A DNA stretch of 64,000 bases from Natronorubrum thiooxidans (GCF_900156475.1 NZ_FTNR01000007.1:1-64000); one strand, 5' to 3'; shown: positions 1-64,000, numbered from the stretch's first letter. The notes: generated by a model from the letters alone, not told the origin. Numbers and translations are program-made.

Positions 1-510
1 GCGATTCAGCAGGAACTCTCGGAAGGGTGGAGTCGCGTCATCCAACACGACCTGACAGGGAAACTCGACGGTCACAGTTGGACCGTCGAGTTTCCCGTCT
101 ACATCGACTGTACGTACCTGAATGGACGATATGACGAGCAGGGCGTGGCGCGTCACGGCTACGCCGCTGACGCGCCGTTCATCGAGACACCACGCGACGC
201 TCGATACCACTACAGCAAACGCTTCGGTATCGAGTCGAGCTATCGCTTGTCCGAGCAAGCGATAGCGACGACAACGACGCGAGACGCGACGGTCAGACTG
301 CTGTACGTCGTAGTGAGTCTGCTGCTACAGAACGTTTGGCGGTATCTGCACTACGAATACGTGGCGACGCCCCGCCGAGGCGGGCGTCGCCTCTGGTGGT
401 GGCCATACAAGGAGTTCGTCAACATGGTTCGACGGGCTGCGTGGACGGCCCTCGCGGTGCGTCGGGCCGTCCCCGCAAACCGGCCACCTGACGACCGGTT
501 CCACCGGTAG
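1..510 (+). CDS. ISH3-like transposase, C-terminal part (runs off left edge)
   Basis: The frame is already open at base 1 and stops at 508-510, so only the last 169 residues are present. The recognisable part is the end of an IS4/ISH3-type DDE transposase of haloarchaea: a segment reading RFGIESSYRLSEQA, with the conserved E of the YREK-like region (here ESSYR), then a hydrophobic helix around LLYVVVSLLLQNVWRYLHY. The protein would cut and rejoin the element ends. The N-terminal half with the first catalytic Asp residues lies outside the window, so intactness cannot be judged. The gene sits directly before a truncated transporter gene, which suggests this element interrupted that gene. The family assignment is from remembered motif patterns and not from a search. 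Confidence 0.75.
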   Translation, partial: AIQQELSEGWSRVIQHDLTGKLDGHSWTVEFPVYIDCTYLNGRYDEQGVARHGYAADAPFIETPRDARYHYSKRFGIESSYRLSEQAIATTTTRDATVRLLYVVVSLLLQNVWRYLHYEYVATPRRGGRRLWWWPYKEFVNMVRRAAWTALAVRRAVPANRPPDDRFHR

Positions 511-660
511 TCACTGACCGAGATCGCTGCCTTGTGAGTGGCTACGCTGTCGCGTCGGCGGCTGACCGCCGCCGACAGCGACAGCTCCGTCCCCGATTAG
601 TGTTGTTCAACCGCTATCGACGACTCATCACGACAGAACAGGTGACTCAGGTCAGGCTAA
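1..660 (+). mobile_element. Right part of an ISH3-family insertion sequence
   Basis: The region includes the transposase end and about 150 bases of following non-coding DNA up to where transporter-like coding sequence resumes near 661. A GC-rich inverted repeat at about 550-586 (cgtcggcggctgac then ccgccgacag) may be part of the end or a terminator. The exact terminal repeat and target duplication cannot be set because the left end lies outside the window. The right boundary near 660 is inferred from the resumption of the interrupted gene. Confidence 0.5.
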
Positions 661-1254
661 CTGGTAATGCTTTGTGAGGTACTGAGTCTCGAACAGACCA
701 TCACTGGTATGGCGATTCCGATGACGCTTTTCGGGATCGGTCTCGGACTGATGATGGGACAACTCGTCAATATGACGCTATCAGCGGTTCCAGCAGACAA
801 ATTCTCGGAGGCATCTGGCGTCATGAACGCAAGCGGGATGCTGGGATTCGCGCTGGGAACGGCAGTCATCGGCTCGTTCCTGCTCGGACGGTTCTACGCC
901 GGTGTCGTCGATGGCGTGTTGCGAGCCAGAGACGAGACAGTCACGGTGGCCCAACGGAACGAACTGGTACTGGCCCTCGAAGACGCAGCGGAGACAGCGA
1001 CCGAGGCGACCCAGCAGGAGTTCATGGCGCAACTCACACCAGCGGAACAGCAACTGCTCGAGGGTATCTTTGAAGCCGCGATGGTCAATGCCCAGCAGAC
1101 ATCGTTACTCCTCCTCACACTGTTCGTCTTGCTCACACTTGCGGCGTCGACGCTCTTACCGAAGGAGGTACAGGAGACTGACGACCCGCTCGATCAACTC
1201 GAATCACCTCAGGAGCCACCAAGTGACCCATCTGAAACAGCGATAGAGGAGTGA
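661..1254 (+). pseudogene. MFS (DHA2/EmrB-type) transporter, C-terminal remnant
   Basis: About 195 residues resemble the C-terminal third of a 14-helix drug:proton antiporter. They include the glycine-rich helix GIGLGLMMGQLVNMTLS, the downstream SEASGVMNASGMLGFALGTA stretch typical of the EmrB/QacA group, a polar loop and one last membrane helix near residues 140-162. Family members are 450-600 residues, so at least half is missing. A stop codon at 658-660 closes the frame just upstream, and a transposase end precedes it. The likeliest reading is a transporter gene cut by the insertion sequence. The only start is an internal ATG at 667 with no sensible N-terminus, so a working protein is unlikely. 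Confidence 0.75.
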
Positions 1255-1258
1255 ACTA

Positions 1259-1312
1259 CCCCACACCCTACCGCGCTCGGGGCTACTCGCCCCTCGCTTG
1301 TTGAGGGTGGGG
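1259..1312 (+). terminator. Strong stem-loop after the transporter remnant
   Basis: ccccacaccct (1259-1269) can pair with agggtgggg (1304-1312). Inside it, gcgctcggggc and gcccctcgc form a second stem. The hairpin starts a few bases after the stop codon. It may end transcription, or it may be the structured end of a lost IS1341/IS605-type element, whose right ends in haloarchaea have similar GC-rich hairpins. Confidence 0.4.
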
Positions 1313-1535
1313 TCGTCCGAAAATCGATCCAGAGGAGGCACTTGCCAGGATGACAGCTACCGCCACACTCGGACGAAAGATCTGATCAGTCTGGTGAGCA
1401 ACACCGATAGACGTCGAACACACGGATTGAATATTCTATCAAATATATCATGATATGTATTCAGCCCACCGGTTGTACTGTCCGTATCCCGTGAGACGAG
1501 GTTTATTTTGACTGACAGCGTAGTAACAGTTGATC

Positions 1536-1940
1536 ATGGACATAAATTGGACAGCGGTAGTAACTGGATTCGTCATGACCCTCGCGTTAGGGTTCATCAG
1601 CGGTCTCATCTACGTGGGATCGGAAGCCTCTGTCGTGCTCCTGTACTGGGGCGGAATCGGTATACTCGGTGGTCTCACCGCTGGATACCTCGCTGGCGGG
1701 ACGGTGAGTTCCGGTGCGACCCACGGCGGTATCGCAACCGTCTTCGGATCGCTGGTCTTGTTAGTCATTGCGACATTCACGACCCTGCTATTCGCGGGCC
1801 TCGTCGCGTCGTTCAGCGTGCTCGTCCTCGGCATACTCATGCTCGCGTTCTACGCCGTCCCCGGTGCTCTGGGCGGTGCGATCGGCTCGTGGACAAAACA
1901 CCGTCGGGCTGCTCCGGAGCCAACGGGCGCACGGGCATGA
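1536..1940 (+). CDS. DUF5518-type four-helix membrane protein
   Basis: The 134-residue protein is almost entirely hydrophobic: four membrane helices at roughly 8-30, 38-58, 65-90 and 95-120, with glycine-rich turns (GGLTAGYLAGG, PGALGGAIGSW) and a short basic tail. This matches the haloarchaeal DUF5518 layout. The function is unknown. ATG at 1536 was chosen over the TTG at 1530 because the hydrophobic core begins right after it. It stands alone between the transporter remnant and a permease gene on the same strand. The family name is from memory of the pattern and is moderately sure. Confidence 0.7.
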   Translation: MDINWTAVVTGFVMTLALGFISGLIYVGSEASVVLLYWGGIGILGGLTAGYLAGGTVSSGATHGGIATVFGSLVLLVIATFTTLLFAGLVASFSVLVLGILMLAFYAVPGALGGAIGSWTKHRRAAPEPTGARA

Positions 1941-2111
1941 GCAATTACTGATTTTCAATCGGCACTGTGGCCTCTCCACAGGCAGGTGAGTTTCATCACC
2001 GTCGCAAATAGCCGCTTATTATCCTTGGGGTGGATTTATTCTCATCATCTCGCACAAGCAGTGGGCTAGTAGAACCGGTGTAATCACTGTTAGGTGGAAC
2101 ACCACGAGCCC

Positions 2112-3143
2112 ATGAGTACAGAATCGAGACGTTCAAAACGGTTCCTGGTTGTACTCGGTCTTTTAATCGGACTTCTTTCGTTCCTGCTCGTCCTGCCATT
2201 TCTCACCTGGGTTCTTGTCGCCGTGATCCTTGCATACGCTCTCGCCCCTATCAATAATCGGCTTTTAGATCGGCTTGGCTCGGGACTTTCTGCCGGACTA
2301 TCGATACTTATTGGACTCTTTCTTATTGTACTCCCGATTGTCATCATCCTTGGCGTTGCAGCGAGGCAGGCCCGTCAACTCTTTGCAGACTTCGAGCCCG
2401 GAAACGTCGCCCAACTCGACGACGTGATCGCAGATCGGTTAGGTGTGCAGGCCGATATCGCAGCCGCACACGATACGTTCAGCGGTGCCGTCAAAACGGG
2501 TGCCCGAGGCCTTGCTGGGAATCTCTTCAGTATCATCGGTGGACTCCCCGAACTCTTCATCGGGTTCACGGTCCTGTTTTTTGTCCTGTTCTACCTGCTC
2601 AAAGACGGCGACCAGGCTGTTGGGTGGTTTCGAACGGTATTACCAGTCGAACCAGCGGTTCGAGAGGAACTGTTCGAAGAAACCAGTCTGTTGCTCCACA
2701 ACTCACTCGTCGGTACCGCCGCCGTTGCAGCAGCACAGGCACTCTTACTCGGCGTTGCGTTCCTCGTTCTCGGCCTTGGAAACGTCGTGTTCTGGATCGT
2801 GACAACGTTTGTCGCAGCGATGATCCCACTCGTCGGGGCATCGATAATCTGGATCCCGGCCTCGATCTATCTACTCGTTATCGGTCGCCCCGTTCCCGCC
2901 GTCGTGTTGTTCGTCTTCGGCGCAGTCATTATCAGTACGGTCGATAACGTCCTTCGCCCGATGGTGATGCGACGCGGGACACAGCTCAGCCCGGTTATCA
3001 CGATCATCGGTATTTTCGGCGGAATCACACTGTTCGGCTTCGTTGGGCTCTTTATCGGACCGATCATCCTTGGACTGATGAAACTCATTATCGATATCTA
3101 CGTGCGTGAGTACGCCGAGCCAGCACCACTCGAGCAGGCGTGA
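2112..3143 (+). CDS. AI-2E (PerM/UPF0118) family transporter
   Basis: This is a 343-residue membrane protein of the AI-2E exporter family, whose members move varied small molecules or act as Na+/H+ antiporters; the substrate cannot be read from sequence. It has the family order: two N-terminal helices (residues about 12-55), a third helix, a soluble loop around 90-140 (ARQLFADFEPGNVAQL), then five more helices. The family-specific segments FFVLFYLLKDGD, MIPLVGASIIWIPA and GIFGGITLFGFVGLFIGPII are all seen. ATG 2112 was preferred to GTG 2094 because it gives the usual short polar N-terminus. It is a single gene with its own upstream spacer. Confidence 0.9.
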   Translation: MSTESRRSKRFLVVLGLLIGLLSFLLVLPFLTWVLVAVILAYALAPINNRLLDRLGSGLSAGLSILIGLFLIVLPIVIILGVAARQARQLFADFEPGNVAQLDDVIADRLGVQADIAAAHDTFSGAVKTGARGLAGNLFSIIGGLPELFIGFTVLFFVLFYLLKDGDQAVGWFRTVLPVEPAVREELFEETSLLLHNSLVGTAAVAAAQALLLGVAFLVLGLGNVVFWIVTTFVAAMIPLVGASIIWIPASIYLLVIGRPVPAVVLFVFGAVIISTVDNVLRPMVMRRGTQLSPVITIIGIFGGITLFGFVGLFIGPIILGLMKLIIDIYVREYAEPAPLEQA

Positions 3144-3377
3144 GTGTCTCTTTCTCACCGGATCGCGAAATTTATATATCGTTATATGGTTTATAGATAA
3201 CGGTGAATGCGAATTTGCCAGAGCCAGCCCTCGAGAACGCACTATTCGTCGATACAGCAGAGTACAGTAGCTACTTTAGATTAGCCCAGTAATCACAAGT
3301 ACTTGTATTGTCCACGACGCCGTCCGGGCATCGTAGTTGAGAGAAGCCGTGGAAACACCGCTTGAGACGCTGTCTCC

Positions 3378-3542
3378 TCAGGATGGATGCTGATGACTGA
3401 TTTTCTCGGCGAACTGACCAGGGACCGGCGTCCCACAATCCACACACTTCCAACGCCGTGTCGCGATCCCAGATTCTTTCTCGAGGTCCTGGTAGAACTC
3501 CAAAAGCGCGCCACAGGTGCATCTGTAGGTCGTCCGGGTCAT
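3378..3542 (-). CDS. Small zinc-ribbon protein (54 aa)
   Basis: The ATG at 3542 gives a 54-residue protein with two cysteine pairs, CTCG near the N-terminus and CVDCG about 25 residues later, the spacing of a zinc ribbon. No further domain is present. Such one-domain proteins are common in haloarchaea and their partners are mostly unknown. It is transcribed away from the hydrolase at 3645, leaving about 100 bases for two divergent promoters. The longer frame to 3611 has no convincing start. A nucleic-acid or protein-binding role is only a guess. Confidence 0.6.
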   Translation of the reverse strand: MTRTTYRCTCGALLEFYQDLEKESGIATRRWKCVDCGTPVPGQFAEKISHQHPS

Positions 3543-3644
3543 ACAGTATCGCTCGAGGGGCACAAGTGTAAATGGTGTGCCGACGAGGCCACTCAAGACG
3601 GACAGACACAACGACTACCACAGCATCCCCCGTGGGTGGAACCG

Positions 3645-4355
3645 ATGACCGAAACAGCGCACCAAATTCCGGTCGCCGACGGAGCCGCCGTCAGCGCGAT
3701 CCACCACGAGGCACCCGGCGACGACTGGGTCGTGTTCTGTCACGGGTTTCTAAGCGACAAACGCGGAAGCTACGAACACCGCTGTCGGCGAGCGGTCGAG
3801 GAGGGGTATAATGCTGTCCGGTTCGACTTCCGCGGCTGTGGCGAGTCCGACGGCCGGTTCATCGACCAGACGCTCAGTACTAAACTTGCGGATCTCCGTG
3901 CCGTCGTCGAGCACGTCGATCCCGCGTCGTACGTGCTCTTTGGCTCGAGTTTCGGCGGGAAAGTCGCATTCCACGCGACAATACAGGATCCACGGGTCGA
4001 CGCTGTGGTGACACGAGCACCCGTCACGTACAACCGCGCGTTCGAGGCGTATCGAACGACTGTCGAACGGGACGGCGAGTACCGATTCGAAACCGGCGAC
4101 CGAATCGATCGTCGGTTCTTTGAGGATTTCGAGACGTACCGCTTTGCCGACGTCGAAGCATCGCTCGATGTTCCGGTCGCAATCTTCCACGGCCGAACGG
4201 ACGACGCCGTGGATATCGACGACAGCCTTGAGGCTGTGGCTCGACTCGAGACGGACGTCCTTCTCGAGACGTTCACAACGGAGGGACACCGCTTTTCGAC
4301 GCCGGCGGAAGCCCGGCTACTCGAGCGGACGTTTCACTGGCTCGAGACGCAGTGA
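3645..4355 (+). CDS. Alpha/beta hydrolase
   Basis: The 236-residue protein has the alpha/beta hydrolase fold signatures: an oxyanion-region strand VVFCHGF, the strand/turn FDFRGCGESDG, and the nucleophile elbow GSSFGG (Ser near residue 105). Late in the chain come FHGRTDDAVD, supplying the acid, and EGHRF, supplying the catalytic His. It belongs to the serine esterase/acyl-peptidase-like group; the substrate is unknown. The frame is open further upstream to 3387, but ATG 3645 starts just before the first beta strand, and the upstream stretch overlaps the opposite zinc-ribbon gene, so it was left out. Confidence 0.85.
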   Translation: MTETAHQIPVADGAAVSAIHHEAPGDDWVVFCHGFLSDKRGSYEHRCRRAVEEGYNAVRFDFRGCGESDGRFIDQTLSTKLADLRAVVEHVDPASYVLFGSSFGGKVAFHATIQDPRVDAVVTRAPVTYNRAFEAYRTTVERDGEYRFETGDRIDRRFFEDFETYRFADVEASLDVPVAIFHGRTDDAVDIDDSLEAVARLETDVLLETFTTEGHRFSTPAEARLLERTFHWLETQ

Positions 4356-4556
4356 TGGGACTCGAGTGGGTCTGTGATGGGAGTCGGGACCGGTGTCAGC
4401 CAGAATAAATCACGTATCGATATATGATATGGACAATCCGAGACACGCCCCATCGCGATGGGTGAGAGGTGTTCGGTTGCGGCCAAGAGGATCGAATTTT
4501 CTCGTTCAGAAAAACCGGACCGTTTTTCATACCGATGCCGGAACGATGAGCTAACA

Positions 4557-4904
4557 GTGAGTGAGGATACTGATCTGTCAACTGTGCTTGCCGTCCTCGA
4601 CGACGAGTACGCACGCGAAATCCTCACCAATACGAGTATCGAACCAATGTCTGCCAGTACCCTGAGCGAGCGATGTGATGCGTCCCTGCCGACGATCTAC
4701 CGGCGACTCGAGCGGCTCGAGGAGTGCCATCTCGTCACCGAAGAGACGGAGCTCGCACCCGACGGCAACCACTTCAGCGTCTACAGCGCAAACCTCGATC
4801 GGCTCGAACTCTCCCTCGAGGACGGCTCGTTTGCGCTCGAGTTGACGTATCGTGATGAGGACGTTGCCGACAAATTCACCCGGCTATGGGAGGGGATGCG
4901 ATGA
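4557..4904 (+). CDS. Winged-helix transcriptional regulator
   Basis: A GTG start at 4557 gives 115 residues. The central part (about 10-60) reads as a haloarchaeal ArsR-like winged helix: VLAVLDDEYAREIL for helix 1 and LSERCDASLPTIYRRLERLEECHLV for the turn and recognition helix, followed by a beta wing. The C-terminal part ends VADKFTRLWEGM. Its stop overlaps the start of the next gene (ATGA at 4901), so the two are made together. In haloarchaea this regulator is often paired with a DUF7521 membrane protein, which suggests the membrane partner may modulate the regulator. That link is inference. Confidence 0.8.
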   Translation: MSEDTDLSTVLAVLDDEYAREILTNTSIEPMSASTLSERCDASLPTIYRRLERLEECHLVTEETELAPDGNHFSVYSANLDRLELSLEDGSFALELTYRDEDVADKFTRLWEGMR

Positions 4905-5212
4905 GTCAGAACGTCGTTCGGATCGACGAGGCACCCCTGTTCGAACTGCTCACCGTTGGGAGTCTCTTTCTGGTTGCGCTGATCGGGACGATCATCGCCT
5001 ACCAGGCCTACCGGGGCTACCGCCGCAACGACGCGCCGTCGATGCTCTATCTGGCTGTCGGCTTGCTCTTGTTGACGCTCTGTCCGTTCCTGATCAACGT
5101 GGCAGTTACGACACTCTTCAGCGCCGAACAGGTGATAACGGTCTTTCTCGAGAACGTGAGTCGACTGGTCGGGCTGGTTGCGATCATGTATTCGCTGTAC
5201 GGACAGCATTAG
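4901..5212 (+). CDS. DUF7521-type three-helix membrane protein
   Basis: The 103-residue protein has three membrane helices at about 12-37, 48-70 and 82-100, the layout of the DUF7521 family that accompanies winged-helix regulators in haloarchaea. It starts inside the stop codon of the regulator gene (4-base overlap), showing translational coupling. The basic loop AYRGYRRNDAPS between helices 1 and 2 would face the cytoplasm by the positive-inside rule. It may be a membrane sensor or anchor for the regulator. No catalytic residues are visible. Confidence 0.75.
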   Translation: MSQNVVRIDEAPLFELLTVGSLFLVALIGTIIAYQAYRGYRRNDAPSMLYLAVGLLLLTLCPFLINVAVTTLFSAEQVITVFLENVSRLVGLVAIMYSLYGQH

Positions 5213-5753
5213 TGGCGTTCCAAGCCTGAACTGGAGGATCGAATCCAGCGGTACAATCGATTCGACCCTTCGTCGACGCTCAGGAGGTGAGTGTGTCTGT
5301 TCTGGCTGGAAAGCTGGCATCGAGAACAGTCGTCGGGCCGGTCATTGGTCGATAAGTGGTAGAATATCGAACCCAGGAATCGAGAGCAAAATACCGGGGC
5401 GACGATCGTGTGTTGTGGGCCGAAGCGGAGGGGAAGGGGGGACCACTGGATGAGCGGGAATCGAACGGACGACCGCTCGGATAGCTGTCACGGCCGTCCA
5501 CCGGCGGGATCTGTCCAGCGACGATCAGGGGGATACCCGACCCGGATGGGACACGCCGTGCCGAGACGATCGTCCCCACTCACCGCTTTCGGCTGGTATC
5601 TAATAATGGCACGAGCGTGTTTTCTGACTCGGAAAATCCCTGTTCTGAGACGGACCACATCGCCGCTCCTCTCTGGTATCGTCGCTCGATGCAAGACGCC
5701 AGTCGGTTGAAAGGTGCCCACAGCTTCTTTTGGCTGCCGTTCGAGAAGCCGAT
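5213..5753. other. Gene-free stretch
   Basis: About 540 bases hold no reading frame with a convincing start, composition or motif on either strand. A moderately AT-rich patch around 5600-5640 may hold promoter signals for the UspA gene that follows. No RNA gene or repeat was recognised. Confidence 0.5.
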
Positions 5754-6143
5754 ATGCATTATCTCGCTGGCACTGCATCCGTCCACACGACGGCAGCGAT
5801 CTGTGACTATCTCGACGGGCGAGCGACCGCGACGGATACCGTGACGGTCGTGGCCGTCGCGCCACCCACCGATACGACGGCACGGCGAGACGCCCAGGAG
5901 GCGCTGAATGTTGCCCCCGTTCGGCTCGCAACCGTCGACGAGGTCACCACGGAACTTCGCGAGGACGACGGCGATCCAGCCAAGATACTCCTCGAGGCCG
6001 CAGCGGCGACCGGTGCTGACGAACTCGTCATCACATCCGCTTACGGTCTCACCGATGGGTCGACAACGGTCGGATCAACTGCACACACCGTGCTCGAGGG
6101 AGCGACACGACCGGTCGTCGTTATCCCCGCCCTCGAGGGATGA
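5754..6143 (+). CDS. Universal stress protein (UspA) family
   Basis: The 129-residue protein has the UspA fold order: strand 1 with MHYLAGTASVHTTAA, strand VTVVAVAP, the helix with DPAKILLEAAAATGADELVITSAYG, and the ending GSTAHTVLEGATRPVVVIPAL, which corresponds to the ATP-binding GS-x-G region. The first strand is atypical: it lacks the usual LVPVDGS, so nucleotide binding may be lost. ATG 5754 was preferred to the TTG at 5730. It converges on a second, more canonical UspA gene at 6201-6602. Confidence 0.8.
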   Translation: MHYLAGTASVHTTAAICDYLDGRATATDTVTVVAVAPPTDTTARRDAQEALNVAPVRLATVDEVTTELREDDGDPAKILLEAAAATGADELVITSAYGLTDGSTTVGSTAHTVLEGATRPVVVIPALEG

Positions 6144-6200
6144 TTGACTGCTCGGCCCCACGTCGACAAGCGAACAGCCACCGAAAGCGTACGAACCCGG

Positions 6201-6602
6201 CTATTCGGCGACGAGTACAGACGTCTTCGCCTCCCTCGAGACCTGTTCGGAGACGCTCTTTCTGAAAAACCGTTCGATACCGCGGTGTCGGCCCATGACG
6301 ATCAGATCGATATCGTGGTCGGCGGCGTAGTCGAGGATCGCTTGATGGCGAAGCCCGTGTGTGACCGTCGTTTGAACGTCGTCGACCCCGGCCTCGACTG
6401 CCTGGCTTGCGACGTGGTCGACGGCGCGTTCTCCGATCGGCTCGAGGTCTTCGAACTCCATTCCCGGTGCGATTTCGGCGGAGTTGATGACGTACAGGGC
6501 GTGGATCGAGGCGCCGTGAACACGGGCGAGTTCGATCGCCTCCTCGATCGCTCGCTCGGTGTTTGGCCGGCCATCCGTCGGAACCAAAATCCTGTCGTAC
6601 AT
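6201..6602 (-). CDS. Universal stress protein (UspA)
   Basis: The 133-residue UspA protein starts MYDRILVPTDG, the classic first strand with the nucleotide-contacting Asp. It continues with the helix RAIEEAIELARVHGASIHALYV and the late signature DLIVMGRHRGIERFFRKSVSEQV, where the GRHR-x10-S region corresponds to the ATP-binding loop G-x2-G-x9-G(S/T). UspA proteins form dimers and are induced under stress. The start at 6602 fits the family exactly; eleven residues more upstream do not. It faces the other UspA gene tail to tail with a 57-base gap. Confidence 0.92.
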   Translation of the reverse strand: MYDRILVPTDGRPNTERAIEEAIELARVHGASIHALYVINSAEIAPGMEFEDLEPIGERAVDHVASQAVEAGVDDVQTTVTHGLRHQAILDYAADHDIDLIVMGRHRGIERFFRKSVSEQVSREAKTSVLVAE

Positions 6603-6787
6603 GGCCCGTTCTTTGGCGACGACCGGCAAAAACACCCACGAGATTCTGCGTCATACCGAGCCCCATCCGGGCGAACAACTCGAGTTCGACGATGGCCAGT
6701 CGCCAGAATTAGCCTCGGACGACGAGGAGCCGGCAGGAACGAACCGATAGGACGATACCGTGAGCTGCGTGAGTTATCCCCACGCGG

Positions 6788-8449
6788 ATGACACGGACGC
6801 TTCTCGTTGCAGGAACTGCAAGTCACGTCGGTAAATCGACGGTCGCCGCCGGCCTGTGTCGGCTGCTCGTCGATCGGGGCGTCTCGGTTGCCCCGTTCAA
6901 AGCACAGAATATGAGCAACAACGCTCGCGTCGTCGTTCAGCCCGAGGCAACCAAGGGGGAAACCGACCGACCGAGTGACGACTCGAGCGCCGAGCAGTGG
7001 GGCGAAATCGGCGTCTCACAGTTCGTCCAGGCACGAGCGGCCCGTATGACGCCGACGACGGACTGCAATCCAGTCCTGCTCAAACCCCGCGGCGACGGCG
7101 AGAGCCAACTCGTCGTTCAGGGGCGGGCCCACGAGCACGTCCCCGCAGGCGCGTATTACGAGGAGTACTGGAACGAGGCACGCGCCGCGGCTGAAGAGTC
7201 CTACCGGCGACTCGCGGCCGCCCACGACGTCGTCATCGCCGAAGGAGCCGGCAGCATCGCCGAGATTAACCTCCACGATCGGGACCTCGCGAACGTCGAG
7301 ACCGCCCGGTTTGCCGACGCCGAAATCCTCCTGCTGGTCGATATCGAACGCGGCGGAGCCTTCGCCAGTCTCTACGGAACGATCGAACTGCTGCCCGACT
7401 CGCTGCGCGAGCGCGTTACAGGCGCGCTCATCACGAAGTTCCGGGGCGATCCGACGCTGCTCGAGCCCGGAATCGAGGAAATCGAATCGAAAACCGGCGT
7501 CCCTATCCTGGGAGTGCTCCCCTACGACGACCCCGGCCTCCCCGAAGAAGACAGTGTCGGGCTGCCTGCCACGAGCGAACGCGGCGTGCTGGGCGACGAC
7601 GACGGCGTCCCCGACGACCAGCGGCTAACGATCGCCGTCCCGCGGCTGCCGCGGATCTCGAACGCGACGGATCTCGAGGCGCTGGCAGCCGAACCGGGCG
7701 TCTCAATTGTCTTTGTGCCAGTGGAAACAGGACCGACGAGTGACGATGGGACGCCGGCCGACGATCCGCTCGAGGACATCGACGCGGATGCGGTCGTGCT
7801 TCCGGGAACGAAAAACACCGTCGACGACCTCCTCGCGCTCCACGAGGCCGGCTTCAGGGACGCGCTCGCGGCGTTTGACGGCCCGATCGTCGGCATCTGT
7901 GGCGGCTACCAGTTGTTGGGCGAGCGAATCACGAACGCCGCACTCGAGGGAACGGGCGAGGACGACGTCGTCGAAGGGCTGGAGCTGTTGCCGGTCGAGA
8001 CGCGGTTCGAGGGAACGAAACACGTCGAGCAGACGGCGGTCCTCGTCGATAGCGACGCGACACCGTTGCTCGCGGGCGCGGACGGTCAGGCTTCGGGTTA
8101 CGAAATCCACGCCGGTCGAACGCGGGCGCTCGAGACCGTACGCCGACCGCTCGGCGAGTCGAGTGCGGCCCGCGGACGGATACTCGGAACGTATTTGCAC
8201 GGCCTGTTCGACAACGAGTCGGTCCGAACAGCGTTTCTCGAGGCTGTCGCTATGGACGCAGGAATCGACTGGCCGGCTAGTGATGATGAGGACGGGCAAT
8301 CGGCATCGAACGCTGGCTCGAGAGCGACGACCAGCGCGACGCCGTACGATCGCGCTGCAACGTTGGTTCGCGAACACGTCGACCTCGAGGCACTGGGCGA
8401 GCCGTTCGAGGCAGATATCGCTCGCGGAGCCGAAACGAACAGTCGGTAG
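6788..8449 (+). CDS. cobQ: Cobyric acid synthase (glutamine-dependent amidase)
   Basis: The 553-residue enzyme amidates adenosylcobyrinate a,c-diamide at four side chains using glutamine and ATP, in cobalamin synthesis. The N-terminal synthetase domain has the P-loop [10 protein letters not shown] (9-18), the FKAQNMSNN segment and the EGAGS...NL.D.DLAN region. The C-terminal class-I amidotransferase domain has the nucleophile Cys371 in [10 protein letters not shown] and His471 in YLHGLF. It is slightly longer than bacterial homologues because of acidic inserts (about 57-70 and 240-285) typical of halophiles. No other cob genes lie in the window. It could be named cbiP. Confidence 0.95.
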
Positions 8450-8470
8450 CGGCCAGTTGCTCGAGATGCT

Positions 8471-8860
8471 CTAGGCGGGCTGGCTTCGGTAGGTTCCGAG
8501 CAACTCCTCGAGGATAATACACTCTTGATCGGTCGCATCGTAGTGGGTGTCGATGAACCGTTCTGCGGCCTCGAAGTCCCCACGAAGCCCGTGTTTGCGG
8601 ACCGTGATCACGGCATCGAGAAAGAAGGTTCCGCCGTCGGTACCCAGCGCTTTGGCGTGGTCTGCCTCGGTGATATCGAGTTCGGATTTGATCTCGTCGA
8701 AGTTGAACGTCTTGACGTCGTGGTCGCCGTTGATTAGCGTGAGGACGTACTCCGCGGAGAACCGATAGAACTCGGATTTGCTCTCGAACATACCGTCTTC
8801 GACGAGGGAATCGATCTCTTCGACGACCTCGTCCGGATATCTGACGGTATCTTTCGCCAT
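8471..8860 (-). CDS. Ribbon-helix-helix (CopG/NikR-type) regulator
   Basis: The 129-residue protein begins MAKDTVRYPDEVVEEIDSLV, the strand and first helix of a ribbon-helix-helix DNA-binding domain, followed by FESKSEFYRFSAEYVL, the second helix. Residues 50-125 form an unassigned alpha-rich extension. Dimers of such proteins insert the beta ribbon into the major groove. The extension lacks the His/Cys metal set of NikR, so a nickel role is not supported. The gene converges on cobQ with a 21-base gap. An AT-rich stretch about 30 bases upstream of the ATG is a plausible promoter. Confidence 0.8.
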   Translation of the reverse strand: MAKDTVRYPDEVVEEIDSLVEDGMFESKSEFYRFSAEYVLTLINGDHDVKTFNFDEIKSELDITEADHAKALGTDGGTFFLDAVITVRKHGLRGDFEAAERFIDTHYDATDQECIILEELLGTYRSQPA

Positions 8861-9080
8861 ATCGTCATACTGTTCGCTACTGGTTCATTATTGTTTCGAA
8901 TAATTGTCATACAGAAGACGTTTTTCGGGCCGAGATTCCATGCTTCGAATCGGACACGGCTTGGAGAAGTGGTTCCATGGCTGTTTGAAGTGAATTATTG
9001 TCTTAGAACAGCTAAGAAAGGTTATCGGGTGTGTTATCGGCTCGATAGAGAAACGGAACTGGTCGTTGCAACTACCTGCA

Positions 9081-9095
9081 AATTTATTATTTATC
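9081..9095 (+). promoter_or_regulatory. TATA-like promoter of the MTH865 gene
   Basis: aatttattatttatc lies about 25-35 bases before the ATG at 9116, the spacing expected for a transcript starting just before the start codon. The flanking sequence is GC-rich, so this AT stretch stands out. Confidence 0.5.
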
Positions 9096-9115
9096 GTGTG
9101 CAAGTAGAGCGCGCA

Positions 9116-9367
9116 ATGGCAGACGCAACTGAAATCCGCGAGCAGATGATCGACGCGTTCGAAGGAGCCGACTACCCAATCTCGAGTCCGATGGACCTCG
9201 TTCCGGCACTTCCGAACGGACCCGGAACGAAATTCGAATCCGGCGACTTCTCGGTCACCGCAATGGAACTGAACACGAAAACGTCGGGCGGGGACTTCCC
9301 CTACGACGATCCCGAATCCTTCGTCGACGACATCATCGAGGACCTCAAAGAACAGGGCGAACTGTAG
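9116..9367 (+). CDS. MTH865-like family protein
   Basis: The 83-residue protein begins MADATEIREQMIDAFEGA and contains SPMDLVPALPNGPGTKFESGDFSVTAMEL, the signature of the MTH865 family (an EF-hand-like small helical fold known from a structure of the Methanothermobacter protein). Its biochemical role is unknown. The start is set by the family length and by a TATA-like box at the right distance. The frame is open further upstream but loses haloarchaeal composition there. Confidence 0.85.
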   Translation: MADATEIREQMIDAFEGADYPISSPMDLVPALPNGPGTKFESGDFSVTAMELNTKTSGGDFPYDDPESFVDDIIEDLKEQGEL

Positions 9368-9421
9368 ATCGGTTCGCCCACAGCGGACACGTATCGGGAT
9401 GTAAACAGTCCGATCGGCCAC

Positions 9422-9461
9422 GATACTGATTCAGTGCGCAAGATACTGATTCAGTGCGTAA
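9422..9461 (+). repeat. 20-bp tandem duplication
   Basis: Two head-to-tail copies of gatactgattcagtgcgcaa (9422-9441) and gatactgattcagtgcgtaa (9442-9461) differ at one base. They lie about 290 bases before the PAS/GAF regulator's chosen start. A period of 20 bases is two helical turns, which would fit cooperative protein binding. Confidence 0.8.
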
Positions 9462-9542
9462 GCGACATCGAAAGTGGGTCGTCCGGACTCGGCTCAAGAC
9501 GCCTTCGGCCCGTGTTTTCGAGGGGTTATCGGCCCGATTGAA

Positions 9543-9578
9543 ATGTACACCGTGTACACAGTGTAGACAGTGTGAACT
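9543..9578 (+). repeat. Four 9-bp quasi-repeats containing a TGTACA palindrome
   Basis: Units atgtacacc, gtgtacaca, gtgtagaca and gtgtgaact run head to tail. The first two form a near palindrome, tgtacac-cg-tgtaca. Read in the frame of the downstream regulator, the array would encode cysteine every third residue (CTPCTQCRQCELC). Confidence 0.75.
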
Positions 9579-9753
9579 GTGCAGCGAGGCTGACACCACA
9601 GCGACCACTGGACCCAACGGGATCGGGAGTCGACAATCGCATTGCAAGCCGACAAATCGACTGGCCAGTAGTCTTTTGTTCTGTCATTGTGTTGTTTCCG
9701 AAAGACGCACCCGGCTAATTACGATCGGAAACCACAACAGTTTGGATTACTGC

Positions 9754-11799
9754 ATGCCCCACGAGACCCGACCCGGACCGATCCTCCACGTAACGACCGC
9801 TGACTCGAGTTCGCTCAAGCAACGGCTGCGTACCGCGACGTCGTTCGACGTTCGATCGGATTCACCGGAGACCGTTCTCGAGACTATGCTGGATTCCGAA
9901 GTCAAATCGGCCCCCGAAAACCGGGCTGAAGACGGCTCGACCGAGCTCGCTGGCATCGTCCTCGAACTCGAGTGTACGGAGCGGACGAAAACGGTACTCG
10001 AGCGCATCAACACGGAAATGCCGGCCGTTCCGACGGTCGTCGTTCCACTGGCAGGGAGTGAGGCACTTGCAGCGGCTGCAGTACGGACGAACGCGGACGA
10101 CTACGTTCAGCCCGACCGTGACGATGATCCCGTCGAACGGGTTCTCGAAGCGATCCACTCAAATCAGACTGGTGCGGCGGAGACACGACCGATAGCGAGC
10201 GCGGTCGATACCGATTACCACCGGATTCTCGCAAACGAACTGCCGGACGAAGCCTTCGTCATCAGCGCCGACGGGACCTACCTCGAGACGAGTGTCCGTC
10301 CCGACGTCGCTGATCTCGGCTCGATATCGGCCGACGAGTTGACCGGGAACCAACTCGAGGACGTGTTTCCGGACGACGTGGCCACGGAGTTACAGGCGTG
10401 TATCGACCGGACCCTCGCCACCGGCGATACCCAGTCCATCGAGTACAGCATCGAAACGACCGATGGACGCCGACAGTACGAGGGTCGAGTCGTCCCGATC
10501 GACGACCGAATTGGCGGAGCGCGCGCTGTTGTCTGGCTCGCGAGAGATATTACCGAACGGGTACAACGAGAGCGTGAACTGCGATCACAACGGAACCAAC
10601 TCGAGACACTCAACAAAATCAATGCGGTCATCGGTCAGGTAATCGAAACGCTGGTGGAGGCACGTTCCAGAGACGCGATCGAACACGAAGTCTGTGACCA
10701 GCTCGTCGACTCGGATCTGTACTGTGGTTCCTGGATCGCCGAACACACGGGTGATAGATCCCTTCGGTATCGAACCGGAGCCGGCAGTGCCACCGCGGAC
10801 CTCGAACGTGTCACCGACGCCGCCGTCGATCAGGGGTGGCTGGCACAACGGGCCGTCGAGACGGGCACGATCCAGACACAAACCGGGATTTCTGAGAATG
10901 AGACGGTTCCCGACCCGCTTCGAGACGGCGCACGTGACGCTGGCGTTCGATCCGCGATCGCCGTTCCGATCCGCCACAATGAATCGATATACGGCGTCTT
11001 GACCGTCTTCTCTGGCCGTGAGGAGGCGTTCAGTGAGGGAGAACGTGCTGGGTTCGAACTGCTCGGTGAGACGATCGGCTTTACGATCATGGCCGTCCGG
11101 AACCGCCAGCTCCTGTTTGCCGACGCAGTCATCGAACTCGAGTTTCGGATCGACGGCGGAGATACCTTTTCGTTCGACCTCTCCGAGGAGTACGACTGTA
11201 CCTGCTCGCTCGAGTGGGCTGGGACGACCTCGAACGGGCGTACCGTCCAGTATATCACGATCGAGGGGATCGATTGCGAGACGGTGCTTGAAGCAGCCAC
11301 CGCCCACGATTCGGTCGAGGAGTGTCGACGGATACACCATGGTGCCGACTGCTGTACGATCGAAATGAGCCTCTCGGAGTCGGGGGTCCGGGCACTTGCA
11401 AACCACGGAGCGACGATCAGAGAGATTACCGTCAAAAACGGTGTCGGCACCTGTCTGGTCGAGGTGTCTCAGGATGCCGATGTTCGAGAGATTGCGGATA
11501 CCCTGACCGGCGTCTACGAGAACACCGAACTCGTCGCTCGCCGGGAAGTCGACCGACCGGTGCGAACGGCAACCGAGCGGTGCAGTCGAATTCTCGATCA
11601 ACTCACCGAACGACAACTCACGACGCTTCGACTCGCCTACTACGGCGGCTTCTTCGACTGGCCACGGGAGAGCACCGGCGAAGAGGTCGCCGAAACGATG
11701 GACATCTCGCCACCCACGATGCACCAACACCTGCGGAAAGGGCTCAAGACGGTTTTAAAGGAGTTCTTCGAAATTGATAGCAGAACTGAACAAACGTAG
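9754..11799 (+). CDS. PAS/GAF sensor with bacterio-opsin-activator HTH (HTH_10)
   Basis: The 681-residue soluble regulator has, in order, a degenerate receiver-like domain (about 5-130), with strands ILHVTTAD and AVPTVVVPLAGS but no clear acceptor Asp, and a PAS domain (about 150-275, ending ARDITERVQRERELRSQ). Next come a GAF domain (about 290-440, with SAIAVPIRHNESIYGVLTVFS), the bacterio-opsin activator middle domain, and a C-terminal HTH_10 (LTERQLTTLRLAYYGGFFDWPRE...VAETMDISPPTMHQHLRKGLK). Family members respond to redox, light or small ligands and activate transcription. ATG 9754 was chosen; the frame is open to GTG 9454, but that extension is Cys-rich and of unusual codon use. A TATA-like ctaattac lies near 9714. 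Confidence 0.9.
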   Translation: MPHETRPGPILHVTTADSSSLKQRLRTATSFDVRSDSPETVLETMLDSEVKSAPENRAEDGSTELAGIVLELECTERTKTVLERINTEMPAVPTVVVPLAGSEALAAAAVRTNADDYVQPDRDDDPVERVLEAIHSNQTGAAETRPIASAVDTDYHRILANELPDEAFVISADGTYLETSVRPDVADLGSISADELTGNQLEDVFPDDVATELQACIDRTLATGDTQSIEYSIETTDGRRQYEGRVVPIDDRIGGARAVVWLARDITERVQRERELRSQRNQLETLNKINAVIGQVIETLVEARSRDAIEHEVCDQLVDSDLYCGSWIAEHTGDRSLRYRTGAGSATADLERVTDAAVDQGWLAQRAVETGTIQTQTGISENETVPDPLRDGARDAGVRSAIAVPIRHNESIYGVLTVFSGREEAFSEGERAGFELLGETIGFTIMAVRNRQLLFADAVIELEFRIDGGDTFSFDLSEEYDCTCSLEWAGTTSNGRTVQYITIEGIDCETVLEAATAHDSVEECRRIHHGADCCTIEMSLSESGVRALANHGATIREITVKNGVGTCLVEVSQDADVREIADTLTGVYENTELVARREVDRPVRTATERCSRILDQLTERQLTTLRLAYYGGFFDWPRESTGEEVAETMDISPPTMHQHLRKGLKTVLKEFFEIDSRTEQT

Positions 11800-12127
11800 C
11801 GCTGGAAGCGATAAATAGGCGAGATATGGAGAGAGGTACGGCTCGATCCGAACACGAGTTCCTGACCACACAGTCCGACCGAAAATATATCAAACGTCTG
11901 GTGTCTAAGTCATATTTACCGGGTGTGAGAGACCGGCACAAATGACAAGTAGGCTTATTCTTCACCGGAAACGTGGTGTGTTGGTCGTTCCGACACGCAG
12001 TATCACACCCACCACAGAGTCATATGTTTTCTGATACTATCGGCAGCCATCTCGAGGCGACACGTTGTGAGGGTGTCACATATATATCAAACGTCGTGAG
12101 ACTCTCGAGATAATAAACGTACTCTAT
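11800..12127. promoter_or_regulatory. Intergenic region with a lone origin box between 14-bp direct repeats
   Basis: No gene is seen. The stretch is AT-rich in places and holds an origin recognition box at 11961 and two identical 14-mers atatatcaaacgtc at 11885-11898 and 12082-12095. The second copy may supply the TATA element of the next gene. Confidence 0.6.
11961..11984 (+). promoter_or_regulatory. Isolated origin recognition box (ORB)
   Basis: TTCACCGGAAACGTGGTGTG is identical in its first 20 bases to the box at 18520 and to the reverse complement of the boxes near orc1. It lies about 5.4 kb from the orc1 start and 6 kb from the main array. It may bind Orc1 as a titration or regulatory site. 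Confidence 0.7.
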
Positions 12128-12499
12128 GTGAACCCAAACGCCGATGCAGAAAACCCGATATCGTTCGAGTGGAATGGGGACGGCGATCACGCGAGTACCG
12201 AGTTCCGCAAGCCGATCCGCGGAGGACAGAGCGCCGTGATAGCGGATACACCCGTCAACAGACTCTACGAGGGGACGGACGGTCACTACTATACCGACTG
12301 TCAAATCAGAAACCGACTCCGTACCGAACGATGGAAGCCGTGCATCCGACAGCGTGCGCCGGATCGATGGCTGGTAGAAACGAGCGATCAAAGCCTGCTG
12401 CTGTTGACACCGACCGACGAACTCCCCGCCTGGGCGGAGCTCCGGGTCGACGACCGCGGCGCTCGCGTCGTCGACACACGCCACCCACTCCCCGACTAG
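12128..12499 (+). CDS. Conserved-looking small acidic protein, function unknown
   Basis: A GTG start gives 123 residues with no recognised motif. Composition is typical of haloarchaeal soluble proteins. The middle has KPIRGGQSAVIADTPVNRLY and RWLVETSDQSLLLLTPTDELP, suggesting a small beta-rich fold. No signal peptide or membrane helix is present. It stands between the HTH_10 regulator and a PhiH-like repressor. The upstream region carries an origin box, so its expression could be tied to Orc1 binding, which is inference only. The alternative is that the frame starts a few codons later; no better start exists. Confidence 0.55.
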   Translation: MNPNADAENPISFEWNGDGDHASTEFRKPIRGGQSAVIADTPVNRLYEGTDGHYYTDCQIRNRLRTERWKPCIRQRAPDRWLVETSDQSLLLLTPTDELPAWAELRVDDRGARVVDTRHPLPD

Positions 12500-12656
12500 T
12501 CAAGAGCCCGCCGGATTACTTGCTGCCCACAGCGGTGGGGTCGATTAAAGACACAGGATCGGTGTGCAAATCGTTTCAGTCGTGACTATCATGCGACGAA
12601 CACAGATGTAACTGAGGCCTTGACGCCCACGTTAGGACGAACGGCATCAGAGACAG

Positions 12657-13010
12657 TTACTTGTCGTCGTCATGGTCGCCCTCGCCGCGGACGAAACTGG
12701 CCTGTGTATTGCCATCCTGCGTGGCATCTTCCGCGCTGGGGCCTTCGATAAGCGACTCGAAATCGTCGACATCATCGTACTGGTCGCGGTAGACGAGCGC
12801 TGCTTTCCCCATAGAGGTAATCTCGTACAGTCCAGACCGTTCTGCTGGCCCGATCTTGCAAACGAGTCCGTAATCTTCCAGTACCGGCAGCCGGGTGTTG
12901 ATGTTCTTTCGGCTTTTCCCCGTGTGTGCAGCGAGGTTCGTTGCAACGTTTCGTCCCTTGTCCTCGAGTTCCTCGAGAATCAGGAAATCAGTAGGTTGAC
13001 GCAGTTTCAC
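12657..13010 (-). CDS. PhiH1 repressor-like winged-helix regulator
   Basis: The 117-residue protein opens MKLRQPTDFLILEELEDKGRN and continues with NLAAHTGKSRKNINTRLPVLEDYGLV (winged-helix recognition part) and SGLYEITSMGKAAL (wing). This is the layout of haloarchaeal homologues of the phage PhiH repressor. The C-terminal 35 residues are acidic and low in complexity. It has its own upstream palindrome around the TATA box (13027-13049), which suggests self-repression. No other phage genes lie nearby, so it is probably a domesticated host regulator. Confidence 0.8.
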   Translation of the reverse strand: MKLRQPTDFLILEELEDKGRNVATNLAAHTGKSRKNINTRLPVLEDYGLVCKIGPAERSGLYEITSMGKAALVYRDQYDDVDDFESLIEGPSAEDATQDGNTQASFVRGEGDHDDDK

Positions 13011-13311
13011 TATCGTTCACTCTCATTACCCACTATATTTCCAGTGGTAACTAATACTTTCGACTTTCCTGCTTGTGTTTTATACCGCGATCAGTGTCGA
13101 AAACAGAACAGTCAGCCCGAACCTCGAAAACCCGGTCTCGAATCGAACAGATATCGCGGGGCGAGAAACACATCGATACTGCCGAATACAGGGACAAGCG
13201 GATCGATCAGTATCCTCGCTGCAGCCGGTTCTGAGGAACCACCGTGCCCTCTCTCTGTTGTCAGGGATGTACTGGCCCACCATCCTGAGGACCGGTGATC
13301 CCCCACCGGAT
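13011..13311. other. Gene-free stretch between repressor and otsB
   Basis: Apart from the repressor promoter at its left edge, nothing coding is supported. It lies upstream of the repressor gene and downstream of otsB. Confidence 0.5.
13027..13049 (-). promoter_or_regulatory. Palindromic operator around the repressor TATA box
   Basis: taccca-cta and agtggta arms (13027 and 13043) flank tatattt, which reads AAATATAG on the gene strand and sits 23-30 bases before the ATG at 13010. A repressor bound here would block TBP/TFB, so the gene probably controls itself. Confidence 0.5.
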
Positions 13312-14121
13312 TCAACTCTCGAGGAGGTCGACGCCGACCGAGTCGAGCCAGTTCAACACTGTCGCAACCGCGGTCGGGGAGTCGACTCGATAGGAGGCCG
13401 CAGACGGTTCATCGCCACTAACTCTGATGCCGATTCCATCGGGTTCGACGGTCCGGAACGCCGATTCGTCGGTTACGTCGTCACCGATATAGATCGGCAC
13501 CGTCTCGGAGGGCATCTCCGACGCGATCAACGCGACCGCATCCCCCTTATCCCAGGACACTGACGGTCCGATTTCGAAGATTCGTTTCCCGGTCGAAACC
13601 TCGAGCGAGCCATCACCGAGTCGGTCGACAACCGCATGTGTCTGCCGCCGAACAACCGACCTGACGCTGGCAGGGACGGACCTGACGTGGACCGTCCCCG
13701 TCAGTCGTTTGTTTTCGATCCGACAGTTCGGGATCGGCTCGAGGACCGTCTCGAGTGTTTCACAGACCGCCTCGAGTCGCGACATCCGTTGGCGGGCAAC
13801 TGGGTGGACCGTAACCGATCCGTGGCGAGACAGTTCGAGGCCGTGATTCCCGGCATACGTCTTCGGCCCATCGATACGGTCACGAACGTCTGCCAGCGCG
13901 CGACCGCTGACGATTGCCGTCGACACCGCGGGCTCTGTGGCGAGCGACGCCACCGCAGCCTCGTTTTCCGGCGTCGGCGCCGCCGCATCCGGGTCGTCGA
14001 CGATCGGTGCCAGCGTCCCATCGAAGTCCAGACAGAGGAGGAGTCGCGACGCCGACGCAAGCCTCGAGCGGATCCGATCCCGATGCTCGTCGATCGGACG
14101 GGGAGGAGTCGTTGGCGACAT
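13312..14121 (-). CDS. otsB: Trehalose-6-phosphate phosphatase
   Basis: The 269-residue HAD-superfamily enzyme removes phosphate from trehalose 6-phosphate to give trehalose, a compatible solute. Motif I is DFDGTLAP with nucleophile Asp32 and acid Asp34. Motif II is IVSGR (70-74). Lys192 in DKGDA and the metal-binding GDDVTDES (213-220) complete the site. Its ATG lies 3 bases after the otsA stop, so it is translated with otsA. Length matches the family. Confidence 0.93.
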   Translation of the reverse strand: MSPTTPPRPIDEHRDRIRSRLASASRLLLCLDFDGTLAPIVDDPDAAAPTPENEAAVASLATEPAVSTAIVSGRALADVRDRIDGPKTYAGNHGLELSRHGSVTVHPVARQRMSRLEAVCETLETVLEPIPNCRIENKRLTGTVHVRSVPASVRSVVRRQTHAVVDRLGDGSLEVSTGKRIFEIGPSVSWDKGDAVALIASEMPSETVPIYIGDDVTDESAFRTVEPDGIGIRVSGDEPSAASYRVDSPTAVATVLNWLDSVGVDLLES

Positions 14122-14124
14122 CGG

Positions 14125-15900
14125 CTACACTGACGACGTCCGTTCGTAAGGATCGAAATCCGAGTCCGAATCCGGGTCCGAGTCCGAATCTGCCTCCGAA
14201 TTCGAGTCGAACTCCCGCTCGGCATCGGAATCAGCAACTCGAGTCGCATCATCGCGGAGTGTCTCGTTTCGGACGCGACGTATCCAGTCGAACTGGGCTG
14301 TCATCCACCACTCGAGGTTCCCATCGAAGACCCGTTTTCGAAGCGTATTCATCCGGAGATGGCGTTCGGCGGGCGACAGCGAGAGTGCCCGCTCGAGTTG
14401 ACGGGCAACACCGTCGGTATCGGTCGGATCGATTGTGAGCGCATGAGAGCCGAGCGTCTCGTGAGCACCCGTTCCCTGACTCAACAGCAACATCCCGTCA
14501 CCGTCGACGCTCGACGCGACGTACTCCTGTGCGACCAAGTTCATCCCGTCGACCAGCGGACTGACGATCATCAAGTCTGCACGTCGGTACAGCGCACAGA
14601 GCTCCGCCGCCGAGAGATAGTCTTCGGTGTAGACGATCGGATTCCACGCCTGCGTGCCGAATCGCTGATTGATCCGTTCGACTTCGCTCCGGACGAACTC
14701 GCCGTATCGTTCGTAGGCCGGAATGTCGGTTCGAGACGGTGTCGCCGTCTGGACGAACGTGAACTCGCCGTGGGACGACGGGTTCCACTCGAGAAACCGT
14801 TCGACCGCAGCCAGCCGTTCGGGGATCCCTTTCGTATAATCGAGTCGGTCGACACCAAGGCCGATGACGTTCTCGCGTGCGATATCGTATCGGTCGAACA
14901 GCGAGGAGCGTTGTGACGCCGAGACGGACCGGGCGTCCTGATCGTAGGATTCGGCGTCAATACCCATCGGCGTTGCAACGACGCGAGTCGTCTGCTCACC
15001 GGACGTAACGGTCCGTCGGTCCCAGTCGACGTCAGCGGCCGGGAGATATCGGTGGACACAATCGAGAAAGCGCTCGGCGTATCGGTCGACGTGAAAGCCA
15101 AGCAGGTCGTTTCCGAGCAGTCCCTCGAGAAGTGTTCTGCCGGCCGGACAGTGCTGGAACGTCGTCGATGTCGGCCACGGTATGTGCCAGAACTGGGCAA
15201 CGGTCGTCGACTGTGGGACTCGATCACGGATCATTTGCGATGCGAGTGCGAAGTGATAATCCTGAAGCCAGACTACCGAGTCAGCGGTCGCGTGCTCACG
15301 TACTGCCTCGGCGAAGCGCTCGTTGACCGTCCGATACCATTCGAAATCGTTCGATCTGGTTTCGACGAGATCCGTAAATCCATGGCACAATGGCCAGAGG
15401 ACGCGGTTACTGAACCCATAGTAGTAGGAATCGATCGCCTCGTCCGAGAGCGCGATCCGCTGGAGCGTATAGGATGGATCGTTCGGTGGGACAGCCACGC
15501 AGTCGTGCTCGTCAGTGACGTCGAAGTCAGCGTCGCCATCGCCCCAGGCGATCCAGGTTCCCGCCGCCTGCTGCAAAACCGGATCGAGCCCAGCAGTCAG
15601 CCCGCCTGTCGGTTCGTCGACCGTGATCGGACGGGTGTCGGTCTCGTCAGTCGATTCTGGAACCGTCTCATCAGTCCCTGTCGCCGCGTCCGCAGTCGTG
15701 GCCGGCCGATCGCTACCGGCGGTCGATGCCGCCGTGTCGTATTCGTGTCGATACGGTTGCCGATTCGAGACGACGATCAGAGAATTCGGACAGGTCGGTC
15801 CGTCGGACCCTGTCCCGTCAGTCCTCCGGCCGCCTCCATCGGCCCGTAGCTGTCGGTTACTCGGAGCCGTCAACGACAATCGCTCGTCGGTAACTCGCAT
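14125..15900 (-). CDS. otsA: Trehalose-6-phosphate synthase (GT20)
   Basis: The 591-residue glycosyltransferase joins a nucleotide-glucose to glucose 6-phosphate. The GT20 core starts at SLIVVSNRQPY (about residue 40) and shows VVWLQDYHFAL, FWHIPWPTS, GLGVDRLDYTKGIPERL (donor-site Arg and Lys) and DGMNLVAQEYVAS near the C-terminus. It is longer than bacterial OtsA because of an acidic insert at about 56-95 and a Ser/Asp/Glu-rich tail (about 555-585) written in hexamer-like DNA repeats. It is followed immediately by otsB, a normal osmoprotectant pair. The start at 15900 is the first plausible ATG; a start nearer residue 39 is possible. Confidence 0.92.
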   Translation of the reverse strand: MRVTDERLSLTAPSNRQLRADGGGRRTDGTGSDGPTCPNSLIVVSNRQPYRHEYDTAASTAGSDRPATTADAATGTDETVPESTDETDTRPITVDEPTGGLTAGLDPVLQQAAGTWIAWGDGDADFDVTDEHDCVAVPPNDPSYTLQRIALSDEAIDSYYYGFSNRVLWPLCHGFTDLVETRSNDFEWYRTVNERFAEAVREHATADSVVWLQDYHFALASQMIRDRVPQSTTVAQFWHIPWPTSTTFQHCPAGRTLLEGLLGNDLLGFHVDRYAERFLDCVHRYLPAADVDWDRRTVTSGEQTTRVVATPMGIDAESYDQDARSVSASQRSSLFDRYDIARENVIGLGVDRLDYTKGIPERLAAVERFLEWNPSSHGEFTFVQTATPSRTDIPAYERYGEFVRSEVERINQRFGTQAWNPIVYTEDYLSAAELCALYRRADLMIVSPLVDGMNLVAQEYVASSVDGDGMLLLSQGTGAHETLGSHALTIDPTDTDGVARQLERALSLSPAERHLRMNTLRKRVFDGNLEWWMTAQFDWIRRVRNETLRDDATRVADSDAEREFDSNSEADSDSDPDSDSDFDPYERTSSV

Positions 15901-16105
15901 TCGCTGCTATTGGACAGCCTCGTCCCGGGTTGATTCGTGGCTTGCACCAGCATGGGTGTCTAATAGTGTCCCGATACTGGCCGAAATCAACTGACCATCC
16001 AACCGGCGTGACTATCCGTTCAACGGTCCGAAGAGACACGGACGAGTCTGACACGCCACAGAATCATTGATTTGCAAACAGTATCGAGAGTCGAGCAGCG
16101 AGGAG

Positions 16106-16126
16106 ACACCACGTTTCCGGTGAAAC
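16106..16126 (-). promoter_or_regulatory. ORB just downstream of orc1
   Basis: acaccacgtttccggtgaaa reads leftward relative to the right-hand array. It sits about 60 bases past the orc1 stop codon, between orc1 and otsA, so it may also influence the otsA promoter region. Confidence 0.75.
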
Positions 16127-16186
16127 AGCCGTTTGTCTCGTCCAGAGTGGTCGGTACTGGAAGGTCATCCGTTTATCAGAGGTCGG

Positions 16187-17392
16187 TCATGCGTCGTCCG
16201 TCTCGACGAGTACCTTCCGGACGACGTCCGGATCCTCGAGCAGTTGGTGTTCGGTGTAACTCCCCTCTGCACTTCCCCCGCTCTGACGGGATTGCTCGAT
16301 AATGTCGAGAAAGGCGTGCTCTTTCAGCAGGTCACGGACCCGACGCAACGAGAGCGTGTCGGAGCCTTCCTGGCGACAGATTTCCTCGTAAACGTCGTAG
16401 ATACGAGTCGTCCGGAAGCCGTCCTCGTCTGCGGTGTTGAGTGCAAGGACTGCAAGCGCCTGCAAAACGTACCGTGAGTGAGGTGTCGACCCCCGAATGA
16501 GCTCTCGGAACCGATCAGTTTCGGCCCGCTCACGGGCCTGGACGACGTACTCCTCGCGAACGGTCTCGTTACCGGTGGACTGAGCAATCTCGCCTGCATA
16601 CCGAAGGATATCGATCGCCTTCCGGGCGTCACCGTGTTCTCGAGCGGCAAGCGCTGCAGCCCGTGGAATAACTGACGAATCGAGGACCCCATCTTTGAAC
16701 GCGTCGCTACGGGCCTGCATGATGTCTCGAAGCTGATTCGCGTCGTATGGCGGGAAGACGAACTCGCGTTCACAAAGACTCGACTTGACTCGTTCGTCCA
16801 TCCGATCTTTGTACTTGATCTTGTTGCTGATCCCGATCACGCCGATCTTGCACGACTCGAGTTTGCCGGCCTCGCCCGCACGCGAGAGTTGCATAAGAAT
16901 ATCGTCGTCGTCGAGTTTGTCGACCTCGTCTAAGATGATGAGGACGACCTCGAACTGTGTATCCAACACTCGCCAGAGGCGCTTGTAGTATGTCGATGTA
17001 CTGAGTCCTTTGTCGGGAATCTTGACATCAGTGACTGCCGAATCGTTCAACGAGTGGGCGATCGTCTGGACCGCCTGGGTCTCCGTGCTATCCTGCGCAC
17101 AGTCGACGTAGGCGAACTTGGCCGTGACACCCTCTTCTTTCGCAACGCGAACGAGCTGTTCGGAGATATGTTTGGCACAGAGCGATTTTCCAGTCCCAGT
17201 TTTTCCATAGATAAGGAGATTGCTCGGACTCTGGCCGAAAATGGCGGGGTTGACGGCATTCGCGAGTTCCGCAATCTCGTCGTCTCGACCGACAATTCGC
17301 CCCTCCTCGGGGAGGTGATTGATCTCGAGCAACTCCTTGTTCTCGAAGATCGGATCGTCACGGGTAAAGAGGTCATCGCCGGAACTCGACAT
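16187..17392 (-). CDS. orc1: Orc1/Cdc6 origin-recognition protein
   Basis: The 401-residue AAA+ initiator binds origin recognition boxes and loads the MCM helicase. Seen are Walker A GKTGTGKS (63-70), Walker B LIILDEVD (151-158), the sensor-1 region IGVIGISNK, the sensor-2 region EHGDARKAIDIL, and a C-terminal winged helix from about 300 (STPHSRYVLQALAVLALN to the end) that contacts DNA. Length is normal for the family. It is divergent from the adjacent AT-rich origin, and an ORB lies between its TATA-like sequence and ATG, implying autoregulation. Which of the host's Orc paralogues it is cannot be told from this window. Confidence 0.96.
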   Translation of the reverse strand: MSSSGDDLFTRDDPIFENKELLEINHLPEEGRIVGRDDEIAELANAVNPAIFGQSPSNLLIYGKTGTGKSLCAKHISEQLVRVAKEEGVTAKFAYVDCAQDSTETQAVQTIAHSLNDSAVTDVKIPDKGLSTSTYYKRLWRVLDTQFEVVLIILDEVDKLDDDDILMQLSRAGEAGKLESCKIGVIGISNKIKYKDRMDERVKSSLCEREFVFPPYDANQLRDIMQARSDAFKDGVLDSSVIPRAAALAAREHGDARKAIDILRYAGEIAQSTGNETVREEYVVQARERAETDRFRELIRGSTPHSRYVLQALAVLALNTADEDGFRTTRIYDVYEEICRQEGSDTLSLRRVRDLLKEHAFLDIIEQSRQSGGSAEGSYTEHQLLEDPDVVRKVLVETDDA

Positions 17393-17401
17393 AGATTACA
17401 G

Positions 17402-17422
17402 ACACCACGTTTCCGGTGAAAC
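17402..17422 (-). promoter_or_regulatory. ORB within the orc1 promoter
   Basis: acaccacgtttccggtgaaa ends 10 bases before the orc1 start codon (17392). On the gene strand a TATA-like aacagtaaag lies just beyond it, so Orc1 bound here would cover the start of transcription. Confidence 0.85.
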
Positions 17423-17540
17423 GTCTTTACTGTTTGGACTTGAATCCGGAAAACCGATGAGAGCCGTAGATTTCGGCAAGAGAGCCGTTCTCAAGCAGGT
17501 GGGTGAAACGAAAGTTCTTCGTGGGGAAAACGGAGCACAC

Positions 17541-17563
17541 ACACACCACGTTTCCGGTGAAAC
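17541..17563 (-). promoter_or_regulatory. ORB, inner left copy
   Basis: acacaccacgtttccggtga, followed by aacggggaaaatgggggt. It is the left box closest to the AT-rich region of the exact family type. Confidence 0.88.
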
Positions 17564-17583
17564 GGGGAAAATGGGGGTAAGGG

Positions 17584-17604
17584 GTTCCAGTTGAAACGGG
17601 GGTT
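17584..17604 (+). promoter_or_regulatory. Divergent ORB-like element
   Basis: ttccagttgaaacgggggtt has the arms and G tract of the alternative haloarchaeal ORB form (ttccagtggaaac plus Gs) but not the caccggaaac core of its neighbours. It lies at the left lip of the AT-rich region. Confidence 0.5.
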
Positions 17605-17619
17605 GGTGAGTTCTCGATG

Positions 17620-18175
17620 ATTGTAATACCGGCAGTTCGATGATCAAAAACAGTCTTATTGAGGGTTCTACTGACGGAAAATAGCGGAATAGCGATCCAA
17701 AAGAATGACAAACGATCGACGCATCTATCTACGAACTAGAAAGAAACGAGCAGTAGAAACACATCGTTTTGGGCGGAATCCGCTCCGAAACGTCTCAAAC
17801 GGAGCTTCAAATCGAATTTCCGGTGAATTAGAAGTGTATTGACTACCGTCAATTCTTTTTCTGTTTTAGGACTTAATGGACTTTTTCCTTTGAGGCCACT
17901 TATATCTATCCATACACAAGTAGCACTGGACCATCCTAGTAGTATAGTTATGTTTACTCAAGGGCATATCTAGGAGTAGTTATTGCGACAAAGCTAAGAT
18001 TAGAGCGATCTCATACAAATACACTCTATTCTACCATATATCTATGGTTATACAGCACTCTTTGTTTTTATCTATGATAGAATCCATAGTACATCAATAT
18101 ACTATCCAGAATAGATCCGGAGTAAGCTCCATGTTACGCCTAAAATCACCTCTCTTGTAGTTCTCCCTCCTTCCT
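17620..18175. other. AT-rich duplex-unwinding region
   Basis: This is a long stretch of far lower GC than anything else in the window, with many tatctat/atagat words (17905, 18040, 18068, 18110). It is bounded by ORBs on both sides, which is the expected position for strand opening. No reading frames are supported. Confidence 0.85.
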
Positions 18176-18184
18176 GTGAAAGGC

Positions 18185-18207
18185 GTTTCACCGGAAACCC
18201 GGTGTGT
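18185..18207 (+). promoter_or_regulatory. ORB, right array copy 1
   Basis: gtttcaccggaaacccggtg plus tgt. It is the first box right of the AT-rich region, in the orientation opposite to the left boxes. Confidence 0.88.
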
Positions 18208-18253
18208 GCGCGCGGCGTATTCAGCGTGATACCCCCCCCCTTGATTATTTCCC

Positions 18254-18275
18254 GTTTCACCGGAAACCCGGTGTG
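18254..18275 (+). promoter_or_regulatory. ORB, right array copy 2
   Basis: gtttcaccggaaacccggtg plus tg, followed by alternating GC. It lies 69 bases after copy 1. Confidence 0.88.
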
Positions 18276-18313
18276 CGCGCGCTCCCAGTCAAGACACTCT
18301 CGATCGTTATCTA

Positions 18314-18336
18314 CTTCACCGGAAACTCGGTGTGTG
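18314..18336 (+). promoter_or_regulatory. ORB, right array copy 3
   Basis: cttcaccggaaactcggtgt plus gtg; one base differs from copies 1 and 2 in the right arm. It lies 60 bases after copy 2. Confidence 0.85.
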
Positions 18337-18397
18337 GGTGCACGTCGTTTCGGACCGATGCACTGGGTACGCCGACCAGATCGTCAGCTGCTGTCCA

Positions 18398-18420
18398 ATT
18401 CATCGGAAACCCGGTGTGCC
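18398..18420 (+). promoter_or_regulatory. ORB, right array copy 4 (variant)
   Basis: attcatcggaaacccggtgt plus gcc. The caccgg core is changed to catcgg, so it may bind more weakly. Confidence 0.75.
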
Positions 18421-18518
18421 CCCTTCACCGTTCATGGATGATCGAGCCTCTCTCACGACCGAGAGATTACTAACGTTCATATTATCTCTTGTAACTAAAT
18501 ATCATTCAGAACAGTATT

Positions 18519-18542
18519 TCACCGGAAACGTGGTGTGTGCTC
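18519..18542 (+). promoter_or_regulatory. ORB, right array copy 5
   Basis: tttcaccggaaacgtggtgt plus gtgc, preceded by an AT-rich patch of about 60 bases. Its right arm is the gtggtg type shared with the left boxes and the lone box at 11961. Confidence 0.85.
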
Positions 18543-18612
18543 GTCGGACCTGCTGTGTACACCCGGCCAGCAGCTGAACCCGGTAGTCGATACTGATCTA
18601 CGGGTAGTTGGT

Positions 18613-18632
18613 TCTGACTCGAACGCGAGTCA
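18613..18632. repeat. Perfect short inverted repeat
   Basis: ctgactcg-aacg-cgagtcag forms an 8-bp stem with a 4-base loop at the outer edge of the origin, just before the 20-bp repeats. Its role is unknown. Confidence 0.6.
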
Positions 18633-18650
18633 GTAGCCGAGTATCAGTCG

Positions 18651-18722
18651 GCATCTACTGTTTACGGCGAGGATCTACTGTTTACGGCGAGGATCTACTG
18701 TTTACGGCGAGGAGGATGTCAC
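18651..18722 (+). repeat. Three 20-bp tandem repeats fused to an IS605 right-end relic
   Basis: Copies at 18651-18670 (one mismatch), 18671-18690 and 18691-18710 share ggatctactgtttacggcga. The last runs into ggaggatgtcac. The segment tttacggcgaggaggatgtc also forms the right end of the intact IS605 element at 22099-22122, so the array was probably born from a decayed element end. Confidence 0.8.
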
Positions 18723-18899
18723 TTAGTAGTAGTAGAGTTCGAGTTCGTGTCCACAGTTCCGACACGCCGTTTCACTCCCCTGTAGTCGGTTGGCATGACT
18801 CTCTTCGTCGATCCCTGGCCCCGGTGGAACGGACGCGTTGATCGACGTCTCACACTCCGGGCACCCGATATGCACCTCTGCTGGGTCTGACTGAGCCAT
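18723..18899 (-). CDS. 58-residue double-CxxC zinc-ribbon protein
   Basis: An ATG at 18899 opens a 59-codon frame beginning MAQSDPAEVHIGCPECET and ending ACRNCGHELELYYY. The pairs CPEC (13-16) and CRNC (46-49) make a zinc ribbon. The acidic composition and the two tight cysteine pairs support a real gene despite its size. Such tiny zinc-finger proteins are abundant in haloarchaea; a few act in stress or motility control, but the role here is unknown. Its stop touches the IS605 relic, so its original C-terminus may have been altered by that element. Confidence 0.65.
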   Translation of the reverse strand: MAQSDPAEVHIGCPECETSINASVPPGPGIDEESHANRLQGSETACRNCGHELELYYY

Positions 18900-19048
18900 A
18901 CCTTGGGCGTATTCGACTCACTCCAATAGTTATCCCAACCGTACGATCGGTTTCGGGAAGATTTCTCAGACAGACTACTGGCAGTCTGGTCCGGCGCGAC
19001 CGCGAACTCGATTGCGGTCGCGCCGAAAACCAGGGATAGCACACCGTC

Positions 19049-20197
19049 TCACACGATGTATGTTACATCTTCGAACTCGAAAAATGCCGTCTCGTAACCG
19101 TCGTGTCGTGATACCTGTGGTGGAGCGTCGACGGAAACCGTTATTTCGTCGCCTGACTCGAGGTTGTCGACTTCGAGTCCGTAGTGGTGGCCGAATTCGT
19201 GATCGAGCGTCTCGGTCAGCGACTCAGGCTCGAGGACGACCGATCCGGCGCGCTCGACCGTCACGCTCAGTCTCGCAAGCGGAAGGATGACATCGTTGTA
19301 CGGGGTTCGTTTACAAACGACAAGATACGACCCGTCGTCGGTTACTCGATCCTTCTCACTGACTAGTGCGGAGATTTCAGCGTCGGCGCTTTGTTCGGTA
19401 CCCAACAGTTTACCGGGTAACTCTTCGACTGGTTGCCCACTCGACGTGGGGGGATAGCCGGGTCCGTTGAAACTATCTGGACTGTTGATCCCTCCGTGAT
19501 CGTGTGCGTCGCCGTGTTCGGTCCCGTGATCACCATGCTCGCTGTGATCCATCAGTGATAGTGCATCACGACTGCCGCGACGGTCGTCGTTGACTTCCTC
19601 GTACTCGAGGTTGTGAATGTCCGATCGCTCGAACTCGAAGTCTATTTCGAGCGTTGTCGCGCTTTCGAATCGGTGTTCGAAGGTCCCGCTTCGCTCGGTC
19701 TCGAGCGGGCCGATCCGGATGCGAGCCGTGTACTCCCCTTCTTCCGGAAGTTGGATGTTGTCGCCGTAGTGAAATCCCATCCGCTGGGAGAGCATCGGCC
19801 AGGGTGAGAGCCGCCCGCCGACCGAGTTGCCGTCGTGGAGGAGTTCGAGTCCGACGTTCACCGGAAGGACGGTGTCCGTCTCGACGTCCCAGGCGGTTAT
19901 CATGAGGTGCATACTGTCGTCGACGTCGACGTCGACCTGCTCCGTGTCGCCGGCGACGAGCCAGAAGCGGTGGGGGAACGTATAGCTCAGTTCGACGGCA
20001 TACTCGCCATCGATTGCTTGTCCATAGGTGTTCATCTCCTCGCTGCCTGCAGGGAGATAGACGGCATCCGGTCGATTCTCGACGAGCGGTGGGTTCGACC
20101 AGGCGGACTGTTCGTCGAAGCCGAGGCGATCGAGACAGCCAGCGACGCCGATACTGCCGACGACAGCTGTTCCGTGCAAGAAACCCCGACGATTCAT
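19049..20197 (-). CDS. Tat-exported lipoprotein with Tp34/P19-like iron-transport domain (DUF7350)
   Basis: The 382-residue precursor starts MNRRGFLHG, a twin-arginine signal, with a lipobox GVAGC (Cys21). Residues about 45-190 resemble the Tp34/P19 periplasmic metal-binding family (YAVELSYTFPHRFWLVAGD...HLMITAWDVETDTVLPV...MGFHYGDNIQLPEEGEYTARIRI). A His-rich linker DHSEHGDHGTEHGDAHDHG (217-235) follows, then a C-terminal beta domain. It is likely a cell-surface iron or copper binder. Homologues often lie next to SCO/TlpA/CcdA genes, as here before the IS605 insertion. The start at 20197 is fixed by the signal peptide. Confidence 0.8.
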   Translation of the reverse strand: MNRRGFLHGTAVVGSIGVAGCLDRLGFDEQSAWSNPPLVENRPDAVYLPAGSEEMNTYGQAIDGEYAVELSYTFPHRFWLVAGDTEQVDVDVDDSMHLMITAWDVETDTVLPVNVGLELLHDGNSVGGRLSPWPMLSQRMGFHYGDNIQLPEEGEYTARIRIGPLETERSGTFEHRFESATTLEIDFEFERSDIHNLEYEEVNDDRRGSRDALSLMDHSEHGDHGTEHGDAHDHGGINSPDSFNGPGYPPTSSGQPVEELPGKLLGTEQSADAEISALVSEKDRVTDDGSYLVVCKRTPYNDVILPLARLSVTVERAGSVVLEPESLTETLDHEFGHHYGLEVDNLESGDEITVSVDAPPQVSRHDGYETAFFEFEDVTYIV

Positions 20198-20404
20198 TAT
20201 ACTCGAGTAGGGGAGGCGGTGACAAAACGCCTGTTGGTTCAACGATCGAATGACTTCCAAGTAGCCGGTGATTCTCCGCACCGACTATCTTTAAACAGCG
20301 AGAGAATCCTGCCGTTCACGGCGGGCGTGAATCGCGTCGGTCGACTACGCAATCCACGAACTACAACCGACTGAATACCCCACGAAACAACGTTTAATAC
20401 AATT

Positions 20405-20428
20405 GGCCTCATTGTATCAGGTGAGGCC
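20405..20428 (+). promoter_or_regulatory. Hairpin immediately before the tnpA start codon
   Basis: ggcctca (20405-20411) pairs with tgaggcc (20422-20428), and the ATG follows two bases later. It would occlude initiation in the transcript and may keep transposase low. Confidence 0.5.
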
Positions 20429-20430
20429 AA

Positions 20431-20823
20431 ATGAAGTACAACCTTCAAAAAGGGTCGCACACAGTCTACGCGCTCCAATATCACTTTGTGACCGTCACGA
20501 AGTACCGTTCGACCATCCTCACCGAAGAAATCGCGGAACGTATCGGTGAGATTGCGAACGAACTCTCGGAGGACTTCGGGGTTGAGATTCAGAACGTGAA
20601 CGGTGGGGCTGACCACGTTCACATCCTGTTCACTGCGAAACCGACCACCGACATGACGAAGTTCATCAACTCGCTGAAGGGCGTCACGTCGCGGAAGGTT
20701 CGCAGTGAGTATCCCGAAGTGAAACAGACACTCGAAGGTTCGTTCTGGCAACCGGGGTATTTCCTCGCCAGCACCGGGCAAGTGAGCATCGACGTCCTCA
20801 TGGACTACGTGGAGGATCAGTGA
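20431..20823 (+). CDS. tnpA: IS200/IS605 transposase TnpA (Y1 HUH)
   Basis: The 130-residue single-strand transposase has the HUH metal motif DHVHIL (His62, His64) and the catalytic tyrosine in the C-terminal helix DYVEDQ (Tyr126), matching the positions in IS608 TnpA. It excises and inserts the element as single-stranded DNA using end hairpins. Length is complete. Its stop codon TGA overlaps the tnpB ATG by one base, so the two are translated together. A hairpin precedes the start. Confidence 0.95.
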   Translation: MKYNLQKGSHTVYALQYHFVTVTKYRSTILTEEIAERIGEIANELSEDFGVEIQNVNGGADHVHILFTAKPTTDMTKFINSLKGVTSRKVRSEYPEVKQTLEGSFWQPGYFLASTGQVSIDVLMDYVEDQ

Positions 20824-22052
20824 TGTCTGGTACGGCAAACAAGACGCTCGAGGCGACTCTTGCCCCGCCGACAGCCCACAAAGAGGAGAAGCTTCAGGAC
20901 ACGCTCGAGACTTATCGTGAGGCACTGCAAGATGCGTTCGACTCTGGCGCGGATACGATGGGCGGTGTCTCCGAAGTAGTGACGCCGTTTGACCTTCCGT
21001 ACCAAGCGAAGGCTGCGCTCTGTAGCTACGTCAAGAAGCTCCGAACGACGTACAACGCTCGAGAGATTGACGACGAACACCCGCTCCGTCTGACGAACCA
21101 AGCTGCAAAGTTCGATCACTCAAGCGAACGTGAGCACGAGTTCACGTGGTGGGCACCGCGACCGGGGCGCGGAACGAACTTCTGGATTCCGCTCCGAATC
21201 AATCCGGAGCAAGAATCACTTTGGCACGATCTCCTCAACGGGGACGCGAAGGCCGGACAGATTCGACTTCAGCGCCACCGGAAGAACTGGGTACTTCACG
21301 TCACCGTCGAGTACCCAATCGAGGAACCGACGACAAACGGTGACACCACACCAGTCGGGCTTGATATCGGTGAGACTGCGCTGATTACGGCCTGTGGCCT
21401 TAAGCACGGTACACCGACAAGACCCGTTCTCTGGAGTGGCAAGCGTGCGAAACACCTCCGAAAGGAAATGTCGACCACGCTTCAGCGACTACAGGAACGC
21501 GATGCTGAATGGCGCATTGACGAACGGTTCGACTACTACCAGAACGTACTCACGGATATCCTCGAGAAGGCCAGCTGTGAGGTCGTCGAATACGCTGGCA
21601 CCTTCGAGAACCCGGTGATGGTGATGGAGGATCTGACGTACATCCGTGAGAACTTAGACTACGGGAAGTACATGAACCGGCGACTTCACGCATGGGCCTT
21701 TGCACGGCTTCAGGGTCGTGTTGAGGACAAAGCGAGAGACGCCGGTATCCCAATCAAATACGTGAATCCAGCCTACACGTCGCAGACGTGCCACGAGTGC
21801 GGACACATCGGAAAGCGAAGTACACAAGCGGAACTCCGATGTACGAACGATGATTGTCACGTCTCGACGTTTCAGGCAGATATCAGTGCAGCAGCAAGCA
21901 TCGCTAAGCGGGTTGATCCGTGGGGAGAGAGCGTTCCTTGGAAACCGGAACGCAATGACTCGCCTCGGGATGGGAGTGGTAGTGACACCGCCGTAAGATC
22001 ACCCAAGCCGAGCGTACCTACGCAAATGACGCTTGGAGCGTATGAGTCTTAA
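20823..22052 (+). CDS. tnpB: TnpB RNA-guided nuclease of the IS605 element
   Basis: The 409-residue protein has the RuvC-like triad: Asp181 in VGLDIGET, Glu269 in VMEDLTYI and Asp353 in QADISAAASI. A zinc finger (CHECG ... CTNDDC) sits between the last two. TnpB is the ancestor of Cas12 and uses an RNA from the element's right end to cut DNA at the donor or target site, which favours retention of the element. The RNA is expected to cover about the last 100 bases of the gene plus the right end. All parts appear intact. Confidence 0.94.
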   Translation: MSGTANKTLEATLAPPTAHKEEKLQDTLETYREALQDAFDSGADTMGGVSEVVTPFDLPYQAKAALCSYVKKLRTTYNAREIDDEHPLRLTNQAAKFDHSSEREHEFTWWAPRPGRGTNFWIPLRINPEQESLWHDLLNGDAKAGQIRLQRHRKNWVLHVTVEYPIEEPTTNGDTTPVGLDIGETALITACGLKHGTPTRPVLWSGKRAKHLRKEMSTTLQRLQERDAEWRIDERFDYYQNVLTDILEKASCEVVEYAGTFENPVMVMEDLTYIRENLDYGKYMNRRLHAWAFARLQGRVEDKARDAGIPIKYVNPAYTSQTCHECGHIGKRSTQAELRCTNDDCHVSTFQADISAAASIAKRVDPWGESVPWKPERNDSPRDGSGSDTAVRSPKPSVPTQMTLGAYES

Positions 22053-22094
22053 AACCTTACCGGCAAACCCGGTATTCCTACTGCGTGGGAAGCC

Positions 22095-22122
22095 TCGCCG
22101 TTTACGGCGAGGAGGATGTCAC
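22095..22122 (+). repeat. IS605 right-end hairpin
   Basis: tcgccgtttacggcga followed by ggaggatgtc. By analogy with studied IS605 elements, this part belongs to the guide-RNA scaffold, and the bases right after it (acta...) would act as the guide. Confidence 0.6.
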
Positions 22123-22204
22123 TAGGTGATCGTGATTGATAATTGAACTCCTCTTCGGTGGCCGAACCAACGGACATTTTATCGCCCACTCCTACATATC
22201 GCGT

Positions 22205-22396
22205 ATGAAACGGCGGACAGATCTTCACTCGCTTGGGGTCGCCGGTGTTGCTGGCTGTCTCGACAGTCTCGACCGCGAGAGTGGCGACAGCCGAACGATT
22301 CTTCCACCGCCGGACGATCGTCTTCCGGACGCCGAACAGGAGGGCGGCCTTGAGACGGCTGTCGAGGATCTCAGGGTCGTCATTGGGGTGGCATAA
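22205..22396 (+). pseudogene. Truncated lipoprotein gene (relic, possibly SCO-like)
   Basis: ATG 22205 opens a 63-residue frame beginning MKRRTDLHSLGVAGVAGCLDSL, a twin-arginine-like lipoprotein leader with lipobox GVAGC. It runs only to TILPPPDD...AVEDLRVVIGVA before a stop 2 bases from the thioredoxin gene. A leader plus about 40 residues cannot hold a known domain. SCO family proteins often precede TlpA and CcdA in haloarchaea, so an internal deletion of such a gene is the likeliest reading. A genuine small lipoprotein remains possible. Confidence 0.5.
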
Positions 22397-22398
22397 CG

Positions 22399-22977
22399 AT
22401 GCGCCGACGGGACTTTCTCGCCGGAGTCGGCAGTGTTGGCGTCGTCGCTGGTGCTGGTGCAGTCGCCGTGTACGGCGTTCCGTCTCCTGAGTCCCTGCGT
22501 GACGGCGGTGGTGAAGACGGACCATATGAGCCACTCGAGATCGAGACGATCGACGCGCCGGGAAGCGAGGCCGGGACGATACAGGTCCCGGATCCCGAAC
22601 AGGCAACGTTCGTCGATTTCTTCGCCACGTGGTGTGGGCCGTGTATCGATCAGATGCCGGCGCTCGCCGAGGCCAACGAACGAATTGGTGACGAGGTGCT
22701 GTTCTATTCCGTCACCAATGAGAATTTCGGCGATGACGGTGCATCTCCCACGGCTGATCTCGCCGACTGGTGGGCGGAACACGACGGCAACTGGACCGTC
22801 GGGCTGGATCCGACAGCAGAGTTGTCGGCGCGCTATCTCGATGGCCTTCCGACGGCCGTCGCAATCGATGCCTCGGGCCGCGTTCAGTGGTCCGACTCCG
22901 GCGTCAAAACCGCGGACGAACTGGTCAACGGGATCGAACAGGCACTCGAGGCCGACGACGGTGACGGGCTGTTATGA
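22399..22977 (+). CDS. TlpA-like thioredoxin, Tat-exported
   Basis: The 192-residue protein has a Tat signal (MRRRDFLAGVGSVGVVAGAG) and a thioredoxin fold with active site WCGPC (Cys79, Cys82) and the cis-Pro region LPTAVAIDASG. It would act outside the membrane as a thiol reductant, typically for haem attachment in cytochrome c or for copper centres of terminal oxidases. Its last codons overlap the ccdA start (ATGA at 22974), so reductant and electron supplier are co-produced. This fits a membrane disulfide-relay operon. Confidence 0.9.
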   Translation: MRRRDFLAGVGSVGVVAGAGAVAVYGVPSPESLRDGGGEDGPYEPLEIETIDAPGSEAGTIQVPDPEQATFVDFFATWCGPCIDQMPALAEANERIGDEVLFYSVTNENFGDDGASPTADLADWWAEHDGNWTVGLDPTAELSARYLDGLPTAVAIDASGRVQWSDSGVKTADELVNGIEQALEADDGDGLL

Positions 22978-23642
22978 TCGACGGCTCGCTGCCGCTCGCG
23001 TTCGCGTTGGGGGCGGGCGTTGCGACGTTCTTCTCGCCGTGTGCGTATCCGCTCTTGCCGGGGTACGTCGGCTTCTACGTCAGTCAGACCGAAGGCGAGG
23101 ACGCATCCCTGTCGGGTGCGCTAAGCCGCGGCTTGATCGCCGGAACCGGCGCACTCGTGACGCTTGGAGTGTTGTTGGTCGCGGCCTATCAGATCGGCCA
23201 CTCCACGCTGTCGAACATCACGCTGTTTGAGCCGATCGTCGGTGCGCTGCTGGTCGTCTTCGGTCTCTTGATCGTGTTCGATCGGGCCCCATCGCTGTCG
23301 ATCACGCTCCCGAAACGTCGCTCGAGCGTCCTCGGGTTCGGTATCTTCGGGGCCGGCTACGCGCTGGCGGCTGCGGGGTGTGTTGCACCCCTGTTCATCG
23401 CCGTGATTGCACAGGCACTCTCCCTGCCGCCGTTGTCGGCAGCACTCGTCATCGGAACCTACGTCGGCAGCATCGTGTTGCTGATGGTCTCGCTGACCGT
23501 CGCGACGGGGATGGGCCTCATTGCCAGTGCTGGTCGGCTGGCAGCACACAGCGGAACGCTCAAGCGAATCGCGGGTGCGATCATGATCGTCGCCGGGCTC
23601 GGACAGCTGTATCTCTCCATCGTTATCCTCGACGTCCTCTGA
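22974..23642 (+). CDS. ccdA: CcdA-type thiol-disulfide transporter
   Basis: The 222-residue protein has six membrane helices and the two family cysteines: Cys23 in TFFSPCAYPLLPGY and Cys136 in AAGCVAPL. CcdA/DsbD-beta proteins carry reducing equivalents from cytosolic thioredoxin across the membrane to extracellular TlpA-like proteins. Overlap with the upstream thioredoxin gene supports this pairing. A hairpin resembling an IS1341 right end lies directly downstream and may serve as terminator. Confidence 0.93.
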   Translation: MIDGSLPLAFALGAGVATFFSPCAYPLLPGYVGFYVSQTEGEDASLSGALSRGLIAGTGALVTLGVLLVAAYQIGHSTLSNITLFEPIVGALLVVFGLLIVFDRAPSLSITLPKRRSSVLGFGIFGAGYALAAAGCVAPLFIAVIAQALSLPPLSAALVIGTYVGSIVLLMVSLTVATGMGLIASAGRLAAHSGTLKRIAGAIMIVAGLGQLYLSIVILDVL

Positions 23643-23664
23643 GTTTATTTGCGGAAAAATAGAA

Positions 23665-23687
23665 GCCTCAGGGCTTGAACCCGAGGC
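23665..23687 (+). repeat. Solitary IS1341-type right-end hairpin
   Basis: gcctcaggg-cttgaa-cccgaggc has the same arms and cttga loop as the right-end hairpin of the lone tnpB element at 27434-27456, but no tnpB precedes it. It follows the ccdA stop by about 20 bases. Confidence 0.6.
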
Positions 23688-23777
23688 GGTTCATACACCA
23701 CAGCACCGTCTCGGACTCCACGTCGGCTTTCGTTCACAAGGCGATCACTTGTTTTGCTCCCCGTTGTCCCACTATCG

Positions 23778-23906
23778 ATGGACTCGAAACGACCCGACGT
23801 CCGACTGGAGGACTCACCGGACGACGACGGACTCGTGACCAAACGCGGTGACTCGAGCGACGACTCGTCACTGCTCGAGCGGCTTCGCTCGTATCTGCGG
23901 CGGTAA
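23778..23906 (+). CDS. Possible 42-residue acidic protein
   Basis: ATG 23778 gives MDSKRPDVRLEDSPDDDGLV and ends SSLLERLRSYLRR, an acidic front with an amphipathic basic tail. Composition fits a haloarchaeal small protein. No family is recognised and the evidence is limited to composition and position between other genes. Confidence 0.35.
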   Translation: MDSKRPDVRLEDSPDDDGLVTKRGDSSDDSSLLERLRSYLRR

Positions 23907-23966
23907 GTACGCCTACCGGCCTCCCGACGCACAGCCCGTGGTCCTGCGAAGCGGGTCGGGGTCAGC

Positions 23967-24188
23967 CTACTCCGGATCTTCGAGCAGCCCGAGATCGGTC
24001 GCGACGAGATCTGCGATCTGGTCGGCGATATCGGGGTCGACCATGGCGATGTCGTCGCCGTCGTGGAGCTGTTCGTTGTGTCGTTCGATCGCGTCAGCCA
24101 CAGCATCGAGTGACACACGCGATGTCGTTTCGCAGTCGGCGCAGACGATCGGGACTCTGGGATCGTCCGACTCGGTTCCGGCTGTCAT
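23967..24188 (-). CDS. Small acidic CxxC protein
   Basis: ATG 24188 gives 73 residues starting MTAGTESDDPRVPIVCADCE. It has one CADC pair, a helix SLDAVADAIERHNEQLHDG, and an acidic helix ending DLGLLEDPE. One cysteine pair could bind zinc only in a dimer. It resembles small uncharacterised haloarchaeal proteins. The function is unknown. It lies 89 bases from the PGF-CTERM gene end on the same strand. Confidence 0.6.
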   Translation of the reverse strand: MTAGTESDDPRVPIVCADCETTSRVSLDAVADAIERHNEQLHDGDDIAMVDPDIADQIADLVATDLGLLEDPE

Positions 24189-24277
24189 TGGTGAGCACTC
24201 TCGAGCGGATGGTGAAAATCCCACTGATCGGACTCGATCCGTACTCGGTGAACGGTAGCCGAGCGCGTTGGGGTCCG

Positions 24278-25234
24278 TCAGCGAGCCCAGCGACGGGAAC
24301 TGACGAGTGCAGCGAGTGCCAGCGCGAGAATCGCAGTGACGACGCCGAATCCGGGGACTTCGTCGTCGGTGTCAGTGTCATCGTCGTTCGTCTCGCCCGT
24401 CGTTTCGGGTTCGGTGTGCTCGCCGTCGTCGTCACTCGAGTTCTCGTCGTCGGAGACGGGTTCGCCGTCGGCGCCGGTCACCTCGCTATCGAGTTGGAGG
24501 ACGGCGACGACCTGTCCGTGTGAGCCGCCGGGGTAGTAGGTCCAGCCGCCACCGGCGTCCGCGTACGGCTCGGCGGCCTCGATCGGATCGGTGTCGGTGT
24601 CCCACGTGTCGTGTGCCTGTTGGATGTAGCCGACGGTCTCGATTTTGTCGGCGTGTTCGCCCTCGATCTGGATTTCGCCGTACTCGACGGTTCCGTCCTC
24701 GGGCAGACCGTGCAGTTCGATGCAGTGACTATCCATGTAGCCGCTTCCCTGTGGAAGGTCGTCGGTCGTTCCGAACTGGTCGGCATCGAGTGGCCGTTCG
24801 TAGTTGTCGGTCAGCGGGTAGGTGACGGTCATTGGATCGGCGTGGCTGTGCCACGACGTCGACTCACCGGTCGGGAGTGTCACCGTCGTGTTCGGGACGG
24901 TCTCACCGACGATGGGATCACCCGCCTCGTTGAGGAGTGTGACACAGATCTTCGCGGACCCCTCACCGAGATACGGTTCTCGGTACTCATCGCGCGGGTT
25001 GACGTAACTGACCCAGTTGCCGTCACTGGCTTCGTAGTACTCGTCGTCCGGGCCCGGTGCCGCTTCGACATATGCGTCTTCGGAGACGTTCAGTTCGGTG
25101 TCCGAATCGGGGGGCGTGAGGGCCGGATTCGTCGCCGGATCGTCGCTTGCGCCACCGACCGCAGCGACCCCGACCAGTCCGATACAGAACACGACGAACA
25201 GGCCAGTTGTGACGAGTGTTCGCGACCGGACCAT
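24278..25234 (-). CDS. PGF-CTERM surface protein
   Basis: The 318-residue exported protein has a Sec-type signal (MVRSRTLVTTGLFVVFCIGLV) and ends in the PGF-CTERM signal: PGFGVVTAILALALAALV followed by SSRRWAR. Archaeosortase A would cut there and attach a lipid. The mature region (about 45-245) is a beta-rich domain with two widely spaced cysteines (AKICVTLLNEAG and DSHCIELHG). A Thr/Asp/Glu-rich stalk (about 250-290) probably carries O-glycans. No known ligand-binding motif is visible; HSHADP is suggestive of metal but unproven. Confidence 0.85.
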   Translation of the reverse strand: MVRSRTLVTTGLFVVFCIGLVGVAAVGGASDDPATNPALTPPDSDTELNVSEDAYVEAAPGPDDEYYEASDGNWVSYVNPRDEYREPYLGEGSAKICVTLLNEAGDPIVGETVPNTTVTLPTGESTSWHSHADPMTVTYPLTDNYERPLDADQFGTTDDLPQGSGYMDSHCIELHGLPEDGTVEYGEIQIEGEHADKIETVGYIQQAHDTWDTDTDPIEAAEPYADAGGGWTYYPGGSHGQVVAVLQLDSEVTGADGEPVSDDENSSDDDGEHTEPETTGETNDDDTDTDDEVPGFGVVTAILALALAALVSSRRWAR

Positions 25235-25506
25235 GGCTAGTCACCTCCTCGTGTTTGATTCGTCTTCGATCGTTCATACCCGACATCGTATCGCTCAAGA
25301 TGATCATTCGGCCGGTGTCTCGAGGACACGTGCTGTTGTACCCGCGATGGTCGCTGTATCATCAATCGTGACTGTCATGCGATTGGTTGTATATATGAAT
25401 CATCTAACAGGACGTAATACGCTATTAGAGACTATTATCCAGTGCCTACGAACCAGAGACTGTCGTGTCGACACTTGAGGATCGTCGGCAGCACTGTCAG
25501 TCGCGA

Positions 25507-25998
25507 TCAGTCGAGGTCCATTGTGGTCTCGACCAGCGTCTCCAACTCGAAGTCGTTGAGCGGATGGGGTTCGTCCTTTACTGTCTCGACGACGAACTGC
25601 GAACTCGTTCGGACGACTTCGCTGATGCTCTCGTAGTCGCTGATGAGCCGGTGGACCATTTCACGGTCTGCGAGGTGTGCGATCACGACGAAGTCGGTCT
25701 CTCCCATCGTGAAATAAACCTGGTTGACGCCTTCGATCTCGGCGAGTTTGTCCCCGACCTGTGTATGGTACTGCTCGTCGTACTCCGCGATGACTTCCGT
25801 AATAACCGTGATCTCGAGGCCGAGTTTCTCGAGGTCGATATCGAACAGATCGTCCAGGACGATTCCCTCTTCTTTGAGCTTCGTGATCCGATAGTGGACC
25901 GTCGATTTCGGGATATCGGTGTACGCTGCAATTTCGTCTGGGCTCCCCGTGCCGAGTGTCGCGATCGCCTGGAGAATGCGAATGCTGCGCTCGTCCAT
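25507..25998 (-). CDS. Lrp/AsnC family regulator
   Basis: The 163-residue protein has an N-terminal helix-turn-helix (MDERSIRILQAIATLGTGSP ... TDIPKSTVHYRITKLKEEGI) and a C-terminal RAM-like ligand-sensing domain (LEITVITEVIAEYDEQYHTQ ... VNQVYFTMGETDFVVIAHL). Such regulators form dimers or octamers and respond to amino acids or related effectors. It is divergent from the tnpB element, and its promoter may have been altered by that insertion, whose left end lies about 60 bases upstream. Confidence 0.92.
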   Translation of the reverse strand: MDERSIRILQAIATLGTGSPDEIAAYTDIPKSTVHYRITKLKEEGIVLDDLFDIDLEKLGLEITVITEVIAEYDEQYHTQVGDKLAEIEGVNQVYFTMGETDFVVIAHLADREMVHRLISDYESISEVVRTSSQFVVETVKDEPHPLNDFELETLVETTMDLD

Positions 25999-26187
25999 AT
26001 TCCATACAAGGTTGTGGCTGGGTAAACACCATTCGAATGAACAGTTATCGAAAATTCAAGGCGGATACCCCGAGGCTTGACCTCGGGGAGGACGCCGACA
26101 CTCTTCTCCACAAACCACGTCCGATAGCATAGCCGACTCCAAATCCAATATATAATTTTTAAGTATCTCTACATATACTAATGAAGT

Positions 26188-27414
26188 ATGGAGGTTGTTC
26201 GGAATATCCAAGTCAAACTCGACGTGTCCGAAGAGGACTACGAAGTCCTCGATGAGACGTTCGAGCAGTTCCGACAAGCGGCGCAACACGTTGCTGACCA
26301 CGGATGGGACGACAACCCCTACGGAATCACAGACACGAAGAATACACTCCATGAGGAAACGTATTCTGACGTTCGTGAGAAACTCTCCCTGCAATCCAGT
26401 CTCGTTCAAAGTGCCCGCAACCTCGCAACTGACGCCCTCTCAAACTGCAAAGACCGCAAGTTCGATGGCGAGAAAGCCAGCAAGCCCGAGTTCAAAGGCA
26501 CAGTCGTTGTGTACAACGGTCGCACCATCACGTACAACGACGACCACGTCTCCCTCGCTACTGTGGACGACCGCGTGACCGCAGAATACGTCACACCCGT
26601 CAACGAGGACGGCACGCCGTTCGAGGACTACTGGACGGATGAGTGGGAGAAAGCCGAAGCAACACTCCACAAGCGCGATGGCACGTACTACCTCCATGTA
26701 GCCGTGAAGAAAGAAGTCGAACCCGCTGATTCTATCGACGAAGAATCCGAGAACGGAGTGGTTCTCGGTGTTGATTTAAACGTGGATGGGTACGTCGCTG
26801 TCACCAGTACGGGAGCGTTCCTCGGTAACGCAGACTCCCTCAATCACCGTCGAAACGAGTATGAGCGTCGGCGCGGCAATCTGCAACAGACAGGCACTCG
26901 CTCGGCCCACCTCACTATCAAGAGCATCGGCAGCCGATTCGCTCGATGGAGCGCCGACTCCCTCCATCGCATCTCCAGCGAAATCGTTCGAGAAGCCGTG
27001 GAGAACGATTGCACGGCGATTGCGTTCGAGAACCTGAAACACATTCGGAAACGTATCTCGAACGCCTCGAAGTTCCAGCAGTGGGCGTTCCGTGAACTCC
27101 AACGGCACGTCGAATACAAAGCCGAAGAGTACGGTATCGACGTAGATGATGTGGCTCCGGCGTACACGAGTCAGCGGTGTAGTCACGGCGAATGTGGATT
27201 CACGCACGAGAATAACCGTGACGGTGACGAGTTTGAGTGTGTGAAATGCGGAAAGGAACTGCATAGCGATTATAACGCCGCTCGGAATATCGGGTGGCGT
27301 CTTGTTCAGCACTGGCTCAAGTCTGGTGCTGAACGAGCCACAAGTCAACTGGCTCTGAAGTCAGGGACGTTGAACGCGAACGGTCGATTTCGACCTACTG
27401 CCTTACGCAGTTAG
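26188..27414 (+). CDS. tnpB: TnpB of the IS1341-type element
   Basis: The 408-residue RNA-guided nuclease has the RuvC triad Asp196 (VLGVDLNVDG), Glu281 (IAFENLKHI) and Asp361 (HSDYNAARNI), with a zinc finger C-x4-C ... CVKCG. It differs strongly from the IS605 TnpB at 20823, so the two came in separately. An AT-rich promoter (atatataatttttaagtat, 26148-26166) precedes the ATG. Intact residues suggest a working nuclease, with its guide RNA taken from the right-end region after 27414. Confidence 0.93.
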   Translation: MEVVRNIQVKLDVSEEDYEVLDETFEQFRQAAQHVADHGWDDNPYGITDTKNTLHEETYSDVREKLSLQSSLVQSARNLATDALSNCKDRKFDGEKASKPEFKGTVVVYNGRTITYNDDHVSLATVDDRVTAEYVTPVNEDGTPFEDYWTDEWEKAEATLHKRDGTYYLHVAVKKEVEPADSIDEESENGVVLGVDLNVDGYVAVTSTGAFLGNADSLNHRRNEYERRRGNLQQTGTRSAHLTIKSIGSRFARWSADSLHRISSEIVREAVENDCTAIAFENLKHIRKRISNASKFQQWAFRELQRHVEYKAEEYGIDVDDVAPAYTSQRCSHGECGFTHENNRDGDEFECVKCGKELHSDYNAARNIGWRLVQHWLKSGAERATSQLALKSGTLNANGRFRPTALRS

Positions 27415-27433
27415 AGCGGGAGTCCACTGACAA

Positions 27434-27456
27434 GCCTCGGGGCTTGACCCCGAGGC
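27434..27456 (+). repeat. IS1341 right-end hairpin
   Basis: A perfect 9-bp stem gcctcgggg / ccccgaggc with loop cttga, about 20 bases after the tnpB stop. It is a probable part of the guide-RNA scaffold. Confidence 0.65.
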
Positions 27457-27604
27457 AGTTGACTGACGAGCCCCGACCCCTGCGGTCATGGGTGTTGATA
27501 TCCGAACGTCAACCGAGTCTGGTGGGCGATTTCGGGACAAATATTCATCACCTCGATCTGACAATCACGGTTCTATATGAATTATGTTCAACAGCATCTG
27601 ATAA

Positions 27605-27617
27605 GTTAGACTTATTT
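27605..27617 (+). promoter_or_regulatory. TATA-like promoter of accC
   Basis: gttagacttattt lies about 28-38 bases before the GTG start at 27644, which fits a leaderless transcript. Confidence 0.4.
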
Positions 27618-27643
27618 GCCAATAGTTCCCATCACACGGTATT

Positions 27644-28987
27644 GTGTTCGAAAGGGTGCTGATCGCGAACCGCGACGAGATCGCCGTTCGAATCATCCAG
27701 GCATGCACGGAACTCGGTATCGAAGCGGTGGCAGTCTACAGTGATGCGGACGAAGACGCCAAACACGTTCGACTGGCCGACGACGCCTACCACATCGGCA
27801 GCTCGAAAGCAAAAGCGAGCTATCTCGATCAGAACGCGCTCCTCGAGGCTGCGCGCGCGGGTGACGTCGACGCGATCCATCCGGGATACGGCTTTCTCGC
27901 CGAGAACGAATCGTTCGCCGCCAACGTCGAAAACAGCGAGTTCGAGTGGATCGGCCCACCGAGTGACGTGATGGCTGACTTCGGCGAGAAGACCAAAGCC
28001 CGCAAAATCATGCAGGCAGCGGATGTCCCGATCGTTCCCGGTACGACCGAACCGGTAACGTCGGCGGCTGAAGTCGAGGCCTTCGGCGAGGAACACGGCT
28101 ATCCGATCGCGATCAAAGCCGACGGCGGCGGCGGTGGTCGTGGCCTCAAGATCGCCCACGACCCCTCCCAGATCGAATCGAAACTGCAGGAGGCAATCCG
28201 CGAGGGCGAGGCCTACTTCGACAACCCCAGCGTCTACCTCGAGCGGTTCCTCGAGGATCCACGGCACATCGAAGTCCAGATCATCGGCGACGACCACGGC
28301 AACATCCGCCATCTCGGTGAGCGCGATTGCAGCATTCAGCGACGCCAGCAGAAACTCGTAGAGGAGTCGCCCTCGCCGGTGTTAGACGAGGAAACCCGCG
28401 AGGAACTCTGTGCGGCGGCGTGCCGGGGGGCTGCCTCGGCGGACTACGTCAACGCCGGGACAGTCGAGTTCCTCTATGAGGGCGGCGAGTTCTACTTCAT
28501 CGAGGTCAACGCCCGAATTCAGGTCGAACACACTGTTACCGAGGAACTCACCGGGATCGATCTGGTCAAGTGGCAGCTTCGCGTCGCTGCCGGCGAGGAA
28601 CTCGCCTTCTCGCAGGACGATATCGAACCGCGCGGCGCGGCGATCGAGTTCCGGGTCAACGCCGAGGATCCCGACAACGACTTTATTCCGCTGCCCGGCA
28701 CGCTGTCGACGTATCGGCCGGCACGCGGGATCGGCGTTCGCGTCGACGACGGCGTCGATGAGGGTGATTCGATCGCGCCCTTCTACGACTCGATGTTTGC
28801 GAAACTGGTTGTCACCGGCGAGGACCGAGCCGAAGCGATCGCCCGCGGCAAACGCGCACTCGAGGAGACCAGTATCGAGGGCGTGCCGACGACGATCCCG
28901 TTCCACCAGCTGTTGCTCGAGGACGAGGGATTCGTCGCGAACGAACACACGACAACGTACGTCGAGAACGACCTGCTCGCCGAGTAA
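27644..28987 (+). CDS. accC: Biotin carboxylase subunit
   Basis: The 447-residue ATP-grasp enzyme carboxylates biotin on its carrier protein using bicarbonate and ATP. Seen are the N-terminal pre-ATP-grasp domain ([16 protein letters not shown]), the glycine-rich loop [21 protein letters not shown] with [15 protein letters not shown], the metal/catalytic stretch [12 protein letters not shown], and the C-terminal domain. It starts with GTG. It lies apart from its likely partners, the biotin carrier (30602-30844) and PxpB/PxpC, within a cluster reminiscent of bacterial 5-oxoprolinase loci, which also carry accB/accC copies. It may serve that complex rather than acetyl-CoA carboxylase. Confidence 0.94.
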
Positions 28988-29058
28988 CTTTCCGTTCGGA
29001 GTTTCTCGCCCGTCTCGGTCCAATTTTGCGTTCACTGTCGGTGTGCAGTTAGACCGTC

Positions 29059-29820
29059 TCAGACGACTTCGGGCAGCGACGCGAGTTCGATATCAGTGTC
29101 CTCGAGTCGGTCGTGAATCGCCTCGAGCACCGCGACGGCGTTTGGATTGTCGCCGTGGATACAGATACTGTCCGCGGGAATCGAGATCTCCTCCCCGTTT
29201 GCTGCCTCGACGACGCCGTCGGTGGCGATCGAAACGAACCGATCGGCGACGAGTTCGGGATCGCGATCCTCGAGCGTCTGTTCGACGATCAGGGAGCGAT
29301 CGGCTCGGTAGTCCAGATCGACGTAGCCCTCGAAGACGGCTCGGAGGCCGTCGACGTCCTGTGCGACCTCGTAGATATTCATATCGGTCGCTAGGTAGAT
29401 GAGGTCGTCGTCGACCTCGAGCATGCCTTCCATGACCGCACGGGCGTGGTCGGGGCTCTCCGAGAGCATCGAGTACATCGCTCCGTGCGGTTTGACGTGC
29501 TGGACGGTTGCCCCGTGGCGGCGTGCAAACGCCGTCAGCGCACCGAGCTGGTAGACGACATAATCCCGTACCTCCTCCGGGCTGGCATCGATCTTCCGGC
29601 GTCCGAACCCCATCTTGTCCGGCAGGCCAGGATGAACGCCGATGCCAACGTCGTGTTCGGCGGCCAACTCGACTGTTTCGCGCATGACGTGGGGGTCACC
29701 CGCGTGATAGCCGCCGGCAATGTTCGCGGACGTGATGTAGGGCATGACGGCCTCGTCGTTGCCCATCTCCCAGTTGCCGAAACTCTCGCCCATATCGCAG
29801 TTGATATCGATCGTTGCCAT
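29059..29820 (-). CDS. pxpA: 5-oxoprolinase subunit A (LamB/YcsF family)
   Basis: The 253-residue protein opens MATIDINCDMGESFGNW, the YcsF hallmark, and has ITSANIAGGYHAGDP, GVHPGLPDKMGFGRR, VKPHGAMY and SICIHGDNPNAV. These conserved Asp/His residues form the metal or substrate site. With PxpB and PxpC it cleaves 5-oxoproline to glutamate at the cost of ATP. ATG 29820 begins at the conserved N-terminus. It points the same way as pxpB-pxpC-carrier but is separated from them by the oppositely oriented trmO. Confidence 0.93.
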   Translation of the reverse strand: MATIDINCDMGESFGNWEMGNDEAVMPYITSANIAGGYHAGDPHVMRETVELAAEHDVGIGVHPGLPDKMGFGRRKIDASPEEVRDYVVYQLGALTAFARRHGATVQHVKPHGAMYSMLSESPDHARAVMEGMLEVDDDLIYLATDMNIYEVAQDVDGLRAVFEGYVDLDYRADRSLIVEQTLEDRDPELVADRFVSIATDGVVEAANGEEISIPADSICIHGDNPNAVAVLEAIHDRLEDTDIELASLPEVV

Positions 29821-30054
29821 GGGTGTAATTCTATCACAATCGTGCATATAACTTCCGTCAGGCTGTCCAACGCCGTGACGAAAGCTGCATATTGTCCATA
29901 CAAATCCCGTCGATCTCCTTGCTATTCGAACTGAACTTTTTTGTTGAATTCGAGTGCGAGAGGCGAGAAACTCGTCACTTTGCGGTCACGCAGTTGGACG
30001 GCTACTGCATCCGAATGAGTCACCGCTTTCTTTCTTCGTAACCGATAGTTGAGT

Positions 30055-30543
30055 ATGACCTCCGACCAGTTCGAGTACGATGCTATCGGTGTGATCCGTA
30101 CGCCCTTCGAGTCGCCCGAAGGGATGCCGATCCAATCAGCCGGCACAGACGCTACGGGGACCGTCGAACTTGCGGAGTCGTATGCGGCGGGATTGCAGGA
30201 CCTAGCGGAATTTTCTCACTGTATCTTGCTGTATCATTTCCATGCGTCCGACGACGACGTCTCGTTGACGGTCGAGCCATTTCTGGATGAGGCTGAACGG
30301 GGACTCTTTGCGACCCGTGCGCCACAGCGCCCGAATCCGATCGGCCTCTCGGTCGTCGAAATCGACACCGTCACAGATCGGGAGATAACTGTCAACGGAG
30401 TGGATGTCGTCGACGGAACACCGCTGCTGGACATCAAACCGTTCGTTCCTCAGTTCGATGCCCCGGACGACGTCGACGCAGGCTGGCTCGAGACGTCCCA
30501 GTCGGCAGTTACCGAAAAACGAGCTGACGATCGATTCTGCTGA
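30055..30543 (+). CDS. trmO: TrmO-type tRNA methyltransferase
   Basis: The 162-residue TsaA/TrmO-fold protein uses S-adenosylmethionine to methylate N6-threonylcarbamoyladenosine-37 of certain tRNAs. Characteristic parts are YDAIGVIRTPFESPEGMPIQ at the start, LAEFSHCILLYHFH, the motif TRAPQRPNPIGLSVVEI, and DGTPLLDIKPFVPQFD. It lacks the extra C-terminal domain of bacterial TrmO, as archaeal forms do. It sits alone on the plus strand inside the pxp cluster, with no functional link apparent. Confidence 0.9.
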   Translation: MTSDQFEYDAIGVIRTPFESPEGMPIQSAGTDATGTVELAESYAAGLQDLAEFSHCILLYHFHASDDDVSLTVEPFLDEAERGLFATRAPQRPNPIGLSVVEIDTVTDREITVNGVDVVDGTPLLDIKPFVPQFDAPDDVDAGWLETSQSAVTEKRADDRFC

Positions 30544-30601
30544 CAGCAAAGCGCTGTCTCCGGCACCCAGTTTCGGACCGTTGACGCCTCGCTCGAGATC
30601 G

Positions 30602-30844
30602 TTACTCGATCGTGACGAGTTCTTGATCGGCTTCGATCTCGGCTTCGTCGTCGACGAGGAACTCGCTGATCGTCCCTGCGCTGTCGGCTTCGATATCGTG
30701 GAAGTTCTTCATCACTTCGACGAGACCGATCGTCTCGCCTTCCTCGACGGTGTCTCCCGCTTCGACAAACGGCGGGTCCTCGGGATCTGGACGGCGATAG
30801 AAAACGCCCGGCATCGGTGAGTTGACTGTTGTTTTATCGGACAT
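30602..30844 (-). CDS. accB: Biotin carboxyl carrier protein
   Basis: The 80-residue biotinyl/lipoyl-domain protein has the attachment lysine Lys46 in LVEVMKNFHDIEAD. The usual AMKM box is EVMKN here, a variant seen in carriers linked to PxpB/PxpC. It would shuttle carboxybiotin between biotin carboxylase and a transferase. It lacks the proline-rich N-terminal linker of canonical AccB. It follows pxpC by 82 bases on the same strand, so it probably shares its transcript. Confidence 0.9.
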   Translation of the reverse strand: MSDKTTVNSPMPGVFYRRPDPEDPPFVEAGDTVEEGETIGLVEVMKNFHDIEADSAGTISEFLVDDEAEIEADQELVTIE

Positions 30845-30926
30845 GGTGTGTGTTCTGTGTTGAACTCGGTCTGGATCGGCTTCTTTGTTTTGGCTTTTGT
30901 TCGGATTCGTGTCGGACTGTTGGCTA

Positions 30927-31904
30927 TCAGTCCGTCGACTCGATTTCGGCTCGAATCGTCTCGAGGCGTTCGTCGCGTTCTTTGCGGGCAGCGAGTGCTT
31001 CGTCGACATCGACATCCTCGAAGTACACCGACTTGTGCGTCTGTCGCTGTGCGAGCAGTCCGCGGTCGGCACTGATGACGGTCCCAACGGTCGCGTAGCC
31101 CCCGCCCGTGACCGCATCCTGCAGGAGGACGATCGGTTTCTGGGGCATCTGGATCGAGCCGATGGGGTAGCCGAGGTCGACGACATTTGATGGGTCGGTC
31201 CCGGCACCGAATGGCTGTTCGCGCTCTTTGAACTCCATCTCCGGCCCCTCGAGTCTGTAGCCGATGCGATCCGCTTCCGGCGAGACCGTCCACTCGGCCT
31301 CACAGAGCGTCTCCTTGCTTTCCTCAGTCAGTCGGTAGTCCGTGAGGCCGAGGACGACACGGACGGTGTCTTCGTCAGCATACGCCGGAACGTACTCGTC
31401 GTCGAGTTGCGTCCCGACCAGGTCGGTCGGGGTGTCGTCGGCCTCGCCGATCGGCAGTTCGTCTCCCTCCTCAAGACTCCGTCCTTCGTGACCGCCGATT
31501 CCGACGAGCGTGTACGTCGAGCGACTACCCATTACTTCGGGGACGTCGATCCCGCCGGCGACAGCGAGATACGCACGTGCGCCTTCGGTCGCAAACGCCA
31601 ACTCGAGTTCGTCGCCAGCGTCGACGGCGACGGTTTCCCACGTCCCGATCGACTCGCCGTTGAGACTCGGCGACATGTCAGCACCGGTGATGGCGATGAC
31701 AGTATCCTCGTCGAACGTCGCCGTGATCCCCTGGTAGGTCATCTCGATCGTCGCGGCGTCGGCCTCGTTGCCGACGAGATAGTTTGCGACCGTGTGGGCG
31801 TACTTGTCCATCGCTCCCGACGGGGGCATGCCGATGTGGTAGTGGCCAAAGCGCCCGCGGTCCTGTACCGTACTCGCGATCCCGCCTTCCTGAATGGTGA
31901 TCAT
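30927..31904 (-). CDS. pxpC: 5-oxoprolinase subunit C (KipA family)
   Basis: The 325-residue protein belongs to the biotin-dependent carboxyltransferase/KipA (AHS2) family, with TVQDRGRFGHYHIGMPPSGAMD near the start, AYLAVAGGIDVP, and SIQMPQKPIVLLQDAVTGGG followed by GYATVGTVISAD. AHS1-AHS2 pairs form the carboxyltransferase half of urea carboxylase and also subunits of 5-oxoprolinase. Its start codon overlaps the pxpB stop (ATGA at 31901), a tight couple. Confidence 0.93.
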   Translation of the reverse strand: MITIQEGGIASTVQDRGRFGHYHIGMPPSGAMDKYAHTVANYLVGNEADAATIEMTYQGITATFDEDTVIAITGADMSPSLNGESIGTWETVAVDAGDELELAFATEGARAYLAVAGGIDVPEVMGSRSTYTLVGIGGHEGRSLEEGDELPIGEADDTPTDLVGTQLDDEYVPAYADEDTVRVVLGLTDYRLTEESKETLCEAEWTVSPEADRIGYRLEGPEMEFKEREQPFGAGTDPSNVVDLGYPIGSIQMPQKPIVLLQDAVTGGGYATVGTVISADRGLLAQRQTHKSVYFEDVDVDEALAARKERDERLETIRAEIESTD

Positions 31905-32800
31905 GCGATTTCCTCCGTGAGTTGGTCGGTGTACTCGAGTGGCGATTCGAAGAATTCGTCAGTCGAGAACGTCACCTGTTCGGTGGTGTACTCGTACGTT
32001 CCGGCCTCGACCTCCTCACGGATCGCGTCGTACTCCTCGCGATCGATCCGTCTGTAGTTGAGGATGTCGCCGGGGTTCGGGAGCACCATCGAGTCGTTGA
32101 AGTCGGCCAACTGCTGGTCGACGTCGAGCACTTCGATGGGCGTCCGGCCGTACAGTTGGTAGCCGCCAGCGCCCTGGACCGGGTAGATGACCGAGAACGC
32201 GCCGCCGAATCCGACCGCGCGACTGGGCGTGTCGGTCCGTGGCTCGACGTATTTGGGTACCTCTAGCTGCTGGTCTCGAGGCACCATCTGGAAACACCAC
32301 GGCAGCCCCGGGACGAACCCGACCATCGTGACCATGTGGGGTGCCGAGACGAACGCATCGAGGAAGGATTCGACGTCGTCAAAGCCGTTGAGTTGGGCCG
32401 AGTACTCGAGGTCGGTCCCGTCCGGGTCCTGGTGGCGATCACGGAACTCCATGAGTGTCTCGTGGGTCCACGGATCTTCGAACAGGACGGGCACGTCGAT
32501 GACGCGGGTGTCCCACTCGTAGTTCTCGATGTCGGTCGCCGCTTCGATCTCTTTGAGTTCCGCGATCACCTCGTCCGGATGGATGACGCCGGGATCGATG
32601 CGAAGCATGTAGGAGGCGTTGGCCGGACAGTTCTCGATGATCCCGTCGATATCGCGCTCGGCGACCTGTTGGGTGATCGCCATCGCCTTAAAATTGGCAG
32701 TAAAACTCATTTCCTCCGCGAGCTCGACGAATACGTGGTCATCAGCCCCGTACTCGTATCGTGGCTCGGGAAGCTCCTGTGGTGTAATCTCGCTTGCCAT
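31901..32800 (-). CDS. pxpB: 5-oxoprolinase subunit B (KipI family)
   Basis: The 299-residue KipI/AHS1 protein shows VTMVGFVPGLPWCF, PRTDTPSRAVGFGGAFSVIY and PVQGAGGYQLYGRTPIEVLD, the conserved heart of the family. It is longer than bacterial PxpB (about 220) through an N-terminal stretch and an acidic tail. ATG 32800 was preferred to a GTG at 32827. It heads the pxpB-pxpC-carrier transcription unit. Confidence 0.92.
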   Translation of the reverse strand: MASEITPQELPEPRYEYGADDHVFVELAEEMSFTANFKAMAITQQVAERDIDGIIENCPANASYMLRIDPGVIHPDEVIAELKEIEAATDIENYEWDTRVIDVPVLFEDPWTHETLMEFRDRHQDPDGTDLEYSAQLNGFDDVESFLDAFVSAPHMVTMVGFVPGLPWCFQMVPRDQQLEVPKYVEPRTDTPSRAVGFGGAFSVIYPVQGAGGYQLYGRTPIEVLDVDQQLADFNDSMVLPNPGDILNYRRIDREEYDAIREEVEAGTYEYTTEQVTFSTDEFFESPLEYTDQLTEEIA

Positions 32801-33082
32801 GCTGTACGATGACAATTCAGAGTACACGCATGAATAGATATTGGTCCGTGCGTAACATTCTCACCACATCTCGAATCAAATTCAACCACCGGGCGGGCAG
32901 GGAAATAGCATACAATACCCGAACCGGGTGCGACCGACAGTGTTGCGTGCCTGACTCGAAACCGAGACGATATCCTCAACTGTCGTCGTCAGCGCTCTCG
33001 AGTCCCTGTCTGTCAACCCGGTCGGTCACCGCCAGATTGGATTCCCCAAACTCACTTCCGGGCTGACGTGGGACACCACGTA

Positions 33083-33637
33083 ATGGGAGTTCAAACACGT
33101 CTCCATCGCGAAGTGATCTCGGCGTTCAGTACAGGACCAACGGACGATCGCTCCTCAGACGGTCGTCTCGGCAGATATCTCCTGGTTGCGGTCGGTGCCC
33201 TGGTCGTCGCCTACGTCGTGACTCGAGTACTGGGCTCGAGCGACGACGCTGTCGACGAGATCCGGGAGCGAGCCACGGATGCGGTCCCGGACGACCCAAC
33301 CCAGGCTGCGACCGAGACACTGGATCGAGCTGACGAGGTCGCGACGATCCCGATCGGGGACTCCGAGAGCGACGAACCTGAGCCCGATGCCGAGTCAGCT
33401 ATCGACTCGGACGACGACGTGATCGACGACGCGGAGACGAATGCTGAGTACACTGACGACGAGCGTTCGGCCGACGAAATCGCCGAGCGTGCGGAATCGA
33501 ACGTTCAGGAGGAACCGGCCGAACCGGGCGAGATGACAGTCGATGAGGACGTCGCGGAGGAACTCGTCGACGAGGTCGATACCGACTCGGCGTCCGAAAC
33601 CGAGACCGAGAGCGACAGCGCCGACGACGAGGAGTGA
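33083..33637 (+). CDS. Membrane-anchored acidic protein, function unknown
   Basis: The 184-residue protein has one membrane helix (about 34-51, GRYLLVAVGALVVAYVVTRVL) followed by a highly acidic, Ser/Thr/Glu/Asp-rich tail (SESDEPEPDAESAIDSDDD and similar). No catalytic motif is seen. The tail is probably disordered. ATG 33083 was preferred to GTG 33068. It precedes lhr on the same strand by 116 bases. Confidence 0.7.
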   Translation: MGVQTRLHREVISAFSTGPTDDRSSDGRLGRYLLVAVGALVVAYVVTRVLGSSDDAVDEIRERATDAVPDDPTQAATETLDRADEVATIPIGDSESDEPEPDAESAIDSDDDVIDDAETNAEYTDDERSADEIAERAESNVQEEPAEPGEMTVDEDVAEELVDEVDTDSASETETESDSADDEE

Positions 33638-33753
33638 GGTCGACAGCGCCGCCGACGCCGCGCCGCATCGATTGCAGCGGCTGCCGTCTCGCTCAGCCGC
33701 TCGAGTCGCACGGAACGTGGTGTTTATCCGCCGCTCGTCCCTAACGCGTTCCG

Positions 33754-36588
33754 ATGACTGACGGGGACGTCGCGGCGTTTACACACCTCGGGCCGACGGT
33801 TCGTGGGGCGCTCTCCGAACGCGGCTTCTCGAGGCCCACGCCACCACAGCGACTGGCGATTCCGCCGCTGTCGGCCGGCCAACAGACGCTCGTGATTGCC
33901 CCCACCGGCAGCGGCAAGACCGAGACGGCGATGTTGCCCGTCTTCGACCACTTACTCGAGGACCCGCCCGAGGGATTCGGCGCGCTCTATGTCACCCCGC
34001 TGCGGGCGCTCAACCGCGACATGCGCGACCGCCTCGAGTGGTGGGGCGACTATCTCGACCTCGAGGTCGACGTCCGCCACGGCGATACGACCCAGTACCA
34101 GCGCGGCAAGCAGGCGGAAAACCCGCCGGACGTGCTGGTGACGACGCCCGAAACCCTCCAGGCGATGCTCACCGGGGAACGCCTGCGGGAGGGTCTCCGG
34201 GACGTCTCCCATGTCGTGATCGACGAGGTCCACGAACTCGCGGCGTCGAAACGTGGTGCCCAGCTTGCGATCGGTCTCGAGCGGTTACAGGACCTCGCAG
34301 GGCCGATCCAGCGAATCGGCCTGTCGGCGACGGTCGGTGATCCGGCCGAGGTCGGCCAGTTCCTTACTGGGGGTCGGCCCTGTGAGATCCGAGAGATCGA
34401 CGTCGGAAGCAACATCGACGTCACCGTCCGCGAACCCGAGATCACCGACGCAGACGAACGGCTGGCGGGCGAACTGATGACTGAAGCCGACACGGCCAGC
34501 CACGTTCGATTGATCCGAGACCTCGTTGCGGAACACGAGTCGGCACTGATCTTCGTCAACACGCGTCAGACAGCGGAGGCGCTTGGCTCGAGATTCACCG
34601 AACTCGACCTCCCGATCGGCGTCCACCACGGCTCGCTCTCGAAGGAGGCCCGAATCGACGTCGAAGATCGGTTCAAAGCCGGCGACCTCGAGGGCCTGCT
34701 CTGTACGTCCTCGATGGAACTGGGAATCGACGTCGGTCGGGTTGATCACGTGGTCCAGTACAAAAGTCCCCGGCAGGTGACGCGACTGCTCCAGCGAATC
34801 GGGCGTGCGGGTCATCGCCAGGACGCGGTCTCGAGTGGCACCATCATCACGACCCGCCCCGACGACACGCTCGAGGCAGTGGCAATCGCCCGTCGAGCTC
34901 GAGACGGTGAGGTCGAACCGACGGCAATCCACAACGGAAGTCTCGACGTGGTCGCAAACCAGATTCCAGGATTCGTCCAGAGCCGCGGCTCGACATCCTT
35001 CCGTGAGGCCTACGAGACGGTTACGCGCGCGTACCCGTTTCGTGATCTTCCCGAGGAGACGTTTCGCGAGGTCGTCTCGGAACTCCATCGCAATCGGATC
35101 GTCTGGTTCGACGAGGCCGAGGACCGTCTCGAGACCACGGGCGGTACCTGGCAGTACGTCTATGCCAATCTCTCGATGATCCCCGACGAGGAGACCTACG
35201 AGGTCCACGACATCGCCTCGAGCACCCAGATCGGGACGTTAGACGAACGGTTCGTGGTCAACTTCGCCCAGCCCGGCGAGGTGTTCATCCAACGCGGCGA
35301 GATGTGGCGCATCGCCGAGATCGACGACGAGGAGGCGCGAGTGAAGGTCAGCCCGATCGAAGACCCCGCGGGCGAGGTGCCGTCCTGGACCGGTCAGGAG
35401 ATCCCCGTCCCCGCCGCCGTCGCCGGTGAGGTCGGCGACATTCGGTCCGTCGCCGAGCCACAGCTGTCGGCTGGTGCGGACGCGGGAGCCGTCTCGAGGG
35501 AACTCGCCCATCGATACCCGGCCGACGAATACACGCTCACGCAGGCCTGCGGGCAACTCGAGCGCCACGTCGCGGCCGAGGCACCGATGCCGACGGCTGA
35601 TCGACTCGTCCTCGAGCGGCAGGGTCGAACCATCGTCCTGAACGCGCCGTTCGGCCATATGATAAACGAGACGCTCGGTCGACTGCTTTCCTCGTTGCTC
35701 GGCCAGCAGGCCGGCTCGTCTGTGGGTCTCGAGACGGACCCCTACCGGATCGAACTCGAGGTACCGACCTCGGTCGCGACGAGCGACGTGCTGGCGGTGC
35801 TCGAGGAAACTAATCCCGACCACGTCGAGGCGATCATCGAACTCGGCCTCAAGCGCTCGGACGCGCTCGCCTTTCGGCTCGCGCAGGTCTCGGCCAAGTT
35901 CGGCGCGCTCAAACGCTGGCAGAACAACGGCTCCGGGCGACTCTCGAGCAAGCGGCTGTTGGCGGCCCTCGAGGACACCCCGATGTACGCCGAGGCGATC
36001 CGCGAGGTGTTCCACGAGGATCTCGACGTCGATCGGGCGAGTACGGTCCTCGAGCGCCTCCAATCGGGCGAACTGGAACTCGTCACTCATCGAGGCCGAA
36101 CGCCGGTCGGACAGGGTGGCCGCTCGGCTGGCGGCAAGGAGCTTCTGGCACCGGAAAACGCGGATGCGAGCGTGATCAAGACGGTCAAGGAACGCCTGCA
36201 GAACGACCGAATCATCCTGCTCTGTACCCATTGCACGGAGTGGAAGGCCAAAACAAAAGTCAGGCGCGTCGCCGACCAGCCCGAGTGTCCCGAGTGTGGC
36301 TCCACTCGGATCGCGTCGCTGAACCCATGGGCCGACGAGGTCGTCCAGGCAGTCCGCGCCGACGAAAAAGACGACGAGCAGGTGTCGATGACCGAACGCG
36401 CGTATCGGAGCGCGAGCCTCGTCCAAAGTCACGGCAAACAGGCCGTGATCGCGATGGCTGCTCGCGGCGTCGGGCCGCACAACGCCGCCCGGATCATCAA
36501 CAAGCTCCGGGAGGACGAAGCCGAGTTCTATCGCGATATCCTCTCGAAAGAGCGCGAGTACGCGCGAACCCAGTCGTTTTGGGATTGA
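33754..36588 (+). CDS. lhr: Lhr-family DEAD/DEAH helicase
   Basis: This large superfamily-2 helicase (944 residues) has motif I APTGSGKT (49-56), Ia TPLRALNRDM, II DEVHEL, III GLSATVG, IV IFVNTRQTAE, V SMELGIDVGRVD and VI QRIGRAGHR. A winged-helix domain and the Lhr-specific C-terminal domains follow, with a zinc site CTHC ... CPEC near residue 830. Lhr proteins translocate 3' to 5' on single-stranded DNA and unwind RNA:DNA hybrids during repair. Length and order are typical for archaea. Confidence 0.94.
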   Translation: MTDGDVAAFTHLGPTVRGALSERGFSRPTPPQRLAIPPLSAGQQTLVIAPTGSGKTETAMLPVFDHLLEDPPEGFGALYVTPLRALNRDMRDRLEWWGDYLDLEVDVRHGDTTQYQRGKQAENPPDVLVTTPETLQAMLTGERLREGLRDVSHVVIDEVHELAASKRGAQLAIGLERLQDLAGPIQRIGLSATVGDPAEVGQFLTGGRPCEIREIDVGSNIDVTVREPEITDADERLAGELMTEADTASHVRLIRDLVAEHESALIFVNTRQTAEALGSRFTELDLPIGVHHGSLSKEARIDVEDRFKAGDLEGLLCTSSMELGIDVGRVDHVVQYKSPRQVTRLLQRIGRAGHRQDAVSSGTIITTRPDDTLEAVAIARRARDGEVEPTAIHNGSLDVVANQIPGFVQSRGSTSFREAYETVTRAYPFRDLPEETFREVVSELHRNRIVWFDEAEDRLETTGGTWQYVYANLSMIPDEETYEVHDIASSTQIGTLDERFVVNFAQPGEVFIQRGEMWRIAEIDDEEARVKVSPIEDPAGEVPSWTGQEIPVPAAVAGEVGDIRSVAEPQLSAGADAGAVSRELAHRYPADEYTLTQACGQLERHVAAEAPMPTADRLVLERQGRTIVLNAPFGHMINETLGRLLSSLLGQQAGSSVGLETDPYRIELEVPTSVATSDVLAVLEETNPDHVEAIIELGLKRSDALAFRLAQVSAKFGALKRWQNNGSGRLSSKRLLAALEDTPMYAEAIREVFHEDLDVDRASTVLERLQSGELELVTHRGRTPVGQGGRSAGGKELLAPENADASVIKTVKERLQNDRIILLCTHCTEWKAKTKVRRVADQPECPECGSTRIASLNPWADEVVQAVRADEKDDEQVSMTERAYRSASLVQSHGKQAVIAMAARGVGPHNAARIINKLREDEAEFYRDILSKEREYARTQSFWD

Positions 36589-36691
36589 GGCGGCTGCGAC
36601 AGTCACAACTGACCGATACTCTCTCTGCTGAATGAGACTGCGTCTCACGGTGAACCCAGTCCTTATGATGGTGACAGGCAAATCATGGGCA

Positions 36692-38737
36692 ATGGATTCC
36701 GGTCCGCCCTCCTCGTCATCCGCCGGAAATACGGACCACAGCGATGGGTCGAGCATCCACGACCACGGGACGGGATCGCTCCTCGAAGCGGCGGGTATCG
36801 CTAGCGTCTGGATGCATGCGGACGGCACGATCACCGACGCCAACGACGCCTTCGTATCGTTGACCGGGTACAGCCGCTCTGAGCTGCGTGGAACCGCGTT
36901 TTCCACGCTCGTCGAGGACGATCTCCCGTCGCTCGAGTCACTCGTTGCCGATGACGCGACGAGCCCGGTCTCGACGAACCTGTCGATCCGAACCAGCGCG
37001 GAGACGAGACGGTCTATCGAGATCCATCTCGAGCGCCTCGAGACTGACGGCGACGAGTCACGGATCGTCGGCCTCGTCAACCGTCGAGCAACGCCGACGG
37101 AATCCGTCTCGTCGTCCGAGTTCACCTACGGGCGGACGTTTCAGGCGCTCGCCGACGCGCTCCCTGACGGGATCATCGTTCTGGATACGAACAGCGATAT
37201 CCAGTACGCCAATCCCGCCGTCGAACGCATCCTCGGCTATCCGCCCGGCGAACTGGTCGGCTCCAACAAGGTCACGATCATCCCGCCACGGCTTCGACAG
37301 GCCCATATCGACGCGTTACAGCAGTATCTCGAGACCGGCGAGCGAACAATAAATTGGACGTACGTCGAACTGCCGGGCCAACACAAGGCGGGTCACGAGA
37401 TCCCGCTCGGGATCTCGCTCAACGAGTTCTGGTTCGATGACAACCGCTACTTCGTCGGGCTGTTCCGCGATATCTCACCACGAAAGGAGGCCGAACAAAC
37501 GCTCAGGGCAAAGGTCTCCCAGCTCGAGTCGATCGCCTACCTCGGTCGACACGCCCTCGAGAACCGGGATACGGATGCCCTCCTCGAGAACGCGACTGAG
37601 CTGGTCGCTGCGGCACTGGATCTCGAGTGCTGTGTCGTCTACGATGCCGAGACGAATAGCACCGACGACGCGTTCCGGGTTCGCTCACACGTCGGCTGTG
37701 ACGACGCCGTCCTCGAGACTGAAATCCAGCGCTCGAGTACCGACTCGCTGCCCGACGCCACGCTTGCCGCAGGCGAACCGATCGTCGTCGAATCCTTCGA
37801 GACCGATTCTCGAGTGCCCGATTCGACTGCACTGACCACCCACGGCATCAGGAGCGGCATCGGCGTTCCGATCGGCCCGACGACCGACTCGCCGGGTGTG
37901 CTCGTCGTCTACGGCACCACCGAACGGGAGTTCGCCGACCACGACGTCGACTTCCTCGAGAGCGCTGCGACGATCATCGCGACAGCGATCGAACGCCAGG
38001 CGTACGAGCGCCGACTCAACGACACGGTCGCCGAACTCGAGGTTTCCAACGAGCGGTTAGAACAGTTCGCCTACGCGGCCTCCCACGACATGCAGGAACC
38101 GCTGCGGATGGTGTCGAGTTATCTCCAACTCCTCGAGCGCCGGTACACCGACGAACTCGATTCCGACGGCAAGGAGTTCATCGAGTTTGCCGTCGACGGC
38201 GCTGAACGGATGCGTGATATGATCGACGGGCTTCTCGAGTACTCTCGGATCGACTCGAAAGGCGCGCCGCTCGAACCCGTCGACCTCGATGCGGTGCTCG
38301 AGGACGTCCTGACCGACCTGCAGGTGATGATCGACCAGTCCGACGCCGAGATTACGGCCGCGTCGTTGCCCGAGGTACGGGGTGACGCCGGCCAACTCCG
38401 GCAGTTGTTCCAGAACCTCCTCTCGAACGCGCTCGAGTACAGCGGCGATGACCGACCGCGGGTCCATATCGACGCCGAACGAACCGGTCCGATGTGGACA
38501 CTGTCGGTCCACGACGAGGGGATCGGTATCGATCCTGAGGATACCACACAAATCTTTCAGGTGTTCCAGCGGCTCCACAGTCGCGCGGAGTACGCTGGCA
38601 CGGGGATCGGCCTCGCGCTCTGTCAGCGCATCGTCGAGCGCCACGGCGGGGAGATCTGGGTCGACTCTCGACCCGGTGAGGGGTCGACGTTTTCGTTTAC
38701 GCTGCAACCGGCCGAGACCGCCCAGCGGGACCGGTGA
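36692..38737 (+). CDS. PAS-PAS-GAF sensor histidine kinase
   Basis: The 681-residue soluble kinase has PAS-1 (about 25-125, ASVWMHADGTITDANDAFVS), PAS-2 (about 150-275, DGIIVLDTNSDIQYANPAVE), GAF (about 290-430), HisKA with the phospho-acceptor His465 in FAYAASHDMQEPLRM, and a HATPase domain. The nucleotide boxes are LLSNALEYS (N), VHDEGIGIDPED (G1) and GTGIGLALC (G2). No membrane helix is present, so it senses a cytoplasmic cue. No response regulator is adjacent. Starts at 36632, 36665 or 36668 are also possible; 36692 gives the usual polar serine-rich lead-in. Confidence 0.92.
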   Translation: MDSGPPSSSSAGNTDHSDGSSIHDHGTGSLLEAAGIASVWMHADGTITDANDAFVSLTGYSRSELRGTAFSTLVEDDLPSLESLVADDATSPVSTNLSIRTSAETRRSIEIHLERLETDGDESRIVGLVNRRATPTESVSSSEFTYGRTFQALADALPDGIIVLDTNSDIQYANPAVERILGYPPGELVGSNKVTIIPPRLRQAHIDALQQYLETGERTINWTYVELPGQHKAGHEIPLGISLNEFWFDDNRYFVGLFRDISPRKEAEQTLRAKVSQLESIAYLGRHALENRDTDALLENATELVAAALDLECCVVYDAETNSTDDAFRVRSHVGCDDAVLETEIQRSSTDSLPDATLAAGEPIVVESFETDSRVPDSTALTTHGIRSGIGVPIGPTTDSPGVLVVYGTTEREFADHDVDFLESAATIIATAIERQAYERRLNDTVAELEVSNERLEQFAYAASHDMQEPLRMVSSYLQLLERRYTDELDSDGKEFIEFAVDGAERMRDMIDGLLEYSRIDSKGAPLEPVDLDAVLEDVLTDLQVMIDQSDAEITAASLPEVRGDAGQLRQLFQNLLSNALEYSGDDRPRVHIDAERTGPMWTLSVHDEGIGIDPEDTTQIFQVFQRLHSRAEYAGTGIGLALCQRIVERHGGEIWVDSRPGEGSTFSFTLQPAETAQRDR

Positions 38738-38815
38738 GTTCGAACCGAAACAGTGTATTGTCTGGCTTTCGCCACCATCGTAACGGCCATACGAACCGAT
38801 CGCGTGTGTTAGAAC

Positions 38816-39523
38816 ATGAAATTCGCGCCGGGGGCCTGGAAGTATGCCATTCTTCCCCTGCTTGCTGCACCGTTCGCGCTCCTGTTTAGCGTGACTGCGA
38901 GTCTCCTTGCACTCGCGACCAGTGTTGGAACGCTCGCCTTCTTTCGTGACCCGGACCGAACACCGCCGCCGACCGGTGTCGTCTCGCCCGCCGACGGGAA
39001 CGTCTCCGTGCTCCGCGAGGAGGGCGACCGCGTTCGGCTGGGCGTCTTCATGAACGTCTGGCACGTCCACGTCATCCGCGCGCCGTTCGACGCCACGGTG
39101 ACCGACGTCGAACACATCTCGGGTGCGAACCGGCCGGCGTTCTCGAAGGAATCGGATCGAAACGAGCGCGTCCACGTCCGCCTCGAGACGGCATCGCCGA
39201 ATCTGCCTGCGGTCGAGCGACCGGCCACGGACGCGACTCGAGATCCGGACGACGCCTCGTTGGATTCGAACTCGAGCGACGCCGACGTCACGTTCATCGC
39301 CGGCGCGTTCGCCCGGCGCATCCATCCCTACGTCGAACGCAGCGACGACCTCGCTCGCGGCGACCGAATCGGCCACATCGCGTTCGGGAGTCGCGTCGAC
39401 CTGCTCTTTCCGCCCACCGTGGACCTCGAGGACGTCGCCGTGGAGACGGGGGATTCGATGACTGCCGGTGAGACGGTCGTCCTCGAGCCGGCGGCTGAGA
39501 GAGATTTTGACGGCCTCGAGTAA
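38816..39523 (+). CDS. asd: Phosphatidylserine decarboxylase
   Basis: The 235-residue enzyme forms phosphatidylethanolamine-type head groups from phosphatidylserine (archaetidylserine) lipids. It has two N-terminal membrane segments (about 8-40), VSPADGNVSVL, FMNVWHVHVIRAP, and the self-cleavage site FGSR with Ser192 becoming the pyruvoyl group. The sequence is shorter than E. coli Psd, like archaeal and Bacillus-like short forms. It is followed by a 58-residue gene often found beside it. Confidence 0.92.
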   Translation: MKFAPGAWKYAILPLLAAPFALLFSVTASLLALATSVGTLAFFRDPDRTPPPTGVVSPADGNVSVLREEGDRVRLGVFMNVWHVHVIRAPFDATVTDVEHISGANRPAFSKESDRNERVHVRLETASPNLPAVERPATDATRDPDDASLDSNSSDADVTFIAGAFARRIHPYVERSDDLARGDRIGHIAFGSRVDLLFPPTVDLEDVAVETGDSMTAGETVVLEPAAERDFDGLE

Positions 39524-39598
39524 ACGTCTCAGAACACATCGAGAGCGGTCCGAGTCTGTACTGTGTCTGCCCTCGCAGCAACCACTGGACTATCGCCC

Positions 39599-39608
39599 AG
39601 TTATATTT
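39599..39608 (+). promoter_or_regulatory. TATA box of the 58-residue gene
   Basis: agttatattt lies 24-33 bases before the ATG at 39632 and fits a leaderless promoter. Confidence 0.5.
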
Positions 39609-39631
39609 GGCTGGCCACCGTTCGAGCGGGC

Positions 39632-39808
39632 ATGTTCCGTGCAATCCTGCCAGAAGGCCAAATCGACTGCGAGCGGTACGAGCACACGGAGAACGGACTC
39701 GAGTTGTACGACGAAGACGACGAGTTCCTCGCGTTCGTTCCGTATGCGAACCTTCATGCACTGGCCGATGAGGAGATTTATTCTGGCGATGAGCGATCGA
39801 TCATGTGA
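39632..39808 (+). CDS. Conserved 58-residue acidic protein
   Basis: A leaderless-type start at 39632 gives MFRAILPEGQIDCERYEHTE and so on, ending GDERSIM. It is acidic, has no membrane helix, and holds one cysteine. Similar short proteins are widespread in haloarchaea near asd; the role is unknown. Its stop codon abuts the TFB stop on the other strand with no gap. Confidence 0.7.
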   Translation: MFRAILPEGQIDCERYEHTENGLELYDEDDEFLAFVPYANLHALADEEIYSGDERSIM

Positions 39809-40759
39809 TCAGGCCGGCGCTTGATCTATCGCCTCGAGTTGTTCGCGATACCGATTGCGAACGGTGACGACGGTTGTCTGTGCGGTGTCGGCGACTGCGC
39901 GCTGGGGAATCGTCTCGTCACAGATGAGGCCAGCGGCGTAGATGGCCGCCGCGGCGAACCCGGTCGGTGATTTCCCCGAATGGAGTCCCTGCTTGGTCGT
40001 TTCGTCGATGATCTCGACGGCCTTCGTCTCGACGTCTTTGTCGACGTCGAGTTCGGAACAGAACCGGGGGACGAACTGGCGTGGATTCGTCGGCTCTAAG
40101 TTGATGTCGAGTTCGTCGGCGATGTACCGGTAGGTCCGGCCGATCTCCCGCTGGTCGACCCGTGAGACGGCGGTGACTTCCTCGAGGCTGCGTGGGATGT
40201 CTTCCTTTCGACAGGCGGTGTAGAGGGCGCTGGTTGCGACGCCTTCGATCGAGCGGCCGCGGATGAGGTCTTGCTCGAGTGCCTGTCGGTAAATGACGCT
40301 TGCCGTCTCTTTGACGGGTTTCGGGACGCCAAGCGCGCTGACCATCCGGTCGATTTCCGAGAGGGCGTACTTGAGGTTGCGCTCGCCAGCGTTTTTCGTT
40401 CGGATTCGTTCTTGCCAGACGCGGAGCCGATGGAGTTGGCCGTGTTTGTCGGCCGACATCGAGTGTCCGTTGGCGTCTTTGTTCCGCCAATCGATCGTCG
40501 TCGTCAGTCCTCGGTCGTGCATCGACTGTGTGAGCGGTGCACCGACTCGAGAAAGTTCGTCGTGCTCTTGGGCGTTGAACGCTCGCCACTCCGGGCCGTA
40601 GTCGATCGGGTCTTCGGTCAGGACGAGCCCACACTCCTTGCAGACTCGCTCGCCGCGGTCCGGGTCGTGTACGATCGTCTCGGTTTCACAGTCCGGACAC
40701 AGCTCGTGCTCTGTCTTCGCTGATTCGTGCTCCGTGTGATCGATGAGGGACCGCGTCAT
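39809..40759 (-). CDS. tfb: Transcription initiation factor IIB (TFB)
   Basis: The 316-residue general factor has an N-terminal zinc ribbon (Cys21, Cys24, Cys40, Cys43), the B-finger/linker region with EWRAFNAQEHDELSRVGAP, and two cyclin-like repeats (ALSEIDRMVSALGVP and the half starting near 210). A basic recognition helix VADTAQTTVVTVRNRYREQL contacts the BRE. Haloarchaea have several TFBs that tune promoter choice. ATG 40759 was preferred to one 27 bases upstream. Confidence 0.95.
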   Translation of the reverse strand: MTRSLIDHTEHESAKTEHELCPDCETETIVHDPDRGERVCKECGLVLTEDPIDYGPEWRAFNAQEHDELSRVGAPLTQSMHDRGLTTTIDWRNKDANGHSMSADKHGQLHRLRVWQERIRTKNAGERNLKYALSEIDRMVSALGVPKPVKETASVIYRQALEQDLIRGRSIEGVATSALYTACRKEDIPRSLEEVTAVSRVDQREIGRTYRYIADELDINLEPTNPRQFVPRFCSELDVDKDVETKAVEIIDETTKQGLHSGKSPTGFAAAAIYAAGLICDETIPQRAVADTAQTTVVTVRNRYREQLEAIDQAPA

Positions 40760-41510
40760 CAGTACTACGAGAATCCATGCAGGCATTGTAAGGGTGTATC
40801 ATGGTTTCGCGAGAAACCCCGACTTACCAGATCGGTCGGTGATGCTCGAAGAGGAGAAGTATAGGCAGCGATCTGTCGTCGCCATGCCCGATTGAGGCGA
40901 TCGACTGCATCGTGCCGAAACCGTGTCCCATCGGTCTTCTGTGGACGAAGTGCCTCGGTGGCATCTTCGCCCTACCATGTGGGACGTGGGCATAACACAT
41001 GAAATGGGGGCATAGTTTCGCCGATTGGACGCCGTAAATCACACATTCATTCGGTAAATTCGTCTTTCTGACTCGAACTGTCGCTCGCCTTTATGTCGTA
41101 GGCAGCAAACGTTCCGTACCAGTGTCGTGTCGCCGCTCTCCAATTCGGTTCTCGTCCCCGCCCCAGTTTCTACCCAACCGTTTCACATGTACGCGACCGA
41201 TACGCACACACAAGCGTTTGATACTGCCCACTGCTGATTGGGGGATCAAATGGGTGGTGTGTCGGTGTTTTGCCTCGATACTACTGTGGCTGAGAAGCCG
41301 CTCCGTACCTGCTTTGCAGCCGGTGCGAAACGTGGCTGTGCTTAAGAGTGTCAGTATTGGTGTACAACTTGGTGTGTCAATCGTGATTGCGACTTGCCGA
41401 CTACGAACGATGCGGCTTCCGTCGACCCGAGCGTATGGCCGTTGTTCCGCTCCCCATAACTCGCCACAATCAGACTTGAACGGGCTTTCGGGTCCTGGAG
41501 GCCAAGACTA
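40760..41510. other. Long gene-free stretch before the glycan locus
   Basis: About 750 bases hold no convincing gene. Its left end is the tfb promoter. Its right end has ctggaggcc about 10 bases before ATG 41511, a possible ribosome site. Frames on the minus strand (40824-41042) and plus strand (41122-41511) have unlikely composition. It may be a long leader or a decayed gene. Confidence 0.5.
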
Positions 41511-42107
41511 ATGTCGTCGATCGATACCTCGCTTCCGGACGAGATCGCGTCGGTAGCTGAGTCGGATGCAGACCAACGGCTGTCGAAAGACGTGATTTTC
41601 GAACTCCTGAAGAACCGCCGCCGACGAGAAGTACTCGCATACTTACTCGAGGCCGAGGAAACGGTGACACTCGGTGAACTCGCCGAACAGATCGCTGCTT
41701 GGGAGAACGATACCGACGTCGCTGCGCTTAGTTCCGATCAGCGAAAGCGAGTGTATGTCGCCCTCTACCAGACTCATCTCCCGAAGATGGACGATGCTGG
41801 TATCGTCGAATACGATCAGGATCGGGGACTGATTTCGCTTGCGGATAACGCCGACCTGTTGATGATGTACCTCGATACGGATACCCATCGTCAGGATCGG
41901 TGGGACCGATGGTACGCCACGCTGAGTGTCGTTGGTGCAGCGCTCGTTACCGGGGCCTTTCTCGGCCTTCCGCCGCTGTCGTCGATCCCGATGCTCGGTG
42001 TCGCTGGCATCGTCGTCATCGCGTTTTTCTTTCTTTCGGCTGCACACGCCGTTACGAACCGCCAACAGGAGCGAAACGTCGACGGCAAACTATCGCGAAT
42101 CGAGTGA
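41511..42107 (+). CDS. DUF7344-type winged-helix membrane protein
   Basis: The 198-residue protein has a winged-helix part (about 24-110: VIFELLKNRRRREVLAYLLE, TLGELAEQIAAWENDT, HLPKMDDAGIVEYDQD) followed by two membrane helices (about 137-177). In haloarchaea this arrangement belongs to the DUF7344 family, commonly found at the head of surface-polysaccharide loci. It may be a membrane-bound regulator of the genes that follow. The link is inference. Confidence 0.8.
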   Translation: MSSIDTSLPDEIASVAESDADQRLSKDVIFELLKNRRRREVLAYLLEAEETVTLGELAEQIAAWENDTDVAALSSDQRKRVYVALYQTHLPKMDDAGIVEYDQDRGLISLADNADLLMMYLDTDTHRQDRWDRWYATLSVVGAALVTGAFLGLPPLSSIPMLGVAGIVVIAFFFLSAAHAVTNRQQERNVDGKLSRIE

Positions 42108-42449
42108 CTGTTCTGGGACTCTCTCACACGGACTCCTGTCAGTCAGTGCTGGTGCAACCGCGACCGCCCTGCGGTTGCATCGGTACCTCGTTACGGCAGA
42201 CCGTATCAAGCCCCGATTACAGACTCGGGTCGTCGGCTTCGGTACCGGACCTGGCGGTTTCAGGCAGACTAATCATGCGCGAAGAAGGACTTTTATTCAC
42301 GGATCCCGAACGGACGACTGGCTCCCGACGACCGTCATCCAGTACCGGAGCAGTTCGCGTGCCAGCATCTGTTCCCGTTCCAGGCGCGGGGGCCATTTTT
42401 GATCGAACTCGTCTCGACAGTCGACACGGGCTCGTTGCTTCCGACAGTA
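42108..42449. other. Gene-free stretch
   Basis: It lies between the DUF7344 gene and the end of the glycosyltransferase. No supported gene, RNA or repeat is seen. Confidence 0.45.
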
Positions 42450-43619
42450 TCAGGCCGTATCCAGCTCCATCTCGACCGGCTCGCTGCGTGCTGGTTCTGC
42501 CGGCTCGGATCGCTCTACTGCGTCGTGACAGAACTGCTCGAGCCGTCGCGCCTGCTCGCGCCAGGTAAACGCCTGAATATCCTCGCGGGCCTGCCTGCCG
42601 AGTGTGTCTCGGAGCTCGGGCGACTCGAGGACCATGGTGAGCTTGTCGGCCAGATCTTGTGGGTCGTTGACCCGTGCGAGGAGCCCGTTTTCACCGTTGA
42701 CCAGATACGTCTTGATCCCCTCGAGAGCCGTCGTCACGACCGGGAGTTCACAGGCCATCGCTTCGACGTTTGCCATCCCGAAACTCTCGTTGTGGCTTGG
42801 CAGACAGAACACGTCGGCACCGGCGTGGTAGGCCGGCAGTTCCGGATGTGGGACTTCGCCGTGGAGTTCCACTCGCTCCCACATCCCGAGTTCGCGGGCC
42901 CGACGTCGTAACTGCGCTTTCTCGCTGCCACGACCAACGACGTGGAGTTCCTGCTTGCCCTCGAGACGAGACACTGCCTCGAGCAGGTCGTAGATCCCTT
43001 TTGATTCGACGAGTCGACCGACGAAGAGGATGATCGGATCGTCACTCGAGATCGCGGGCTCGACTCCCGGCTGGAATCGATCAGCGTCGACGCCCGGATA
43101 AATGAGTTCCTCGACGTCGGAGTCGAGTGCGTTCGTCACTCGCTGTGCGGTTTCGTCCGAGTTTGCCAGCAGGTGCTCTGTCTGTGAGAGCTTGTCTCGA
43201 AGTGTGACGCCAAGACCGAAACCCGTGAGCCGATGGAACGTGTAGACGGTCGGCACGTCGACTACGTTCGAGAGGAGGAGGTCATCCAGAAACTGGTAGG
43301 TAAAGAGGATGTCGAGGTGCTCGTTCATGTGGTCGATGAGGCCGTTTCGGATGGCCCACTGGGTCATCAAGAGCTTGACTCGGTTTTGGGGGCCAAGTGG
43401 ATGCACCGGATCGAGCGACTGCGTCCAGTGGTCCTCGAACGAGGGTGTTTCGATCACGGTCACGTCCGACTCGGTCAGCAGTGGTGACAGGTCCCCGTTC
43501 TGGGTGTAGAGGTAGACGTCGTTCGATCGGCTGAGTGCTGCCGCCATCTGCTGGGTGTAGACTGCGACCCCACCCGCATGGCGAGTCCCAGCAGCGTCGT
43601 GATAGAACCCGATTTTCAT
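42450..43619 (-). CDS. Glycosyltransferase family 4
   Basis: This 389-residue GT-B enzyme starts MKIGFYHDAAGTRHAGGVAVYTQ, a glycine-rich acceptor loop. The donor-side features are ILFVGRLVESKGIYDLLEA and ELHVVGRGSE, with the E-x7-E motif in ESFGMANVEAMA. It transfers an activated sugar onto a lipid-linked glycan or similar acceptor. The acidic C-terminal tail (AEPARSEPVEMELDTA) is unusual. It is divergent from the flippase at 44012. Confidence 0.92.
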   Translation of the reverse strand: MKIGFYHDAAGTRHAGGVAVYTQQMAAALSRSNDVYLYTQNGDLSPLLTESDVTVIETPSFEDHWTQSLDPVHPLGPQNRVKLLMTQWAIRNGLIDHMNEHLDILFTYQFLDDLLLSNVVDVPTVYTFHRLTGFGLGVTLRDKLSQTEHLLANSDETAQRVTNALDSDVEELIYPGVDADRFQPGVEPAISSDDPIILFVGRLVESKGIYDLLEAVSRLEGKQELHVVGRGSEKAQLRRRARELGMWERVELHGEVPHPELPAYHAGADVFCLPSHNESFGMANVEAMACELPVVTTALEGIKTYLVNGENGLLARVNDPQDLADKLTMVLESPELRDTLGRQAREDIQAFTWREQARRLEQFCHDAVERSEPAEPARSEPVEMELDTA

Positions 43620-44011
43620 ACTCTAACTAGTGTGTCACGACTGTTTTGTTATCTATTTCGTACTGTCAGTACTCTTCACGTATCGGTGTTCGCCTCGAAA
43701 ACGCAGTCTCGTTGCCGACGAACCTGCTGCCGGGACTGCTGGAGTCGCTGCTCGTCGATATCTTCTGCCCAACGATTGATATGGCACGGAAAACGGAATG
43801 TACGGGAGGGATTACAATGACGCTGTTCAGAGTAGCGGCGATCAAGTGAGCTCGACTCTCTCTCCACGCATTCGGCGGTCGATGTCGCCACTGGCCCTCT
43901 CCTCGAGTCTCGGCAGTCGCTCGTGTTGTCGGTGCCTGATCGGCGGCGACGGCTGGCGCTCCGACGACGAACTGCCTCGAAATCGAACTGCTGACCGACG
44001 AGTTGTCGAGC
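43620..44011. other. Divergent promoter region
   Basis: The spacer between oppositely oriented glycosyltransferase and flippase genes contains both promoters. AT-rich sequence occurs near 43620-43670. No other feature is supported. Confidence 0.45.
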
Positions 44012-45478
44012 ATGTCGCTCACTGATCGTATTCTCGACGGGTTCAAGGCAACACTCGGCGCTCGCCTCGTCAACAACATCGCGAACGGGCTCCTGTTGCT
44101 GTTGCTTGCCCGCTTTCTGTTGACAAACGATCAGTATGGGCTGTTGTTTACGATCATCTCCATTGTCGCCGTCGCACAACTCGGTGCGGACCTCGGCCTC
44201 GCTCGCTCGGCAGCACGCTATATCTCCGAAAAAAAGGAGACTGAGCCCTCGGTCGTCCCGTATCTCGTGCGGACGTCGCTTCGCTACCGGATGCTCTTGC
44301 TCGGCGTTGTCGCTGTCGTCCTCATCGCAACGCGTGACATTCTCGCGACCGTTCTCGAGATTCCTGAACTCTCGACGCTGATGTGGTTGGCCGCCGGCTA
44401 TCTGATCGTCCAGTCGCTGTACTCGTATCATATGTCGCTGTTTCAGGGGTTCAACCGGGTGAATCTGAGCGCCGTCCTCGAGGTCATCAACAACGTTACA
44501 CGTGTCCTGTTCGTCGTCGGCCTGACAGCGCTCGGGCTGGGTGTTGCTGGGGCACTGTTTGGATACATTCTGGGCGCTGCTCTCGCAACGGCCGCCGGGC
44601 TGGTGTTGCTTTACCGTCGATTCTACACCCGGTATGCGGATGGCGGTGGGACCAAATCGCTCCGAAACCGGATGCTCGAGTACAGCGTCCCGCTGACTGC
44701 CTCTCACAGCGCGAACATCCTTGACCGGCAGATCGATACGATTCTGGTTGCGTTTTTCATCAATCCGGTCGCAGTCAGTTACTACGTTCTGAGCAAGCAG
44801 GTCACCGAATTCGTCCTCGTCCCGGCCAGTTCGCTCGGATTTTCGGTTTCGCCGGCCTATGGCGAAGAGAAAGCGAACGATTCGCTCGAACGTGCGGCCC
44901 GAATCTACGAGACGACGCTTCAGTATATGTTCTTGCTGTACATTCCAGCCGCGGTGGGGATCTTGCTCGTGGCTGAGCCTGCTATTACGCTTATTTTTGG
45001 CACCGAGTATGCGGGTGCGGCACCGGTGTTGCAAGTGCTCTCGGTTTACGTCGTTTTCCAGGCGATCACGGGAGTCACGACGCAGGGACTCGATTATCTC
45101 GGCCGGGCGAAAACACGGGCGTACGCGAAAGGTGTGACGTCGGTCGCAAACGTCGGTCTCAACATCGTTTTGATCCCGATCTATGGCGTCACTGGCGCAG
45201 CTGCTGCGACAGTGCTCACGTTTGGGCTCTACACGCTGGTCAACGTCTACGTCATGCACAGCGAACTGTCGCTGGATTTCGTTCGGATCGGTCGATCGCT
45301 CGTCTTGACGTCGGCTATTGCCTGCGGGATGGGGCTATCAGTACTCTTTCTCGTCCCGTACGCCTCGTCAATTCCGGCATTGTTCGGCGTAATCGCGGTC
45401 GGCATCGCTATCTGGGGCGTTCTGGTCACAGCAAGCGGCGTCATCGATCCACGCCAGACGATCGCACAGCTCACGTGA
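44012..45478 (+). CDS. Oligosaccharide flippase (Wzx/RfbX-like)
   Basis: The 488-residue membrane protein has about 14 helices and belongs to the MOP superfamily of polysaccharide flippases. It turns lipid-linked sugars to the outer face. The N-terminal signature GARLVNNIANGLLLLLLAR and the mid-protein LTASHSANILDRQIDTILVAF are typical. ATG 44012 was chosen over TTG 44003. A second flippase lies at 61739, only distantly similar. Confidence 0.9.
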   Translation: MSLTDRILDGFKATLGARLVNNIANGLLLLLLARFLLTNDQYGLLFTIISIVAVAQLGADLGLARSAARYISEKKETEPSVVPYLVRTSLRYRMLLLGVVAVVLIATRDILATVLEIPELSTLMWLAAGYLIVQSLYSYHMSLFQGFNRVNLSAVLEVINNVTRVLFVVGLTALGLGVAGALFGYILGAALATAAGLVLLYRRFYTRYADGGGTKSLRNRMLEYSVPLTASHSANILDRQIDTILVAFFINPVAVSYYVLSKQVTEFVLVPASSLGFSVSPAYGEEKANDSLERAARIYETTLQYMFLLYIPAAVGILLVAEPAITLIFGTEYAGAAPVLQVLSVYVVFQAITGVTTQGLDYLGRAKTRAYAKGVTSVANVGLNIVLIPIYGVTGAAAATVLTFGLYTLVNVYVMHSELSLDFVRIGRSLVLTSAIACGMGLSVLFLVPYASSIPALFGVIAVGIAIWGVLVTASGVIDPRQTIAQLT

Positions 45479-45592
45479 CTGTCTCGCTTGCTCTATCGCT
45501 TAGACGTGGAACGCCGATCGCCGGCTCACCACGAGAAGTGAGAAGACTGGTTTTCGATACCGGTTATTGCTGTGCGAGCAGCGGCGAGTTCC

Positions 45593-47425
45593 TCACTGCT
45601 CGCGAACGTTGTACTGGACGTCGACGGTTGCGTCGCCACAGAGTTTGAACGCCTCGATATCGCCCTCGAACCAGTAGGCGTCGAGCCAGTTGCCAACGGC
45701 ACCGCGAACGGCTCGGCCCTCGACGACGTCTTCGTCGTCGATCGTGGCGTCTCGGTAGGTCGATTTGACAACGGCACCACTGGCCTCGAAGGAGTACGTG
45801 CTTGGCTTCTCAGCGTTCGTTCCGTCGATAACGAGTGCGTGCGGGAGCACCTCGTGGTCGCCGTAGTCGGCTGGATCGATCTCTTCGCCATCGAGGCTGA
45901 CTGTCGCCTCACCATCGATGAGCGTGACGTCTGTCAGTGCACCCGAAAAGCGGAATATCTGGCTCCCGTCGGTGACAGTACTCTGGCCTGTCGAACCGGA
46001 AACCGTCGTCGCTTCGTCTTCGGGATCATCGTTGCCAGCGAGTTCGATCGTCCCTTCGACCGTAATCTCGAAACTCGTCGGCGAGCCCTGGCCCTCGACC
46101 TCGAGGACGTGTGGGAGGTCCTCGCCGTAGTCGGCGGGATCGACTTCCTCGTCGTTGATTAGCACCGTTGCCGGCCCGTCGACGGTGAGTTCCTCGAGGT
46201 CGCCGGAAAAGCGGAACGCGTCTTTCCAGTCTGCGACGACGCCGCTTGCAAGCGAGTCTTCGATCTCGGCTTCGTCGTCGATCGTCGCGCCCTCGTAGTT
46301 CGATGGTTCGACGTCGCCGTCGACTTCGAACTCGTATCGGGTTACGTCCGAGCTGTCGCCGTCGAAGAGGATCACGTTCTCGAGGAGGTCCTCGTCCGCT
46401 TCATCGGCTTCGTCGTCGGTACTGTCCGTCCCGCTTGTCCCACTGTCGGCGCTTGCAGTTCCCGATGCAGCTGCCTCTGCCGAGGTCGGAACGCCGTCAG
46501 GGATCGAGAGATCCGGCGAGCTCGAGACAGCGTCATCGACGGAGACGGTCGAGCCGCTCGCACGCTGAATGTCTCCTCGGTAGCCGCCGCTCTGGAAGTT
46601 GACGCGGCCGGGCGAGCCGTTCGCGCCGGCGACGAGCGCGTAGGGGTATGGCCCGTCGGCGAAGTGTGAGTCCCGAATCGTCACGGTCCCGCCGTTCCAG
46701 ACCCAGACAGGTCGGCCGTTGGTCTCGGTGTAACCACCGTAGCCGGGGCCGTAGTCGGTGGTGTCGTTGTACGCGACGCAGTTTTCGATCACGTCGTCGC
46801 CGCTCGCACAGCGGAACGTCGTGACGCCGTTGTTCTTTCCGAAGCAGGTATCGAAGTGGACGCTGCTCGGTCCGGAGGCGGTGTTTGAACAGTAAAAGCC
46901 GTTGTTCGGGAACCCCTGGACGTTACAGCGGCGGAACGTCAGGTTCGCGTCGCTGCTGCGATGCATGAAGACCCCACCGGGGCCGTGGACGAAACTCGAG
47001 CCTTCCTTGGTTGCCCCATCGCCCATATAGATGTTTTCGAAGAGAATGTCGCCGCGACCAGCATTGATCGAGATCAGGAACTGATCGCCGCGATAGAGGC
47101 CTTTGAACCCGATGTTTCGAATAACCGAGTTCGCGCCTGTGACGTTCAATAGGACACTGTTGCCCGTCGAGACGTCGATGAGTTTGTTTTCGAACGTCTC
47201 TCCGCGACCGATGGTGATCACCTGTCCGCGTGCGCGGATGACGTCGTAGTCGTTTTCGTCGGCGCTTGCGCTCGTGCCGAACACCGTTGCTGCTGCAGTC
47301 GTTGCACCGGCCAACTTCATATACGAGCGCCGGTGGAGTAATCCCGAATTACCGCTCTCGTCTGCCGGCTGGTCCTCGCTGCCGGCAGATCGATTTTCGT
47401 TCAGTACCGAAGATTCGCGTGCCAT
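45593..47425 (-). CDS. Tat-exported beta-helix protein with three C-terminal repeat domains
   Basis: The 610-residue protein starts with a long n-region and Tat motif HRRSYMKLAG (RR at 32-33), cleaved near residue 55. Residues about 60-290 are a right-handed parallel beta helix (TIGRGETFENKLIDVSTGNS ... SVIRNIGFKGLYRG), as in pectate-lyase-like surface proteins. A Ser/Asp linker (about 300-345) leads to three 80-90-residue repeats, each with SFEITVEGTIEL-like and FRFSGALTDVTL-like strands and most with a DPADYG end. It is probably a cell-surface glycan binder or enzyme. It is paralogous to 47963-48940. Confidence 0.8.
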   Translation of the reverse strand: MARESSVLNENRSAGSEDQPADESGNSGLLHRRSYMKLAGATTAAATVFGTSASADENDYDVIRARGQVITIGRGETFENKLIDVSTGNSVLLNVTGANSVIRNIGFKGLYRGDQFLISINAGRGDILFENIYMGDGATKEGSSFVHGPGGVFMHRSSDANLTFRRCNVQGFPNNGFYCSNTASGPSSVHFDTCFGKNNGVTTFRCASGDDVIENCVAYNDTTDYGPGYGGYTETNGRPVWVWNGGTVTIRDSHFADGPYPYALVAGANGSPGRVNFQSGGYRGDIQRASGSTVSVDDAVSSSPDLSIPDGVPTSAEAAASGTASADSGTSGTDSTDDEADEADEDLLENVILFDGDSSDVTRYEFEVDGDVEPSNYEGATIDDEAEIEDSLASGVVADWKDAFRFSGDLEELTVDGPATVLINDEEVDPADYGEDLPHVLEVEGQGSPTSFEITVEGTIELAGNDDPEDEATTVSGSTGQSTVTDGSQIFRFSGALTDVTLIDGEATVSLDGEEIDPADYGDHEVLPHALVIDGTNAEKPSTYSFEASGAVVKSTYRDATIDDEDVVEGRAVRGAVGNWLDAYWFEGDIEAFKLCGDATVDVQYNVREQ

Positions 47426-47962
47426 GCAATCGGGTAATACGATACTACCACCATAAACTTTCTCTTCTATTTTACTTAAAATTTATAGACTTTAGATACT
47501 ATCTGAATGTCATTTGAAGCAATCATTCTATTTTCTTCGTGGAATTTTATATATCACAGCTGCCCGCCGTCCGCTCGAGTAATACTATATTACCCCTATT
47601 CTGGTCCCGAACGCTCCGCTAACTGAGCAGTAAGCTGCTCTTACGGACGGTTTTGATCCGTTCGTTCGCCCGGTTACTGATCGCGTGGCGCGGTGTCGTG
47701 GACTCGTCTCGAGGCGTGGCGCTTGCTGAGCGGTCACTCCTCGGAGAGCAGGCGGTGAAAAACAGCGCTCGTTCACATCCGCTAGCCACTGACCGCCACA
47801 CCATATCGAACGACGACCCGGCGAGGGTGTCTCTCGGTTCTGGTGGTCTGCGAGTCAAAATGCAGTGGAGTTCGAAGTGGAGGGAAAGGAGCGTCCGCAG
47901 CAGCGCGATCGCGTCAGCGGGAGGACCGATCGGTGTCCGTTACAGTGACCGCTTCGTTGCCG
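47426..47962. other. Gene-free stretch with promoter of the beta-helix gene
   Basis: A TATA box (ataaactt, 47453-47460) sits 28 bases from the ATG at 47425. A small inverted repeat gtaata-cta-tattac is at 47579-47593. The rest, up to 47962, holds no supported gene. Confidence 0.5.
47453..47460 (-). promoter_or_regulatory. TATA box of the 610-residue beta-helix gene
   Basis: aagtttat on the gene strand, 28 bases before the start codon. The same box and spacing occur before the paralogue at 48968. Confidence 0.6.
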
Positions 47963-48940
47963 TTAGTTGTCGCCAGCAGCTGCCTCTTCGGCGCTGGTCG
48001 GTGTGCCACTGGGGATGACCGCCTCGGGGGCAGTACCCGTGTCGCCCTCGAGTTCGACGGTCGAGCCAGCGTGTTCGGCGATGCCGGCTTGCTCGTCGTA
48101 GTCGGTATCGCGGAGCACGACGTTCGTTCCCTGGCCGTTTGCCCCGGCATCGATCGCGGTGTGGTTGCCGTTCATCTCGATCTGGCAGCCCTCGACTTCG
48201 ATCGTGCCGGGCGACCAGGCCCAGATTCCGCGGCCTGCATAGCCCTCGTTGTCGACGTACACGCTCGAGTTCGTGACCTTGCTGCCGGCCGTTGCGAGTC
48301 GGAAGTGCGAGACATAACAGTTGGCAGCGAAACAGCTGTCGATGTGGATCGTGCCGCCGCCTTTGTTACCGGGGGCAGAGCCGTAGATCGCGTTGTCCGC
48401 GAAGCCCTGGATGTTGACGTTCGTGAAGTCGATGTGGCCGGAGTGGTCGGGAGCAACCCAGAATGCGGTCTGTCCGTGACCGTTCGGATTGCCGTTGCCC
48501 GTACTCGAGCCATCACCGAGATAGACGTTTTCGACGGTACAGGTGCCGCCGCCGGTGTCAGAGATACCGAACGTGGCAGAGCCGGTCCCGGAGGTGTTCT
48601 CGCCTTTGAACCCGATGTTCCGGATCGTCCAGTCACTGCTGTGGGCGGTGATGACGATGTCTTGGCCGGTCGTCATGTCGATGAGTTTGTTCTCCCAGGT
48701 CTCACCGTCGCCGATGGTGATCGTCTGGCCGGCGGCTTCGATAACCTCGAAGTCGCCCTTGCCGGTAGCGCTGGACTCCTCGGAGTCGTCCTCGGCGGCG
48801 GTCGTGCCGGTTGCACCGAGAGTGGTTGCTGCAGTCGCGACCGCAGCGAGCGAGCGCACGTAGCTGCGGCGGCTTAATCCACTATTACGGTCTGCATTCG
48901 GCGTAGTGTCCGTCTCGGACGTACGGGGGTTCTGCGCCAT
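47963..48940 (-). CDS. Tat-exported beta-helix protein (shorter paralogue)
   Basis: The 325-residue protein has Tat motif SRRSYVRSLA (RR at 24-25), a cleavage region near TTAAEDD, and a beta-helix domain. That domain follows the 610-residue paralogue closely (TIGDGETWENKLIDMTTGQD ... WTIRNIGFKGENTS; DFTNVNIQGFADNAIYGS; IHIDSCFAANCYVSHFRLA). It ends in the same IPSGTPTSAEEAAAGDN motif as the other's IPDGVPTSAEAAASG but lacks the repeat domains. Duplication followed by loss or gain of the C-terminal repeats is likely. Confidence 0.82.
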   Translation of the reverse strand: MAQNPRTSETDTTPNADRNSGLSRRSYVRSLAAVATAATTLGATGTTAAEDDSEESSATGKGDFEVIEAAGQTITIGDGETWENKLIDMTTGQDIVITAHSSDWTIRNIGFKGENTSGTGSATFGISDTGGGTCTVENVYLGDGSSTGNGNPNGHGQTAFWVAPDHSGHIDFTNVNIQGFADNAIYGSAPGNKGGGTIHIDSCFAANCYVSHFRLATAGSKVTNSSVYVDNEGYAGRGIWAWSPGTIEVEGCQIEMNGNHTAIDAGANGQGTNVVLRDTDYDEQAGIAEHAGSTVELEGDTGTAPEAVIPSGTPTSAEEAAAGDN

Positions 48941-49627
48941 ACACTTGCGTAACCTGGGCTTACAGCTATAAACTTTTCTTTGTCAATGTAGATAAAATTT
49001 ACAGAATATATTTCTAACACTGCAAAACCAAACAGAATCTGTGACTATTTCTTCACGAAACTATGAACGATCCGCTTCGCATTCGTCCTCGAGTAATCAG
49101 TTTTTTCTGCAGAAATATTGGCTTACCACACGCGAGAGGCGGTGTATCGTCCGATCGCTGTTTGTCGCTACCGACACCGAAATATCGACGCTATCGGCTT
49201 TCGAGATCGAATCAAGGCGATCAGTCCACTATTACTCGATTGAAACCGGCGGTGGGAATCGAACAGCGAGATCACGTGATCGTCCAGCCGCTACTGCACT
49301 CGTGCCCACCGCAGTCCAACGATGGACCGGTAGCCCACGTCGGTCGGGACGACGAGCGCGATCCGCCTCGAGCGGACGGCTGGATGTCACTCGTCTGTCT
49401 GCTGTGGCTGTCCATCGAACACCGTCTACTTCGATCAGTGGTGGCTCCGACGCGGGTTCGCCACTCGTGGGGGCCCACACAGTATCGGACACCCACGCCT
49501 CGCGCACGCGCGAAGAGAATCAACGCATTATCTGTTAGGTTGCAGTCGGTGTGCCGTCTGTCCATCGCCGATGCCAGTTCTGGCTGTCCTGGGTCGTGTT
49601 GTCGTCCTGCTACAGTGGGCTCCGGCG
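48941..49627. other. Gene-free stretch of about 690 bases
   Basis: The left 100 bases are AT-rich promoter sequence. The rest is GC-rich with no frame of believable composition. A perfect 12-base palindrome gatcacgtgatc is at 49270-49281. It may hold a decayed gene. Confidence 0.5.
48968..48975 (-). promoter_or_regulatory. TATA box of the 325-residue beta-helix gene
   Basis: aagtttat on the gene strand, 28 bases upstream of the ATG at 48940, identical in sequence and spacing to the box at 47453. Confidence 0.6.
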
Positions 49628-51418
49628 CTATTCTGCGCCGGAAACGGCGTACATTCGGAATTCGTCGTTCGAGAGTACCTTGTTCGCATCTGGGGAGGTC
49701 TCGAACTCCTCGAGTGACTCGTCGCTGTGATAGAGTTCCTGGTAGACCTCGATCTCGCGAACGAGGTCGTACTGGGTCACGATGAAGTAGTAGTCGATGC
49801 CGTTGTACGCCTCGCCGTAGTTGCCGGCTTCGAACGCGTCAGGATCGACGGTTCCGCTTGCGATTGTTGCGCCGCTCAGTGTTCTTTCCCCTTCGACGCC
49901 GTTGATCCCATGGTCGTATCGGTAGGGATCATAGCCCATCCCTGCATGGGGAATCTCGTCGTCTGCGTGTTCCAAGCCGGACTCGTAGCCGCTGAACTGC
50001 TGTGCGGTGACGTGTTGTCCAGGATCGTAGATCATGGGTGATGCGAACACGGTTATCAGCCCGAGGACGAGACAGGCACCGAGGCCGACTGCTGCGAGGG
50101 CGTTTCCGGCCGGTCGGGTACTGTAGTTCGAGAGCGTGCCAACGCCACGTGCAATGGCAACCCCCGCGAGGATCGTCAATATGACCGCGAGAAAGCCAAT
50201 CTGGCGGAACGCCATCGTCGGGGTTCCGATGAAGTAGACGGCGAACAGTCCAGTCAGCGGTACCATCGCGATTGCGAGATAGTTGACCACCGATTTCGTT
50301 TCGGGGTCGAGGCTAGTTCGACCAATCCACAGAAGCAGGATGAACACGCCGACGACGAGTGAGATCAGGGCCAACTCGAGAAACATCTTCACGAACAGTT
50401 CGCCGAGACTGCCGCCGATCGCTGCGAGCGAGGCCCCGCGCTGGTCGACCTCAGCACCACCACCGACGTCTTCGGTGAGGATACCGACAAGGAGTCCGAT
50501 CAGTGCGTCCCTGAACCGCTCATTGCTCGCTGCCCAGAGAGTAAAGACGGCTCCGAGGGTGATCGTGTGTGCATACGTCGTCGGGTGATCGAGGATCGGG
50601 TGGTCGTCGAAGCGGCGTCGAACGACGTACTGGACGACGCTGATCGTTCCGATCAGGATGACGACGTTGACCATCTGCTGTGGATGGACCAACAGGAGTC
50701 CGACCCCGGAGAAGACAATCAGGAGGCTAAACGGTGAGAGGCCAAGCGGCAGCCGCTCGATTGCGGCCCGGCGACGGAGATAGGCGACGACCGCGAAGAT
50801 GACGACGGGAACCAGAAAGAGGGCGTTCGAGTTCGTGTGCACGCCCATGTGTGTCGCGATGTTGTTGATCGGCAACACCATCCAGGAGACGATCGCTCCG
50901 ACTCCGATCGCCATACTGGTACCCGTCAGCTCTCGAACGACCAGTGGAACGAAAATCACGAACGGCACGAACAGGACGACCATGCTGAACAGGAGCCCGC
51001 GTTCGATCGGAGTACCACCCACGTAATGAAAGACCGACGCGATCGAGTGGACCGCGGGATAAAACAACTCGTGGGGGGCCAACGCTCCTGTGGTGATGTC
51101 TCTCGTCCAGCCCAGATGTGTGAGTGCATCGCCCATCCCGGAGAACCGATAGTTTCTGATCACCGGAAGACTGACGATTCCGGTGACTGTCATCGCGCCG
51201 AGTCCGATCCCGAGCGCCTGTTCGCGGCCACGACAGGTCAGTGCCGTACTGACGGCGATCGCCAGCGCGACGGCGAACGCGACCCACGTTATCGCCGGTG
51301 TGCCCGTATAGATCGACGGCTCGTAGCTTGTCGCCGGATTCGCCCTCGCGACGAGGAGTCCGATCGCGGCTGCGAGAAAGCCAACAGCGACCGTGACGTT
51401 GAGTGTCGACCGTTTCAT
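49628..51418 (-). CDS. Multi-spanning GT-C-like membrane protein A
   Basis: The 596-residue membrane protein has about 12 helices and a C-terminal extracellular domain (about 475-596). Early loop residues GMGDALTHLGWTRDITTGALAPHELFYPAVHSI resemble the acidic first loop of GT-C glycosyltransferases such as ArnT and oligosaccharyltransferases, where an Asp acts in catalysis. The paralogue at 59582 has HHDALTHLGWARALSEGTITPFDLYYPGIHTV at the same place. It is probably a lipid-sugar-dependent transferase of the surface glycan locus; the family is not formally named here. Confidence 0.75.
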   Translation of the reverse strand: MKRSTLNVTVAVGFLAAAIGLLVARANPATSYEPSIYTGTPAITWVAFAVALAIAVSTALTCRGREQALGIGLGAMTVTGIVSLPVIRNYRFSGMGDALTHLGWTRDITTGALAPHELFYPAVHSIASVFHYVGGTPIERGLLFSMVVLFVPFVIFVPLVVRELTGTSMAIGVGAIVSWMVLPINNIATHMGVHTNSNALFLVPVVIFAVVAYLRRRAAIERLPLGLSPFSLLIVFSGVGLLLVHPQQMVNVVILIGTISVVQYVVRRRFDDHPILDHPTTYAHTITLGAVFTLWAASNERFRDALIGLLVGILTEDVGGGAEVDQRGASLAAIGGSLGELFVKMFLELALISLVVGVFILLLWIGRTSLDPETKSVVNYLAIAMVPLTGLFAVYFIGTPTMAFRQIGFLAVILTILAGVAIARGVGTLSNYSTRPAGNALAAVGLGACLVLGLITVFASPMIYDPGQHVTAQQFSGYESGLEHADDEIPHAGMGYDPYRYDHGINGVEGERTLSGATIASGTVDPDAFEAGNYGEAYNGIDYYFIVTQYDLVREIEVYQELYHSDESLEEFETSPDANKVLSNDEFRMYAVSGAE

Positions 51419-52042
51419 GTACTCTCGAGTGAATAGCTGTCCGTTCCAATGTCGATACGCATGTCTTGAGGAATGGTCCTCGAGCCAGCGGTTTGTTATC
51501 CGGCTCCTATCCTGTCGGTCACCAGTGAGTGAACCCTCAACAGTGTCTCATGGCTTATCGCCCGCCGCGACAGCCGTTCGTGTTCGATCGGGGTGTAAAC
51601 CGTATTGACCGATACGCTCTCCCGACGTGACACGGACTGTGTCCGTCGCGCGGTCGCGTCCGGCTGGCCCACTGTCACAGTGATCGCTGGCGACTCGTTG
51701 GACAGCCCACGCTGCCGGTTCTCGGCCGTTGACCGGAATCGGACGGCTGCTCTCGATTTCATCCCTCGGTCACGTTCAGGCGGAGACGCACACTATCGGC
51801 TGCGTGTATGCGATCCCTATCGCTCGAGGACTGAGTTGTATGGATTGCGTTTTCGATTCCCGAACGATCAACGGTTCTGATGGTTTTTGTACCTCTCCGT
51901 GATCCAGTCAGGTGACAGCGAACAGTGGGTGTCGTATACTGCCGAAGTTCCCGATGTACGGGTCACGATTACCCGAGTCGTCGAACGCCGTCGACGGCGT
52001 ATACCCGGCAGTATTGCCACTGAGCAGTCAGTTGAAACTCCT
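51419..52042. other. Divergent gene-free stretch
   Basis: It lies between oppositely directed genes and holds both promoters. No further gene, RNA or clear repeat is supported. Confidence 0.45.
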
Positions 52043-53350
52043 ATGTCATCCATCGTTATCGACCACGTCAGCGCCGACGGCACGACCCTCGAGTCGGACG
52101 TTCGGACGTCCGCGGACCTCGAGCGGTTTTTTACGGACGAATCGTTTCGAACCGACTACGACGTCTCGATCGCGGACGTCCCCGAGGGGGTGCGTGCGAT
52201 CCCCGTCCTCGCACAGGTCTGTCCCGTCGCGTGGGCAAACGGGGCCGACGTCTACGTCGACGAGGTCGACGCGACCTTCGCGAGCGCCCTCGAGGACGTC
52301 AAGGAAACGCTGTGCTCGATGCACGACTTTCTCGAGGGAGGGACGCTGTATGCAAAGCGCACGATCGACGCCGACCCCGACGCGGGCGGTGAGAGCGGGC
52401 TACTTTTTACTGGCGGCGTCGACTCGACGTGTTCGTACGTCCGCCACCGCGATGAGTCACCGACGCTCATCAGCATTCGTGGCTGGACGATCACGCCCGA
52501 TCCAGCCGACGATGACGACTGGAACGCTCTTCGCTCGCGCGTCTCGTCGTTCGCCGCCGACCACGACCTTGAGACGGCGTTTCTCGAGTCGAACATGCTC
52601 TCGTTTCTCGCTCATCCGATGTTGCTGGCCCACTACAAGCGCCACGTCGACGGCGCGTGGTACAGCTCCGTCGGTCACGGCCTCGGGCTACTCGGTCTCT
52701 GTGCGCCGATGGCCTACGCTCGCGGTATCGAGGACCTCTACGTCGCCGCGACCCACTGGGAGGGGATCGACCTCGAGTGGGGGTCGCGGCCCGATATCGA
52801 CGACAACATCCGGTGGGCCGGCACGCAGTGTCACCACGATGGTCACGAACTCACCCGGCAGGAACGACTCGATGTCATCGCCGACTACGTCCGCGACGAG
52901 GAGCCGACACTCGAACTCCAGACCTGTAACGTCCGGATGGACGGCAACTGCGGCGAGTGTGAGAAGTGTTATCGGACTGCCGTCGGCCTTCGACTCGCCG
53001 GCCTCGAGCCAACGGCACACGGCTATCTGTTCGTCGACGAGGACTACCACGAGATTCGGACTGCACTCGAGGAGGGGCGGTGGGTCCTCGGACAGGACGA
53101 ACGCTACATGTGGGACGATATCCGCGAGCGCGCTCGCGAAACGGAGCCGACGTCGGACGCCGAAGCGGCGTTTTTCGAGTGGCTCGACGCGGCTGATCTC
53201 GGCGACCTGGTTTCCGACTCCTCGCCGCCGCTGTCACACCGACTACTCCGTGCGGGCGCGAGAAACGCGCCGGCTCCCGTCTACAACACGGTCTATCCCG
53301 CTTGGACGTCTGCGAAGTCGGGGCTGCGACGTGTTCGACCCGGCCGGTAG
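52043..53350 (+). CDS. PP-loop ATP-pyrophosphatase with QueC-like zinc site
   Basis: The 435-residue enzyme has the PP-loop LLFTGGVDSTCSY (TGGVDST at 123-129; the canonical SGGxDS starts with Ser) and a C-terminal cysteine cluster CNVRMDGNCGECEKCYRTA, close to the zinc motif of QueC. Such enzymes adenylate a carboxylate or amide and replace it with nitrogen. The substrate is unknown. ATG 52043 was chosen; the open frame extends to 51887 without family features. It stands beside an ATP-grasp ligase and a FemAB-like transferase, which suggests amide decoration of a sugar or cell-surface compound. Confidence 0.8.
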   Translation: MSSIVIDHVSADGTTLESDVRTSADLERFFTDESFRTDYDVSIADVPEGVRAIPVLAQVCPVAWANGADVYVDEVDATFASALEDVKETLCSMHDFLEGGTLYAKRTIDADPDAGGESGLLFTGGVDSTCSYVRHRDESPTLISIRGWTITPDPADDDDWNALRSRVSSFAADHDLETAFLESNMLSFLAHPMLLAHYKRHVDGAWYSSVGHGLGLLGLCAPMAYARGIEDLYVAATHWEGIDLEWGSRPDIDDNIRWAGTQCHHDGHELTRQERLDVIADYVRDEEPTLELQTCNVRMDGNCGECEKCYRTAVGLRLAGLEPTAHGYLFVDEDYHEIRTALEEGRWVLGQDERYMWDDIRERARETEPTSDAEAAFFEWLDAADLGDLVSDSSPPLSHRLLRAGARNAPAPVYNTVYPAWTSAKSGLRRVRPGR

Positions 53351-53463
53351 CGGACTCATTGCAACCCCGGCTTCGCCGTCACCACTGGCTCGTCGTCCGG
53401 CCGCATCGCTGCGCTCTCGTGTGGTGGTGACCGCAAAACTGCATCCGACCCGGCTGGCTGCGA

Positions 53464-53793
53464 TTACCGTTCGGGAACGCCGTAATCGACGTGGACGTTC
53501 GGAACGCTCGCGGAGTCCGGTGCTTCGACGCCGTTCCAGTCGACGACACGAACGTTCGTCACCTGGCCGGCAAAGCGAAACCGCTGGACGCCGACGTCAA
53601 TCGCGCCCTCCGCGACGCTGCCCGAGACGACCGTTCCCTCGGCGAACGGGTCGTGTGCGTCCATCTCAATCTCGCCGTCGACGGTGATTTCGAAGCTCGA
53701 GGGGACGCCTCGGCCGATAATCGTCACGAGGTTTGGGAGTGGTTCTGATTCTGTCGTGGCAACCTGGTTCTGTACCGGTGTGTCGCGTGCCAT
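53464..53793 (-). CDS. Small protein with one copy of the beta-helix repeat domain
   Basis: The 109-residue protein is nearly all one domain: LVTIIGRGVPSSFEITVDGE, TVVSGSVAEGAIDVGVQRFR, FAGQVTNVRVVDW. It matches the repeats at the C-terminus of the 610-residue protein (LEVEGQGSPTSFEITVEGT ... GSQIFRFSGALTDVTLIDG). It has no signal peptide, unlike that protein, but its first residues MARDTPVQNQ resemble MARESSVLNE there. Start 53793 is supported by a TATA-like cttat 26 bases upstream. It is either a free domain protein or the remains of a larger gene. Confidence 0.65.
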   Translation of the reverse strand: MARDTPVQNQVATTESEPLPNLVTIIGRGVPSSFEITVDGEIEMDAHDPFAEGTVVSGSVAEGAIDVGVQRFRFAGQVTNVRVVDWNGVEAPDSASVPNVHVDYGVPER

Positions 53794-53818
53794 ACTTCGG
53801 TAAGTCTGTCTCTGCGCC

Positions 53819-53826
53819 ATAAGCCT
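53819..53826 (-). promoter_or_regulatory. TATA-like box of the small repeat-domain gene
   Basis: aggcttat on the gene strand, 26 bases before the ATG at 53793. The bases just before the ATG (ttaccgaagt) resemble those before the two beta-helix genes. Confidence 0.45.
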
Positions 53827-53984
53827 TCCTGTCGACTTATTGGTAGCTATTCAAGAACTATTGGCACTCAGATACAGAACGACGAGTAAATAGTCATCCA
53901 AGATATGACGAACGCCGGAGAGGACAACCATCAGGTGACGGTCAGTGATCGACCGTTTTCGTCCCGTCGTCCGGTGAATCCGTC

Positions 53985-55187
53985 CTACCGGAGCGTCGAA
54001 AACGTGTTCAGGAGGTCGCGAACGAACGGGCGTGGATCGTCGCGGCTGAGGTAGTCGAATCGTGGTTGCTCGTAGAGCGATCGCGCCACGTCGATCACCG
54101 CCTCGCTCACCGATGGCTTCTCGACGAGATCGATCTCTTTCCTGAGCACCGAGTGGAGATACAGCAGTTCGCCACGGAGGAGGTGACCACCGATTCCCGG
54201 CCGGTAGTCGTGGTCGATCAGCTCCTGTTGGCCGTTTGCCAGCAACCAGTAGTAGTAGGGGAAATCCGACCCGGTCTGGACGGAAAACGGAAGCGACGAC
54301 CAGAACCGCGGGTTGACTTCCATGAGTTTGAACTCGCCGGTCTCCTCGTCGTGCAGGAACTCGACCATCGCCAGCCCGTGCCAGTCTAGCTCGTCGAGCA
54401 GCGCCAGGCCGGCTTCCTCGAGGGCCGGAATGTCGACCGATTCGCGAAACGCACTGGGGCCACCGGCGTAGCTGTAGCCCCGCCGCTGTCGGTGCTGGAA
54501 GGTTGCCAGCGGGTTCCCCTCATCGTAGAGCGCGAAAAACCCGTACTCTTCGGTCGTCGAGACGTACTCCTGGATCAGCGGCACGTGGTGCATCTCCGTG
54601 TAGACGTCCTCGGTAGTGGCGGCCTGTGTCGACTCGAGATACCGGGTCGATGGCGGCGCGACACAGGTTTTGGGCGTGTACTCGTCGATGTACTCGTCCC
54701 CGAGGATCGTATACCGTGGTTTGACGATCCACTCGCGCTTGCTATCGGGTTCCGTCGTAAACAGGGCCGTCTCGGGTGCGGCGACACCCGCTGTATCGGC
54801 AGCATCGAACAGCCGCATCCGGTCTTGTGCTCGTGCCAACGTCTCGAACGTCGGCCAGGGCGTACGCACGTGTTCTGCGAACTCGTCTCTGTACTTCGAG
54901 AGCACGTAGATATCCGGCTCGCGAACGGGGATGATCGTTCGCACGTCCGGGCGCATCGCAAGCGAGCGCAGTGCGTTTTTGTACGCCACGAGATCCTCGT
55001 GTGGCGACGGCACACGCACCGCCTCGTCACAGTATTTCGATTGAAACGCCGGGGTTGTTTCATCACTCGAGACGACGATCGTTCGGATGCCGCGTCGGCC
55101 GAGCGATCTCACACAGGCAACCGTACTCGGTGCGGAGATCCCCGGAACGACGACTGACTCGTTTCCGTTCCAGGCGGCGTTGTCCAT
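53985..55187 (-). CDS. ATP-grasp carboxylate-amine ligase
   Basis: This 400-residue ATP-grasp protein has an N-terminal Rossmann-like domain (VVVPGISAPSTVACVRSLGR), the ATP-binding lysine in REWIVKPRYTILGDEY, and the metal-binding end LAMVEFLHDEETGEFKLMEVNPRFW, with Glu and Asn of the EVNPR motif. It would join a carboxylate to an amine with ATP. Relatives act in polysaccharide and peptide tailoring (carbamoyl-phosphate-synthase-like group). It is on the same strand as the hydrolase and transferase that precede it, probably in one operon. Confidence 0.88.
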   Translation of the reverse strand: MDNAAWNGNESVVVPGISAPSTVACVRSLGRRGIRTIVVSSDETTPAFQSKYCDEAVRVPSPHEDLVAYKNALRSLAMRPDVRTIIPVREPDIYVLSKYRDEFAEHVRTPWPTFETLARAQDRMRLFDAADTAGVAAPETALFTTEPDSKREWIVKPRYTILGDEYIDEYTPKTCVAPPSTRYLESTQAATTEDVYTEMHHVPLIQEYVSTTEEYGFFALYDEGNPLATFQHRQRRGYSYAGGPSAFRESVDIPALEEAGLALLDELDWHGLAMVEFLHDEETGEFKLMEVNPRFWSSLPFSVQTGSDFPYYYWLLANGQQELIDHDYRPGIGGHLLRGELLYLHSVLRKEIDLVEKPSVSEAVIDVARSLYEQPRFDYLSRDDPRPFVRDLLNTFSTLR

Positions 55188-55301
55188 ACGACCACTCCAA
55201 TATCGGATAGAAATGTTATGACGTGGCTAACCCGACTCCCGGATGCGCTCAGTCGTCGGCTACAGTCTCCGCGATTCGTGACCGGACAGCGTGTCGCCGA
55301 C

Positions 55302-56924
55302 TCACTCGAGATAGCCGAGATCGGCGAGCCGTTTTTCGACCCCCTCGTCCGCCGTCTCAACCGATCGTGTGCCGTCGAATCGGGGATACTGCCGTGTGCC
55401 TGCCGGTTCGACACACGGAAGCGACTCGCCGTCCATCCGTTCGTCGACCGCCAGCCCGAACGTCGACAGAACCGTCGGTGCGATATCGAAGAGGTGTGCG
55501 TTTCCGACGCCAGCGTCGTGATCGATATCGTCGCCACGAGCCGCGACTGTTCCCTCGAGTTTGTGATTCCACGGCTCGCTCGGTGGGCCGAACGTCTCGT
55601 CTCGCAGCGTCGCCGACAGGAAGTGGTCGAAGTCGGCCGGGATGGTCACGATGTCGACGGCGTGCTCGCTTTCGGGGCCATGAAAGTACTCCTCTCGGGG
55701 CCGAACGGCCTCAAAAACGGGACGCCCGTTTGGTGTCGTCACCGATCGCAGGGCGTCGATGATCTCGGTCCGGACTTCCTCGTACTCTGCTGGCTCGACG
55801 ACACCATCTGGCTCGCGCCCCTCGAGATTTATCCGAACGCCGAGTTCGATCCGCGAGCGCACGTACGCCGTCGATTTGGGGAAGTCGACCTGTGTTGCCC
55901 CCGCGTTGACGAGTCCAGCGGGGGCGTACGCCGCGACGACCTCGTCGAGCCCGAGTCGCTCGAGGACGGCCCCGATACGCTGGCTCGTCACGCCGAACCC
56001 GGCGGCGGTCGCCATCGCACGCTCGGCGACGCCGGATTCGTACCGCGTGGTATCGTCGCCCTCCTTGAGATTGCCGTCACGAACCGTCGCCCAGTTCGGC
56101 ATCCCTCGGCCACCGCGTCTCGTTTTGACGAGCCCCGCGTTGCGGAGGTGCTCGTTGATCCGAAACTCCTGGCCGTCGTACGGCCCCATCCCGTGGTCGC
56201 TCGCGACGATCACGTTCGTCGGCGTCGTTGCCTCGAGGATCTCGCTGAGCTGTCGGTCGACCTCGCGATAGATCGACCGGATCGCCGCCTCGTCGTCCGG
56301 CCGCTCGTGGAAGATCGAGTCCGTCGCCTGGAACTCGACGAACCCGAACTCGGGCTCGTACTCATCGGCGAGGTAGCGAAACGCCTCTCCTCGCATGCGC
56401 ACGCAGTCAGTGTATGCCTGCCCGAGATCGGCCACATTCTTGTCGGGGTAGACGCGGTACTCGCCGATTTCCGCTCGGACATCCTCGAGCAGCCCTTCGG
56501 GATGACAGTCGGGATCCTCCGGGGCGGTGTAGCCTGGAATCAGCGCGCCATCGAACTCTCGTGGCGGATGCGTGACGGGGACGTTGACGACCGCGCTCGT
56601 GATCTCGTGGCGATCGAGCAGTTCCCACAGTGTTCGCTCGTGGACGTCGGTCGCGTTGACCACGTCCCAGTCGTAGCCGTCGAAGCTAAGAAAGCCGTAG
56701 ACGCCGTGTTTGCCGGGATTCATCCCCGTGTACAGCGAGGGCCACGCCGAGGCGGTCCACGGCGGGATCTGCGATTCCAGTGGCCCACTCGTTCCATCTT
56801 GATAGATCGACTCGAGGGTCGGTATCTCGTCAGCTTCGAACAGCGGTTCGAGTACGCGATCACAGGCGGCGTCGATCCCGACGAGCAGCGTGTGAAGGGA
56901 GGAGTCGTTGTTCATCATCGACAT
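55302..56924 (-). CDS. Alkaline-phosphatase/phosphodiesterase superfamily hydrolase
   Basis: The 540-residue protein has the type I phosphodiesterase/nucleotide pyrophosphatase layout: metal Asp in LLVGIDAACDRV, the nucleophile region PPWTASAWPSLYTGMNPGKHG, FQATDSIFH, VIVASDHGMGPYDG and a late GNAHLFDIAPTVL. It removes phosphate or nucleotide groups, possibly from lipid- or nucleotide-linked sugars. No signal peptide is seen, so it is cytoplasmic. It is encoded between the ATP-grasp and FemAB-like genes. Confidence 0.9.
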   Translation of the reverse strand: MSMMNNDSSLHTLLVGIDAACDRVLEPLFEADEIPTLESIYQDGTSGPLESQIPPWTASAWPSLYTGMNPGKHGVYGFLSFDGYDWDVVNATDVHERTLWELLDRHEITSAVVNVPVTHPPREFDGALIPGYTAPEDPDCHPEGLLEDVRAEIGEYRVYPDKNVADLGQAYTDCVRMRGEAFRYLADEYEPEFGFVEFQATDSIFHERPDDEAAIRSIYREVDRQLSEILEATTPTNVIVASDHGMGPYDGQEFRINEHLRNAGLVKTRRGGRGMPNWATVRDGNLKEGDDTTRYESGVAERAMATAAGFGVTSQRIGAVLERLGLDEVVAAYAPAGLVNAGATQVDFPKSTAYVRSRIELGVRINLEGREPDGVVEPAEYEEVRTEIIDALRSVTTPNGRPVFEAVRPREEYFHGPESEHAVDIVTIPADFDHFLSATLRDETFGPPSEPWNHKLEGTVAARGDDIDHDAGVGNAHLFDIAPTVLSTFGLAVDERMDGESLPCVEPAGTRQYPRFDGTRSVETADEGVEKRLADLGYLE

Positions 56925-57053
56925 TTCCGCGATACTGACCTTTCGTTATGACCTAGATTACTTGCAGGGCAGCTGTTCCTCGGGCGGAGACGACTGCTCT
57001 GGGCCACGAGTCAACCGTCGATGATCGCTTCAAAACGGCGGCGAAATCACGTC

Positions 57054-58064
57054 CTACTTGACGCTGTCGTACAGCGACGCGACCGTCCGCATCCCCCACG
57101 AGCCGTACTCGAGGCTGTAGTACGTCTCCAACGTGGGGTTGAACTTCGCTTTGTACCGGTTGATCCGGCGCGTGTCGGCCCCGACGAGGTCGTACGTCTC
57201 GAGGTCGCGCTCGAGGCCGTCGTTCATGATCGCCCAGTCGAGGAGGTCGTTCGTCGGCACGTCGACCTCGGCGTCGGTTCGCACCCCGCCCATCCACCGG
57301 CCCGTGGTGTCGTTGTACTCGAGGGCCAGAATGCCGCCGACGAACTCGCCGTCTACGCGGAGGGTGTACGGTCGCACGTGGCCGTTCTCGGTTCGGTCGG
57401 CGAGCTCGAGGACGAACTCGACTGGCACGCCGAAGCTGATATCCTGCGACTCGTACCGGTGTGTCACCTGCTCGTGGATCAGACGAATCTCTTCGGGGCC
57501 GCCGACTGTGACCTCGTAGGCGTCGTCGTCGGTGTTCCGGATGTTGTTCCGCGCGTCGCTGCTGAACGACATCAGGAGGTCCTCTTCCCCGACGGTGAGG
57601 TCGACGGCGTAGGTGTACTCCGGCGTCACGTCGTAGGCGTTCCATTTGAACGGCCGCGAATCCTCGAACGCCGTCGCCGTCCGGATGTGGCCGTATTTCG
57701 GATTCAGTTCCGACTCGATCCACTCGAAACAGCCGTCCATAAAACGCTGGCGGCGACGCTCGCGCTTTCGCTGTTTCAGCTTCCCCATGTTCAAAAACGC
57801 CGGCCCGAGATACGGCACTCGGAGGTGTGGGGGCGGAGAAAACACCGTCGTGACGAACTGCTTTCTGATCTCGAAGACGGGAAACAGCCCGACCGGCTCC
57901 TGCCCTTTGAACCCGATCAACGGGTGGACCTTCGCATCGGCGTGTTCTGCCTGGACTCGCAATGCCTCGAGTTCGTGACACAGCGTCCCCTGTGGCGACT
58001 GCGCGACGTAGCCGTTCCATCGCTCTAAGTCGTCGTCGGTCGCGATACGAACCTCGATGCTCAT
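57054..58064 (-). CDS. FemAB/GNAT-type transferase
   Basis: The 336-residue protein has the FemAB-like double-GNAT layout: RIATDDDLERWNGYVAQSPQ at the start, PVGLFPVFEIRKQFVTTVFSPPP in domain 1, and DLTVGEEDLLMSFSSDARNNIRN. Domain 2 has VDGEFVGGILALEYNDTTGR, and the chain ends with INRYKAKFNPTLETYYSLEYG (the KxxFxP signature). Such enzymes attach aminoacyl or acyl groups to glycans or lipids. ATG 58064 was chosen over the longer frame to 58190. It is the first gene of the run with phosphodiesterase and ATP-grasp. Confidence 0.85.
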   Translation of the reverse strand: MSIEVRIATDDDLERWNGYVAQSPQGTLCHELEALRVQAEHADAKVHPLIGFKGQEPVGLFPVFEIRKQFVTTVFSPPPHLRVPYLGPAFLNMGKLKQRKRERRRQRFMDGCFEWIESELNPKYGHIRTATAFEDSRPFKWNAYDVTPEYTYAVDLTVGEEDLLMSFSSDARNNIRNTDDDAYEVTVGGPEEIRLIHEQVTHRYESQDISFGVPVEFVLELADRTENGHVRPYTLRVDGEFVGGILALEYNDTTGRWMGGVRTDAEVDVPTNDLLDWAIMNDGLERDLETYDLVGADTRRINRYKAKFNPTLETYYSLEYGSWGMRTVASLYDSVK

Positions 58065-58314
58065 CTGTTCGACCACCCGGAGACGGATACTCGAGTGTTG
58101 TCGTCGGTTTCTCGGTGTCTCATACGGGATCGGTCGCCTTCCGGCCACTTTGTAAGCACCCTGTTTCCGTCGTTCTAGACCCTCGAGCACGGCTGCTGTT
58201 CAGTGACCGGTTCGATCGACCGTTGATGACGGGACAGCTATCGCTGTTGAAGAGTCGGGTATGGGACTAGTAACAATGATCCGATTGATCGTAATTCGGA
58301 TACCTACCGAATAA

Positions 58315-59343
58315 ATGAAAGACCTCCTGCTCCGAACGTTTCGGCCGTTTGCAACCGTTGGCCTCGGGCCCACGCTCGCCCGGATACCAACCGACCTGGT
58401 CGGTGTCGCCGGATTCGTCGCGGTTGCGACCCTCCTGCTTGCAGTTGTGGACGTCGCGTCACCGGTCGTTCGAGCCATCGTCGGGTTCCCGTTGTTGTTC
58501 CTCGCACCCGGGTATGCGATGGTCTCGGTCCTGTTTCCGCGCGAATCGCCGATCGAAGCGACGGATTCGACGCCGCTGATCGGACAGACACGGGACGTGA
58601 CCGACGTCGAACGCGCGGCACTCGCGTTCGGCCTGAGCGTTGCGCTCTTGCCACTTCTCGGACTCGTGATCGCCGCCCTCTCGTGGGGCTTTACGACGTC
58701 GACCGTGGTCGCTACCGTGGGCGGCTTTGTCTTGGTCGGTGTCGCCATTGCCGCAGTTAGACGGGCCCGGATCCCCCTTCAGGATCGATATCGGTTCCAG
58801 CTCGGTCGTCTACTCGGTGCCGTTCGCGCGGCCATCTTCGGGTCGGGGTCGGCTGCCCACACTGCCGTCAATGTCGTTCTCGTCGTCAGTCTGTTGCTCG
58901 CACTGACGAGCGTCGGCTACGCGCTTGTCTCCCCACAGCAGGGCGAACAGTATACGTCGCTGCAGTTACTCACCGAAGACGAGTCGGGTGACCTCGTCGC
59001 CGGCACCCCGTCGACTGTCGAACCCGGCGACTCAATCGCGTTTACCACCGGGATCGAGAATCAGGAAGGCCACGAGCAGGAGTACACCGTCGTCGTTCAG
59101 GAACAGTGGCTCGAGGACGGTGACGTCTTCGAGCGCACGGAGTTACAGCGAACCGAGCACAGTGTCAGTGCCGGCGAGACGCTCACCGTCGACCGGGATG
59201 TGACGCCGACCGCCGAAAGCGGCACCGTTCGGATTGCGGTGTTGCTGTACGACGATGCAGTCCCCGAGACACCGACCACTGACAACGCCTACCGCGATGG
59301 CTACTTCTGGATCGAGATCGGCGAGGACCTCGAGGATGTGTAA
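58315..59343 (+). CDS. DUF1616 membrane protein
   Basis: The 342-residue protein has four N-terminal membrane helices (about 28-50, 56-77, 100-125, 130-150), a basic loop, a fifth helix (about 185-205) and an extracellular beta domain (about 220-342) with VEPGDSIAFTTGIENQEG. This is the DUF1616 pattern found in archaeal polysaccharide and S-layer glycan loci. Function is unknown. It may help assemble or export the glycan. It is followed by the GT-C-like paralogue on the same strand. Confidence 0.85.
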   Translation: MKDLLLRTFRPFATVGLGPTLARIPTDLVGVAGFVAVATLLLAVVDVASPVVRAIVGFPLLFLAPGYAMVSVLFPRESPIEATDSTPLIGQTRDVTDVERAALAFGLSVALLPLLGLVIAALSWGFTTSTVVATVGGFVLVGVAIAAVRRARIPLQDRYRFQLGRLLGAVRAAIFGSGSAAHTAVNVVLVVSLLLALTSVGYALVSPQQGEQYTSLQLLTEDESGDLVAGTPSTVEPGDSIAFTTGIENQEGHEQEYTVVVQEQWLEDGDVFERTELQRTEHSVSAGETLTVDRDVTPTAESGTVRIAVLLYDDAVPETPTTDNAYRDGYFWIEIGEDLEDV

Positions 59344-59581
59344 ATCCGCTGGCGATTCACATCGCTGCCGATATCGTAACAACTGAAACGGGTTACACAC
59401 CAATCACACAGCTGTCGTGCGATCGGGCGTACACTGTCGTTGAGTGACTACTCTCGCTGAACACGGACTCCGTTTGTTCTCCGCTTACGGTCCGTTTTCT
59501 TCGATGACGGTATTGTTCGACTCACATACAGAAACCAGTGAATAACAAGGTCCGTTATCGGCCAACGTCGCAGCAGTTCGA

Positions 59582-61399
59582 ATGTCTCCTCAGTCAGCCG
59601 TCGATGACGACCTGTTTCGGAAGGTGGCGCTCGTGGTCGGATTCCTCGCGGTCGCAGGCAGTGCACTCGTTGCACGTGCCAGCCCAGCAACCGGGTACGA
59701 GCTATCGATTTACGCGATGACATCCCCGCTCGTCTGGGCGGGACTGGTGATCGCACTGTCCGTTGCGCTTACCGTTGCGTTTGTGCCGTCCTCGAACGCA
59801 GCTCATGTTCGAGGACATCAGTCACTCGCGCTTGTGCTCGGCGGTCTCGTGATGGCCGTCTTCGCTGGCCTCCCGATCATTAGGGGGTACAAGTATGTCG
59901 GTCACCACGATGCCCTGACCCACCTTGGGTGGGCGCGAGCGCTCTCCGAGGGGACGATCACGCCGTTTGACCTCTACTATCCGGGCATTCACACCGTCGG
60001 GGTAATGATCCACTCGGCACTGGGCATTCCGCTCACCCGTTCGATGCTCTTCGCCGTGCTTCTCCCGGTGATCGTCTTCTTGGTGTTCGTGCCGCTATGT
60101 GTCGGTACAATCGTGCCCGAGCGTCGTGCGGTCGTGATCGGCGCGTTCGCCGGGTTCCTCCTGTTGCCAATCACGACGATCTCGATGTACCTTGAGGCGC
60201 ACGCAATGACTCAGGCCGTCCTGCTGTCGGCTGTATTCCTGTATCTGTTCACGAAGTATCTCCGCACCGATCGCGGCGGCTCGTACACGGCGGTTGGCGT
60301 CGCCCTCCTCCTAGTCTCGATGGCGCTGGTGATCTACCATCCACAACTCGTCGCCCACCTCATCGTCGTCTTGTTGGGGATTTCGGCGATTCAATTTCTC
60401 GCCCGTCGCGTGTCGACCGGAAGCCGGATTGCAAGCCAGACGACCGTGTACGGACAGACCGGGTTCCTGATCGTCCTGTTCGTGCTGTGGACGGCGACCG
60501 ACGGTTTTTTCTCTGATATTGCCCTCCACTTCGTCGGCTCCGCAGTCGAGTTTCTTTTGACCGGTGTCGGCGGTGCCGGCGACTCCATCGCGACCCAGGG
60601 CGCGTCGATCCAGGGAGCCGGCGGCAGTCTGCTCGAGATTTTTTTCAAGCTCTTTTTCCCGCACTTGTTGTTTACGCTCATCACCGCCGTGGTCGTGCTC
60701 GGGGCGCTCGTCCGCTGGAATCGCTTCGACGACGTCCGTGCCGAGACGTTGTACTTCACTGTCGGCCTCGTCGGGCTCACCGTCCTCTTCGGCGTCTACT
60801 TCGTCACTTCGGGCTCGATGATGCACTTTCGTGTGCTCGGACTGATGATGTTGTTCGCGACGATTATTGGCGCAATCGGCATTCACCACCTCACGGCAGC
60901 TGACAGCACAGAGTCACGTTCCTGGTTTGCCGGCTCAAGGCAACCGCTACTCGCCGTCGGCTTCGCGGTGCTGCTGGTCCTCTCGCTCGCGGCTGTCTTC
61001 CCCTCGCCGTACACGTACAATGCCTCAAGCCACGTTAGCGAGTCGACACTAAATGGCTATGCGACGGCGTTCGATTCCAGCGACGACGACGTGGACTTCG
61101 TTGGCCTCCGCAACGGGCCGAACCGGTACGACGACGCGGTCAACGGCAACGAGGAACGAATGCGGTTCCACACCGATGTCTCGGACGACGCGGTCAATGA
61201 GGGACTGCCCGGACAGTTGGACGACGATCGCTACCTCGTGTTGACCCAATCCGATTACGACCGCGAGGTGATCGCCTACAACGAACTCCGCTACAGCGAA
61301 GCCGACCTCGACTCGCTGTCGGACCACCCTGACATCGATCACATCCAGTCGAACGGCGAGTTCGACATGTACTACGTTCACGCCGAGACGGCGGCATAA
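59582..61399 (+). CDS. Multi-spanning GT-C-like membrane protein B
   Basis: The 605-residue paralogue of 49628-51418 has the same topology: helices from residue 13 on, the first acidic loop KYVGHHDALTHLGWAR, the middle GAGDSIATQGASIQGAGGSLLEIFFKLF, and a C-terminal soluble domain ending FDMYYVHAETAA. The C-terminal pieces LVLTQSDYDREVIAYNELRYS and FIVTQYDLVREIEVYQELYHS of the two proteins align well. It is likely a polymer ligase or glycosyltransferase. Together with the flippase at 61739 it mirrors the arrangement near the first flippase. Confidence 0.78.
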   Translation: MSPQSAVDDDLFRKVALVVGFLAVAGSALVARASPATGYELSIYAMTSPLVWAGLVIALSVALTVAFVPSSNAAHVRGHQSLALVLGGLVMAVFAGLPIIRGYKYVGHHDALTHLGWARALSEGTITPFDLYYPGIHTVGVMIHSALGIPLTRSMLFAVLLPVIVFLVFVPLCVGTIVPERRAVVIGAFAGFLLLPITTISMYLEAHAMTQAVLLSAVFLYLFTKYLRTDRGGSYTAVGVALLLVSMALVIYHPQLVAHLIVVLLGISAIQFLARRVSTGSRIASQTTVYGQTGFLIVLFVLWTATDGFFSDIALHFVGSAVEFLLTGVGGAGDSIATQGASIQGAGGSLLEIFFKLFFPHLLFTLITAVVVLGALVRWNRFDDVRAETLYFTVGLVGLTVLFGVYFVTSGSMMHFRVLGLMMLFATIIGAIGIHHLTAADSTESRSWFAGSRQPLLAVGFAVLLVLSLAAVFPSPYTYNASSHVSESTLNGYATAFDSSDDDVDFVGLRNGPNRYDDAVNGNEERMRFHTDVSDDAVNEGLPGQLDDDRYLVLTQSDYDREVIAYNELRYSEADLDSLSDHPDIDHIQSNGEFDMYYVHAETAA

Positions 61400-61738
61400 C
61401 TGACGCGCTGTCGGTACACCGACGAACCGATCGCGACACTTCGATTTTCGACCGTCATTAATTCACAGCGGTCGGTACTCGAGAGTAACTTTGCGAGGGG
61501 CGATCGGCCGCGGAGACTTCCGCCCCGAAATCGCGGAACGGGATCGTTACCCGCCTGGAAGCTGCTTGATAACAAAGTCCCTTATCCGGGTTTCCCAACA
61601 TAATGAGTCAGCGACAGCCGTCTCCCCCTCGACCGGCTCGTCTTCGTTTCTTCGGTCATCACACCGCTCGAGTTGCGCTCTTGATGGCCAATCGAGCGGG
61701 ACTAACCATGTCGCTGCTCCGGAGGTGAGCGAGCCGAT
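61400..61738. other. Gene-free stretch
   Basis: It lies between the GT-C-like gene and the second flippase. A weak promoter-like stretch lies near 61580-61605. Nothing else is supported. Confidence 0.45.
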
Positions 61739-63298
61739 ATGGTAGACCGAGAGCACGAACTCTCGGCGCTGCTTTCGAGTGCGGCGCTGGTCATGCTCGG
61801 TGGAATCGTGAGTACGGCTGCCAATCTCGGCGAGCGGATCGTCATCGGGCGACTCCTCTCGCCGGACGCCTACGGGGAGGTCAGTGTCGGCCTCGCGTTG
61901 TTGATGTTCACGCTGACGGTTGCACTGGCCGGCTGTCCACAGGGCGTCTCACGGTATATTCCCCGGTATGAGACGACCGCGGACCGGCGCGGGGTCTGGA
62001 TCAGCGGCCTATTGATCGCGGCCAGCCTCTCGGCCGTGTTCGGCGGCGGGATGTTTGTTTTCGCCGATGCCATCGCCGAACAGTTGTTCGAGACCGACGA
62101 GGCGGTGTCGTTCATCCGACTGCTAGCGCTCGCGATCCCGTTCACCGCTGGCTTCCGGATCGCCGTCGCCGCGATTCGGGGGTACGAAAACACGATCTAC
62201 CGAACGGTTATCCAGAACTTCCTTGACCCCTTCGTTCGTATCGCGCTAATCGCCCTCCTGATCGTCGCCGGAATGGGAATCGTCGCGGCCGGTGCCGCCT
62301 ATCTCCTCGCGGCCGCACTGACGCTCGTCGTCTCGCTAGCCCTTCTGCACCGGCTCATTCCCCTTCGCGGCCAGTACCACACCCACGTCCGGGAGCTGTT
62401 TACCTTCTCGCTCCCGCTGGTCGTCTCGAGCGTGATCGGCGTTTTGCTCATCCAGACGGACACGCTGATGCTCGGTTATTTCCGCAGTTCCCTCGAGGTC
62501 GGGCTGTACAACGCGGCGTACCCGCTCGCGACTGGACTGACTGTCGCGCTATCGGCCTTTGGCTTTCTCTACCTGCCGATCGCCTCGCGCCTCGATGCGG
62601 ACGGCGAGCACGACGCGATCAACGACATCTACGCGACGTCGACGAAGTGGGTGTACGTTATCACGTTTCCGCTCTTTCTCCTGTTGGTTGTCTTCCCGCG
62701 GGACATGATCTCGCTGTTCTTCGGCGCGTCTTACACCGACGCGGCGCCGGTATTGCCGATCCTCGCGGCGGGCTTCTTCCTGAGCGTCGCCGCCGGCCGG
62801 GACCGGGAGACCCTCTCTGCGGTCGGCGCAACCACCTGGATCGCCGCCGGGAACGTTGTCGGCCTCGTCGTGAACGTCGGAATCAACCTCGCGCTCATCC
62901 CGAGGTACGGCTTCATGGGCGCCGGAATCGCCTCTGTCACCTCGCTGGTCACCGTCCACGCCGTCATCTGTGGTATCCTCGCGATGAAGTACGATATCAC
63001 GCCGTTCTCCCCGGAGGCACTCCGGAGCTACGTTGCTCTTCCCCTGATCTTGCTGCCGCTCGCGGCGGTCCTCTCCTCGTGGGTCACAATATCGCTCCTG
63101 ACACTGCTGCCCGCCCTAATCGTCGTCGGCCTCACGTCGCTCGTCGTGATCGGCCTCATCGGTGGCCTCGAACCGGACGACGTCGTCGTGATCGACCTGC
63201 TCGAGGACAACACCGGCGTCACGATTCCGTACGTCCGCCGCTGGATGCCTGACGACGAGGCGAGCGGCGAGCAGGCCGATCCCTTCTTGGCGGACTGA
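61739..63298 (+). CDS. Oligosaccharide flippase (second copy type)
   Basis: The 519-residue MOP-superfamily protein has about 14 helices, the N-terminal GGIVSTAANLGERIVIGRLL, TFSLPLVVSSVIGVLLIQTD (start of the second half) and a conserved YGFMGAGIASVTSLV. It differs from the flippase at 44012, so the locus may export two glycans or two forms. A polar C-terminal tail is cytoplasmic. It ends 3 bases before a long dyad at 63301. Confidence 0.9.
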   Translation: MVDREHELSALLSSAALVMLGGIVSTAANLGERIVIGRLLSPDAYGEVSVGLALLMFTLTVALAGCPQGVSRYIPRYETTADRRGVWISGLLIAASLSAVFGGGMFVFADAIAEQLFETDEAVSFIRLLALAIPFTAGFRIAVAAIRGYENTIYRTVIQNFLDPFVRIALIALLIVAGMGIVAAGAAYLLAAALTLVVSLALLHRLIPLRGQYHTHVRELFTFSLPLVVSSVIGVLLIQTDTLMLGYFRSSLEVGLYNAAYPLATGLTVALSAFGFLYLPIASRLDADGEHDAINDIYATSTKWVYVITFPLFLLLVVFPRDMISLFFGASYTDAAPVLPILAAGFFLSVAAGRDRETLSAVGATTWIAAGNVVGLVVNVGINLALIPRYGFMGAGIASVTSLVTVHAVICGILAMKYDITPFSPEALRSYVALPLILLPLAAVLSSWVTISLLTLLPALIVVGLTSLVVIGLIGGLEPDDVVVIDLLEDNTGVTIPYVRRWMPDDEASGEQADPFLAD

Positions 63299-63300
63299 TA

Positions 63301-63376
63301 CGGACTGTTGTAGTCAATTACCGCCGATCACCGACCCCGTCTCTGGTGATCGGCGGTAACTCGGTACAACAGACCG
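63301..63376. terminator. 76-bp nested inverted repeat between converging genes
   Basis: The arms mirror about 63338.5: cggactgttgta (63301-63312) with tacaacagaccg (63365-63376), one mismatch, and ttaccgccgatcacc (63318-63332) with ggtgatcggcggtaa (63345-63359), perfect over 15 bases. It lies between the convergent flippase and GT61 genes, so a two-way terminator is the simplest role; a miniature mobile element is the alternative. Confidence 0.75.
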
Positions 63377-63462
63377 TATGAGCGGTGCTGGATCAGATCA
63401 TTACCGAGAACGCCGATCTAAGTACGTGTCCGCGCGAAGAAATTGAATCGAGTCCGTCGGCC

Positions 63463-64000
63463 TCAGTCGGAGAGCTGTCCCGGCTGCTCGCGAGCCAGTG
63501 CGGCCTCGAGTATCGCCTCGAGATCGGCGGTGTCGACGTACATGTCGTTGTTCGGTCGTTCGCAGTCGAGGTAGCCGTACCAGCCGCCGACCTGCTTTGC
63601 GAGCATGAAGAAGATTCCGTTGACCCGATCGCGCGGCATGAACTCGACGACAGCGGCGTCGTCGGTATGGATCAGGTCCGTCAGTCCGGCGCCGTGGGGC
63701 GCGACGACGCAGTCGGCCTGGGCAAACAGCGCGACCGTCTCTTGGACGCTCATCTCGGTGAGCCGGTACGACTCGAAGCCGTAGTCTTCGAGGACGTTGC
63801 CGACGGCCTCGTCGTTGATGACGCGCCGGGTCGCCGCGTCGGTCCGGCTGATGTAGACCCGCTCTGAGAAGCGCGACGTGTCGACGGCCTCGAGGGCGTC
63901 TTCACGCAGCTGGCCGCGAAGCCACTCGTGGGAGAACGGAGACGGGTTCGGCGGATCGATCTCTCGGCGCATCGACGGTACAACGAGCCGATCGACCGTA
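63463..64000 (-). CDS. GT61-type (DUF563) glycosyltransferase, C-terminal part
   Basis: The 178 residues from the window edge read RLVVPSMRREIDPPNPSPFS and so on, then YISRTDAATRRVINDE and LTEMSVQETVALFAQADCVV, followed by APHGAGLTDLIHTDDAAVVEFMP. APHGAGL with the following acidic residues is the GT61 hallmark. The N-terminal half lies outside the window; the frame is open through 64000, so the methionine at 63972 is internal. It probably adds xylose- or GlcNAc-like units in the same glycan pathway. Confidence 0.85.
   Translation of the reverse strand, partial: TVDRLVVPSMRREIDPPNPSPFSHEWLRGQLREDALEAVDTSRFSERVYISRTDAATRRVINDEAVGNVLEDYGFESYRLTEMSVQETVALFAQADCVVAPHGAGLTDLIHTDDAAVVEFMPRDRVNGIFFMLAKQVGGWYGYLDCERPNNDMYVDTADLEAILEAALAREQPGQLSD

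Follow-up and report, generated by a model that had tools for sequence, protein, structure and literature searches.

We analyzed a 64-kb stretch of DNA, hereafter the window, which is part of a 225-kb contig of the haloarchaeal genus Natronorubrum (Natrialbaceae). A 207-kb replicon of N. aibiense, listed as a plasmid, is syntenic with it, and our key protein, PPL, is 92% identical between the two. The features relevant to the analysis are these:

42450–43619 and 63463 onward: glycosyltransferases flanking the four-gene interval
44003–45478 and 61739–63298: flippases flanking the four-gene interval
45593–48940, minus strand: RHP1 and RHP2, exported proteins with a twin-arginine-type signal and a beta-helix-like fold (judged by eye)
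49628–51418, minus strand: TM1, a multi-helix membrane protein without a family match, divergent from PPL
52043–53350, plus strand: PPL, a 435-aa extended QueC/QatC-like PP-loop protein (key gene)
52409–52426, plus strand: PP-loop TGGVDS, PPL residues 123–128
52778–52801, plus strand: WGSRPDID motif, PPL residues 246–253 (from alignments)
52925–52969, plus strand: zinc-type tetracysteine of PPL, C295, C303, C306 and C309
53464–53820, minus strand: 118-aa protein resembling the C-terminal domain of RHP1
53985–55187, minus strand: ATP-grasp protein, a PylC-like 'carboxylate--amine ligase', convergent with PPL; EVNPR at 54306–54320
55231–64000, no strand: the window's share of a 23.1-kb glycan island that continues to contig position 78358
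55302–56924, minus strand: type I phosphodiesterase (alkaline phosphatase superfamily; PF01663, 118.7 bits), the first island gene
57054–58064, minus strand: FemAB-like GNAT (Acetyltransf_6) protein; KAKFNP at 57135–57152
58315–63298, plus strand: island genes for DUF1616, the membrane protein TM2 and the flippase MOP2 (ORF and family calls)

The first-pass annotation had assigned four ORFs in this region to PP-loop, ATP-grasp, phosphodiesterase and FemAB-like folds and had placed them in a glycan locus. ORF, family and structure comparisons bear out both position and fold, and flippases and glycosyltransferases indeed lie on both flanks. PPL is encoded on the plus strand and the other three on the minus strand, so that PPL and the ATP-grasp gene converge. 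Elsewhere in the window, the positional equivalent of 38816–39523 in N. aibiense is annotated as an archaetidylserine decarboxylase of a protein sorting system, a match in gene order only.

The PPL family is currently annotated just as 'hypothetical protein', and PPL has no match among Pfam, NCBIfam and PADLOC models. A sequence search of the PDB returned nothing usable either, the best hit being a QueC at E = 0.09. In the absence of a family-model match, the likeness to QueC was established through structure and profile comparison. PPL consists of an N-terminal domain, a PP-loop core and a helical C-terminus; its AlphaFold model, made with 43 aligned sequences, has a pLDDT of 91.1 and a pTM of 0.89. 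With this model as a query against PDB, Foldseek returned QatC as the top hit, with the alignment covering the entire chain (E = 4.6e-6); QueC from B. subtilis came third, at a TM-score of 0.68 when normalised to QueC. TM-scores to QatC are low (0.36) and the rmsd is high, so what the full-length match reflects is a common arrangement of segments along the chain, not a rigid structural fit. By profile comparison, PPL was independently linked to the QueC core with a probability of 97% (E = 5e-11, a single comparison) and to a segment of the QatC N-terminal extension with a probability of 92%. PPL is thus an extended QueC-like protein that lies under all family thresholds.

The sequence motifs show both what PPL retained and what it lost. 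TGGVDST begins at residue 123, and all 87 homologues retain G125 and D127; most homologues have [ST]GG[VI]DS, the QueC form being SGGxDS. The cysteines are arranged as C295-x7-C303-x2-C306-x2-C309, with C303 present in 86 of the 87 homologues and the other three in all. This motif is one residue shorter than the QueC zinc motif, C(x)8CxxCxxC. The PP-loop and the QueC-type cysteine cluster noted at first pass are therefore not only present but conserved, and with dozens of genomes sharing them, the observed signatures cannot be due to chance. PPL shares with QueC (PF06508) the PP-loop core, the zinc tetracysteine and profile homology, but it is twice as long and under the Pfam cut-off: PPL itself was unmatched, and 9 of 33 relatives gave weak matches only. 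The QueC catalytic motifs YxQxHxxE, VPxRN and YPDC (PMC13329287) are all three missing from PPL in the profile alignment. Alignments put the PPL family segment WGS[RH]PxID opposite YPDC of QueC and STRTTHP of QatC. In QueC-like enzymes, a Tyr/Asp pair reads 7-deazaguanine, with threonines instead in QatC (PMC13279940). The pair has no recognisable counterpart in the PPL alignment, where WGS[RH]PxID is found; opposite the QatC threonines PPL aligns W-G-S before [RH]P, a placement that comes from sequence/profile alignment. Since the nucleobase-pocket motifs of QueC are lost, the PPL substrate is probably not 7-carboxy-7-deazaguanine, and deazaguanine was downgraded as a candidate substrate.

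QatC is the closest relative in overall design. The two proteins have in common a length of about 430 aa, an N-terminal extension with a W...DxxF region, the PP-loop core, zinc cysteines and the helical C-terminus, and QatC is the best Foldseek match over the full length. However, identity is 14%, WGS[RH]P replaces the T-T-HP segment, and the PADLOC QatC model did not match PPL, while 2 of 10 relatives matched it weakly (E = 0.002 and 0.056). The contexts also differ: QatC belongs to a defence system (qatABCD), whereas the neighbour families listed around PPL are glycan genes, with none of qatA, qatB and qatD noticed among them. WbpG and other N-acetyl sugar amidotransferases resemble PPL in their PP-loop, zinc cysteines and role in surface glycan synthesis, but their cysteine order is different. 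The N-proximal CxxC of their CxxC(x)n[GN]xCxxC signature is absent from PPL, NCBIfam models were unmatched, and the two represent separate branches. Finally, DUF6395 (PF19932), a family without known function, gave weak matches in 11 of 33 PPL relatives and none stronger. Taken together, these comparisons place PPL in a new and as yet unnamed QueC/QatC-like branch of a known superfamily, one with a wide distribution.

How widespread is this branch? Among 292 haloarchaeal genomes searched, PPL was found in 77, and within Natrialbaceae in 68 of 75. In a scan of GTDB contigs, which sets a lower bound on the spread, the matches listed included Paenibacillus, Cohnella, Galbibacter, Geothrix and Massilia as well as Chloroflexi, Coriobacteriia, Bathyarchaeota, ANME-1, Methanobrevibacter and others; Bacillota, Bacteroidota, Chloroflexi and Bathyarchaeota are among the groups represented. 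In bacteria and other archaea, the neighbours of PPL are mostly glycosyltransferases, flippases and polysaccharide pyruvyl transferases. With a pyruvyl transferase-like family set expanded from a single annotated seed, 14 of 25 loci outside Halobacteria had such a gene no more than four genes away from PPL, and in 8 it was the direct neighbour. Several loci contain two or three clustered PPL paralogues, and on a Priestia plasmid two PPL copies lie beside genes for UDP-glucose dehydrogenase, galU and pyruvyl transferase. The same Priestia megaterium plasmid (locus L170, 9956–12566 and 18558–19874) also encodes a DUF6395 protein, bringing the QueC-like paralogues of this single glycan locus to three. 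We found no paper on PPL in polysaccharide loci or on DUF6395, and polysaccharide or glycos- wording occurs nowhere in the full text of a 2026 survey of the QueC family.

Natrialbaceae maintain a conserved gene order around PPL. A gene of the TM1/TM2 family is located immediately upstream and divergent in 39 of 44 loci, RHP2 is present in 40, and RHP1 and F3 (a phosphodiesterase of another subfamily) in 36 each. Farther along are genes for a polysaccharide deacetylase-like protein, a Gfo/Idh oxidoreductase, a DUF362-like protein and an HpnA-like epimerase; the last three (F4, F9 and F5) accompany PPL as a trio across haloarchaeal families (L043, L078). A nucleotide-sugar dehydrogenase occurs near PPL in 5 of the 44 loci within the stretch examined. 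One of them, L069, encodes a UDP-GlcNAc 3-dehydrogenase-like protein, a DegT aminotransferase and a hexapeptide acetyltransferase alongside this dehydrogenase. Two loci have the order ATP-grasp, PPL (two copies in L079, one in L080), glycosyltransferase, nucleotide-sugar dehydrogenase, DUF354.

The ATP-grasp protein matches PF02786 (22.6 bits, cut-off 19.8). It shares the fold and the E-x-N-P-R metal-binding motif with PylC-like carboxylate-amine ligases, but it is not PylC, falling narrowly under the PylC-like_N cut-off (26.7 bits against 27). The EVNPR reported earlier corresponds to residues 290–294, and E[VI]NPR was seen in all nine homologues checked. The gene adjoins PPL in eight loci, always convergently: five in Natronorubrum and three in genomes from a second haloarchaeal family. 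Many haloarchaea have a homologue, which in most Natrialbaceae is located elsewhere in the genome.

The phosphodiesterase and the FemAB-like protein behave as a pair of their own. D18, T57, D202, H206, D243, H244 and H454 of the phosphodiesterase are conserved in 43 homologues, and from what is known of the superfamily we take them to be metal ligands. The FemAB-like label needs correction: the protein comes close to the FemAB model PF02388 (22.8 bits) without reaching its cut-off of 24, but its actual family is the GNAT-type PF13480 Acetyltransf_6 (67.3 bits, cut-off 22). The KxxFxP signature noted near its end is there as KAKFNP, residues 305–310 of 336, and is kept in close homologues. Among the 150 matches listed for the FemAB-like protein, at least 90 lie within 2 kb of a phosphodiesterase homologue, a rate that is a lower bound, and all 84 pairs within 1 kb are on the same strand. 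The two genes form a pan-haloarchaeal pair that occurs away from PPL in scores of genomes. Consequently, we consider it unlikely that the phosphodiesterase serves the PP-loop enzyme. A second such pair, with reversed gene order, is found beyond the window on the same contig (C30 96476–99114, L211).

Comparison with two Natronorubrum relatives, G271 and G116, revealed where the inherited units end. Homology spans PPL and the ATP-grasp gene up to about 55230–55257 and restarts at 78359, the stop of F3. The intervening 23.1-kb island (55231–78358) is missing at the same site in both relatives. It begins with the phosphodiesterase, the FemAB-like protein, DUF1616, TM2, a flippase and GT61, and ends with a second FemAB-like protein, a DUF354-like protein and a gene with a UDP-GlcNAc 2-epimerase-like start (by eye). 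The island thereby separates the ATP-grasp gene from the remainder of the conserved PPL locus. The uninterrupted order in many genera favours insertion here rather than loss in the relatives. In Natrinema (G291), a similar island begins 27 bp past PPL and has the same kind of last gene before F3, which suggests that the site is a hot spot for the exchange of variable glycan islands.

The four-gene interval therefore straddles the island boundary and comprises two separately inherited units, not one module. It is true that all four genes are grouped in three Natronorubrum genomes (this one, G150/N. sulfidifaciens and N. aibiense) and that three of them are co-directional. However, the boundary falls between the ATP-grasp and phosphodiesterase genes, the quartet was not found outside Natronorubrum, and phosphodiesterase–FemAB pairs exist independently of PPL. 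We accordingly rejected the single amide-tailoring module put forward at first pass, which we regard as very improbable. What does find support is a link between the PP-loop and ATP-grasp genes, along with the fold calls and the surface-glycan setting. The boundary also illustrates how adjacent genes in a variable glycan locus get mistaken for a single pathway.

What might PPL do? PP-loop ATP-pyrophosphatases of this superfamily use ATP to activate a carboxylate or an amide, and the outcomes include a nitrile or amide (QueC), a conjugate (Cap9) and an amidine (WbpG). QueC-like enzymes have been known from the synthesis of tRNA and DNA bases; a role in conjugating proteins during phage defence was added in 2025. 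In Methanococcus maripaludis, the gene aglU is required for a sugar acid to receive threonine, so amino-acid amides on archaeal glycans have a precedent. N-acetyl sugar amidotransferases such as WbpG offer a precedent from the superfamily itself (PMC13329287, PMC10607449). Given the loss of deazaguanine recognition and the glycan context of the lineages examined, sugar-acid amidation is the most economical reading. Most probably, PPL tailors surface glycans by forming an amide at a carboxylate at the expense of ATP. From the observed families, conservation, gene linkage and island boundary we infer the following reactions and substrates. The TGGVDS loop would bind ATP, and PPL would adenylate the carboxylate of a sugar precursor, for which a uronic acid is the likeliest candidate. 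Ammonia or another amine would then attack the adenylate to give an amide, with release of AMP and PPi. The ATP-grasp ligase probably adds another amide to this glycan, for instance between an amino acid and a sugar acid, while the phosphodiesterase and the FemAB-like protein would act jointly, as a separate unit, on the island's own product. We put the probability of this whole proposal at about 0.45. Amidation is supported by sugar-acid supply genes near PPL in several loci (Natrialbaceae, L079, L080 and the Priestia plasmid), and the PPL/ATP-grasp link by its recurrence in a second haloarchaeal family. On the other hand, we identified neither a glutaminase nor an ammonia-channel partner near PPL, the examined flanks lack a sugar-acid gene at several PPL loci, and Gfo/Idh, DUF362-like and HpnA-like epimerase match no known sugar-acid route. 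It also counts against the proposal that PPL and the ATP-grasp gene converge instead of forming a single operon and that the ATP-grasp homologue of most Natrialbaceae lies elsewhere.

The full-length structural match to QatC, including the N-terminal extension, raises the question of whether PPL instead couples an acid, be it a 7-deazaguanine or a different one, through its carboxylate to an amine on a surface protein or amino sugar. Cap9 couples 7-carboxy-7-deazaguanine to a protein N-terminus (PMC13279940), a canonical QueC in the genome means that precursors exist, and the deacetylase-like gene present in most Natrialbaceae PPL loci could expose amines. Yet neither the Tyr/Asp pair nor the QatC threonines are recognisable in the PPL alignments, no conserved qatB-like partner was noticed, and the surroundings are glycan rather than defence genes; we consider such a role unlikely. 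We judge it just as unlikely that PPL forms an amidine or acetamidino group on a di-N-acylated sugar as WbpG does. The shared superfamily (PMC13329287) and a gene set in some PPL loci resembling the route to UDP-2,3-diacetamido uronic acid, the WbpG type of substrate, would agree with it, but PPL lacks the CxxC...CxxC signature and any NCBIfam match, and the NDP-sugar dehydrogenase of that set was seen, within the stretch examined, in only five of the 44 Natrialbaceae loci. A regulatory or degenerate PPL, devoid of catalysis and retained in glycan loci for other reasons, is highly improbable. TGG instead of SGG in the PP-loop of many haloarchaeal members might hint at it; however, G125, D127, three cysteines and the W and R residues show little or no variation from one domain of life to the other, consistent with an active enzyme.

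Sugar-acid amidation by PPL thus stays our preferred reading. We also entertained a bolder idea, to which we give slightly less credence than to the QatC- and WbpG-like roles: PPL might found a class of enzymes, common to archaea and bacteria and diversified into tandem paralogues inside individual glycan loci, that employ QueC/QatC-type chemistry to ligate an amine or acid other than ammonia or CDG to surface glycans. If true, this would mean glycan conjugates new to description, possibly nucleobase-like. The polyglutamine wall of Natronococcus (PMC4243693) was set aside as the amidated polymer, since PPL occurs in ordinary polysaccharide loci of many bacteria. That archaea and bacteria share a large QueC-like branch associated with surface glycans suggests yet another field of application for these enzymes and makes amide tailoring of surface polysaccharides accessible to testing.

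The membrane and exported proteins of the locus deserve a brief comment. TM1 and TM2 (59582–61399) are related large membrane proteins, neither with a family match, and structure prediction for TM1 from its single sequence failed (pLDDT 43). RHP1 and RHP2 had no match in a Pfam search. The 118-aa protein next to PPL, which adjoins it in nine loci, is similar to RHP1 (46–50% over about 70 aa in relatives); possibly, it is a surface domain cut loose from the C-terminal repeat domain of RHP1.
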